From: a virus
Virus record (IMG/VR): IMGVR_UViG_3300042883_000138
Coordinates: 1-38,261 of that record
Length of the DNA stretch: 38,261 nt
Strand: one strand, 5' to 3'
Shown here: positions 1-38,261 of the stretch, in pieces
How positions within the stretch are numbered: position 1 is the stretch's first letter
Layout: each line of letters starts with the position of its first letter
Position numbers and translations under genes: made by a program
Notes under the pieces: model-generated
The model's input: the letters and a program-made list of their open reading frames with translations, nothing else
Database searches by the model: none
What the model was told of the DNA's origin: nothing

Positions 1-126
1 AGCAACACCAGGCACTCCTACTGCTGGCACTTGGCAGTTAGCCTCCATAACTATCGCATCAAACTCACCCTCACATACAACTACCCTGCTGGTATTAGAC
101 ATAGTTGAAATGACATTAAACAGGTG
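1..126. repeat. Terminal redundancy, left copy
   Basis: These 126 bases are identical to 38134-38259. The next position differs (C at 127, T at 38260) and the base after it matches again. The repeat lies inside a coding frame that runs off the left edge and resumes at the right edge, so the window is a circular molecule (about 38,133 bp) cut at an arbitrary point. The length looks like an assembler overlap rather than a biological terminal repeat; that is inference. Confidence 0.93.
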
Positions 127-426
127 CGACTTCTGACCAGTAGGCGCTCCATACTTAGGCTTACCATCATCTAATCTTCTAAACTTAAAGCCAACACAGA
201 TATCTAAGGCAGTGAAGTAAGGTATAGATATCCAACCTTGATAGCCTTGGTGTCCCTCTATCGGATCTGTGATAGAACCAAGACGATACCTAGCTGCTAC
301 CTCCTCAGATATTCCACGTCCTTCTAGATATTGCAGAGCTTCTGGGCTTATCTCCTGTGCGTAGTGATGAGCCGCTTCCTCCAATAATTTCGCCTGCCCT
401 TGCGAGAGCATCTTTGAACCCCACAT
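1..426 (-). CDS. DNA primase, TOPRIM part (5' portion; continues at 38261)
   Basis: This frame reads leftward from ATG 426 (or ATG 411, which has GGGG about seven bases upstream) off the edge and continues in frame at the right end to the stop at 37903, giving about 218 residues. The start region has the residues typical of the DnaG segment after the zinc finger (QAKLLEEAAHHYAQE, then ALQYLEGRGISEE and RYRLG). After the junction come the TOPRIM motifs: CEGEFDA with the conserved Glu, then GDND, then a PPGMDITDF segment. It should make RNA primers at the phage fork together with the CHC2 protein encoded just upstream in another frame. The 122-nt overlap with that gene means either two overlapping primase genes, as I recall for L5-like mycobacteriophages, or a frameshifted fusion. 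Confidence 0.85.
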   Translation of the reverse strand, partial: MWGSKMLSQGQAKLLEEAAHHYAQEISPEALQYLEGRGISEEVAARYRLGSITDPIEGHQGYQGWISIPYFTALDICVGFKFRRLDDGKPKYGAPTGQKSHLFNVISTMSNTSRVVVCEGEFDAIVMEANCQVPAVGVPGVA

Positions 427-682
427 TCTCTAGTTCCATAATTACATTAACAGCGTTGCCACCCTTGCCACAGGTATGACAGAAATACAAATTGTTATAG
501 GTGTCAATGACTGCGCTCTTGCGAGCATCATCGTGCATACAACAACGTACAGATATGTTGCGACCTTCTTTTACTTCGCCTCCGAAGTGTCTAACTACAT
601 CTGCTATGGAGACTGTGTTTGCATCAGAGTCGCCTTTTGACCTTTTCTTACGAACCACCCTGGACCAGTCTTGTGTTGGCAA
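305..682 (-). CDS. DNA primase zinc-finger (CHC2) protein
   Basis: A 125-residue protein with the DnaG-type CHC2 zinc ribbon: C47-x2-H50 and C68-x2-C71 followed by GKGGNAVN, then the helix VGFKDALARA that normally ends the domain. In DnaG this ribbon contacts template DNA. The frame soon reaches a stop, while the rest of the primase continues in the +1 frame, so the primase is split. The start is TTG at 682, chosen because AAGGAG lies at 690-695 with seven bases of spacing. It overlaps the preceding small cysteine-rich gene by 79 nt. The last 25 or so residues lie in the overlap and look non-conserved. Confidence 0.85.
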   Translation of the reverse strand: MPTQDWSRVVRKKRSKGDSDANTVSIADVVRHFGGEVKEGRNISVRCCMHDDARKSAVIDTYNNLYFCHTCGKGGNAVNVIMELENVGFKDALARAGEIIGGSGSSLRTGDKPRSSAISRRTWNI

Positions 683-780
683 GCGCAGTCTCCTTTACAG
701 TATCCGTGCATCTCTTCAGCCTTATCATACTGGCCTCGTGAGTTAAACTCACCAGCCACCTTGCAGTCCACACACATCAT
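604..780 (-). CDS. Small cysteine-rich protein ending in MQTQSP
   Basis: A 58-residue protein read directly from the complement. It carries C3-x2-C6 near the start and C28, C32, C34 and H36 in the middle, followed by the segment CQHKTGPGW. This arrangement could bind a metal. I associate the CQHKTGP segment with small proteins of many actinophages, but no function is known to me. The ATG at 780 overlaps the TGA of the preceding gene (ATGA), and a second ATG follows immediately. Its 3' part shares DNA with the CHC2 primase gene in a different frame. Confidence 0.75.
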   Translation of the reverse strand: MMCVDCKVAGEFNSRGQYDKAEEMHGYCKGDCACQHKTGPGWFVRKGQKATLMQTQSP

Positions 781-890
781 TTCTTTTTAGGTTCTTCTTC
801 TACTACTACTTCTTCCACCTTCGGTTCTTCTTTAACTTCTGGTGTAGCAAATATCTCACTGCTAGTTATCTTTCCTTCTGGTACTGGCAT
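777..890 (-). CDS. Hypothetical acidic/lysine-tailed small protein
   Basis: A 37-residue protein starting MPVPEGKITS, with a Glu/Val-rich middle (VEEVVVEEEP) and a Lys end. ATG 890 follows the stop of the nuclease gene by one base, typical of coupled genes here. The same frame is open upstream to an ATG at 992 (71 residues), but that would lie entirely inside the nuclease gene. No family is recognised. A tail of acidic residues is all that can be seen, and it could still be non-coding. Confidence 0.4.
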   Translation of the reverse strand: MPVPEGKITSSEIFATPEVKEEPKVEEVVVEEEPKKK

Positions 891-891
891 T

Positions 892-1329
892 TTAGTCACT
901 GTTACTTTCCCCCATCTCTGGGACTGTGTTAGATATTTCTTCTTCCAAGCTGTTTTTTTCCACCGCTTTAGCGGTTTTATTGTTGAGGCCATTTAACCAC
1001 TCCTCTAGATTTTGTATTACCCAAGCATCTTCTATGCTGGCTCTGCGCCTCTTAACTATAACGAAGGCGGGAGGCTCAACCACAAGACCCCGCGCCTTCG
1101 CATAGTTGGCTGCCTCAACCTGAGCTTCCGCCCAGAACTGAGGAAGATCTAATGACTTTCTATTCTTACATTCCAGAATATAGGTCTGACCTGCGATTAT
1201 GGTGACAATATCACCCTCGTCATTGGCTCCTGCCTTAGCAAGTCTTTCAGCAAAGTGGCCTAGTTTGCGTAGATACTTCATCACATCTGTCTCAAACTTA
1301 GAACCCTTAGCCTTATTGTAACTAGACAT
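892..1329 (-). CDS. Holliday-junction resolvase-like PD-(D/E)XK nuclease
   Basis: A 145-residue protein with the core of the Hjc/resolvase-like nuclease fold: KGSKFETDVMKYL (E13), then GANDEGDIV (D40) and ILECKNRK (E53-x-K55), the usual acidic triad plus lysine. Such enzymes cut branched DNA intermediates during replication, recombination or packaging. The start ATG overlaps the stop of the RecA-like gene by eight bases, placing it in the replication/recombination operon next to Cas4-like and primase genes. Its exact substrate, junction or other flap, cannot be told from sequence. Confidence 0.8.
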   Translation of the reverse strand: MSSYNKAKGSKFETDVMKYLRKLGHFAERLAKAGANDEGDIVTIIAGQTYILECKNRKSLDLPQFWAEAQVEAANYAKARGLVVEPPAFVIVKRRRASIEDAWVIQNLEEWLNGLNNKTAKAVEKNSLEEEISNTVPEMGESNSD

Positions 1330-2155
1330 AGTTGCTCACATTAGAATTACGGATTGCTCTGCCATAAGAATCAGAGTCAGATATCTGGCAGGTAGCAAAG
1401 TTCACAAAGAGCCCTACATAATCCTTACCATCTGCTTGATGCTTACCAAAACGATTCTTTACTGGTGCAACCCTTAAAGTATTTTCTATTGGGCTATAGC
1501 CAAGAGTAAGTATCATCGCAGGTAACTGACTTACCTTTCCGTGAATAGCACGGCGAGCTGAAGGTTCAGTTGGATTACCATACTCACTCTGTTCTGATAC
1601 GTGATGCAGTACTAACACACAGGCTTCAGTCTTCCTAGACATATCGTGCAACTCAACCATAATCTGGCGCAGTCCTGCCCATTCATTATCAGATTCAGCA
1701 ACAACATTCATTAAGTTATCTATTACGATTAGCTCTGGAGCCAACCCATATAGTTCTATGTAGGCTTTGATTTCCATTTCTATATCATCAAGATTAGGAC
1801 TGGAGTCAAAGACCCATTGTATATGCGACATACTCTCCAAGTACTTATCATAGTAACGAGGATTCTCAGTAATCATTTTCTCAACTGTCTGCTGAGTATG
1901 ACCTGCTGTATGTGCAGATGCTCGCATCATTACTGTAGCGGTATCAGTATCTGCTGAGAAGAATAAAGTAGGAACCTTTGCCTGAATGGTATAGACCAGA
2001 GCGAACATAGACTTACCAGCATTGGGCGCAGCAGCGACCATACATACTTGGCCTCGTCTAAACTTTATATCTTTCTTCTCTAGATCTTTCCATACTGTAG
2101 GCAGGGGTTGTGCTGTAGTACGAGAAGACTTCCAAGCTCTATCTAGTCTAAGCAT
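1322..2155 (-). CDS. RecA/DnaB-like ATPase (AAA_25 type)
   Basis: A 277-residue RecA-fold ATPase. The Walker A motif is AAPNAGKS (residues 42-49) and Walker B is LIVIDN (142-147); the LHH segment at 183-185 fits the sensor strand. It is shorter than DnaB and has no N-terminal helicase domain, resembling the compact helicase/recombinase ATPases of actinophage replication modules. It likely acts at the fork or in strand exchange together with the split primase. GGAGGGG precedes the ATG at 2155 with good spacing, and the start overlaps the WhiB stop by eight bases. Confidence 0.85.
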   Translation of the reverse strand: MLRLDRAWKSSRTTAQPLPTVWKDLEKKDIKFRRGQVCMVAAAPNAGKSMFALVYTIQAKVPTLFFSADTDTATVMMRASAHTAGHTQQTVEKMITENPRYYDKYLESMSHIQWVFDSSPNLDDIEMEIKAYIELYGLAPELIVIDNLMNVVAESDNEWAGLRQIMVELHDMSRKTEACVLVLHHVSEQSEYGNPTEPSARRAIHGKVSQLPAMILTLGYSPIENTLRVAPVKNRFGKHQADGKDYVGLFVNFATCQISDSDSYGRAIRNSNVSNYV

Positions 2156-2420
2156 TATGCCCCTCCCTTGGCAGTATTACATTTCTTTTTCTTCTAGCTT
2201 CTTTTAGGTCAGCCCCTGTAAGGCCACCCCAGATACCAAATCTTTCGTTCTGTATACCCCATTCAGCGCATTCGGATTTATGGACACATCTTCCACAGAT
2301 AGTTTTTGCAAAACTTGTATGGTAACGAGAACTACTGTCTGTCCCAGTAACCTCTGGGAACCAATGGTCTCCTCCGACTTGTGCACATAGCGGAGCCTCG
2401 TATTCACGCGGCTCTCGCAT
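2148..2420 (-). CDS. WhiB-family iron-sulfur transcription factor
   Basis: A 90-residue protein with the complete WhiB signature: C12, then C42-x2-C45-x5-C51, which hold a 4Fe-4S cluster, followed by GIWGG (62-66) and a basic tail (EARRKRN). WhiB proteins bind sigma factors and are restricted to actinobacteria and their phages, so this gene is the main host clue. The ATG at 2420 starts just before the conserved region, four bases after the preceding stop. The frame extends upstream to 2501 but without family residues. It may redirect host or phage transcription together with the sigma-like gene at 36862. Confidence 0.93.
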   Translation of the reverse strand: MREPREYEAPLCAQVGGDHWFPEVTGTDSSSRYHTSFAKTICGRCVHKSECAEWGIQNERFGIWGGLTGADLKEARRKRNVILPREGHNA

Positions 2421-2424
2421 TGTG

Positions 2425-2865
2425 TTACGCCCAAATCGTTGCCGCTTGTTGGTCCTTTGGAACTTTAGCACCAGTCCACTTAGGACCAGTAGCGGGATCA
2501 AACCAACCCTTGTATGGCTTGCCAGTTGCTTGTGCCTTGCCGTGCTTTAGAACCATCTTTCCACGAGAGCACTCTGGTGCGCTTGGGTGGTTGTATACCC
2601 AGATGTTGCCATACTTATCGTTGACAGTTTCTTCTCCGCCAGCAGATACTGGCGCTGATGCTACTGCTGGTGCAGAATTGTAAACGGGAGCAGCAGGTGC
2701 AGCGCCTGCATACGCTTGACTTGTGCTTGTAATAAGGGCAGAAAAGTCAGAAGCTGCTGTTAGCAACCCTTCCAATTCCTCCTTGCTTGTAGCATAAAGA
2801 TTGATGAGGGTTCCATCTGGTGTCTTGAAATTGACTTGGAACTTTGTTGATTCTGGTGCAGCCAC
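2425..2865 (-). CDS. Hypothetical protein with KHGKAQATGKPYKGWF segment
   Basis: About 146 residues. The N-terminal half looks like a small alpha/beta unit (FQVNFKTPDG). An Ala/Pro-rich linker of about 35 residues follows, and the C-terminal part contains CSRGKMVLKHGKAQ and KPYKGWFDP. Similar 'C..G.m....gk..GkpYkgwF' ends occur in actinophage early proteins of unknown role. I choose GTG 2865 because GGAGG at 2874-2878 is eight bases upstream and the Cas4-like gene stops one base before; ATG 2880 is the alternative. A link to DNA metabolism is inferred only from neighbours. Confidence 0.7.
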   Translation of the reverse strand: MAAPESTKFQVNFKTPDGTLINLYATSKEELEGLLTAASDFSALITSTSQAYAGAAPAAPVYNSAPAVASAPVSAGGEETVNDKYGNIWVYNHPSAPECSRGKMVLKHGKAQATGKPYKGWFDPATGPKWTGAKVPKDQQAATIWA

Positions 2866-2866
2866 T

Positions 2867-3808
2867 TTACTTACCTCCATTATGTTTAATTGAAAGGCGC
2901 AGACTTTCCTTGCCTTTTATTGTTGGACAAAAGCCGATGAGTTGCTCGACTGCATCCTTATCTACTTGCGTAGGTCCAGCTACTGATGTCCAACGGACTT
3001 CAACTCCAGTAGCTGTGACACCGACAACCCCACTAAGAGCTTCTTTAATAGCATCCTTCTTGGTTGTCAATTCTTTTATCTTCTGATCTATCTGTAGATA
3101 TTCCAAAGCCTGATTACTAGACTCATCACTTTCAATGAGCGGTAACTCAGTCTTTGTACGTTCTTTTTTTAGACCAACGCATCCAATCTCACCAGATGCG
3201 TCAAAGTATTTACAATAGAACTTGCAGTAGCTCTCATCCTTTTCAGGTTCAGGAGCAACCTCACTGGTCTTAATAGCCTCTAACCAAGAGAGGGCTTCGA
3301 GCGCAACAGCAGGGTCATACTTCTCCGTATGGACCTTGACATCGCGCTCGTCACCGTCTCGCGGTATTGCTACCAGATGAACATTAGTAACCTTCCCCAA
3401 GCCACTTTGTTCTATCAGGTATCCGTAAGTTTGTATTTGCCAGCGTTGCTGCTGACTTGGAAAGTAAGTGAGGTTCTTCAACTTCACTGTCTTCCAATCC
3501 ACTACATCGCCTGTCCCAGGAATGTAGAGATCTACGTGAGCCTTCATTCCGTTATGTTCTACTGTTTGCTCTAGCAAAACTTCTTTGTTATTAGATAAAG
3601 CATTCTCTATAGAGTTATGGATAGCAGTACCCATAATAGCTGCGAGCTTTAGCTCTCCGCCATTGGTCTTTTCTTGTCCGTTTAATTTATACCAGACCTT
3701 ACGCCGACAGCCACCTAACTCTGATGGACCTATCTGTGTCTGCAGTGACCTGCCTCTACTGTTCTCTTTCTCGTAGAGAGCCTTAACTAATAAATCTTTT
3801 ATATCCAT
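2867..3808 (-). CDS. Cas4/RecB-like exonuclease with iron-sulfur cysteines
   Basis: A 313-residue PD-(D/E)XK nuclease. Visible motifs in order are C34 (GGCRRKVWY), G60-x3-H64, D93 in HVDLY, D104-W-K106 and the QIQTYGYL helix, then C195, C199 and C210. The single early and three late cysteines match the 4Fe-4S staple of Cas4/AddB-type nucleases. Such enzymes resect DNA ends and in phages support recombination. No CRISPR array or cas1/cas2 is present, so this is a replication-module enzyme. Residues beyond about 225 form a predicted coiled-coil and a C-terminal extension. Confidence 0.88.
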   Translation of the reverse strand: MDIKDLLVKALYEKENSRGRSLQTQIGPSELGGCRRKVWYKLNGQEKTNGGELKLAAIMGTAIHNSIENALSNNKEVLLEQTVEHNGMKAHVDLYIPGTGDVVDWKTVKLKNLTYFPSQQQRWQIQTYGYLIEQSGLGKVTNVHLVAIPRDGDERDVKVHTEKYDPAVALEALSWLEAIKTSEVAPEPEKDESYCKFYCKYFDASGEIGCVGLKKERTKTELPLIESDESSNQALEYLQIDQKIKELTTKKDAIKEALSGVVGVTATGVEVRWTSVAGPTQVDKDAVEQLIGFCPTIKGKESLRLSIKHNGGK

Positions 3809-3978
3809 TTATGCTTTTCCCACCTAGTTATTGTGAAGCGGAATACTATCAGATTTATTACTAACATTCTAGCAATTAACCTGTATGGCATAGTGTCATA
3901 GTCGTGAAAGTAATCAATACCAAGGCCCCAGTTATTCAAACTACCAAAGCTGAAGTGAATTGAATAGTCTCGTATCAC
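3799..3978 (-). CDS. Small hypothetical protein (59 aa)
   Basis: The gap between two larger genes is filled by a frame of 59 residues starting MIRDYSIHFS. It starts at GTG 3978, overlapping the preceding TGA (GTGA), with AAGGAAGGA a few bases upstream, and its stop overlaps the Cas4-like start. The protein is aromatic-rich (NNWGLGIDYFHDY) with a hydrophobic stretch near residues 35-50 (ARMLVINLIVF). No known family is recognised. The strong SD and the coupled ends make it convincing as a gene. Confidence 0.75.
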   Translation of the reverse strand: MIRDYSIHFSFGSLNNWGLGIDYFHDYDTMPYRLIARMLVINLIVFRFTITRWEKHKWI

Positions 3979-4541
3979 GTTATTATCCTTCCTTGAGAGA
4001 CTAATTGAATCGGTGGACAGGTATTGATGTCAAGGATGCTGGCTATTTGAACAGCGCGTTCGGCGTGTTGGTCAATGTTGCCTAACGTAAGACGATTAAC
4101 GCGACCATATAGATAGCCGAGAGCATAAGCGCCACCACTACCCAAGCCGTAAATACCTTTGTCGGACTGGATGAACGAGAGGTCAGTTGCAATATGGAAT
4201 AGGTTGCCATCAAACGCGACAAGGTAGTCGAACCCTGTTTCTTTATCTTTGGTTGCTTCATACGGGTCGTATCCATTCTCTTTGAAAGCCTTCAGGATTG
4301 AAGGCATAACTTTCTTACCCATCCACTGCACGGGATCAGCTCCCTTGTAGGGTGGCGGACTCCAGTTGTAAGCCAAGATATCAGCAGGCCTGGAATCTCC
4401 TACCAGTCCTATCAAGTATCTACCAACGTTAATAATCTTTGGCGTAGTACTACTTATAGTCCGTAAGTTATCTTCAGTAATCTGGCTATCAGCAGCCAGT
4501 ATCACCATATCTTCAATCTGTATTCCTACCAGTGTCGTCAT
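3975..4541 (-). CDS. Proteasome beta / HslV-like Ntn hydrolase
   Basis: A 188-residue protein with the Ntn-hydrolase fold of proteasome beta and HslV. It starts MTTLVGI, so removing Met exposes Thr1. D17 (AADSQ), Lys34 (TPKI; Lys33 in the family) and Gly47 (GLVGD) fall at the family's catalytic positions, and GLGSGG sits where the conserved GSG motif does. It should cut peptides or act as an amidase, if it assembles. No ATPase partner (Mpa, HslU) is encoded here. Start ATG 4541 is chosen because the frame upstream to 4670 lacks family residues and would bury Thr1. It is the first gene of the leftward early operon. Confidence 0.85.
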   Translation of the reverse strand: MTTLVGIQIEDMVILAADSQITEDNLRTISSTTPKIINVGRYLIGLVGDSRPADILAYNWSPPPYKGADPVQWMGKKVMPSILKAFKENGYDPYEATKDKETGFDYLVAFDGNLFHIATDLSFIQSDKGIYGLGSGGAYALGYLYGRVNRLTLGNIDQHAERAVQIASILDINTCPPIQLVSQGRIIT

Positions 4542-4682
4542 AGCAGAGAAATATACCTTCCATCGGCGTGTCGTACCAGTAACGACACACCTTGTCATTA
4601 AACTATGAGCGGAGCGAATAAACAGTAACAGCGTTCCGAGCCGCCAAGGGCGGCGAGAGGCGACTGACATCAGGAAGGAGCC
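4542..4682. promoter_or_regulatory. Divergent promoter region with two dyads
   Basis: This gap separates the leftward early operon from a rightward gene. A perfect inverted repeat GTGTCGT/ACGACAC lies at 4568-4588 with a 7-base spacer. Leftward, TATATT (4550-4555) is eight bases before ATG 4541, suggesting a nearly leaderless transcript whose -35 region overlaps the dyad. Rightward, TTGTCA (4592-4597) and GAATAA (4616-4621) are weak -35/-10 candidates. A GC hairpin GCCGCC/GGCGGC (4640-4654) lies in the rightward leader before the SD at 4671-4680. The promoter calls are inference. Confidence 0.45.
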
Positions 4683-4919
4683 GTGAACTCAGTGTTGTTC
4701 CGTCTACTTCGGCTGCTTAGAATACCACCAGTCAAAGCAGCAGATCTCAGGTCCCTTGGACCTACTCACGTCTGTAGCTGTGGTTGTACTATGTTTAACA
4801 TTATGGCTCAGTTCCAAGACTATGAGATATCCTGGTACTTTCTTGATGCTACCTGTGTCAACTGCGGTAATCTAGTTCGTATCCCTTGTCCTGTTGATAA
4901 CAACGAGAATAGTTTTTAG
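4683..4919 (+). CDS. Zinc-ribbon protein, isolated rightward gene
   Basis: A 78-residue protein with C31-x-C33-x-C35 and C58-x2-C61, spaced like a phage zinc ribbon of the kind 'C-CG...F...ldatC..CG'. An aromatic patch (EISWYFLDATC) lies between the knuckles. GTG 4683 follows AGGAAGGAG at 4672-4680, and the SD core is close but usable. It is the only rightward gene outside the accessory operon and is transcribed towards the terminator at 4932-4961. Its role is unknown; small zinc ribbons in phages often modulate host transcription. Confidence 0.75.
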   Translation: MNSVLFRLLRLLRIPPVKAADLRSLGPTHVCSCGCTMFNIMAQFQDYEISWYFLDATCVNCGNLVRIPCPVDNNENSF

Positions 4920-4921
4920 GC

Positions 4922-4961
4922 ATAAAAAAAGAAGCCCCCACCCCGTTAGGGATGAGGGCTT
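4922..4961 (-). terminator. Bidirectional intrinsic terminator ending the late operon
   Basis: AAGCCC (4932-4937) pairs with GGGCTT (4956-4961), and inner CA/TG and CCC/GGG pairs surround a GTTA loop, interrupted by two C-A mismatches. On the minus strand the hairpin is followed by TTCTTTTTTT (4931-4922), the classic form, so leftward late transcription past the holin should stop here. The rightward gene ending at 4919 also runs into it and is followed only by TTTCC. Confidence 0.85.
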
Positions 4962-4986
4962 TCCTCGCAGCGCTCTTACAAATTAC

Positions 4987-5208
4987 TTACTTTACAGCGT
5001 CGTACTTTCTTCCGAACTCCGCTTCAGTCTTATCAGCCCACTTGACGATAGGGGCAGTAAGACCACCGATTAGGATTGCGTATTCAGGAGCTAGGTCTGT
5101 TGCCAAAGCAATTCCCATAGTCGCTGCTGATGCTAGAACAGCACGGAGATAAGACTTGAAAGCAGCCTTAAACTCTTTGCTCTTGATTTTCTTTGCTAGT
5201 TTCTTCAT
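4987..5208 (-). CDS. Holin-like membrane protein
   Basis: A 73-residue protein with a basic amphipathic start (KKLAKKIKSKEFK), a hydrophobic segment around residues 20-38 (RAVLASAATMGIALATD) and a second around 42-56 (YAILIGGLTAPIV), then a charged tail. Small size, two membrane segments and position directly after the endolysin (TAATG overlap) fit a holin that makes pores to release the lysin. GAGAGGAAAG precedes the start. Assignment is by context and topology; holins have no common motif. Confidence 0.72.
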   Translation of the reverse strand: MKKLAKKIKSKEFKAAFKSYLRAVLASAATMGIALATDLAPEYAILIGGLTAPIVKWADKTEAEFGRKYDAVK

Positions 5209-5738
5209 TACTTTCCTCTCTTGAATAAGGACACAAACAAGGACTTCTTCCTAAGAGATTGATTCTTAGTAGCAGCCTTGGCTGTCTTCTTCTTAGGCTT
5301 AGAGGCCTTCGACTTTGCCACAGTAAGGGCATCCTTCGGAGTCCTCTTAGCCTTTTCCAACCAGGGAAACCAAGGACTGGTGTCCTTATCGTGCTCTTGC
5401 CTGATTGAAATGTGTAGATGACTTACGTGTTTATTTGGTCCTTCGTAAGCGCGGTCACCGTGTTCCTTAGACCAGATGCGCCCACTAAATATCAGGTATG
5501 AGACTCGCTTATCTTCCTTGAGTTTCTCATAGATTTTGCTGCAATCAATTCCGTTATGTGGATCGTGGGTCAAATCTACTGCGTGACCTGTGTTATGGTC
5601 AGAGTTAGGATTTGCCTTGATGTGAGCCTTGCTTGGCAGGAGTCCATCCGATACCTTCTTGCGCTTTGGAGCAAGCGCAGTTGCCTGTCTTAGAACGGCA
5701 CTTGCTGCAGGTGTTGCACTCTTTGCAACAGGTTTCAC
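5208..5738 (-). CDS. Endolysin, M15-type (VanY-like) D,D-peptidase
   Basis: A 176-residue protein with zinc-ligand motifs of the M15 peptidases: SDHNTGHAVDL (H48, H52, D55) and SHLHIS (H107-x-H109). Such enzymes cut peptide bonds in peptidoglycan stems or bridges. The tail after residue 128 is Lys/Ala-rich and could bind the cell wall or DNA. No signal peptide is obvious, so export through the holin encoded next is expected. Translation starts at GTG 5738, just after the preceding stop. Confidence 0.87.
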   Translation of the reverse strand: MKPVAKSATPAASAVLRQATALAPKRKKVSDGLLPSKAHIKANPNSDHNTGHAVDLTHDPHNGIDCSKIYEKLKEDKRVSYLIFSGRIWSKEHGDRAYEGPNKHVSHLHISIRQEHDKDTSPWFPWLEKAKRTPKDALTVAKSKASKPKKKTAKAATKNQSLRKKSLFVSLFKRGK

Positions 5739-5741
5739 TTG

Positions 5742-5939
5742 TCATCCTCTTTCTGCCAGAATCTTGTAGATTTCGTCAACGCGTGTCTCTAGTCGAGCCA
5801 CTGTGTCTTTGATGCTGGAGCCACCATTAGGTCTAAGTTCATAAAGAAATGAATGGACTATCCAACGCAGTCCCATAAATAAAGTTGATGCTATTCCAAG
5901 AACTGTGGCAATAAGAATTGCCCATTCAGAAGGGGTCAT
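5742..5939 (-). CDS. Membrane/coiled-coil lysis-cassette protein
   Basis: A 65-residue protein with one strong transmembrane helix (residues 6-30, WAILIATVLGIASTLFMGL) and a C-terminal heptad-like stretch (KDTVARLETRVDEIYKIL). This topology resembles small phage holin or XhlA-like proteins. AGGAG sits six bases before ATG 5939. It lies directly upstream of the endolysin and holin, so it may be a second holin or a lysis regulator. Confidence 0.7.
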   Translation of the reverse strand: MTPSEWAILIATVLGIASTLFMGLRWIVHSFLYELRPNGGSSIKDTVARLETRVDEIYKILAERG

Positions 5940-5948
5940 TGCAGGCTC

Positions 5949-7862
5949 CTATACGGATCTAATAGTGACAAGTAAGGTTCCGCCAAAGCCTGTGAACCTT
6001 TTGTCTTGCGGTGTACGGTTGATAAAGTCCATCTCTTCTATCAGGCCAATAAAGGATTCTCCTGTGCGGAAGTCCTCTACTCGGATGGTATCGCCTACGT
6101 TTTCTACTGCTTCGAGTTGTTGCATACGGTCCCAAGCAGAACCTTCATAGCCTACTTCCACTCCGAACTTATCGCTCTCGTGGTCATAACAGAATAATGG
6201 ATACTGAATCAATCTTTGACGAGGTACTGAGGGCAGAGACTTCAACTGGTAGCCAGTAAATAGTGGTCCAAGAGTGCTGTCATTGGCATCACGGCTAAGT
6301 GTAAACTTGAAGGCTAAGTATTCTTGAGGTCCTTGCGGATAAGGAATGCCGATTTCAGAAACAGTAGACTCTTCAGCAAAAGAACCGATTGCATATTCGG
6401 TATAGTCATAGCCGATAGATGAGATACTCAAGCTACCATTAGTGGTATCAATACGCGGGGTAAGTAGTTTGAATAGCTTACCTTCAAGAGTGTTATAGCG
6501 GATAAAGCCAGTCTTTAGATAACCAGATGCAACCTTGACTCCGTATGATTCAACCCATACACCATCGCCTGGAACACAGAAAGCTACACGATCTGTGCCA
6601 CCAAGAAAGGCTACTGAGTTACTGGTAGTAGTCTCGCCAGAGGCGCATACATCCCAAGCATAGGCAAAGACAAGGCTGTTAGGAATTACTGGCTGTGATA
6701 AATCAATACGAACTAAACCTGATTCGCTTCCCTGCTTGGTAGATACATAAGCAAACTTGTCTCTAAAGGACACATCAGTACACTCTGTTTCAAATAGTAG
6801 CGGTCCATAGGAGACATCTCCTTCATTACCTAGAACTCCTACTCGAACACCTTTGTTAGTGCATAGTACCGCGTAGGTACCAAGGTAGGTATCAAAGGTA
6901 TTGATGATTTCACCTTCAGGTAGGTCTATAACTACCGAAGGAACGCTAAGTTCTGGGAAGCCAAGAGCATTAGCATTAGCCAAATCTAAAGTAATCTTAT
7001 AGATAGATGAGTTCTTACGGCTATAGCCACCTACATAGATAGCATTAGGACCCTCTGAGATAGTAGTCCAAATCCAGTCACTCTGTGGATGGGTATAGTG
7101 GTCTGATGGTAGAGCGCCACCGCCAGTATGAGTAGAACTTAATTCATAAAGTTTATTATTAACGCTGGCAATAAGGCGTTGTTTAATGTATTTAATTCTG
7201 GCACTTGTGGTACTGCTTGCGTTATAGATTTCAGTGCTACTACCTGATGTGATATTTCCTCTATGAACGTGAGTTCCATTGATAAACCAGTATCTGATTC
7301 CATCTGTGGTTAAATCAAGAATAGTAGATGGAGTTCCTGCTTGGGTATAGGTAGAGTCAGTAGGAGTATCATTACTCATCGTAACTTTCTTCAAGGCAGA
7401 GCCATCTGCTACAACTAAACAGTCATTAGTACCATCATTAGCACCAATGATTATCGGGGTATTGGCGCTAGTTAAAGCCCTGACTGTAGTATTTAGCAGG
7501 GTAGCCTGACCTTTAGTCCAGACATCCAAGCCTTTAGATTCTGTGTATTGGAATCGCAGTGACTCATCTTGAGCAGGCTCAAAGTATTTAATTCCTTGAC
7601 CTAGATGAAATGATGACTGAGATCTAAACCACCAACCAGTCAGCGATTGCTCGCCTGCTTCTCTGGTCTGGTCATACTGTTGCTTACGATACTGCGCCGT
7701 TACACGGCGATAAGGTGAATCATCACTGGCAGCCAGAAAGAATGGCAGCCCGTTGATGGCTATATCGTAAGAAACTCCTGTGGCTTGATAGTTAGTCGAG
7801 CCAGCAGGATTGGATAGGGTATAGGGAATACCCTCGGTAATATCGTCACCATATGGTGCCAA
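5949..7862 (-). CDS. Beta-rich tail protein (nozzle/propeller-like)
   Basis: A 637-residue protein dominated by beta-strand patterns and recurring blade-like segments (for example WFINGTHVHRG, YELSSTHTG, YVGGYSRKNSSIYKI, VEVGYEG), as in beta-propeller tail proteins. Its place at the end of the tail module, in a genome without tail tube or sheath, suggests the tail nozzle or hub of a short tail; that is inference. The start is TTG 7862 with AAGGAG six bases upstream. Confidence 0.65.
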   Translation of the reverse strand: MAPYGDDITEGIPYTLSNPAGSTNYQATGVSYDIAINGLPFFLAASDDSPYRRVTAQYRKQQYDQTREAGEQSLTGWWFRSQSSFHLGQGIKYFEPAQDESLRFQYTESKGLDVWTKGQATLLNTTVRALTSANTPIIIGANDGTNDCLVVADGSALKKVTMSNDTPTDSTYTQAGTPSTILDLTTDGIRYWFINGTHVHRGNITSGSSTEIYNASSTTSARIKYIKQRLIASVNNKLYELSSTHTGGGALPSDHYTHPQSDWIWTTISEGPNAIYVGGYSRKNSSIYKITLDLANANALGFPELSVPSVVIDLPEGEIINTFDTYLGTYAVLCTNKGVRVGVLGNEGDVSYGPLLFETECTDVSFRDKFAYVSTKQGSESGLVRIDLSQPVIPNSLVFAYAWDVCASGETTTSNSVAFLGGTDRVAFCVPGDGVWVESYGVKVASGYLKTGFIRYNTLEGKLFKLLTPRIDTTNGSLSISSIGYDYTEYAIGSFAEESTVSEIGIPYPQGPQEYLAFKFTLSRDANDSTLGPLFTGYQLKSLPSVPRQRLIQYPLFCYDHESDKFGVEVGYEGSAWDRMQQLEAVENVGDTIRVEDFRTGESFIGLIEEMDFINRTPQDKRFTGFGGTLLVTIRSV

Positions 7863-7876
7863 GGTTTACTCCTTAG

Positions 7877-8257
7877 TTAAGGGGTGGGTATTTCTACCCA
7901 ACTTTGTGTTGCTTCATCCCACACATAATCTTTTCCATCATTTGGGTATGGAACAGGTGCTTCCCAATAGTAAGTTTCTGGATTAAGAATCCAAGATGGA
8001 TAAGGCTGTGGCGCAAAAAAACCGATACCATCAAAACCATATCCGATGCCAGCATAATTCTTACGAAATGCAGGGCTGCCGTCATCGCCATAATGAACAT
8101 TGCCAAAAGTCCAATATGAAGTGCGCTTACAGACTTGGCCTCTAAAATTGCCATACCAAGTTTCAGTGTCTAAACCTTCTATAAGTTCAGTTTCATCTAT
8201 CCCAGCAATAACCTCAGTTACTACATTGTTCTCATCTAAAAATGCGTAATGTGCCAT
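7877..8257 (-). CDS. Tail-associated protein of the MAHYAFLDENN type
   Basis: A 126-residue protein starting MAHYAFLDENNVV with later segments RKNYAGIGYGFD, PYPSWILN and YYWEAPVPYP. This combination is familiar from short tail/fibre-region proteins of aquatic phages, including cyanophages, where the role is unclear. ATG 8257 overlaps the preceding TAA (TAATG) and is preferred over an in-frame TTG nine bases upstream. It lies between the glycine-rich adhesin and the nozzle-like gene, so a virion role is likely. Confidence 0.72.
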   Translation of the reverse strand: MAHYAFLDENNVVTEVIAGIDETELIEGLDTETWYGNFRGQVCKRTSYWTFGNVHYGDDGSPAFRKNYAGIGYGFDGIGFFAPQPYPSWILNPETYYWEAPVPYPNDGKDYVWDEATQSWVEIPTP

Positions 8258-9138
8258 TATGCCCAACTCACATTTCCAGTACCAGCAGTGATTGTTGTTA
8301 CTTTATAGGACCCATCTGTTGCTGTGCTACCTGTTAAACCTGCACCAATAGTTATGGTTCCATCAGTAGTTAAATAACGAAGTACTACAACGCCAGAGCC
8401 GCCAAGATTTGCGCTGTTGCCACCGCCACCACCGCCACCGCCTGTGTTGGCTGCGCCACTTGAACCCACCGAAGTTGAACCCCAGCCAGTACCACCGCCG
8501 CCAGTACCACCTGCGCCACCAGATAAACCTGAACCACGAATAGAACCGCCGCCGCCACCTGCGTAACTTACCGAACTGCCAGTAATTGAATTAGAAACAC
8601 CTGCGCCACCTGCGCCACCTACCGTTGCAGTCGCACAATTTACACTTACCGCCGCGGCACCCGCACCACCACCGCCTGCGCCTGCTTCAAAACCTGTTGA
8701 TGGATTGGTAACGCCGCCACCTGCAAATCCTTGATTTGCCGTACCTGCGCCACCATTTGCCGCACCGCTTGAACCACACGCACCGCCACCCGAACCGCCT
8801 GCGGCTCCTGAGTTATTAGCGGAATGTCCACCGTAACCACCTTTTGTACTTGTTATTGTAGAAAAAATTGAATCATTGCCGCTAGTGCTTGCCGCGCCAC
8901 CTGCGCCCACTGTAACTGTGTAATTTGTTGCTTTGCTTATTTGTATTGCTGTTTCAACGGAACCACCGCCGCCTGTTGAGGCGACACTTGAACGCAAGCC
9001 GCCTGCGCCACCACCGCCAAGCCCCAAACCGACATTGTTAGTATGGTTGCCACCGCCACCACCGCCTGCAACAACAAGATAATCGATAGATAAAGTTTTT
9101 GGTATTCCCGAAGAAGCAATAATTCCAAGAATAGGCAT
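8257..9138 (-). CDS. Glycine-rich tail adhesin
   Basis: A 293-residue protein. After a short N-terminal region (MPILGIIASSG) comes DYLVVAGGGGGG and a long series of glycine runs separated by short Ser/Ala/Thr segments, ending with SGVVVLRY. Glycine-rich modules of this kind form sandwich tips in phage adhesins such as T4 gp38, with loops contacting the receptor. It probably sits at a fibre tip and determines host binding. ATG 9138 overlaps the preceding TGA (TGATG); a longer in-frame start at 9165 is inside the upstream gene. The DNA is repetitive and GC-rich here. Confidence 0.75.
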   Translation of the reverse strand: MPILGIIASSGIPKTLSIDYLVVAGGGGGGNHTNNVGLGLGGGGAGGLRSSVASTGGGGSVETAIQISKATNYTVTVGAGGAASTSGNDSIFSTITSTKGGYGGHSANNSGAAGGSGGGACGSSGAANGGAGTANQGFAGGGVTNPSTGFEAGAGGGGAGAAAVSVNCATATVGGAGGAGVSNSITGSSVSYAGGGGGSIRGSGLSGGAGGTGGGGTGWGSTSVGSSGAANTGGGGGGGGNSANLGGSGVVVLRYLTTDGTITIGAGLTGSTATDGSYKVTTITAGTGNVSWA

Positions 9139-9968
9139 CAGGCAATATCCCCAATCACGGTCCAAGTATCTGTTGCTGTTTTAACAAGGCTTGCTGCAGA
9201 CCATTGAGCACGAAGGGCTGTCCCAGTTCCATTGACAGTTACCCCGCTTGCTCCAGCCACTGTTACCTGACCTGCACCAATCTGTTGAAGATTGATGATT
9301 GCGCCAGTAGCGAATGCAACGGATGAGTTAAGTGGCACAGTTACTGTTATGGCAGCAGCATTGCTCAAGGTAACTAAGCGACCATTGTCGGTTAGCACCA
9401 AGGTGTATGTAGTACCAGTCTGGGCATTAAGAGTTAGATTCTGTCTAGCATCATTGATTGTTGGTGTATTCAATGTTGGGCTAGTTAATGTCTTGTTAGT
9501 CAGCGTATCTGTTGTTGCTTTACCTACCAAGGTATCTGTTGCTGCAGGAAGTGTAAGCGTGGTTGTTCCTGCTACTGCAGTAGCCTGTACTGTGGTGCTA
9601 CCAGAGGTAGAGCCAGCAAAACCTAAGTTAGTTACAGGCGAGATAGATGCTTTGAAAGCATTAAGATCATCGCTAGTAAGTACGTGTTTGACTGTTGCAC
9701 CTGCTGAGTGTTGCACTCCAGATGTTCCAGAACGTGCTCTGACGATTGTAAAAGTATCGGTAGAACTTGCAGTAACAAATATGATTTCTTCGTTTGTGGT
9801 ATCTGGGTCAATAGCAACAGTGAACTGGTCAACGTTGCCTGCGGCAAGTGTTACTCCGCCAAGCAAGGCAGAGCCAGTTCCTGCTGCCACTGTCATTGTT
9901 GTGGCGCTAGACGATATTGTTGAGGCTAGTGTCGTCTCAACGCTAATCGACGAGTATTGTCTGGTCAT
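9138..9968 (-). CDS. Tail fibre / virion structural protein
   Basis: A 276-residue Thr/Ala/Ser-rich protein. The first 110 residues resemble a phage beta-sandwich attachment domain (FTVAIDPDTTNEEIIFVTA, then FTIVRARSGTSG). A tail-fibre motif follows (ATTDTLTNKTLTSPTLNTPTI), typical of repeats in fibres, and then a beta-rich end. AAGGAAGG precedes ATG 9968. It lies just before the adhesin and likely forms its shaft or anchor. Confidence 0.75.
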   Translation of the reverse strand: MTRQYSSISVETTLASTISSSATTMTVAAGTGSALLGGVTLAAGNVDQFTVAIDPDTTNEEIIFVTASSTDTFTIVRARSGTSGVQHSAGATVKHVLTSDDLNAFKASISPVTNLGFAGSTSGSTTVQATAVAGTTTLTLPAATDTLVGKATTDTLTNKTLTSPTLNTPTINDARQNLTLNAQTGTTYTLVLTDNGRLVTLSNAAAITVTVPLNSSVAFATGAIINLQQIGAGQVTVAGASGVTVNGTGTALRAQWSAASLVKTATDTWTVIGDIA

Positions 9969-9977
9969 TAGCCTTCC

Positions 9978-10892
9978 TTATTTTGTGTAGTGGATACGAA
10001 TTGGATATTTGTCTGCCAACTTCAACGATTCCTCTTGTAGTCGTTGTTGATACAGAGCAAAAACATAACGAGAAGCAGATGCACCAGAGTTGTACGGATT
10101 CTTGGTGTCATTAAGGTCAGCCTCAGCACTAGTAAGATTGATACGACCAGTGTCAAGGAATGATAGAAGTTTGTAGCAGGCACCGAGGATGGTTACATCT
10201 ACTGTGCTTGCAGGCAGACCAGTGACATCTGCATAGTCATCGGTACTAGCATCAAGGGTATTACCTTCTGTTGTATACCAGACCTGAACGGTACGACCAG
10301 GTTGTATGTTTTCATAGATGTTCACCGTATTGTTAGTATTAAAGGTCGCAGCATTTGCCATTGGGTCTGCTCTCCAACGGTTAATAGGTAACCATTCCTG
10401 AGAAGAACCTGTAGTCTGCCAAGACATATACAAAATTGATTCCAAATCATCAGGTAAAGCATAGGTAGTCTGTGATGCGTTGAATGTAAAGGTAGTTGAA
10501 CTTACTGCCCAGAGTTTAGGGAAGTAACTGTTGATAGTATCGTTGATAGCCTTCTTTATGCTGATACGTGGGAAGGTTGGAGCTAGTGTTACTTGAGCAT
10601 ACTGTGCGTGTGGTGATGCTGTGGTTCCTTGGAAGCCACGACCAATCGGGTTAGTCGGAGCACCCATAACGTTGAGAGTATTGTTTGTCTTGTTGAAGGA
10701 ATCAATCCAAATCAACTCATCATCAATTTCAATCAAACCTTTGGCAAGGTTATCTCCTGAACCAACCTGAATTGACAAACTAGAAGTCGTCAGACCAGCC
10801 GAGTTATTTACATAAGTGATGCGATCTTGACGAAGAGAATAACCCTGTAGGTTAGTCCGTACCTCGTCTATCATCTCCGACAGTGTTGGCAT
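9978..10892 (-). CDS. Tail adaptor-like (tubular A-type) structural protein
   Basis: A 304-residue protein starting MPTLSEMIDEVRTNLQGYS. A helical N-terminus is followed by a beta-rich middle with IEIDDELIWID and IGRGFQGTTASPH, and a helical C-terminal region (YVFALYQQRLQEESLKLAD). I read it as a head-to-tail adaptor or tail-tubular protein of a short-tailed phage; no single motif proves this. ATG 10892 has GGAAGGAAAC directly upstream, so I prefer it to ATG 10916. It overlaps the end of the glycosyltransferase gene by 41 bases. Confidence 0.6.
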   Translation of the reverse strand: MPTLSEMIDEVRTNLQGYSLRQDRITYVNNSAGLTTSSLSIQVGSGDNLAKGLIEIDDELIWIDSFNKTNNTLNVMGAPTNPIGRGFQGTTASPHAQYAQVTLAPTFPRISIKKAINDTINSYFPKLWAVSSTTFTFNASQTTYALPDDLESILYMSWQTTGSSQEWLPINRWRADPMANAATFNTNNTVNIYENIQPGRTVQVWYTTEGNTLDASTDDYADVTGLPASTVDVTILGACYKLLSFLDTGRINLTSAEADLNDTKNPYNSGASASRYVFALYQQRLQEESLKLADKYPIRIHYTK

Positions 10893-11952
10893 TGTTTCCT
10901 TCCGTATACCAGCCATCTCCCCACAGAGTTTCTAATCTGCGGAAGTATTTCTCATATTGCTTCGCAATAACATCTACGGAGTAGAGCGATACTGCTCTCT
11001 CTCGTATTGCCTTGCGATCTAAGTTCTTGACATTCTGAGTTGCCAAGACGAATTCTTCAACGTTGCGACATCTAAAGCCTGTCACACCTTCTATAACAGT
11101 TTCAGTAAATGCACCCCAGTCTGTAGTAATTACTGGAGTTCCGCAGGCTTGTGATTCAATGTTCACATTACCAAAGGGTTCTAGGTATAGAGTCGGTACA
11201 AATGTAGCGATTGCTCCACCCATCAACTCTGCTCGCTTCTCAGGTCCAACAGGTCCGATATACTCACCATAGTTCGGGATATGTGGGCCAGGTCCTGCAA
11301 AGATTAAACGAGCACCGATAAGTTTGCAGATATGCGCTGCGATATCTATGCCTTTACGTGGAACCATTCTGCCTATGTAAAGGTAATAATCTCCATCGCC
11401 TTTACCTAGCGGGAACATATCAGGATCTAAGTAACCTGGAATGACCGCATCAAAGAATGAACCATCTACTTGCGCTGCGTTCTGATGTTGAGCGTAGACT
11501 GCGTGCATCCAGGCATATGATTCAAATACTCGATACTTAGAAAAGATACCTGAGTATCCAACACCGAACTCCACTGTCATCATATGTGGCAGTGCATCTG
11601 AGATTGGCTTATGACTTGCTCCGCCAATGACACAGATAAAATCTGTCTTCTCTGCTCGCTTCTTAATCTCAGCAGCAGCCTTCTTATTAAACTTCTGCCA
11701 GTGAGGTAAACGGTAATCAAACGGTGCTTCTACATAAGGCTTGTTACCTACGACAATACGTCGTTGCGTTTCAGTGATACAAGGAATAAGTTCATCTACT
11801 TCGGCTTCATTCTTTTCGCCTGCGTAGAGATAGACTGTATGGCCTAAGCCCTTCATCATATTGCAGAACCTGCGTACCTTTTCAGTGTACGCACAGCCTG
11901 CGAAATCTTTAGTTGTGTTAGTATGTGGTAGTGCTACGACGTGGAATCTCAT
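10852..11952 (-). CDS. GT-B glycosyltransferase (family 4-like)
   Basis: A 366-residue glycosyltransferase. The second Rossmann domain shows YLYIGRMVPRKGID, then FAGPGP and LEPFGNVNIESQACGTPVI, which is the donor-binding E-x7-E region of retaining GT4 enzymes. It probably transfers a sugar from a nucleotide donor. Its place among fibre genes suggests glycosylation of virion proteins such as the collagen-like fibre, or alteration of host surface glycans; the target is inferred. It is followed by the adaptor gene with an overlap. Confidence 0.85.
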   Translation of the reverse strand: MRFHVVALPHTNTTKDFAGCAYTEKVRRFCNMMKGLGHTVYLYAGEKNEAEVDELIPCITETQRRIVVGNKPYVEAPFDYRLPHWQKFNKKAAAEIKKRAEKTDFICVIGGASHKPISDALPHMMTVEFGVGYSGIFSKYRVFESYAWMHAVYAQHQNAAQVDGSFFDAVIPGYLDPDMFPLGKGDGDYYLYIGRMVPRKGIDIAAHICKLIGARLIFAGPGPHIPNYGEYIGPVGPEKRAELMGGAIATFVPTLYLEPFGNVNIESQACGTPVITTDWGAFTETVIEGVTGFRCRNVEEFVLATQNVKNLDRKAIRERAVSLYSVDVIAKQYEKYFRRLETLWGDGWYTEGNNANTVGDDRRGTD

Positions 11953-11961
11953 ACCACAATT

Positions 11962-12546
11962 CTACTGAAAACCCTGGAAATCGGAGACTAACTCGCCGCG
12001 TAAATCTGAGAATCCATCGTGTTGAATTACCAGATTTGGATGGGCAATATAGGCATTAGTCCTGTTAGCCCAGACCCTATAGGCAATGTCTATATGGCGG
12101 TCAAACTCTCTGGCTATCTGGATAAATAAATCTACCTTGGCTGGGTTGACACAATAGGCTTGAGTCCCTGTTGAGACTACCTGTCTGACCCAGTGTTTAT
12201 TGACTGGCTTAGTCTCATTTTTTACTGCTCCTAGATAGAAGATATCCCAGTCTTCGGGCAGGTCTGCCATATATTCATCAAAGACCTCATTGAAGTCTTC
12301 TCTAAATTTAGCATCATCTTCGCAGATAAGAACCATCTCATCTGGCTTTATCTTTCGTAGAACCTCTATATGACTTAACCTGCCAGCCACTATCGGGTCC
12401 ATACCTAGGAACTGTCCATCCATTGCTGAATGTACTTCAAAGTCAAAGCCAACTGTTTCGGCTTCTTTACGGAACTGCTCTAAACGATCTGAACGCCTAT
12501 TGACATTGATGACAATAATTCTGTCAAAGTATTTGTCGAGACTCAC
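11962..12546 (-). CDS. Glycosyltransferase family 25-like protein
   Basis: A 194-residue protein resembling GT25 (LPS or collagen galactosyltransferase) enzymes: it starts with FDRIIVINVNRRSDR and has the EDD motif in LICEDDAKF (E76-D78). A later segment, QAYCVNPAKVD, fits the acceptor region. Family members include enzymes that modify hydroxylysine in collagen, which is intriguing because a collagen-like fibre gene is two genes upstream. The start is GTG 12546 with AGGTGG four bases upstream. I am confident in the family but not the acceptor. Confidence 0.82.
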   Translation of the reverse strand: MSLDKYFDRIIVINVNRRSDRLEQFRKEAETVGFDFEVHSAMDGQFLGMDPIVAGRLSHIEVLRKIKPDEMVLICEDDAKFREDFNEVFDEYMADLPEDWDIFYLGAVKNETKPVNKHWVRQVVSTGTQAYCVNPAKVDLFIQIAREFDRHIDIAYRVWANRTNAYIAHPNLVIQHDGFSDLRGELVSDFQGFQ

Positions 12547-12576
12547 ATACCACCTAAGATTGAAAGTTATATTATT

Positions 12577-12822
12577 TTACCACAACAAAAGCAATTCAAT
12601 GTCTTCTTGGGTTAACCCTAGTCGGTTCATTAAGTCTTGTCTTTGCTGTAAGACTTCTGCGTAGGATGCGATATTGGCTTGTATTTTTTCTTCTAAATTG
12701 TCAATGCCATTTTCACTTACTACTGCAAGTAGTCCATCTTCGGCATAGGCAACACAGTTATTATCTTCCTCAAACTTATTGTTATCCCATTGTAAAGGAA
12801 TTGGAGTATACGTCTGCTTCAT
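12577..12822 (-). CDS. Small hypothetical protein after the collagen fibre
   Basis: An 81-residue protein starting MKQTYTPIPLQW, acidic in the middle, with a helical end (LQQRQDLMNRLGLTQEDIELLLLW). GGAG precedes ATG 12822, overlapping the end of the fibre gene. Small proteins just downstream of fibres are often chaperones or attachment factors; no such motif is visible here. Confidence 0.7.
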   Translation of the reverse strand: MKQTYTPIPLQWDNNKFEEDNNCVAYAEDGLLAVVSENGIDNLEEKIQANIASYAEVLQQRQDLMNRLGLTQEDIELLLLW

Positions 12823-12831
12823 TTATATCTC

Positions 12832-14654
<1,823 letters not shown>

Positions 14655-14658
<4 letters not shown>

Positions 14659-15008
14659 GTAGTCACGGCCCCCGTTACTATGAACTTACCTTCTAAGACT
14701 CTTGTTATTTCTGCACCTGAATCTAAAACTAAATCATATGAATATCTACTAGCAACAATATCGCCAGTAGTTGTAGCATCAATAGTTACGGTAACTCGTC
14801 CATTAAGAGCATCAAATACCATACGACCATTAGCAGTAGATGCAACTACAGTAGTTGTAGATGCGCCCACAAATGGGCGTACTGTCATTGTTCCTGTGTA
14901 TCCTGTTAGGTTCCAAGGAGTTGCAGTTCCAGCAATGTTGTTCTGCACTTGGAACTGAAAGTTAAATGTAGTGGCCTGATCGCAGACTAAATTATATTTC
15001 GCACTCAT
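14655..15008 (-). CDS. Tail/fibre attachment protein (beta-rich, 117 aa)
   Basis: A 117-residue beta-rich protein starting [20 protein letters not shown], then [14 protein letters not shown] and a Thr-rich strand (GRVTVTIDA). It resembles the small immunoglobulin-like proteins found next to fibre genes, which bind fibres to the tail. It precedes the collagen fibre with a TGA/GTG overlap and follows a small gene with TGATG. Confidence 0.7.
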
Positions 15009-15295
15009 CAGGTAGAGACCGCCCTGAGAGCAGCCGCCGCAGGTAAGCCAGAAGTAGAAGCGAGCTGATTACATACACCATTAAAATCAAGCCAATTAGC
15101 TTTATTAGCGTTGCCAGCAATTTGATTTAGAACTCCTACGGTGTCTGTTACAGTAAGAGTGACGCTACGTTGCGCTGCCCATTCTCGGGCTGCCTTAGCC
15201 ATATCAACCATATTAGCAGCAATGCGATAGGTTCCACCATTAGCTAGACGATTTAACTCTGAGTTGAGAGTTGTACCTGCAACACCTAGTGCCAC
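15008..15295 (-). CDS. Hypothetical virion-region protein (95 aa)
   Basis: A 95-residue protein starting MALGVAGTTLNSELNRLANGG, Ala/Asn-rich, predicted mostly helical. I have a sense of similar short proteins in aquatic phage contigs near tail genes, but cannot name a family. GTG 15295 has AAGGAG six bases upstream. Confidence 0.7.
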   Translation of the reverse strand: MALGVAGTTLNSELNRLANGGTYRIAANMVDMAKAAREWAAQRSVTLTVTDTVGVLNQIAGNANKANWLDFNGVCNQLASTSGLPAAAALRAVST

Positions 15296-15305
15296 TGTTT
15301 ACTCC

Positions 15306-15467
15306 TTACTTCTTCTTTTTTCTTGCTGCTGCTGCGTTATCTATTAGATTTGGATATGGACGACCTGCTGCTTTAGCGCGAGCTTTAGCTGCGCTCTTCT
15401 GTGCAGGTGTTAATTTTGTTGATTTCTTCTTTGGGTTCTTTGTTTCCCAGAATGGTTTCTTCTTCAC
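15306..15467 (-). CDS. Small basic Lys/Ala-rich protein (53 aa)
   Basis: A 53-residue protein starting MKKKPFWETKNPKKK, with AQKSAAKARAKAAGRPYPN and an end of four lysines. GTG 15467 overlaps the preceding TGA (GTGA), and AAGGTGAAG is just upstream. The core 'TPAQKSAAKARAKAAGRPYPN' type is familiar from aquatic phages. It probably binds nucleic acid through charge; a packaged DNA-condensing role is a guess. Confidence 0.75.
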   Translation of the reverse strand: MKKKPFWETKNPKKKSTKLTPAQKSAAKARAKAAGRPYPNLIDNAAAARKKKK

Positions 15468-15733
15468 CACTTCACCTTATCTGCCCAAAATGCGGCGCTC
15501 ATCTTGCCTTTAGCAATGTTTTTTGAATGTCTTGCTTTGAATGACTTCTGTCTAGCAGTAGGCTTCTTATCGCCGCTTACGCCTTGCTGTCCGAATCTAA
15601 TTGTCTTGACTTGAGATCCTTCTTTGGCAACAACAACGTGGCTCTTAGTTGGGTGGCTAGGCGTACGCTTGGGCTTATTGAAGCCCGATACACCAGCGCG
15701 TGTAAGACGTGAATCACTTTTTTTCTTTGCCAT
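15464..15733 (-). CDS. DUF6321-like basic phage protein
   Basis: An 89-residue basic protein starting MAKKKSDSRLTRAGVSGFN, with PKRTPSHPTKSHVVVAK, then VKTIRFGQQGVSG, and ending MSAAFWADKVKW. This pattern matches a small protein (DUF6321, as I recall) widespread in aquatic phages and of unknown function. It is flanked by similar basic genes, and its ATG lies within the previous gene. Confidence 0.8.
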   Translation of the reverse strand: MAKKKSDSRLTRAGVSGFNKPKRTPSHPTKSHVVVAKEGSQVKTIRFGQQGVSGDKKPTARQKSFKARHSKNIAKGKMSAAFWADKVKW

Positions 15734-15854
15734 ATTCTCCGTACTTTCCTAAGATTGCTCGGATTGTTCCGTTCTTATTGAGTCTAACAATAAATCCGTT
15801 TTTAATCTGAACAGAGTTAAATCCTCGGTGTGTCTTGTATTGTCCCGAAGACAT
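15714..15854 (-). CDS. Small basic protein (46 aa)
   Basis: A 46-residue protein starting MSSGQYKTHRGFNSV, with IKNGFIVRLNKNGT, and basic throughout. ATG 15854 overlaps the preceding TAA (TAATG), and the end overlaps the DUF6321-like gene by 20 bases. The beta-hairpin pattern (FIVRLNKNGTIRAIL) hints at a small fold, but no family is recognised. Confidence 0.65.
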   Translation of the reverse strand: MSSGQYKTHRGFNSVQIKNGFIVRLNKNGTIRAILGKYGEYGKEKK

Positions 15855-16012
15855 TACTTTTTCTTCTTAGACATTCCTGCTTGAGACAAGGCAATAGCTA
15901 TGGCTTGCTTCTTAGATTTTACTTTCTTAGAAGACTTGCCGATATTAAGTTCGCCCTTCTTATACTCACGCATTACTTTAGCAACCTTCTTAGCGCCTTT
16001 TGCTTTCTTCAT
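15854..16012 (-). CDS. DUF6496-like small basic protein (52 aa)
   Basis: A 52-residue protein starting MKKAKGAKKVAKVMREYKKGE, with SKKQAIAIALSQAGMSKKKK. This layout matches the short family I know as DUF6496: a Lys start, MREYK, and KKQAIAIALS. Role unknown. ATGA and TAATG overlaps couple it to both neighbours. Confidence 0.75.
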   Translation of the reverse strand: MKKAKGAKKVAKVMREYKKGELNIGKSSKKVKSKKQAIAIALSQAGMSKKKK

Positions 16013-16155
16013 TTGGCAGGCTTTCCTGGAGCACCCTTCATCAAGGACTCATAGGTCATAAAAGGCTTATCGTTTGTGTCTGGAGGCCAAGGTGTGTACT
16101 CGTTCTCTTCTGGCTCAAACTTGTTGCTATATTCGTTTGGGTAGTTTCCTGGCAT
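16009..16155 (-). CDS. Small hypothetical protein (48 aa)
   Basis: A 48-residue protein starting MPGNYPNEYSNKFEPEE, with TPWPPDTNDKPF and a basic end. AAGGAG precedes ATG 16155 by seven bases and lies inside the end of the FmdB-like gene. Pro/Asn/Glu-rich and probably unstructured. No family recognised. Confidence 0.7.
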   Translation of the reverse strand: MPGNYPNEYSNKFEPEENEYTPWPPDTNDKPFMTYESLMKGAPGKPAK

Positions 16156-16156
16156 T

Positions 16157-16498
16157 TTAGTTCTCCTTGAACTTTAGAGTGTTTCCATCAAAGGCTTTAC
16201 CAACCTCATTAGATAACATCATTGCTGCGTCTATATCTTTTTTCTTGGTAGATATTGGTTCTACTCCCTGCTTTACAGCAGAGTAGTAAGAGTCCAATTC
16301 TTTATCCCATTTGATTTCTTTATCTTTATCCCAGCCTTGCCTGGTAGGGAAGCACCCTGCAAAGTTTGGCATAGTAATTACTCTCATCATTTCATTACTG
16401 CAGACGGAGCAAATCTCTTCTTTTTCAAAGTCAGAGTATGATCTTAATATCTCTTCTTTAACTTCGCAGGTGCTACAGATATAATCGTATCTAGGCAT
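16157..16498 (-). CDS. FmdB-type zinc-ribbon protein
   Basis: A 113-residue protein with the FmdB signature: MPRYDYICSTC (C8-x2-C11) and ICSVCSNEMMRVI (C30-x2-C33), then a helical C-terminal part. FmdB-like proteins carry an N-terminal zinc ribbon and are common in phages near structural genes. Function unknown. It stops one base before the next ATG. Confidence 0.83.
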   Translation of the reverse strand: MPRYDYICSTCEVKEEILRSYSDFEKEEICSVCSNEMMRVITMPNFAGCFPTRQGWDKDKEIKWDKELDSYYSAVKQGVEPISTKKKDIDAAMMLSNEVGKAFDGNTLKFKEN

Positions 16499-16821
16499 TA
16501 TATTTGTGTCACAAAACTTGAGTAACCAGCGTTAATAAATATCTGGGCTTGAGCATCACTAATTGTATTGGTAGTTCCGCCAAGATAGTATGAATCAGCA
16601 GCAGCTAGTGTGTCTTGGCTTGGTGTCTGCTCTGTAGTAACGGTAGTTCCATTAACAATAAATGTATAGCCACGAGGAATATCAGTAATAAATGGATTGA
16701 TAGTTCCTGTTATTGAACCACCAGTTACTGGCCTAGCAGCAAGACGAGCGTATGGAGTGAACTGGGTGTAGTCAGCTCCCCAAGTTTCCCAACGCCAAGG
16801 TGTCGTTAATGTGTAGGGCAT
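16498..16821 (-). CDS. Hypothetical protein downstream of the capsid (107 aa)
   Basis: A 107-residue protein starting MPYTLTTPWRWETWG. A hydrophobic stretch (YTFIVNGTTVTT) and a C-terminal helix (ISDAQAQIFINAGYSSF) are visible. Placed directly after the major capsid gene it could be a head decoration or completion protein, but no motif shows that. It ends in TAATG overlapping the FmdB-like gene. Confidence 0.65.
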   Translation of the reverse strand: MPYTLTTPWRWETWGADYTQFTPYARLAARPVTGGSITGTINPFITDIPRGYTFIVNGTTVTTEQTPSQDTLAAADSYYLGGTTNTISDAQAQIFINAGYSSFVTQI

Positions 16822-16851
16822 CTTTTCCTTTCAGAATTAACTCACCACCAA

Positions 16852-16871
16852 GCAGGGCTTCTAGGTCCTGC
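16852..16871. other. Short hairpin between capsid and next gene
   Basis: GCAGG (16852-16856) pairs with CCTGC (16867-16871) across a 10-base loop, just after the capsid stop on the minus strand. It has no T-tract, so it might slow or stabilise the capsid mRNA 3' end. Weak evidence. Confidence 0.3.
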
Positions 16872-16889
16872 CTGATAGTCAATCAACTA

Positions 16890-17831
16890 CTAGTTGATAG
16901 AAGTTGCAGTCTCAATGCGGTATAGAGCCGCTTCACGAAGACGTGCAAAGCCACCGAAATAGTACCAGCCGATGGTGCGGAAACGGCGCAGAGCGTCAAT
17001 TTCTGGACCAATCACAACTGATGTATCTTGAACGGTTGCTTCAGCAAGTGCTTCACGACCTGCAACTACTGCGCTATAGACAGTAACTGCTGGTGATTGC
17101 GTATTTGCCGCAGACGGAACGCGAGGTGTTTCAACAATGAATGCACCTTCAAGAACGCCAACTGCTCCAGCAACGAACGGAGTACGATCAACGTACTTGG
17201 TTAGTTCCTGGAATCCACCAGTACCTGATTCGGCACGGAGGTCAGCAGACTGACGTGGGTGTAGATATGCAGCATATAGATCGCCAATGCGAGGAACTGC
17301 CTTGTTGCTGCGTAGTTGAACAACAGCCTTACGGATGTTAGCAGAAGTGATGGTGCCAGAGGATGTAATAGAGTTGGTGCCAGTTGCGGCTCCACCGTAG
17401 ATTACGTTAGTTCCTGTAGAACCAGTTAGAACGGCTGCTACTACAGAGTCAATAGAATCTGCAGCGTTGTATGCAATGATGTCAGCAAGAGCTGAGTCAA
17501 CATCGTTGAAAGAAGTTAGGTTCAACTTCTTGGTTGTTGTTACGGCTGAGCCGTACTCGTTAAGTGTTACAGTAACCTGTGAAGGGTTACCAAGAGCAAT
17601 AGAGGAAACATCAGAAGTTTCTGTCAATGTACCAGTCGCTGTTGCGAGATCTGAGTAAATGGAGAATACAACTGACGAACCTGGCATTGCTTGCTGTACT
17701 GGCTTAACATCAGCCAACGCACGCATCACTGGGATGGAGCGAAGAGCCATACGAACATACTGATCGTACGCACTCTGTACAAGGTTTTGCATTGACGAAA
17801 TTTGTGTCAATGTACCTGTAGGAATTGCCAT
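16890..17831 (-). CDS. Major capsid protein (HK97-fold, N4 gp56-like)
   Basis: A 313-residue protein with the features of the N4 gp56-type HK97-fold capsid: an N-terminal helix (SMQNLVQSAYDQYVRMALRSIPVMRALADV), then PGSSVVFSIYSDL and long beta regions (VTVTLNEYGSAVTTTKKLNL), and near the C-terminus DALRRFRTIGWYYFGGFARLREAALYRIETA. AAAGGT precedes ATG 17831. It follows the scaffold gene and is the main shell subunit. Confidence 0.9.
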   Translation of the reverse strand: MAIPTGTLTQISSMQNLVQSAYDQYVRMALRSIPVMRALADVKPVQQAMPGSSVVFSIYSDLATATGTLTETSDVSSIALGNPSQVTVTLNEYGSAVTTTKKLNLTSFNDVDSALADIIAYNAADSIDSVVAAVLTGSTGTNVIYGGAATGTNSITSSGTITSANIRKAVVQLRSNKAVPRIGDLYAAYLHPRQSADLRAESGTGGFQELTKYVDRTPFVAGAVGVLEGAFIVETPRVPSAANTQSPAVTVYSAVVAGREALAEATVQDTSVVIGPEIDALRRFRTIGWYYFGGFARLREAALYRIETATSIN

Positions 17832-17859
17832 TTATTTTACCTTTCGGATAGGTTCGGTC

Positions 17860-18324
17860 TTAGAGACCAGACGACCTAATAATTTCATCCAGTTCTTCAC
17901 GGCTATTTGCATTCATCAACTTACGATGAACGTCTGCTTGGAACTCAGGAGTAACTCCCTGTTCTACAGCATTGGTCATCCGTTGATATGCAGCAGCCTG
18001 TTTTGGATCTACATTAGGCGTTGCCTGGTTAGACTGGGTTTCATAGCCGAATACATCGGCATAATCTTCCAGCCATTTAGATACAGACTCTTCAGTTGGG
18101 TCTATATCCTGTGGGATAAATGCAGCAATTTTGCTGTTTACCCCGCGACTAGCAAGCGCATCTTTGATTGCTCGTTCACGGTTGGATTTAGAGATAGATT
18201 CAAACTGAGTTTTTAGGTCAGCTAGTTCTTTCTCTTTTTGTTTATTTGCTTTTCGCAACTGTTTGACGAGGTCATTACCGTTATCGGTATCAAAGTCGTC
18301 ATCTTCGTAGTCGTAGTTGGACAT
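17860..18324 (-). CDS. Capsid scaffolding protein
   Basis: A 154-residue acidic protein with a coiled coil (residues 20-60, VKQLRKANKQKEKELADLK), a SWIPQD-like middle (IAAFIPQDIDPTEE) and a charged C-terminal helix (NSREELDEIIRSSGL). Size, charge and place directly before the capsid gene are those of phage scaffolds, which drive prohead assembly. The start at ATG 18324 has GAGAAGGA just upstream; ATG 18339 would add five residues. Confidence 0.82.
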   Translation of the reverse strand: MSNYDYEDDDFDTDNGNDLVKQLRKANKQKEKELADLKTQFESISKSNRERAIKDALASRGVNSKIAAFIPQDIDPTEESVSKWLEDYADVFGYETQSNQATPNVDPKQAAAYQRMTNAVEQGVTPEFQADVHRKLMNANSREELDEIIRSSGL

Positions 18325-18363
18325 AGGTCCTTCTCCCATTTCTTTTTTAGTTTACGTAGACCT

Positions 18364-18390
18364 CATACAGATTCGGGGGATTTCTGTATG
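18364..18390. other. Hairpin upstream of the scaffold gene
   Basis: CATACAGA (18364-18371) pairs with TCTGTATG (18383-18390) over an 11-base loop. It lies in the gap before scaffold and capsid and, with the next hairpin, could be a processing, pausing or operator site. Confidence 0.5.
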
Positions 18391-18417
18391 GCTTCTACTA
18401 CTGGTTTTGATATCTCT

Positions 18418-18441
18418 CTAACGGACCAGTCGTCCCGTTAG
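18418..18441. other. Hairpin after the 623-aa internal protein gene
   Basis: CTAACGG (18418-18424) pairs with CCGTTAG (18435-18441) over a 10-base loop, six bases after the preceding stop on the minus strand. No T-tract follows, so a full terminator is unlikely. Confidence 0.5.
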
Positions 18442-18447
18442 CAGGCT

Positions 18448-20319
18448 TTAGTATTGACCAGCGCGTTCGCGGTCTAGTGCTCCACCAGTCATTCCAGTGG
18501 TGCCACCAAAGGTGGCTGTCTCAAGTTGTCCTAACTTGCGCCTTTGACGGCGTGCTTTATCAGCATCAGGTAGGGCAAAGACTTCTGTCTCTGCTACTTG
18601 TTGAGTGTAGTCAGGTTGTTGATAAATGTTTGATAGTTGGCGACCACGCTCTAGGCCACTAGCGATAGTTCCGAAGCCTTGTTGAGCTGTCTCTTTGGTA
18701 ACGCCATAACGTTGCAGTTCTTCTGCTCTAGCAAGTCCAGTTTGAAGACCTGCCTGCATTGCACCTGCTCCAATTTCAGCAGCTTGAACTTTACGCTTGA
18801 TGTTAGTAATTGCCTTGTCAGGGTCAAGAGTGTAGGCAAGGATATCTCCACCAGTAATCTCAGGATAGAACTCACGAAGTGCTTTAGAAACTTCTGGGTT
18901 AGCGTTAATGACTCGGTTCTGTGCAGTCTGGATACGATCTTCTAGCTCAACAGCAGATACATCTCCGCCGATAAACTTCTCAAATCCTTCTTGACGACCC
19001 ATATCTCCGCGTGTGTAATAACTTTCAGGTAGACCATATTGACGCATTACATTCTGATACTGGTCCTCAAGACCAACATACTCTGCCTCAGATATAGCAC
19101 GAAATCCTTTTTTAATGCGTTGAGCATTAGCAGCAAAGCGTTTTTCATAGGCAGGTGTAGCTCGAAGCCTTAAAGTAAGTTCATCTTTTGATAGACCCTC
19201 TACAATAAAACCTTTAACCCCTTCTACAAGAGCTCCCATACCATAACGGTCAAACTCTGAAAAGAGTAAGTCATAGGCAGATTGACTTTCCTTTTTTTTA
19301 GTATCAAGGTTTGCTTGATATGTAGTATAAGCATCAGAAGTTGTAAATTGTTTTCCATCAGATGCGGTATAAGTCATAACACCGTTAACCATACGACCAG
19401 CACCACCAGCACCACCAGCACCACCAGCACCACCAGCACTCGTAGAAGTGCTCATTTGTGCAGGGTCTCCAGGATAACCTGAAAGACCATAGGACAGTGC
19501 ATCTCTTGCCTGTTCCCGTCTTATGTAAGATGGGTCATTTTCAAAGATAGATTGAAGTTGCTGGCGTGCTTTAGCAGCAGCGGCCTGGTCATTAGTAGCA
19601 TTTCCTACTGATTTGCCAAGTGTAAGTATGTCCGACTCAGTAATTGCACGAGAGCCTCTGACATACTGTTGTGGACCTGTGCCGCCGTACTCGCCTGTGC
19701 CGTATCCAGTGGTACCAGGTAATTTTTTAGCAGGTGTTGCGCTAGCGTATGGGTCATAAGAAGCATTGATTCCATAACCAGAACCAAGGACACCTTCTTT
19801 GTTTACACCACCAACGAATGCGACAAGGTCTGCATCTGATGCAGCAGACAAAGCCTTTAAGTCTGCTACTGGTTGTATTCCAGTACCTGCAACTCCATCA
19901 AAAGGAGGACGACCAGCCTTGAGGTTTGCTCTAACTGTTTCAGCGAACTTTTTTTCTGCTGCAGCATCACGAACGAATTGTGAGCCACCTGTACCAGTTG
20001 GTGTTCTTAGACCAAGGGTAGCAAGTTCTCCTGCGATGCCAGCATAATTAACATTGGAGCCAGCTTGAATCTGTTCTTTGGATAATTCTTTTCCGTTTTC
20101 ATAGAGTTTGTTATTGATAAGACCAGTTGCTGGTCTTCCATCTTTCCAAAGACGCATCTCTGTCTTGGTACCAAATACTTTAGGGTCAGTTTCTGCTTGC
20201 GCCTTACCACTGTATATGTTTGTCTCAACCAGAGATAGGCCTTTACTGGCTGGAGTACTGCTTTGTACTACATCTCCGTAGTATGCTTGTGAGTATGCAC
20301 CAAATTTTGTTTCAGCCAT
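18448..20319 (-). CDS. Large internal virion protein (623 aa)
   Basis: A 623-residue protein starting MAETKFGAYSQAYYGD. It is low-complexity in the N-terminal half (Gly/Ala/Thr-rich, with a GGAGG repeat at about residues 295-308). From residue 340 on it is strongly helical (LLFSEFDRYGMGALVEGVK, LRATPAYEKRFAANAQRIKKGF, ALREFYPEITGGDILAYTL). Size and placement between portal and scaffold suggest an internal or ejection protein delivered with the DNA. I see no lytic motif. It is one of four big genes of this type in a row. Confidence 0.65.
   Translation of the reverse strand: MAETKFGAYSQAYYGDVVQSSTPASKGLSLVETNIYSGKAQAETDPKVFGTKTEMRLWKDGRPATGLINNKLYENGKELSKEQIQAGSNVNYAGIAGELATLGLRTPTGTGGSQFVRDAAAEKKFAETVRANLKAGRPPFDGVAGTGIQPVADLKALSAASDADLVAFVGGVNKEGVLGSGYGINASYDPYASATPAKKLPGTTGYGTGEYGGTGPQQYVRGSRAITESDILTLGKSVGNATNDQAAAAKARQQLQSIFENDPSYIRREQARDALSYGLSGYPGDPAQMSTSTSAGGAGGAGGAGGAGRMVNGVMTYTASDGKQFTTSDAYTTYQANLDTKKKESQSAYDLLFSEFDRYGMGALVEGVKGFIVEGLSKDELTLRLRATPAYEKRFAANAQRIKKGFRAISEAEYVGLEDQYQNVMRQYGLPESYYTRGDMGRQEGFEKFIGGDVSAVELEDRIQTAQNRVINANPEVSKALREFYPEITGGDILAYTLDPDKAITNIKRKVQAAEIGAGAMQAGLQTGLARAEELQRYGVTKETAQQGFGTIASGLERGRQLSNIYQQPDYTQQVAETEVFALPDADKARRQRRKLGQLETATFGGTTGMTGGALDRERAGQY
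19401..19436. repeat. Nine-base coding microsatellite
   Basis: Four exact copies of CACCACCAG in tandem, read as a Gly-Gly-Ala repeat on the minus strand within the 623-aa internal protein. Copies are identical, so slippage expansion is likely recent and copy number may vary. Confidence 0.9.
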
Positions 20320-20323
20320 TTAT

Positions 20324-21892
20324 CTACCCCTGGAATCCGAAGTCACGAAGTATGCCAAGTGTGGTGTCAGCAACTTCCTCACGAGCTTGCTCTGTATATT
20401 GCCAACGAGAATCCTTGCGGAGAGCCCGTTTGAAGTCATAGATATTACTTCCGCCTTTATCAGAAAACAGACCATATCCAGATAATTCTTTAAGTTCTAT
20501 TTCTTCTGGATTTAGTTCAAGTACGGATGCCATAATGTTTTTATATGGAGAATAAACTTGGTCTAAATCATAACCTTGATTAAGTAGATTACGAACATAC
20601 TCTGGCTGCCCAGTTCCAGCAATTATGCGAGCATCCTGAGCAATGCGGTTAATGTCTAATTCGCCAAGTGTTAATTTTTGCAGAACTGCAGTTTCAAGAT
20701 CTCCACCAGTTGTAGTAGCAGAAACGCCTGGAAGTATATCCCTTATGGATAAACCATTTGCTTTTGCTATAGCTTGCAAGGTTTGATAATTCTGTAAGGC
20801 TTGTCCTGAAAAACCAGTAGTAGTAGTTCCTGCACCAGGCAGACCTGTTCCTACGATACTTGTAATCTTACCAACGTACGGAGCAATAAATGAATCTATT
20901 GCAAGCGTGTCATTTTCTAAGAAGCCATTGTAAATTTTGCTTACAATCTGGTCTAGTTGTTCTGGTCCTAGATTAGCGCCAAGAGAACGAGCGCGTGATT
21001 GAACACTGCGTTTAATGGTAGCAGAATCTAAAGCATATTCTGTGTTACCTACATCGGTTCCTGCAGCGCGTAGTTCATCATACTTAGCTTTTGCTATAAT
21101 ACGTGTTCGTATCGGAGCAGCGTTCTTTTGCCACCAAGTAGTTAACTTTGCTTCAGATAAAAACCTTGCTTCATCGTAGTTATTATTAACAGCCTTAACA
21201 AGCAATTCACCTAGTTTTGGGTCAAGATTAAAAATGTAATCGGGTAAATCAAACCAAAATTCAGTGCTTGCAAGTAAGGTCTTAAGATCTTTTGGAGTTC
21301 CCTCTAGAACACCAGGAACTGCTCCTTCTCCCATAGATTTTTTTTCGCCAATACGAACTGATCCCACATCAAAAGAACCTAGTGCTGCATTTCCTTTTCC
21401 ACCACCAGTAGGAAATTCAGGCATAGTGCCTTTGCCGCCAGGAGTCTTTTTGCCTGCTGCAATATCTGCTTCATCTTTTGCTGTTTGTTCAGCAGTTTTC
21501 GTAGCCTGAAGAGTTACTGGTCCAGTAGGACCTGCTGTAGGTTTTGCTGATTGAGGTTTAGGCGCAGTAGGTAACTTAATGACTTCTGGTTTCTGGGCAA
21601 TAATTTTTTCTAATTTAGAAATTTTTGTGTTTAGATTTTCAGCAGCAGTCCTAAGCTCAGAACGTCTAGCCTCAGAAATTGTTTTATTTTTTTCTTTACC
21701 AGTAGATAATATAAGAATATATCCATCGTAAATAATTTTCTGAGTTCTGAGAGAACGCTTTGCGTCAGCTTGACGTTTTTTTAGTTCTTCGTTACGCTTT
21801 TTAATAGCATCAATTTTTTCTTTATTGGCTGCAGCAGTTTCTGCTTGAGTACCTTGGTTTTGTTTTGCCTTAATATCTTCTTCAACGGCCAT
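20324..21892 (-). CDS. Internal virion protein (522 aa)
   Basis: A 522-residue protein with a highly charged coiled-coil start (EEDIKAKQNQGTQAETAAANK to about 95), a Pro/Thr/Gly linker, then a helical body (YDEARFLSEAKLTTWWQKNA; NTEYALDSATIKRSVQSRARSLG) and C-terminal RWQYTEQAREEVADTTL. Its architecture and place resemble the ejection proteins of short-tailed phages. No enzyme motif is seen. Confidence 0.65.
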   Translation of the reverse strand: MAVEEDIKAKQNQGTQAETAAANKEKIDAIKKRNEELKKRQADAKRSLRTQKIIYDGYILILSTGKEKNKTISEARRSELRTAAENLNTKISKLEKIIAQKPEVIKLPTAPKPQSAKPTAGPTGPVTLQATKTAEQTAKDEADIAAGKKTPGGKGTMPEFPTGGGKGNAALGSFDVGSVRIGEKKSMGEGAVPGVLEGTPKDLKTLLASTEFWFDLPDYIFNLDPKLGELLVKAVNNNYDEARFLSEAKLTTWWQKNAAPIRTRIIAKAKYDELRAAGTDVGNTEYALDSATIKRSVQSRARSLGANLGPEQLDQIVSKIYNGFLENDTLAIDSFIAPYVGKITSIVGTGLPGAGTTTTGFSGQALQNYQTLQAIAKANGLSIRDILPGVSATTTGGDLETAVLQKLTLGELDINRIAQDARIIAGTGQPEYVRNLLNQGYDLDQVYSPYKNIMASVLELNPEEIELKELSGYGLFSDKGGSNIYDFKRALRKDSRWQYTEQAREEVADTTLGILRDFGFQG

Positions 21893-22614
21893 TAGTCAGC
21901 ACCTAACGCTTTCATAAATGTCTCATAAAAGCCAAGAACTTTATTAGCCTTTGCCTCATCAGTTCCTGATACTTTGTCTAAAAGGTATTGTGTTGAATTA
22001 ACGCCGCCTGTTGTTGTGATAACGCTCTTGCCGCCTACTTTGGCAGTGGTTGTTACTACAGGGCTTTTCTTTTGAGCTTTTTGTAAAGCATTAGTGTATT
22101 TATTTATCTCTTCTTTACTTGCACTGCGTCCAAATTGGTCTTTGAATACTGTGTCAATTAAAGCCTTGGCTTGGTCTTCTGTAGCAATAACTCTTTGCTC
22201 TGTTACTCTTGGTCCACCAGTTCCCGTAGTTAGAGCGCTACGAGCAGCAATTTCTTGACCTAGATATCCAGTAAAAAAAGCATCATTAAAAGGCTGACCT
22301 AACTGCATAGCAGAAGTTTCTGCTGCCATAAGAGCGCTTGAATAAGCGTTTGCTAATGCTTGGTTGTAAAGACCATTAGTAGGGAAACCGCGATAGCCAG
22401 CGTTCTTTAGTGCTTGAGCAATTACGGCTCTTTCTTTTACTGAAAGATTATAGAAAGCCTGAGCCTGAGTATTTATTCCAATTCCAGCCTGACCATCAAA
22501 GCCAGTTGATGGAGTGCCTGAAACCATAGTGCTTCCTTGAGGAACAATCTGCTTGTCCCAAGTACTAATTTCGCTAGGGCCAGGTGCGCTGGTTAATTTC
22601 TTAGGTCTAGCCAC
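21892..22614 (-). CDS. Internal virion protein (240 aa)
   Basis: A 240-residue protein starting MARPKKLTSAPGPSE from GTG 22614, with helices FYNLSVKERAVIAQALKNAG and YTNALQKAQKK and a Thr-rich part. It overlaps the next start by one base (TAATG). I place it with the internal proteins by context. Confidence 0.6.
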   Translation of the reverse strand: MARPKKLTSAPGPSEISTWDKQIVPQGSTMVSGTPSTGFDGQAGIGINTQAQAFYNLSVKERAVIAQALKNAGYRGFPTNGLYNQALANAYSSALMAAETSAMQLGQPFNDAFFTGYLGQEIAARSALTTGTGGPRVTEQRVIATEDQAKALIDTVFKDQFGRSASKEEINKYTNALQKAQKKSPVVTTTAKVGGKSVITTTGGVNSTQYLLDKVSGTDEAKANKVLGFYETFMKALGAD

Positions 22615-22617
22615 CGA

Positions 22618-25600
22618 TTACTCTCCTATCAATCTAGCAAAAAGAACATCAAATGCCATCTGAGCATTTGGGTCTTGCTCTGCTAATTCTTTTAAGCGAG
22701 CCTTAATATTTGTTTTCATTAAGTCGCGGTAATTCTGTGCGGTCTCAGTATTGCTTGTAATAGTATCTCTGGTTACCTGATAATTGTCTAACTCTGCAAC
22801 CATTTGACGAAGGACTGATCTTGTTTTTGGTTGAGTCTTAATGTCTTCATCATTGAGCATATCTCTAAGGTCTTTGTAAGCCTTATAGCGTTGAATCTGG
22901 CGAGAGCCACCAGAGCCTAGCTCTTCTTGCATTAGAGGCTTGGTGCCTTTGTATTGGTCTGACCATAGCTGCCATCTTTTGCGTAACTGTGATTTAGCGG
23001 AGTCATTAAAGATGTTTGTAAGTTGTGCTTCATATAAATCTTTTTGTTGATAGTAGTACTGGATATCTCTAGCAGTCTGCACTTCTCTCAAGAAGTCAGA
23101 GGTTGTCTTACTTACCTTTATTCCTGTATCAAATAGCAATCTATAAGAGTCAAAGTCAAAGTCTCCTACAGAAGGAATTAAGAATGGAGCACCTTCTGGG
23201 TACTTCTTGAGTAGGTCTTTGTTCTTTTCAATCCAATCACCAGAGCCATTAACAGATCTTACCAGAGCAACTGTGGTGCGGTCAGACTCAGACACAGCAT
23301 ATGGCATCTGGTCTGGAAATAGACGAATCCATTCTTTTGTGGTCTTGTCAATATCGCCATTGTAACTGTTTAGTAACTGATTAAAGACCTGCTTATATGA
23401 AGTACGCTCATTATCGCGCACCCATTGAGCCATTTCGCTTTTAAGGGTTAGCTGAGGCGATGCTGGGGCTACGAATCCAAATAGGAAACGTAAACCAAGA
23501 ACGGTCATTGTTGATGCTTCTAGTTTTTCTTTATATGCTTGAACTTCACCAGGCGTTGGCGCTTCTTCAAGGCCAGTCTCAGGGTTAATCTTAGGCTTAA
23601 CACCATAGCCTGCAGCCTCTAGGTAAGTAGCAGCCTTGCGAAACGCTGAAGCGTATTGACTAGAACGTTCATCCTTGTTTAACAGAGCCAATGCTTTATT
23701 CACGTGACCAGGTAGCACCGCATTGATAAGTGGTTGGTCTTCACCATATTGACCGACAAGAGCAGACTCAATCTTATCTAGTTGAGGTACTGCACGGAAA
23801 ATTAACTGTAACGGCAATGCTGCAATAGGACCAGCAAATGTTGGGAACAAAGAGTCTGGGTTCATTGATGGTGTAATCATCTTTAATTTACCACCGAACT
23901 CAACAGGTATTGGTGCCTTAAATGCCTCTGGCATACCAAAGACAGTAGCTACCTTGTTCATAACTTTATACACAGGAGTTAAACCTGGGTAGAAAAAGTA
24001 TTGGTCTCCATTATCATCCGTCTGTACAAAGCCAGAATGAGCAATGCCTTCATAAGTCAACGCTGCGCGTTGGATAGACTCTGGGTTATATTTAGCGGAA
24101 CGATAGATACGGCGGTAAAAGTCTTCGGTTGCACGATAGAATCTAGCGAAGTTACGACTTGACATAGCAAGTTGACTACGCACTGCTGGATTATCAACAA
24201 AAGAAAGAACGCGAGTGGTTGCCATCTCTTGCGCCATTTCAGTAATGTATTTCTTACCGTTTTCCTCACCTAATTGTTTAATTAAATGAGCCTCAAGACC
24301 TGAAGATCGCATATCTTTGCGAACCTTTGCATAAGCATCAAGGCCAATAGGGTGACGGGATAGACGAGCATTAGCTTGGCCCATTATATCCCACACTTTT
24401 TCGCTTATGGATGGCAGAAACTGTCCTGTATCTGATATCGGTATAAGTTCTGGGCCATAAATAAATTCTGGAGTAAGTCCTTCTTCGGACAATCTACGCA
24501 TATCATTAAACTTCAGATTTTTAGCAGAGACTACTACGTCTCCAGATTCGTCAGTGAAACGAATTTTATTTAATAACTTGATGTTAAAGCCACCATCACG
24601 AGTAGATAATAAATTAAGAATATCTTCTACATTCTTGCGTGCCAATACTTCAGTTGAATAACCTTTTTGAATGGCTTCAAACTTATTAAGTTCTTTAGGT
24701 GACAGATTATCTAAATATTGCCTAAGAGCAGTAACTGCTTTGGCGTTATCATCAATATTACCAGGGACAATATTCTTAATAACTAAAGACGACATTGGAC
24801 TTTTGGCTTCAATACCTAAAAGCGCATAAAGACTCATTAAGGACTGGTCACTCGCAGCAGGGTTGATATTTGTATAACCTTTACCGTAAGACTTAGTATA
24901 TTTTACGCCATCAATTTCTAATGCGCCAAGTTTTCCAAATTGCTCTACATCGTCTGCTACTTGAATAAAACGGTCTGTTCCTCTAAAAGCATTTTTAGCG
25001 CCTTCTCCAAGGTCACCCAAAAATCTATCTGCATCAGAATATGTTACAAGATCGCTAACATACTCACCAATCTCATCATCAAAATAATTAACAAACTTAG
25101 ACTCTGTAACTGCCCTAGATGTCACCTTACGAGCTGCGTTCACATCTCCAGCTTCGATACCTTTTGTTATTTCATCTGTATATTTCTTAGCAGAACGTGC
25201 AGCAAAAAGACGATTTATGAAACCCATATCACCTTTTGCTGCTGCATATTTACGAGCAATGAACTGACCTTTGACAATACCCCAAGCAGAATCTCCTACC
25301 AATAAATGGAGACCTAAATCCTCAGATGCGTTACGTATAGGAAAGCGAGGGCCTGCAAGGGTTGTAATAGTCCAGCCTGATGTTAGCTTATTAGCCCAGT
25401 CTTTATGGGAGATGCCCATAATCCCATCAATAAGTCCAGACCTAACTGCAAATTTATCAATATCGCTTACAGATGGAGCAGCAATACCTTCTGCTAACTG
25501 CCAATCTTTAATAGCAAGTTGTTCGCCATCAAAGTTTGATGGTGAGTATTTAGTAAAACTTACTTTACCTGTAGCCTCATCAACGTTTCTTACGGTTATA

Positions 25601-27336
25601 CCTGCAGAATATTGGTCTTTGCGAGCAATCTTATTGAATGAACCAACGAAACGCTGTGCTCCTGTGGACTTTGTTAGACCACGCACTTCAAATACAGTAT
25701 TATAGAGTCCTTTGAATATTTGACGGCGTTGACCTTCATTACCTGCACTAAAAGTCTCAGCAATAATACGTGAATGATAACGAGTATTAGCAAGTCGAGC
25801 TATACGGTATATCTGATCTGGAGCAGCCGCAGCCATTGGGTCAAAAAACCCATTAGGAAAATACGGAATTGTTGTAAACTTACGAGCAAATCTATCTAAG
25901 CGACCTTGAATCTGTGCAAGTGGCATACGAAATGAGCCATCCTTGCCCTTCTTAAATACTGCCTTGCCGCCTTCTTCTTCAATACGGCGCACACCAATAC
26001 GTCCAACAAAGGCTTCTACATCTGCAATCTCATCTGCACGTTGAGTTAAGCCTGTTGCCACATCTGCAAGTTGCGGTTCTGCGCCATAAAGAGCTTGAAC
26101 AACCCTACGCCCTACAGCATCAATGTTAAGTACTTTATCGGTTGTGGTAAAGAAACCAATTCTAGCCTTACGTGCAGCATTAAGGACTGGAACAAGTGGC
26201 GCTCTTCGCGCTGCTTGGCCTTGTAATATGGTTTTAACGTCAACAACATTTTGTAGATAACCTTTTGCTGTTGCAGAATCTTTAACACCAGCTTTAATAA
26301 ACTCATCTACTGCTGCAGGTCCAAACTCTGGAGACAATCTACGTAAGCGTTTAGATGCTTCTTCTCCAGCAATAGGGTTTCTAGCGCTACGAGCTGTAGA
26401 TAAATCTTCCAAAGCCTTGCCATACTCGTCAAAAAACTTAGTTACACCTGGATTAGAAAACACTCTATCTAGGTTCTGTGTATTTTCAGGACCAACAACG
26501 GACATAAGGTTACGTCCATAGGAAAACTTTTCTTTTCCTAGTACGTTAAATAACAGATAGTCACCAGCATCGTAGGCTTTTTTAGCCTTACCAAGAATTA
26601 AAGTAGGATCTGCAAAGAACCTATAAGAAGCATCAACAAAACCTGATATACCTTTGTATAAAGCGCCAGAACCTTCAAGTTGCTCAGGGAGTAATAAGTT
26701 TGCTAACTGACGACCTGGTGAATACTTGGACGCTTGAACGGCATCTAGCGCATCTTGGAATAAATCATCTTTTTTCTGGGCAGCATTAGCTGCAATTACT
26801 TTTTGAGTTTCATTTCCTGATGCAATTATTGCGTCCAGGCTTTCACCCTTAGCAATACGCATAGCAATGTCAACTCTGTCTGAGCCATACTTTGCTTTTG
26901 CTTGAGTAATACGAGAAGGAGAGAATACTGAATCACCTTTATCGTTTGCAATATCAAAAGCCTTTGATATGTTAACGTCTTGGTCTAAAGCAATAGCACC
27001 TGTGCGATAAAGTCGAGTCATAAAATCTGACGCTTCACCTAGGGCAGAAAGGCCACGACCTAAAGTCTCTTTGACGGCAATACCTGCATAGTGTTTAGCA
27101 TTACCAAGCCAACCACGTTGCGGATTTACTGGGTCTTCATCTCCACCAAGTAAGCCAACCATAGCATTTTGTTGGCCTTGCGGTAATTGATTAAATTGCT
27201 GTTGTGCAACAGTTGATGGCATAGCAAGTAAGTTTTTATGAGTATTAAGAAGTTTACCTAAACCATCAATTTGTTTTTTTTGCTGAGGGGTTAGATTTGC
27301 ACGAAGAGCTGCAGCTTGTAGGTTCTCTTGAGCCAC
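22618..27336 (-). CDS. Giant internal/ejection protein (1572 aa)
   Basis: The longest gene, 1572 residues, about 12% of the genome. The N-terminus is Gln-rich (TPQQKKQIDGLGKLL; FNQLPQGQQNAM), and most of the rest is long helices rich in Ala, Lys, Asp and Glu, with few clear hydrophobic segments. In a genome without tail tube genes, a protein this size next to other internal proteins fits a DNA-ejection protein that forms a channel across the cell wall; a tape-measure role is the alternative. No lysozyme or protease motif is evident to me. It starts at GTG 27336. Confidence 0.7.
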   Translation of the reverse strand: MAQENLQAAALRANLTPQQKKQIDGLGKLLNTHKNLLAMPSTVAQQQFNQLPQGQQNAMVGLLGGDEDPVNPQRGWLGNAKHYAGIAVKETLGRGLSALGEASDFMTRLYRTGAIALDQDVNISKAFDIANDKGDSVFSPSRITQAKAKYGSDRVDIAMRIAKGESLDAIIASGNETQKVIAANAAQKKDDLFQDALDAVQASKYSPGRQLANLLLPEQLEGSGALYKGISGFVDASYRFFADPTLILGKAKKAYDAGDYLLFNVLGKEKFSYGRNLMSVVGPENTQNLDRVFSNPGVTKFFDEYGKALEDLSTARSARNPIAGEEASKRLRRLSPEFGPAAVDEFIKAGVKDSATAKGYLQNVVDVKTILQGQAARRAPLVPVLNAARKARIGFFTTTDKVLNIDAVGRRVVQALYGAEPQLADVATGLTQRADEIADVEAFVGRIGVRRIEEEGGKAVFKKGKDGSFRMPLAQIQGRLDRFARKFTTIPYFPNGFFDPMAAAAPDQIYRIARLANTRYHSRIIAETFSAGNEGQRRQIFKGLYNTVFEVRGLTKSTGAQRFVGSFNKIARKDQYSAGITVRNVDEATGKVSFTKYSPSNFDGEQLAIKDWQLAEGIAAPSVSDIDKFAVRSGLIDGIMGISHKDWANKLTSGWTITTLAGPRFPIRNASEDLGLHLLVGDSAWGIVKGQFIARKYAAAKGDMGFINRLFAARSAKKYTDEITKGIEAGDVNAARKVTSRAVTESKFVNYFDDEIGEYVSDLVTYSDADRFLGDLGEGAKNAFRGTDRFIQVADDVEQFGKLGALEIDGVKYTKSYGKGYTNINPAASDQSLMSLYALLGIEAKSPMSSLVIKNIVPGNIDDNAKAVTALRQYLDNLSPKELNKFEAIQKGYSTEVLARKNVEDILNLLSTRDGGFNIKLLNKIRFTDESGDVVVSAKNLKFNDMRRLSEEGLTPEFIYGPELIPISDTGQFLPSISEKVWDIMGQANARLSRHPIGLDAYAKVRKDMRSSGLEAHLIKQLGEENGKKYITEMAQEMATTRVLSFVDNPAVRSQLAMSSRNFARFYRATEDFYRRIYRSAKYNPESIQRAALTYEGIAHSGFVQTDDNGDQYFFYPGLTPVYKVMNKVATVFGMPEAFKAPIPVEFGGKLKMITPSMNPDSLFPTFAGPIAALPLQLIFRAVPQLDKIESALVGQYGEDQPLINAVLPGHVNKALALLNKDERSSQYASAFRKAATYLEAAGYGVKPKINPETGLEEAPTPGEVQAYKEKLEASTMTVLGLRFLFGFVAPASPQLTLKSEMAQWVRDNERTSYKQVFNQLLNSYNGDIDKTTKEWIRLFPDQMPYAVSESDRTTVALVRSVNGSGDWIEKNKDLLKKYPEGAPFLIPSVGDFDFDSYRLLFDTGIKVSKTTSDFLREVQTARDIQYYYQQKDLYEAQLTNIFNDSAKSQLRKRWQLWSDQYKGTKPLMQEELGSGGSRQIQRYKAYKDLRDMLNDEDIKTQPKTRSVLRQMVAELDNYQVTRDTITSNTETAQNYRDLMKTNIKARLKELAEQDPNAQMAFDVLFARLIGE

Positions 27337-27734
27337 TACATACCTCGCGCTAATGCACGCTGATAAAGAATCTCTACTTCTCCTGATTGGTCATAAGGAA
27401 GCATAGTAGCTAAAATGTCAGAAATTCTTTCTTGTTGTATTGGTTGCATACCCATAGCCTCTGGTCCTGGACCTTCACCCATTGCAATACCAGAAGTAAT
27501 TGGTTCATCAGGGCGCTGTGAATCAGCATACAATGGAGTAATCTGACTTGGAGCCATACCCATACTTGATTGAGATGTAGGGCGCACATCTGGAGTCTTA
27601 GCTAGTGGAGCTCCTGCTTTATTAGCAGTGTTCTCAACACCTGAGCCATACTCTGTAGACTGAAATGACATACCATCTGTCCTCTTGGAGAATTTGCCTG
27701 GGCCTGCTGCTCCTGCGAGTGGGCCTCTAGCCAT
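27336..27734 (-). CDS. Hypothetical virion-region protein (132 aa)
   Basis: A 132-residue protein starting MARGPLAGAAGPGKFSKRTD, with GAPLAKTPDVRPT, then a Pro/Met/Gly-rich middle and a C-terminal LPYDQSGEVEILYQRALARG. The same order of short motifs recurs in aquatic actinophage-like contigs as far as I recall. GGAGGATCCAA precedes ATG 27734. Probably virion-associated. Confidence 0.68.
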   Translation of the reverse strand: MARGPLAGAAGPGKFSKRTDGMSFQSTEYGSGVENTANKAGAPLAKTPDVRPTSQSSMGMAPSQITPLYADSQRPDEPITSGIAMGEGPGPEAMGMQPIQQERISDILATMLPYDQSGEVEILYQRALARGM

Positions 27735-27942
27735 TTGGATCCTCCATCTTTTCTAAATCTGATGTAAATTGTTCCCACACTTTGGAAACCTTCGTTGTTC
27801 TATTTGCGTTATACACTGCTAAATCTAAAAGTTCTGATGCGAGCATCTCTACAGCTCGGATTATATTCACAAAGAAACCTGATACGATTACAAAAAAATC
27901 TGCGAGAGTGACAGAGCGTGGTACGTAATCTTTATCTTCCAC
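27727..27942 (-). CDS. Small hypothetical protein (71 aa)
   Basis: A 71-residue protein starting at GTG 27942 with GGGAGGA seven bases upstream. It has a hydrophobic segment (SVTLADFFVIVSGFFVNII, residues 10-28) and an acidic end, so a single membrane or amphipathic helix is possible. No family recognised. Confidence 0.65.
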   Translation of the reverse strand: MEDKDYVPRSVTLADFFVIVSGFFVNIIRAVEMLASELLDLAVYNANRTTKVSKVWEQFTSDLEKMEDPNG

Positions 27943-27966
27943 GCTCTATCCTCCCAACTAATAACA

Positions 27967-28104
27967 TTAAGCCTTCTTGCCTTTACGACCTGCTGGAGCA
28001 TATCCAAATGCTACTTTTCCGCCTGTAGGCTTCTTCATATCTTTCTTGCCCTCAGTTGGCTTCTGCATTGGAGCCTTTTCACGACCACCTTTTTTTGTAT
28101 TCAT
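27967..28104 (-). CDS. Small basic protein (45 aa)
   Basis: A 45-residue protein starting MNTKKGGREKAPMQKPT, ending AFGYAPAGRKGKKA, with about a quarter lysine. GGGAGGTG just upstream of ATG 28104 is a strong ribosome site. It lies between portal and the hypothetical genes and belongs to the cluster of lysine-rich microproteins. Confidence 0.75.
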   Translation of the reverse strand: MNTKKGGREKAPMQKPTEGKKDMKKPTGGKVAFGYAPAGRKGKKA

Positions 28105-28116
28105 ATTACACCTCCC

Positions 28117-29853
28117 TCAACCTGCAATAGATGCGAGTAATGACGCTATGTCTGGACGAGAGCCAGCAGCAGGGGCCGCACCCATTTGTTCTGGAGTTGG
28201 CTGCGAGGCAGGAACGGGGGCCATACCTGCTGCTGGAACTTGTTCGCCCATCATTTCTGTTGGGACTTCTGGAGCTGGCTCTGGAGCAAATACTTCTTCA
28301 ATTATCGTCTCAAGTTGTTTACCCTTTTGGCGACCCTTAATAACCTCGGCGATTCTAGAAACAATCTGAGAAGGATCTTGACCTTGGGCTGCAAGTGCTG
28401 GAATGGTCTGAGCATACTGAGCAACAGCAAGACGCAAAGAATCACGCATCTCTTCAATATCCACACGCTGCTCTTCTTGAGTGACATTTAACTCCATAGG
28501 AATTTCTCTGCGTACATAATCTCTTGATACGAGTTTGTCGCTTCGCATCTGTAGTAAGGCAATAATTGCATTGTTAGGATTCATACCAGACATAATGCCG
28601 TAACGGACATCTACTCCGTACTCACCAGCAATCTGACGACTTGGTACATACTTCATATTAAACGGAGTACCGTCATCTACTCCCTTGATTTCCTTGGTCA
28701 TAGAACCAAAGATTTTCTCATCCACCTCAAAACAGAGAGATACTAATTCGGTAAATAGTCTTGCAAACTGTGCCTGTGCTGCACGTACTTGTGTATCAAA
28801 GCCAGCTTGTAGGGCTTGTACTCCGCGACCTGTAATGATTGAAGCATCAACGTTACCGCTACGTACTTCTGGATAGCGTGAACCTAAACGTAGTTCTCGC
28901 TCTAGTACGCTGGACTCAGTAAAGACTCCAGGTGGAAGTTCTAATGGAACACGGCGGATACCTTGCGGATTAGCAGAACGCATAATCGCATCAGGACCAA
29001 GGGCTAGTTCCTGTACATCTTGCGGAATAGCAATAGGTGCTTGGATAGACTTCTCTGCTGCTTGAATCTGTAATACTGCAAAACGAGCACGAGCAAGTTG
29101 TACTGCTAGAACATCATCAAACTGACCGCGTGCTTCTCCGTCTAGGGATGAACGCATTGCAACGCGAGCTAAACATTTACCAATGGCATTAGGTAGGTTT
29201 AATAAAATTAAGTTGTTACGATCTGGAACATAGATTAAATCTTGGTCCTTATCGTGGTAGCGAATCATTGTGATATAAGGAGAGCTATTTGCATAGTTCT
29301 TATTTGTAATAATTTGGTTATAGAACTCTGGATACTGCATTGCTAGAGTCTCTGCATCAGTATTCATTACTTGAGTAATTGAGATACAGCGACCAAAGCG
29401 GTCCATCTCAGGGTAGACACCAAAAGGATTTAGTAAGCGGATTCTAGGATTGTTTGTCTCATAATCCATCTCTACCATTGCTGGTAGTAAGCCGTAGGTG
29501 TTAAACCAGTCAGCACCCTGATACATCTGAATCTGTAACTCTGAGCCTGATACGAAGTAATTTGCAATACGAGTTCTAGTATCAGCAGCCTTGCGTGCAG
29601 AGTCTGAAACCATATTGGTAGCAGCGCAGTTAAAGGATGGCAGTGGTGCCATTACCTCTGCTAAGTCACGTGCAGCTACATCTACGAAGTTAGCAACCAG
29701 AGGCTTTGGGTATTCCTCAGAGAACATAGCAGGATAGACCTTGCTTATATCTCCTTGGCGCACAGATAGCACGTCACGCATACGCTGATCACGCGCTGAG
29801 TACTTAGTCTGTAACCGTGATACCTTAGCAATAACCTCTTTGGTTGTAAGCAT
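28117..29853 (-). CDS. Portal protein
   Basis: A 578-residue protein of portal type: an N-terminal helix region (LTTKEVIAKVSRLQTKYSARD), a central part with MYQGADWFNTYGLLPAMVEMD and VYPEMDRFGR, then a long helical stem (VLAVQLARARFAVLQIQAAEKSIQAP) and a crown with Pro/Ala-rich end. It forms the dodecameric DNA gateway. It lies after terminase, separated only by the basic microprotein cluster, as expected for a head module. Confidence 0.85.
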   Translation of the reverse strand: MLTTKEVIAKVSRLQTKYSARDQRMRDVLSVRQGDISKVYPAMFSEEYPKPLVANFVDVAARDLAEVMAPLPSFNCAATNMVSDSARKAADTRTRIANYFVSGSELQIQMYQGADWFNTYGLLPAMVEMDYETNNPRIRLLNPFGVYPEMDRFGRCISITQVMNTDAETLAMQYPEFYNQIITNKNYANSSPYITMIRYHDKDQDLIYVPDRNNLILLNLPNAIGKCLARVAMRSSLDGEARGQFDDVLAVQLARARFAVLQIQAAEKSIQAPIAIPQDVQELALGPDAIMRSANPQGIRRVPLELPPGVFTESSVLERELRLGSRYPEVRSGNVDASIITGRGVQALQAGFDTQVRAAQAQFARLFTELVSLCFEVDEKIFGSMTKEIKGVDDGTPFNMKYVPSRQIAGEYGVDVRYGIMSGMNPNNAIIALLQMRSDKLVSRDYVRREIPMELNVTQEEQRVDIEEMRDSLRLAVAQYAQTIPALAAQGQDPSQIVSRIAEVIKGRQKGKQLETIIEEVFAPEPAPEVPTEMMGEQVPAAGMAPVPASQPTPEQMGAAPAAGSRPDIASLLASIAG

Positions 29854-29859
29854 TTGTCC

Positions 29860-30006
29860 TTACTTCTTTTTAATTTTCTTTGGTTGTTTCTTCTTGGTAG
29901 GCTTGGTGTATCCCATACCAGGTAGAATCACATCGTAATCTGGTGGAACAGAACCTTTTTTATTCTTAGAAGGAATCTTCTTCTTAGTGCCGTAATGATT
30001 TGGCAT
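29860..30006 (-). CDS. Small basic protein (48 aa)
   Basis: A 48-residue protein starting MPNHYGTKKKIPSKNKKG, with VPPDYDVILPGMGYTKPTKKKQ and a KKIKKK end. Its TAATG overlap couples it to the preceding gene, and its stop lies just before the portal SD. Part of the lysine-rich microprotein cluster. Confidence 0.72.
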   Translation of the reverse strand: MPNHYGTKKKIPSKNKKGSVPPDYDVILPGMGYTKPTKKKQPKKIKKK

Positions 30007-30380
30007 TACTTCTTGCTACCTTGCTTACGTTTTGTTTCAGTTGCATATTGTTCTCTGAAAGTTACGCCCGATTTAGGTTGTTTGATAGATTTAATTTTAG
30101 CAGACTTGGTTCCACTCTTGCCTTTAGTTGCTGCTGTGTAAACTTCGCCAACTTGCTTTGCAAGGTTTCTTCCTGCTTTTGCTCTTGTATCACTTCCGCT
30201 ATATGTTTTACCAACTGTTTTGCCGCGCTTGGTTACATCCAAGCCACGACCTCTTACATTTGAATCAGCAACAGTGCGACCTAAAGTTGAAACTGCTGTT
30301 ACAATATCACGTACTTCACGTGTGGTAACGTTAAAGCGCTTTGCCACTTTATCAAGTGGACTCATTTTCTTTTTTGCCAT
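30006..30380 (-). CDS. Basic protein (124 aa)
   Basis: A 124-residue, strongly basic protein starting MAKKKMSPLDKVAKRFNV, with TTREVRDIVTAVSTLG (looks like a short helix-turn-helix) and a Lys/Ser-rich second half (KSGTKSAKIKSIKQPKS) ending QGSKK. Possibly a DNA-binding protein carried in the head or used in packaging. It overlaps both neighbours. Confidence 0.7.
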   Translation of the reverse strand: MAKKKMSPLDKVAKRFNVTTREVRDIVTAVSTLGRTVADSNVRGRGLDVTKRGKTVGKTYSGSDTRAKAGRNLAKQVGEVYTAATKGKSGTKSAKIKSIKQPKSGVTFREQYATETKRKQGSKK

Positions 30381-30448
30381 TATTTTTTCTTTCCCATCTT
30401 CTTAGTAGCAGCTTTCTTCTTAGCAATAAAATCATCAAGCTTTGCCAT
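30380..30448 (-). CDS. Micro-protein of 22 residues
   Basis: A 22-codon frame starting MAKLDDFIAKKK with both ends in TAATG overlaps (with 30448 and 30380). Its last 14 residues (AKKKAATKKMGKKK) are nearly identical to the end of the 35-residue protein at 30660-30767, encoded by a duplicated 44-base stretch. It may be a real microprotein or a coupling cistron. Confidence 0.5.
   Translation of the reverse strand: MAKLDDFIAKKKAATKKMGKKK
30381..30424. repeat. Direct repeat, copy 1 (42 of 44 identical to 30661-30704)
   Basis: This stretch and 30661-30704 differ at only two positions (32 central bases, 30393-30424, are identical to 30673-30704). Both lie at the ends of microprotein genes on the minus strand, 280 bases apart. 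A local gene-end duplication is the simplest reading. Confidence 0.9.
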
Positions 30449-30660
30449 TACTTGCGCTTCTTTAACTTAGAAAGCGAACCAGCCATATTGCCAATTATAG
30501 GTTTTTTTGTTTTTGAAGAACCTACTGAAGAGGTCATCTTTGAACTTATTTTTGGCTTTTTTGTTTTTGCTACTGATGTTGTTGTAGCAGTTCCAGAAAT
30601 TTTCTTTACGCCAGACTTTGTATATGCTAAACCTGGCTTTACTTTGACTTGTTTTGTCAT
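30448..30660 (-). CDS. Basic protein (70 aa)
   Basis: A 70-residue Lys/Ser/Thr-rich protein starting MTKQVKVKPGLAYTKSGVKK, with repeats of TKKPKI/TKKPII and an end of KLKKRK. TAATG couples it upstream and downstream. Low complexity; likely disordered and charge-binding. Confidence 0.7.
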   Translation of the reverse strand: MTKQVKVKPGLAYTKSGVKKISGTATTTSVAKTKKPKISSKMTSSVGSSKTKKPIIGNMAGSLSKLKKRK

Positions 30661-30767
30661 TATTTCTTCTTACCCATCTTCTTAGTAGCAGCTTTCTTCT
30701 TAGCCAACTTAGCGGCCTTCTTACCTTTTGGCGTATATGGAAATTCCATTTTTCCTACTTTTGGCAT
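30660..30767 (-). CDS. Small basic protein (35 aa)
   Basis: A 35-residue protein starting MPKVGKMEFPYTPKGK, then AAKLAKKKAATKKMGKKK. The MPKVGK..FPYT start is of a kind I recall from aquatic phages. AAGGAG six bases upstream overlaps the terminase stop. Its end is the other copy of the duplicated tail. Confidence 0.75.
   Translation of the reverse strand: MPKVGKMEFPYTPKGKKAAKLAKKKAATKKMGKKK
30661..30704. repeat. Direct repeat, copy 2
   Basis: Second copy of the 44-base repeat described at 30381-30424. Confidence 0.9.
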
Positions 30768-30776
30768 AATTGCTCC

Positions 30777-32636
30777 TTAGATGAATTGACGTTGTTGTTC
30801 TGCTAACAGCTCGTCTATGTTTATTACTAGACGCTTGCCTCGCTCGTGACGAGACAAAAATGGATTCTTCATATGGTGTGTGGTATGTATTCCGTTATTA
30901 AGCCATTCTCTAGCTTTAATCTCACAGAACCATAGAGCCATCACCATATCGGTCTTACCCTTAGTAGTAGGTGACCAGGTAATAAGTTGTTCTATTAAAG
31001 CCTTTACATTCTCGGTCTGATCTGATGGGAGATGAATAATGTTATCTCTGTGGTGCTTACCATCTTGCTGCTTAGTTCCAAACAGGGTTGACATAGAAGC
31101 TACACCAAAGCCTGCATCCCATTTGTTATTACCAGTATGGTGTTCTCTAAGGACTGTTCCCTTAGATGCTAGGAACTGTCTGATACCTTCATCCTGAGTT
31201 AAGAAGGACTGGAAAGCGTTACGCTCTACAACCCATTCAGCAGGAGCATAGACGTTGGTCCAATCAATAATCAACTGTCTAATCTGAGCAGGTGTTGGTC
31301 TAGTAATCTTGATAGCATCTACAATGTAGCGCTTATGAGTAATGCGATCTACGCCGTAGCAGATAGCGGCAGTATCACCAACCATTGCAGGGTCTAGCCC
31401 ACATACAAAAGAAAAACCAGTTAAATCTTTAGGATGGCCTGGGGCTCCCATCTGGAGCCTACCTGACTTACGCATACCATCAATAGAGCCCTTTACACAT
31501 ACAGGGTCAAAGGTGGCATCATCTGAAACATCTTGCTGCTGATAAACTAAAGCCCAAGTCTGAGCATCCATAGCTTGACGTTCTGCATAGAGATGCTTAC
31601 CGTTCCAGCGAGGATATAAACCCTCTTCTGTCTTATCAGAGTCTTTCTGTCCATCAAAGGGTTGGTCTGAGTTAGGCCAGAGAGTTACCCACTTGGTGGG
31701 GTCCTCATTGGTTTCAAGTAATGCTGGCATAGCCAGATATGTCCAAGGGACCAGACCACCAGGGTATCTATCAGGAGAGCGTAGTTCTTTGTATAAGTCT
31801 ACAGAGGCAACGCGGGTTCCGATAACAATTAACTTACCAGTAGGGTTAAGACGTGATCTGACATCTTGGGTAAGCCATCTGATTTGCTTTTCAAATTCAT
31901 TAGCGTTCTTTAAGGTAACAGCATCATCAACAATAATCATATCGGCACGCTTACCGTATATCTGACCGCCAATACCTACAGCTTCTAGGTTTGGGTCCTT
32001 CTCAGATGATTCTCTGAGTTCATCACCAAAGGTGACTCTAGTAGTAGTCCAGGTAGCAGACTTAGAGTTAAAGCCGACACCAGCAGCATAGGCCTGCTGT
32101 AGGGTCTCATACATCGGATGGGTAAGGCGCTGCTTGATAGCATATAGGAAGTCTGCTGCAAGCTGCTGAGTCTGGGATACTATCAAGACTCTAAAGTTAG
32201 GATTCTGGACTATCTTCCAAGTTACATAATCTACGGTAATCGTAATTGACTTGGCGTGGTTTGGAGGGATGTTGATAAGGATACGGTTACTTGCTAGACC
32301 CTTTTCAAACTTCATAGCGGGATGGTGCCAAGAAGGGTCCCTACCCTCTATAACATCTGCCAGGTTCTGCTGGTGAGGGAAGGTAGTCTGATGAAGGAAC
32401 TTCTGGCGGAACTCGGCAAAGCCGAGGTCGTGGACATCGGTAGCTGCAAAGTTCTTGGAACGAAGTCCTAGGCGGGTTCTATCAACTTTATCTGCGAAGA
32501 CCTTATCGGATCTGCGGTAGTATTCATAAGTCTTCATAGACTTACCAGCTTCACCGCAAGCCGTCTCTATAGTCATACCTTCTGCTACAGCGTTAAGGAT
32601 TACCCTTTTAGCTATATCAGCAGTGTTATTAGAAAT
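30777..32636 (-). CDS. Terminase large subunit, possible AUU start
   Basis: A terminase with the ATPase motifs IPPNHAKS (residues 103-110 counting from the first ATG, 32576) and MIIVDD (213-218), and a nuclease domain with CGLDPAM. It drives DNA packaging. The frame is open for 22 codons upstream of ATG 32576 and codes ADIAKRVILNAVAEGMTIETACGEAG, which completes a helix-turn-helix expected at the start of such proteins. No ATG, GTG or TTG lies there. An ATT at 32636 has AGGAG (32643-32647) six bases upstream, so initiation at AUU is plausible. If the start is ATG 32576 the protein is 599 residues. Confidence 0.9.
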   Translation of the reverse strand: MSNNTADIAKRVILNAVAEGMTIETACGEAGKSMKTYEYYRRSDKVFADKVDRTRLGLRSKNFAATDVHDLGFAEFRQKFLHQTTFPHQQNLADVIEGRDPSWHHPAMKFEKGLASNRILINIPPNHAKSITITVDYVTWKIVQNPNFRVLIVSQTQQLAADFLYAIKQRLTHPMYETLQQAYAAGVGFNSKSATWTTTRVTFGDELRESSEKDPNLEAVGIGGQIYGKRADMIIVDDAVTLKNANEFEKQIRWLTQDVRSRLNPTGKLIVIGTRVASVDLYKELRSPDRYPGGLVPWTYLAMPALLETNEDPTKWVTLWPNSDQPFDGQKDSDKTEEGLYPRWNGKHLYAERQAMDAQTWALVYQQQDVSDDATFDPVCVKGSIDGMRKSGRLQMGAPGHPKDLTGFSFVCGLDPAMVGDTAAICYGVDRITHKRYIVDAIKITRPTPAQIRQLIIDWTNVYAPAEWVVERNAFQSFLTQDEGIRQFLASKGTVLREHHTGNNKWDAGFGVASMSTLFGTKQQDGKHHRDNIIHLPSDQTENVKALIEQLITWSPTTKGKTDMVMALWFCEIKAREWLNNGIHTTHHMKNPFLSRHERGKRLVINIDELLAEQQRQFI

Positions 32637-32649
32637 AGCAGGCTCCTAA

Positions 32650-32655
32650 ATTATA
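32650..32655 (-). promoter_or_regulatory. TATAAT -10 candidate before terminase
   Basis: A perfect TATAAT on the minus strand lies 13 bases before the ATT start and 3 before AGGAG. No good -35 exists at 17-18 bases. A transcript from it would begin near the ribosome site. Low support. Confidence 0.35.
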
Positions 32656-32691
32656 GATAGATTACACCCAACTAAATGAGGCGACTTGCGC

Positions 32692-32855
32692 CTCGTCATC
32701 GGGCTTGAGCGCCCGAACGAGTCACAACGAAGTGAGGGGTAAGTCCGCTACAGCCCTTAGAGGGGCGTAGCGTGAGCGTAGCCCGCAGTAAGCTACAACC
32801 ATTCCGCTTACTGCTCCTATACTGTATTAGGCGGGAAAAAATACTCATTTCCCGC
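32692..32855. promoter_or_regulatory. Four consecutive hairpins in the divergent region
   Basis: Stem 1: CTCGT(32692)/ACGAG(32717) enclosing CGGGC(32700)/GCCCG(32711). Stem 2: CTAC+GCCC (32748-32756, one bulged A) with GGGC+GTAG (32763-32770). Stem 3: perfect 9-bp GCAGTAAGC (32785-32793)/GCTTACTGC (32806-32814). Stem 4: GCGGGAAA (32831-32838)/TTTCCCGC (32848-32855). GCGTAGC is repeated at 32765 and 32776. The region codes nothing I can support. It could be a late-operon leader RNA, a replication origin or a packaging site beside terminase. Confidence 0.7.
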
Positions 32856-32916
32856 TTTCTGCAAATAAATCTTTGTTTTGTGACAGACCTCACAGATAAA
32901 TACGGACAAACTAGGA

Positions 32917-32957
32917 CACTAGATGATCAAGGTTCACTTTAGGAAAAAAATCTAGTG
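32917..32957. promoter_or_regulatory. Spaced inverted repeat, possible operator
   Basis: CACTAGAT (32917-32924) and ATCTAGTG (32950-32957) are perfect inverted 8-mers 33 bases apart centre to centre, with TTCACT/AGTGAA nested. On the minus strand TATAGT (32967-32972) just upstream could be the -10 of a late promoter, placing this dyad in its initial transcribed region. Inferred. Confidence 0.45.
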
Positions 32958-33092
32958 AAGGTACATACTATACATACCACACAGTTTAATCACCTAGGGT
33001 CGGGCTTTTGTTGTGGCTGGCCTTGCGCGGTATAGGCCTTGAGCGTTGCTGGTTGCTGGTAATTTTTTATGGGCTTGCTAACACTCTGGCAC

Positions 33093-33125
33093 TATCTAGC
33101 GCTCACCCTTAACCTTATCTAGCGC
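33093..33125. repeat. Direct repeat pair TATCTAGCGC
   Basis: TATCTAGCGC occurs at 33093-33102 and 33116-33125, 23 bases apart. The following 100 bases are strongly pyrimidine-biased on the plus strand (CCTGCC runs). Origin-like or regulator-binding possibilities exist; two copies are few. The rest of 32958-33290 shows no gene to me. Confidence 0.4.
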
Positions 33126-33290
33126 CCATCTCTGCTAATAATTCCCTAGCCTTATTTAATAAACTGCCCTGCCTCCCTGCCCTACCCGATAAGGCTGGAG
33201 CCCTGCCCTGCTCTCAACCCTCAACCTCAAGTAAAGGTTTACAGTATCAACCTAGACCGACACGCCCTAGAAAGATTTTCTTCTAGACAC

Positions 33291-33346
33291 TTGACAAGAT
33301 AGAAGAGCCTCCGCTATCCTCGTCTTATGGGCTCAAAGTGGGCTCA
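33291..33346 (+). promoter_or_regulatory. Promoter of the rightward accessory operon with tandem repeats
   Basis: TTGACA (33291-33296) and TATCCT (33315-33320) are 18 bases apart, a good sigma-70-type promoter. Immediately after, GGGCTCA repeats at 33329-33335 and 33340-33346, exactly 11 bases (one helical turn) apart, overlapping the expected start site near 33327. The pair looks like an operator. The first gene starts at 33360. Confidence 0.65.
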
Positions 33347-33359
33347 TAGATAGGCAGTA

Positions 33360-33500
33360 ATGATTAAAAAATGTGATGAGTGTGGAAAGTCTTTTGATGT
33401 ATTTAATGAGGGAAATGTATCTAATTACAATGTTGCGCTCTGCGGTAATTGTTGGAGCGTTGAAGCTATGAAGCGCGGGATTATTAAGGAGGCTATCTAA
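33360..33500 (+). CDS. Zinc-ribbon microprotein (46 aa)
   Basis: A 46-residue protein starting MIKKCDECGKSF with C5-x2-C8 and C28-x2-C31 (ALCGNCW), two knuckles of one zinc ribbon. It is the first gene after the promoter. The stop overlaps the next start (TAATG). It may act on host RNA polymerase or ribosomes like other small phage zinc proteins; no partner is visible. Confidence 0.78.
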   Translation: MIKKCDECGKSFDVFNEGNVSNYNVALCGNCWSVEAMKRGIIKEAI

Positions 33501-33730
33501 TGAAATGGGGAACGCGTATAGGCAGGATCCAAATCACTATCAAGGGAACGCCCCGCGCTCATTGGTATTACTGGATTAAGAGAGAGGGGGCTCATAACTG
33601 GAAGGCGGGTTATTATGGATTCGGGGCGGAGATTCCTTACCGTGAGACCTTTACTACCAGCGCTAAGGCTCGCGCCTATTGCGAGGCGAAAGACCGTGAA
33701 GCGGTAATCATCGAAGAAATAAGAGCGTAG
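33500..33730 (+). CDS. Hypothetical small basic protein (76 aa)
   Basis: A 76-residue protein starting MKWGTRIGRIQITIKG, aromatic-rich (HWYYWIKREGAHNWKAGYYG). AAGGAGG seven bases upstream is a strong ribosome site. Beta-rich, unknown family. Confidence 0.68.
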   Translation: MKWGTRIGRIQITIKGTPRAHWYYWIKREGAHNWKAGYYGFGAEIPYRETFTTSAKARAYCEAKDREAVIIEEIRA

Positions 33731-33744
33731 TGCTTGCCTTTCCT

Positions 33745-33766
33745 CGTAGGGTTATACTATCCTACG
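33745..33766. promoter_or_regulatory. Hairpin with TATACTAT loop
   Basis: CGTAGG (33745-33750) and CCTACG (33761-33766) are a perfect inverted repeat flanking GTTATACTAT. TATACT in the loop resembles a -10 box, but no -35 fits well. It is in the 78-base gap before a longer gene; it may be an attenuator or an operator. Confidence 0.4.
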
Positions 33767-33808
33767 GGGGAGGGGAGGGACTAGCCTCCAATTATGAAAG
33801 GATAAGAA

Positions 33809-34174
33809 ATGAACGCAACACTTAGCAAGAAAGCGCAGAAAGAGCAAGAGAGGGAGAACGCTCGCGTTTACCTTTTAAGCATATTAAACAAGCAAAACAA
33901 GCCGACACTCTACACAAACCTCAAGAGCGTTTCCTCGTCTGGTATGTCTAGGGATATGAAAGTACTCGCTGCGGTAGAGGGTGAAATCGTAGATGTGACC
34001 TATTATGTCGGAAAGTTAGACATTGGCACGATTAAAGAGCGCAACGGGCAACGTGTTATCCGTGTTGGCGGTTGCGGTATGGATATGGGTTTCCACGTGG
34101 TCTATTCTGTGTCTGCTGTGTTATATGGATATGAAGAGCGCGGGGCTTACACTATCCGCCACGAGTGGATTTAA
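33809..34174 (+). CDS. Conserved actinophage protein with VGGCGMDMGF motif
   Basis: A 121-residue protein with a helical start (KKAQKEQERENARVYLLSIL) and a body containing SSSGMSRDMKVLAA and RVGGCGMDMGFHVVYSVSAVLYGYE. The combination SGMSR plus VGGCGMDMGF is one I know from many actinophages, function unknown. AAAGGA precedes ATG 33809. Confidence 0.78.
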   Translation: MNATLSKKAQKEQERENARVYLLSILNKQNKPTLYTNLKSVSSSGMSRDMKVLAAVEGEIVDVTYYVGKLDIGTIKERNGQRVIRVGGCGMDMGFHVVYSVSAVLYGYEERGAYTIRHEWI

Positions 34175-34184
34175 GGGGGAACGC

Positions 34185-34382
34185 GTGATTAAAGCATACG
34201 AAACAGAGGGACACGGTATTTATTGGCAGGTTTTCGAGTGGGAGAGTGGAGACACCAAGCACCTCGGAGACCTTGAAACCCTTGAAGATGTTATGAAACT
34301 ATCGAGGGAGAGGAAATTACCTTTAACGCTCTACACCCAAGAATGGGCAGAGACTTTCGAAAAAGAGGAGGCGAGCAAGTGA
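34185..34382 (+). CDS. Hypothetical small protein (65 aa)
   Basis: A 65-residue protein starting at GTG 34185 after GGGGGA, with YWQVFEWESGDTKHLGDLETLEDVMKL; acidic and helical at the end. The upstream in-frame stretch to 34023 lies inside the previous gene and is not taken as coding. Its end overlaps the next start (GTGA). Confidence 0.66.
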   Translation: MIKAYETEGHGIYWQVFEWESGDTKHLGDLETLEDVMKLSRERKLPLTLYTQEWAETFEKEEASK

Positions 34383-34528
34383 GCCTTGACTTCATACTAG
34401 AGCGCCTAACTAGCGTGCAGGTGGGGGGCTTTTGGGCTTTAATGCAGGTTATTATCTACGCCCTAGTAATCTATCTAGGGCTAGTAATCATAAGCAAGAT
34501 AACCGATAAGAGAGAGAGAGGGAGATAA
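34379..34528 (+). CDS. Single-span membrane microprotein (49 aa)
   Basis: A 49-residue protein starting at GTG 34379 with GAGGAGG seven bases upstream. A hydrophobic helix covers residues 17-40 (FWALMQVIIYALVIYLGLVII) with a basic tail. Membrane location is likely. No family recognised. Confidence 0.68.
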   Translation: MSLDFILERLTSVQVGGFWALMQVIIYALVIYLGLVIISKITDKRERGR

Positions 34529-34608
34529 TGAGTAAGATAAAGTATGAGCCAGAGATAGATGACCTAATCAAGATGAAAGAGGAGGAGGAAGGTAATGAGA
34601 ACGCCTAA
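34528..34608 (+). CDS. Acidic microprotein (26 aa)
   Basis: A 26-codon frame starting MSKIKYEPEIDD with an EEEEG end. The TAATG start and a GGGAG site upstream support it, but its length makes it uncertain. It overlaps the next gene by 14 bases. Confidence 0.42.
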   Translation: MSKIKYEPEIDDLIKMKEEEEGNENA

Positions 34609-34747
34609 CCTATACACCTGCGTAAAGTGCTACACCGACATAGAAGAAGATGATGTTGTGTGGGCAGATAGCAAGGGAAATGTGGAGATACACACTTACG
34701 CATACTGCGTGGGGTGCTTACCAAATCAGGAGGAAGCAAGTGAATAA
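34595..34747 (+). CDS. Zinc-ribbon microprotein (50 aa)
   Basis: A 50-residue protein with C9-x2-C12 (YTCVKCYT) and C38-x2-C41 (AYCVGCLP). GAGGAGGAGGAAGG upstream of ATG 34595 is a strong ribosome site. It is the second zinc ribbon of this operon; function unknown. Confidence 0.75.
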   Translation: MRTPNLYTCVKCYTDIEEDDVVWADSKGNVEIHTYAYCVGCLPNQEEASE

Positions 34748-34913
34748 GGAATACTATCAAGCTAAGGCAGACCTATGCCGAGGACTAGCAATAAAGCAAA
34801 TGGTGGAGGGGGAAGCGAAGGAGGCAGGTGCTAACCTAATTCGTATGGTCAATGCCCTAAATCAAATCAACTTAATCAACTATAAGGAGGAGAAGGATAA
34901 TGAAGCCAGTTAA
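34740..34913 (+). CDS. Small helical protein (57 aa)
   Basis: A 57-residue protein from GTG 34740 (AGGAGG upstream), starting MNKEYYQAKADLCRG with a long helical segment (GEAKEAGANLIRMVNALNQIN). The longer in-frame stretch upstream to 34650 lies inside the zinc-ribbon gene and is not taken. No family recognised. Confidence 0.66.
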   Translation: MNKEYYQAKADLCRGLAIKQMVEGEAKEAGANLIRMVNALNQINLINYKEEKDNEAS

Positions 34914-35127
34914 TTTCTATGAGGTAATGGATCATAAGGCAGAAGTGGAGTGGGGTGGGGCGAGTGTAAGCGAGGCTATCACTTGGTTCAGGCGTGGTCT
35001 TGATAGGTCTATCCTAGTGAGTGTATGGGACGAGCAGAGCGAGGACGATTTCAAGCTCATCACAGATAAGATAGATGTGACTGCCCTAGTCTTGGCTACC
35101 ATAACAAGTGAGAGGGAGAAGGCGTGA
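34900..35127 (+). CDS. Hypothetical protein (75 aa)
   Basis: A 75-residue acidic protein starting MKPVNFYEVMDHKAEVEW, with SEAITWFRRGLDRSILVSVWDEQ and an end of TSEREKA. AAGGAGGAGAAGG upstream. Alpha/beta pattern, unknown family. Confidence 0.68.
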   Translation: MKPVNFYEVMDHKAEVEWGGASVSEAITWFRRGLDRSILVSVWDEQSEDDFKLITDKIDVTALVLATITSEREKA

Positions 35128-35210
35128 TATTTCTAGGCGTAATACTTATGACTATCCTTGCCTACCTGCTCATAGTATGGGAGGATAAGCTCAATGAAAA
35201 CGATAGATAA
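35124..35210 (+). CDS. Membrane microprotein (28 aa)
   Basis: A 28-residue frame from GTG 35124 (GTGA overlap), MIFLGVILMTILAYLLIVW then a charged tail. Almost all is one membrane helix. Such short membrane proteins are hard to prove, but the coupled start and the AGAAGG upstream support it. Confidence 0.55.
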   Translation: MIFLGVILMTILAYLLIVWEDKLNENDR

Positions 35211-35499
35211 ACGCAGAGCCTACTCTGAGAAGCGAGCTGTATGGCTACGCAACTATCAGAGGGCTAGGGCAAGGGCTTTAACACGCCTTGCTCAGCAGTA
35301 TCCCGACCAATACAAGGATTTACTTGAGCAGGAGAGGTTAGCTGATGAGAGTATGGCAAAAACGTGGCTGGACATTACTGGCGCTACCAGTATTAGCTCT
35401 AGTCTTGGTGTTCTTACAGATAGAAACAACGACACATCTAGATCCGAGCAAGCAGACGGAGATGAGCAGGACGAAGGCAACGTGGGAGGAGAAGGGTGA
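35194..35499 (+). CDS. Hypothetical helical protein (101 aa)
   Basis: A 101-residue protein. The first 60 residues are strongly helical and basic (RRAYSEKRAVWLRNYQRARARALTRLAQQ; LLEQERLADE), the end is Asp/Glu/Gly-rich. The pattern RNYQRARARALTRLAQQYP resembles small actinophage proteins. Its second half shares 155 bases with the transglycosylase gene in another frame. GGGAGGA precedes ATG 35194. Confidence 0.7.
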   Translation: MKTIDKRRAYSEKRAVWLRNYQRARARALTRLAQQYPDQYKDLLEQERLADESMAKTWLDITGATSISSSLGVLTDRNNDTSRSEQADGDEQDEGNVGGEG

Positions 35500-35773
35500 G
35501 AACAGAAAACTGGCAAAGCAATACGCGTGGGTTGCGTTTGGTTGGAGAGGGGGAGAGTGGGAGTGCCTTCACTTTCTTTGGACCCGTGAGAGCAGGTTTG
35601 ACCACCTCGCAAGCAACCAGCAAGGAAGCTCAGCTTTCGGAATTGCTCAAATGCTTGGAGAAAGAAGTAGAGAACCTGCGATCCAAATACTGCGAGGCTT
35701 ACGTTACATTGATAAGCGTCACGGAACACCTTGTAAGGCTAAACGCTTTGCTATTAAACACGGATACTACTAA
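35345..35773 (+). CDS. Membrane-anchored transglycosylase-like lytic protein
   Basis: A 142-residue protein with an N-terminal hydrophobic segment (residues 9-24, signal or anchor), then a lytic-transglycosylase-like domain: CLHFLWTRESRFDHLASN (catalytic E82), GSSAFGIAQML (G94, Q102), ILRGLRYIDKRHGTPCKA. This order matches small actinophage/actinobacterial peptidoglycan enzymes cleaving glycan strands. It could aid DNA entry or late lysis as a second lysin. It overlaps the preceding helical gene by 155 bases and a downstream gene by 278 bases. GGAGAGG lies before ATG 35345. Confidence 0.72.
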   Translation: MRVWQKRGWTLLALPVLALVLVFLQIETTTHLDPSKQTEMSRTKATWEEKGENRKLAKQYAWVAFGWRGGEWECLHFLWTRESRFDHLASNQQGSSAFGIAQMLGERSREPAIQILRGLRYIDKRHGTPCKAKRFAIKHGYY

Positions 35774-35789
35774 ACTAAAGGACAGCTAA
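35496..35789 (+). CDS. Possible overlapping coiled-coil protein (97 aa)
   Basis: A frame of 97 residues starting at GTG 35496, which overlaps the stop of the preceding gene (GTGA) and has GGAGG six bases upstream, like verified neighbours. The second half shows heptads (LSELLKCLEKEVENLRSKYCEAYV). It shares 278 bases with the transglycosylase gene in another frame. If expressed, the two proteins are encoded by the same DNA. It may instead be a non-coding frame. Confidence 0.5.
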   Translation: MRTENWQSNTRGLRLVGEGESGSAFTFFGPVRAGLTTSQATSKEAQLSELLKCLEKEVENLRSKYCEAYVTLISVTEHLVRLNALLLNTDTTKLKDS

Positions 35790-35820
35790 GAGTTACTTAT
35801 CCTTTCACTTAGCGTAAGAG

Positions 35821-35852
35821 GCCCCGCAGACCAAGAGTGCTAACTGCGGGGC
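35821..35852 (+). terminator. Terminator of the rightward accessory operon
   Basis: GCCCCGCAG (35821-35829) pairs perfectly with CTGCGGGGC (35844-35852) across a 14-base loop, followed by TTTCTTATTT on the plus strand. It closes the rightward operon and stands between it and the converging leftward early operon, whose last gene stops at 35857. Confidence 0.85.
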
Positions 35853-35856
35853 TTTC

Positions 35857-36030
35857 TTATTTATCGGTGGAGTAGAAACCCTTACCCTTAAAGTGAGAGG
35901 GAGGGGACTCCCACCTTCGGTTCAATGTCGAGGAACATTGAGGGCAGTCATACTCCACTTCGATATCGTGGATGCTGCGGAGAACAAGGAGGATGTTTCC
36001 GCAGGCTGGACATTCATATTCGTATCTCAT
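35857..36030 (-). CDS. FmdB-like zinc-ribbon protein (57 aa)
   Basis: A 57-residue protein starting MRYEYECPACG with C7-x2-C10 and C29-x2-C32 (YDCPQCSSTL), then LNRRWESPPSHFKGKGFYSTDK. FmdB-type proteins share the N-terminal zinc ribbon and an end such as HFKGxGFYxTD. ATG 36030 overlaps the methyltransferase stop (ATGA). It is the last gene of the leftward early operon. Confidence 0.8.
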   Translation of the reverse strand: MRYEYECPACGNILLVLRSIHDIEVEYDCPQCSSTLNRRWESPPSHFKGKGFYSTDK

Positions 36031-36491
36031 TTGATAACTACTAACGCAGAAGGAAAGGGCGCAGAGTTCTTTTGATTACCAAACTTCAAGCGACCTTTAA
36101 TAAATCTAACCTCGTGCTGGATACAGTAGTTATGCCACCAGTTAGTATCAGTTCTAGCAGGAACAAGGCATATAACAGTAGCTCCGTGCTTGGCTTCATC
36201 ATTAGCCTTCTTCATCCACTCACCGATAGTCCTGCCATAGGGAGGATTGAGCCATACAACACCACTACCAGAATCTAGTGACCAGCAACAAGTAAAGGCA
36301 TCTTGCCTAGTATTCTCAGGATGATCTGGTCCATACCAGTTATCAGGGACAAGGGTTGATGAGGCAAGGGCAGCAGCGTCAAGGGTAAAGTTAAACTCTT
36401 TCGCTAAGTTATTATAGAAATCTCTAGGTGTGCTCCAAGTATCATCACTAGATGTCTTGAAGGTATCAGTTTTATAGAAGCCTTCGGTCAT
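36027..36491 (-). CDS. Phage Dam-type N6-adenine methyltransferase
   Basis: A 154-residue protein with DTWSTPRDFY, FTLDAAA, VVWLNPPYGRTIGEW (NPPY at 82-85) and LVPARTDTNWWH, then RLKFGNQKNSAPFPSALVVI. This order matches the phage Dam family (PF05869). It transfers a methyl group from S-adenosylmethionine to adenine N6, probably protecting phage DNA from host restriction or marking it for packaging. No cognate nuclease is adjacent in a restriction pair, though a PD-(D/E)XK protein precedes it. Confidence 0.92.
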   Translation of the reverse strand: MTEGFYKTDTFKTSSDDTWSTPRDFYNNLAKEFNFTLDAAALASSTLVPDNWYGPDHPENTRQDAFTCCWSLDSGSGVVWLNPPYGRTIGEWMKKANDEAKHGATVICLVPARTDTNWWHNYCIQHEVRFIKGRLKFGNQKNSAPFPSALVVIK

Positions 36492-36865
36492 AGCGGTAAG
36501 GCATAATCTAGGTGTAGGAAGCCGACAAGTTTCATAATCTTTCTAGTATCAGAGAACTCAGTAGTGGTAGGCATCCACTTCTCAGACCAGCTTGGCTCTG
36601 GAACTCTTGATAAATCAAAGGCATAGATACCCTCTGGTGTGGAGTTAATGTAGTAAGGAGCCATACTTCCTGCTTGGTTGATAAGCCTGCGATACTTCAT
36701 CTCTTCTATCAGTAAGTCTGGATAGTGGCTATGCCTACACTTGAGTTCAATGTATAGATTCTTTTCAATGGTAGTGCAGTCAAAGGAGTCGAAAGCGCCT
36801 TCAGATTTCTCAAGGTCGGGGAAGTGTTTATCTTTTAGATAATCGAAGAGCTCGGATTCTTTCAC
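36488..36865 (-). CDS. PD-(D/E)XK nuclease-like protein
   Basis: A 125-residue protein with FDSFDCTT (D26/D29) and LYIELKCR (E40-x-K42), a helix with MKYRRLI, then beta strands (APYYINSTPEGIYAFDL). This fits a small PD-(D/E)XK fold of uncertain substrate. It overlaps the sigma-like gene (GTGA) and the methyltransferase (ATGA). It might be a modification-dependent or structure-specific nuclease; the fold match is moderate. Confidence 0.65.
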   Translation of the reverse strand: MKESELFDYLKDKHFPDLEKSEGAFDSFDCTTIEKNLYIELKCRHSHYPDLLIEEMKYRRLINQAGSMAPYYINSTPEGIYAFDLSRVPEPSWSEKWMPTTTEFSDTRKIMKLVGFLHLDYALPL

Positions 36866-37494
36866 TGGTATGGACTCTCCCCACCCACATTGTTCTGTAG
36901 TTTACGCAAAGAACTCTGACATCTACGATCAGCAGTAGATACAGCACAACCTAGATACTCTGCCAAAGCCTCAAGGGTGAGGCTCTCGTGGTATCTCTTG
37001 ATAAGAATATCTTTATCTGTTATCTCTAGCTTTAGATAAGCCTTCTTTATATCTATCAGGGTAGCAAGTAGGTTGCCACCTTCTGCTGGAGCTGACTGCT
37101 TACGTGGCTGACCATCGTTAATGAGGTTCTGTGCCTGTTCTAAGACTGTATTATCTACGATGGATGCAATTACGTGAGGCAATAGCTGGGCTATAACTGC
37201 TGAGTCATAGAAGGCTTCATCGCCTATGCGATAGCCTGCCTTAGCAGCCTTCTCCTTGCGAGCATAGCGCTCACAGTGGCGCTTCATCTGCCAAGCAATA
37301 CGCTTCTCATTGATTACCTTTTGGATAGGATTAGTTTCATTTAATAGTCCATCTAGATGTTCTACTCTAGTTAGATACCAGGCGTAGCACTCCTGCTTTA
37401 CATCGTCTCTATCTACATAGTTGCGAAACCTACGACAGATAGTATTGGCTACGCTGGGAGCTATATCAAGAATAGCTGGGTGGATATCAGTCAT
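36862..37494 (-). CDS. Sigma-70-like factor
   Basis: A 210-residue protein resembling small sigma factors: region 2-like (IAPSVANTICRRFRNYVDRDDVKQECYAWYLTR) at the start and a region 4 helix-turn-helix near the C-terminus (LTLEALAEYLGCAVSTADRRCQSSLRKL). The middle is unlike standard sigma 3. It likely steers RNA polymerase to phage promoters and may work with the WhiB protein. Alternatively it is an HTH regulator. The eight-base overlap with the Nmad1-like gene supports the start. Confidence 0.78.
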   Translation of the reverse strand: MTDIHPAILDIAPSVANTICRRFRNYVDRDDVKQECYAWYLTRVEHLDGLLNETNPIQKVINEKRIAWQMKRHCERYARKEKAAKAGYRIGDEAFYDSAVIAQLLPHVIASIVDNTVLEQAQNLINDGQPRKQSAPAEGGNLLATLIDIKKAYLKLEITDKDILIKRYHESLTLEALAEYLGCAVSTADRRCQSSLRKLQNNVGGESPYQ

Positions 37495-37903
37495 TAGGTA
37501 TCTCAGGCCAAGTCTTATCTAGTACCATCATTGCAATAGCAGAGTAGTTAAGTAGATCTAGGAAAGAATCTCTGAGTGACTCGTTTGAGGGAGCGACTTC
37601 ACTATCAACGAGGTGATTGATTCTAGCCACCTTGTCGTGCATACGCACTCGTAATCCGTTGAGTGCTCCACCTGGACTGTGAGAGATGTTCTTTGGACCA
37701 TAATCTTTATGTTTGCGGATGAGCAAATTACCTGCTGTGTCAAGGATTCGCCACACATTAGCAACGAACTCCGAATCTAACTTCTTGTCGGAATCGGTTT
37801 GACTGTAATAGTACCATTCTTGAAGTCTATGGAAACTATTACCATCCCCAATTCCTTCAGATACTCTGCCATCTGAGTCAATTCCTTCTTTGTAGTCACT
37901 CAC
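37487..37903 (-). CDS. Nmad1-like (nucleotide modification associated) protein
   Basis: A 138-residue protein with KHKDYGPKNISHSPGGALNGLRVRMHDKVARINHL and SLRDSFLDLLNYSAIAMMVLDK, matching the Nmad1/DUF1599 layout. Such proteins occur near phage base-modification genes and are thought to act in nucleotide metabolism. No hypermodification pathway is visible, but a Dam methyltransferase is three genes on. GTG 37903 overlaps the primase stop (TAGTG), with AGGAGGAG before it. Confidence 0.85.
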   Translation of the reverse strand: MSDYKEGIDSDGRVSEGIGDGNSFHRLQEWYYYSQTDSDKKLDSEFVANVWRILDTAGNLLIRKHKDYGPKNISHSPGGALNGLRVRMHDKVARINHLVDSEVAPSNESLRDSFLDLLNYSAIAMMVLDKTWPEIPND

Positions 37904-38261
37904 TATACTCCTCCTACTAGGTTGGCTGTTGCTTCTTGTCCATTCACCAGATAGAAGTCTGTTATGTCCATACCTGGTGGTAATTGTACGATTTGTGAGT
38001 TGATTAACTCACCTGCGACACGCCTAGAGAACTCAGCTCCAGGGTTAGTCCCATCTTCTTTAACATCATTGTCACCGACTACATAAACCATATCAAAACC
38101 ATTGAATAACTTTGAATAATAAGGCTTCCAAGCAGCAACACCAGGCACTCCTACTGCTGGCACTTGGCAGTTAGCCTCCATAACTATCGCATCAAACTCA
38201 CCCTCACATACAACTACCCTGCTGGTATTAGACATAGTTGAAATGACATTAAACAGGTGTG
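37903..38261 (-). CDS. DNA primase, TOPRIM part (3' portion; starts at 426)
   Basis: This is the C-terminal portion of the split primase whose start is at 426 across the circle junction. It carries VVVCEGEFDAIVM, VYVVGDNDVKEDG and LPPGMDITDFYLV, the TOPRIM active-site motifs (Glu, then Asp-x-Asp) that hold magnesium during primer synthesis. The junction codon differs by one synonymous base (TCG at 129-127, TCA at 38262-38260 by extrapolation), consistent with strain variation in the assembled population. Confidence 0.87.
   Translation of the reverse strand, partial: HLFNVISTMSNTSRVVVCEGEFDAIVMEANCQVPAVGVPGVAAWKPYYSKLFNGFDMVYVVGDNDVKEDGTNPGAEFSRRVAGELINSQIVQLPPGMDITDFYLVNGQEATANLVGGV
38134..38259. 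repeat. Terminal redundancy, right copy
   Basis: Identical to 1-126; see the left copy. Confidence 0.93.

Follow-up and report, generated by a model that had tools for sequence, protein, structure and literature searches.

Proteasome-like proteins encoded by phages are already a known kind (PMC8665760, PHROG 1040). In 2021, Fuchs, Alva and Lupas gave the names PPH and AAH to phage-borne group I homologues of the proteasome, and CPH is also a member of this group of proteasome-like proteins (PMC8665760). In that study, genomic context and co-occurrence gave no functional hint for the new homologues, a co-occurring AAA+ partner was not found for the novel ones, and AAH was not found in actinobacteria-specific phage (PMC8665760). 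The closest characterized relative, the beta-proteobacterial proteasome homologue BPH, forms a 14-mer and has no known AAA+ partner; it is inert on standard peptides and casein, but inhibitors do label its Thr1 (PMC5777263). As the family also includes connectase, a specific protein ligase (PMC8665760), the proteasome fold by itself is no proof of proteolysis.

Genes of the 'peptidase HslV family' occur in hundreds of phages, and relatives of a Pantoea phage protease are found in 170 phage records, mostly of T5-like Salmonella and E. coli phages. Among cultured actinophages, members of the Ntn family are annotated as 'protease' in Arthrobacter Hum25 and Pitbull and in Microbacterium Pumpernickel, and g89 of phage RXM is a BPH by annotation. 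Our literature search found neither experimental work or activity data for a phage proteasome homologue nor a description of a protease swap or a wandering gene position.

In this study, we analyzed such a gene in a virus record of 38,261 nucleotides (IMGVR_UViG_3300042883_000138), the whole of which is called the window here. A 126-bp direct terminal repeat (1-126 and 38134-38259) lies inside its toprim gene, and the window is therefore probably a complete circular genome. Because it carries WhiB, a marker of actinophages (PMC6802176), and because the annotated phages nearest to its terminase are Planktophila E7 and F5 (46%) and Streptomyces phages such as Immanuel3 (44%), an actinobacterial host, probably one of the Nanopelagicales, is well supported, in agreement with an earlier note made from the sequence alone. 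E7 and F5 (records OX376640/OX376641, assembly name LanE43-AprF5) were the first phages of 'Ca. Nanopelagicales' to be brought into culture (PMC10202952). They infect 'Ca. Planktophila' and share a family with the window by gene order and by the identities of terminase (46%), portal (49%) and coat (53%). Like the window, they possess an Ntn hydrolase gene, but theirs follows the portal gene and encodes a protein about 30% identical to that of the window. The gene was absent from the Streptomyces cousin phage Immanuel3.

Catalytic residues, fold and family placement

The gene and the codons of its catalytic residues are located as follows.

3975 to 4541, minus strand: proteasome-like Ntn hydrolase (group I, BPH/HslV type), 188 amino acids, without propeptide
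4538 to 4536, minus strand: codon of Thr1
4490 to 4488, minus strand: codon of Asp17
4439 to 4437, minus strand: codon of the Lys33 equivalent
4400 to 4398, minus strand: codon of Gly47

The reading frame starts with ATG at 4541, has Thr as its second codon and runs for 188 codons, with the stop included at 3975. Its translation begins MTTLVGIQIEDMVILAADSQITEDNLRTISSTTPKIINVGRYLIGLVGDSR, and the plus-strand translation of 3975-4541 is riddled with stops. The protein matches Pfam Proteasome (PF00227; 4e-6, 27.0 bits against a cut-off of 22.4) and PHROG 1040, 'peptidase HslV family' (1.6e-23, residues 1-184). The reading frame that the earlier note had picked out is thus genuine, and the Thr1, Asp17, Lys at 34, Gly47 and GSG motif that it had read there are all in place. 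With Thr counted as 1, the lysine at position 34 aligns to Lys33 with a one-residue shift, and GSGG occupies residues 133-136 (134-137 with Met as 1).

These residues are maintained throughout the family. Consistent loss of Thr1 and Lys33, which the earlier note had named as an observation that would count against its reading, was looked for in 211 distinct homologues and not seen: the first residue is Thr in 197 and Ser in 6 (203/203 of the aligned residues), Asp17 is present in 207/207, Lys33 in 210/210 and Gly47 in 206/210, with Ser in the other four. Across 44 aligned diverse homologues, all of which match PHROG 1040 as their sole family, Asp17, the lysine, Gly47 and the GSGG glycines are invariant and Thr1 is nearly so. 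The catalytic residues are kept down to 20-30% identity, and nearly all homologues start with Met-Thr/Ser and have no propeptide. The window gene is under purifying selection, with a dN/dS of about 0.05-0.3 relative to near relatives and differences that are mostly silent. We consider it likely that the protein is an active peptidase. In two close homologues (L020 and L026), an Ile codon replaces the start Met and a usable upstream start is absent, which reflects either a rare start codon or a sequence error.

An AlphaFold2 model of the single chain, computed from an alignment of the window protein with proteins of the fetched loci, reached a pLDDT of 90 and a pTM of 0.86. Foldseek placed HslV and BPH at the top, with a probability of 1.00 for the 50 PDB matches listed; matches to transglutaminases in the PDB were rejected as local chance similarity. 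In VIA-align, BPH was again first (Z 19.7, rmsd 2.7, 173 residues, 24% identity), and proteasome beta, HslV and M. tuberculosis PrcB came next, all within about one Z unit of it (Z about 19, 165-175 residues). When a profile of the phage proteins alone, built without BPH rows, was compared with PDB sequences, BPH was the best match (6.5e-12), followed by HslV and then eukaryotic beta5. The proposal of a proteasome-beta/HslV-like Ntn fold in the earlier note is therefore borne out, and the window protein is an Ntn hydrolase of the proteasome-beta/HslV type that belongs to group I, on the BPH/HslV side.

Within this group, the window protein shares with PPH, AAH, CPH and PHROG 1040 the fold, the Thr/Ser1-Asp17-Lys33-Gly47 set, the compact subunit, the lack of a propeptide and of an AAA+ partner, and its occurrence in phages. 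Assignment to PPH is ruled out by its length and by helix H2: PPH has about 140 residues and lacks H2, whereas the window protein has 188 residues with both H1 and H2 (helices at residues 50-59 and 70-88, which follow the fifth strand). It could be an AAH by length, helices and host phylum, although its group, unlike AAH in the 2021 study, includes actinophages (PMC8665760). BPH (PDB 5ovs, 5ovt and 5ovu), the best structural and PDB profile match, is bacterial, forms a 14-mer double ring, is only about 24% identical and falls in a separate clade of the tree. HslV (ClpQ) has the fold and catalytic set in common with the window protein, but the NCBIfam HslV models TIGR03692 and NF003964 gave 26.8 and 27.8 bits against equivalog cut-offs of 157.75 and 137, and the window has no HslU-type partner. 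In trees with HslV and BPH as references, these two, a PPH-like phage group and the phage group that contains the window protein all stand apart from one another. Support is moderate for the last group as a whole (84/53) and good for its separation from BPH and HslV, and the window protein branches apart from the PPH-like phage proteins (98/96), a label that we assigned ourselves. A scan of genome contigs returned distant bacterial homologues alone, most of them BPH-like.

The same data bear on the question, raised in the earlier note, of whether the protein derives from host prcB, and on its suggestion that the protein could poison or retune the host particle, which would mean mixing into the 20S proteasome. 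Actinobacteria often have proteasomes, and M. tuberculosis PrcB has the same fold (Z about 19) and the same Thr1 chemistry. However, identity to 20S beta and PrcB is only about 16% in the structural alignment, the bacterial 20S beta model TIGR03690 (PrcB) did not match at E values up to 0.1, and the protein, which has neither an alpha partner nor a propeptide, belongs to group I and is closer to BPH and HslV. Moreover, its catalytic set is fully retained, which a poison would not need, and relatives occur in phages of hosts such as Salmonella and Vibrio, which are not known to have a 20S proteasome. Both the origin from prcB and the action on the host particle are thereby weakened, and we regard the latter as extremely unlikely.

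Position of the gene in the window and across the phage family

Other features of the window, including the boundaries of what we call the protease slot, are listed below.

33291 to 33320, plus strand: sigma-70-type promoter-like site TTGACA-18-TATCCT, before a small-gene block (consensus scan)
4932 to 4961, minus strand: terminator-like hairpin with a T run, 13 pairs of which 8 are G-C (consensus scan alone)
4683 to 4919, plus strand: zinc-ribbon-like protein of 78 amino acids (CxCG...CxxCG), divergent, upstream boundary of the slot
4542 to 4682, minus strand: divergent intergenic leader with ATTCGC (4619), GCTCATA (4610) and the inverted repeat GTGTCG...CGACAC(GCCG) at 4588-4564
3799 to 3978, minus strand: small reading frame of 59 amino acids overlapping the Ntn stop codon, found in 74 of 80 close loci
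2867 to 3808, minus strand: Cas4/RecB-like PD-(D/E)XK exonuclease by Pfam and PHROG, downstream boundary of the slot and anchor of the census
2425 to 2880, minus strand: putative SSB-like protein, matched by PHROG 364 alone and labeled from its position
2148 to 2501, minus strand: WhiB-like regulator (Pfam Whib, 6.2e-10)
1322 to 2155, minus strand: DnaB-like replicative helicase (PHROG 243, 9.9e-75)
892 to 1329, minus strand: RusA-like/Hjc-like resolvase (PHROG 244, 8.3e-27)
305 to 682, minus strand: zinc-finger part of a DNA primase (Pfam, 1.3e-13)

Read along the minus strand, the lysis genes are followed by the hairpin, the divergent zinc-ribbon gene, the 141-bp leader, the Ntn gene, the 59-residue reading frame and the exonuclease, and then by the genes for the SSB-like protein, WhiB, DnaB, the resolvase and the primase, with toprim and a sigma factor extending over the terminal repeat. 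The hairpin separates the slot from the end of the lysis/late block, and by this gene order the Ntn gene heads the replication block. The claim that it heads an early operon is thus upheld as far as its place is concerned, being first after the hairpin and leader, but the best promoter-like site lies elsewhere, at 33291 on the plus strand. This site is the best sigma-70-type match in the two stretches scanned, in which the count of such matches did not exceed that in shuffled sequence; together with the block of small reading frames that it precedes (33291-35800, plus strand), it is a more plausible early region than the Ntn block.

The leader contains ATTCGC...GCTCATAnTnTA followed by the inverted repeat GTGTCG...CGACACGCCG, and the blocks ATTCGC, GCTCATA and CGACACGCCG are invariant across 14 aligned loci. 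The element GCTCATANTNTA occurs once per locus or genome in nearly all close relatives. The conserved leader element was considered as a repeated promoter and rejected, as no further match to the long form was found in the window with up to 3 mismatches. Two Rfam matches in the region, both on the terminator-like hairpin, were far below the gathering score, and since the RNAalifold consensus energy is almost nil (-0.34 kcal/mol), we do not call the leader a structured RNA. It is a candidate for a promoter or operator particular to the clade, which the phage sigma factor or WhiB might recognize. The zinc-ribbon gene on its other side adjoins the Ntn gene in 75 of 80 close loci and is present in 127 of the 130 loci of the census described below; its product gave no match in Pfam or PHROG. 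It has a GTG start preceded by the ribosome-binding site GGAAGGAG.

Elsewhere in the window, a collagen-like protein of 608 amino acids with GPTG repeats (12832-14658, minus strand) is encoded amid glycosyltransferase-like reading frames (10852-12546), and a protein of 1572 amino acids without a PHROG match (22618-27336, minus strand), probably an internal virion protein, is encoded between the portal and tail genes.

Exactly one copy of the Ntn gene was found by profile search in each of 30 relative records, but not always in the same place. Within a syntenic phage family (identities, where covered, of 46-85% for terminase, 49-92% for portal and 51-90% for coat), the gene occupies at least four places: between the zinc-ribbon gene and the exonuclease in the window and G003, directly after the portal gene in F5, after the coat gene in G009 and G010, and after the primase gene in G015. 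These differences reflect either relocation or independent acquisition. Because of them, an early position is not a family trait, timing cannot be read from position family-wide, and the suggestion that the protein acts soon after infection does not hold in general.

The places next to the portal gene in F5 and shortly after the coat gene in G009 and G010 raise the question of a head-assembly protease acting on prohead or scaffold, the more so as no other prohead protease was recognized among the window proteins scanned. However, every census locus from the clade of the window has the gene opening the replication block, at the far end of the genome; in G015 it follows the primase gene, in T5-like phages it is found among nucleotide-metabolism genes, and a separate scaffold-like gene stands beside the coat gene. 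We therefore consider a role in head assembly very unlikely. In four unrelated large phages (L178, L179, L180 and L175), the Ntn gene is located among genes for RNR, PhoH, thymidylate synthase, ThyX and MazG.

Alternation with a small HExxH protein in the same slot

In one near-complete relative of 41 kb (G043) that lacks the Ntn gene, the slot holds a protein of 110-122 amino acids with the motif HEVTHAVIHE.

L284, positions 489 to 857 (G043; also L311-L351): small HExxH protein, probable metalloprotease (zincin)

The HExxH motif is kept in 44/44 relatives of this protein, and an invariant FxxEEVCD lies past it, which perhaps holds the third zinc ligand. The protein showed similarity to DUF6782, a putative metallopeptidase (1.1e-5, below the cut-off), and a weak match to M78. 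Its AlphaFold2 model has a pLDDT of 87, and the top structures, although matched weakly (Z 4-5.3), are all HExxH peptidases, namely SPRTN, PprI/IrrE, minigluzincins and Wss1. By motif and by these weak matches, it is probably a metalloprotease of the minigluzincin/M78-like type. In 41 of 44 cases, its gene is flanked by the zinc-ribbon gene on one side and the exonuclease on the other.

The two proteins exclude each other in the sampled loci. Among the 28 family records, the zincin is present in G043 alone, and a profile that matches all 30 Ntn records found no Ntn protein in 14 long zincin records (0/14). Loci were then counted by fetching them through the exonuclease alone, independently of what the slot contains. 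The first scan gave the Ntn gene in 58/58 loci with upstream sequence, and the second, centred on the G043-like exonuclease, gave 58 loci with Ntn and 14 with zincin (n=72). The resulting 130 loci, which include some near-copies and whose intervening reading frames were annotated in part, comprise 116 with Ntn and 14 with zincin; none has both genes, and none lacks both. In a tree built from 105 exonucleases, the slot content changes at least eight times by parsimony, and at least three changes are forced by well-supported branches; replacement has thus been repeated. About half of the zincin loci have related leader motifs ahead of the gene, and CGACACGC is found before 22/41 zincin genes and 81/115 Ntn genes, relative to a background of about 0.09 per kb. 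Neither this zincin swap nor the movement of the gene between modules is described for PPH, AAH or CPH in PMC8665760.

Because of this alternation and the repeated swaps, proteolysis is favored as the activity under selection, and the virus seems to require a protease of some sort in the slot, not the Ntn hydrolase in particular. A non-degradative function, either as a specific amidase, which the earlier note had listed as an option, or as a connectase-like protein ligase, would find a precedent in connectase itself and in the lack of general protease activity of BPH (PMC8665760, PMC5777263). However, it is difficult to reconcile with the replacement of the protein by a probable metalloprotease in close relatives, and the model lacks the large insertion between strands 3 and 4 that is the signature element of connectase; we judge it distinctly unlikely. 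It may also be asked whether the slot is a mere accessory-gene hot spot in which two proteases ended up as unrelated cargo by chance. The gene does move, as its several other places in related genomes indicate, but a hot spot would sit uneasily with the absence of both a third gene type and an empty slot from the 130 loci, and with the related leader motifs that many of these loci have ahead of either gene. We consider this explanation unlikely, while leaving it some weight.

Proposed function and significance

No HslU/ClpX-type AAA_2 domain (PF07724) was found over the cut-off in the window or in 27 relatives, whereas 14/14 control genomes were positive, and the statement of the earlier note that no unfoldase partner is encoded stands. 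An AAA protein of the PF00004 type exceeds the cut-off in 12 of the 28 records but is absent from the window and its close clade, and so cannot be a general partner. One could therefore imagine that the Ntn chamber borrows a host AAA+ unfoldase (ClpX, ClpC or Mpa/ARC) and degrades folded host proteins in the manner of HslV with HslU. The fold on the HslV side would agree with this, and since the phage encodes no unfoldase, folded substrates would require a host partner. On the other hand, it is hard to see how a single-domain zincin of 110 residues, which replaces the protein at the same locus, would use such a partner; none is known for BPH, the nearest relative with a solved structure (PMC5777263), and the novel homologues of the 2021 study had no co-occurring AAA+ partner (PMC8665760). 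A borrowed unfoldase seems to us improbable rather than far-fetched.

Considering the conserved catalytic set, the replacement by a probable metalloprotease and the absence of AAA_2, Thr1 proteolysis without a dedicated unfoldase is the simplest explanation. In the scheme that we infer, which extends to Met removal, ring, activity, unfoldase independence, target and timing, the host methionine aminopeptidase would remove Met and expose Thr1, which together with Asp17 and Lys33 would cleave peptide bonds. By analogy with the BPH 14-mer (PMC5777263), the protein probably assembles into a homo-oligomeric ring of its own. As such a ring would work without a phage unfoldase, its substrates would be unfolded, loosely folded or specifically recruited proteins, and the inertness of BPH in vitro makes narrow specificity or a cofactor likely. 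Limited proteolysis of specific targets is likewise the more probable mode of action than bulk turnover. The selected activity would be the proteolysis of some host or phage protein, exerted from a protease slot that in this actinophage clade stands at the head of the replication block and can be filled by the probable HExxH metalloprotease instead. We place somewhat better than even confidence in this reading as a whole, that is, in a self-compartmentalized, unfoldase-independent Thr1 peptidase in a swappable protease slot.

What is new here is that the gene occupies at least four places within one phage family and that its slot alternates between Ntn hydrolase and zincin, with several swaps between close relatives. 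Actinophages are added to the carriers of group I homologues, and genome context provides a first functional clue for homologues that had none in the 2021 study, as the strict alternation indicates that selection probably acts on protein cleavage. The question can be addressed experimentally because cultured carriers exist, including Planktophila E7/F5, Arthrobacter Hum25 and the E. coli K-12 phage SuperGirl, and the two proteins provide a matched enzyme pair for finding one shared target. Tentatively, and with somewhat less than even confidence, we propose that phages of the dominant freshwater actinobacteria need a protease at the start of replication and that this need is met interchangeably by a threonine peptidase or an unrelated minimal zinc metalloprotease, exchanged for each other several times at a single locus and acting on the same target. 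If this is true, both enzymes would cut the same host or phage protein, in what would be a convergent proteolytic step in the takeover of the cell.
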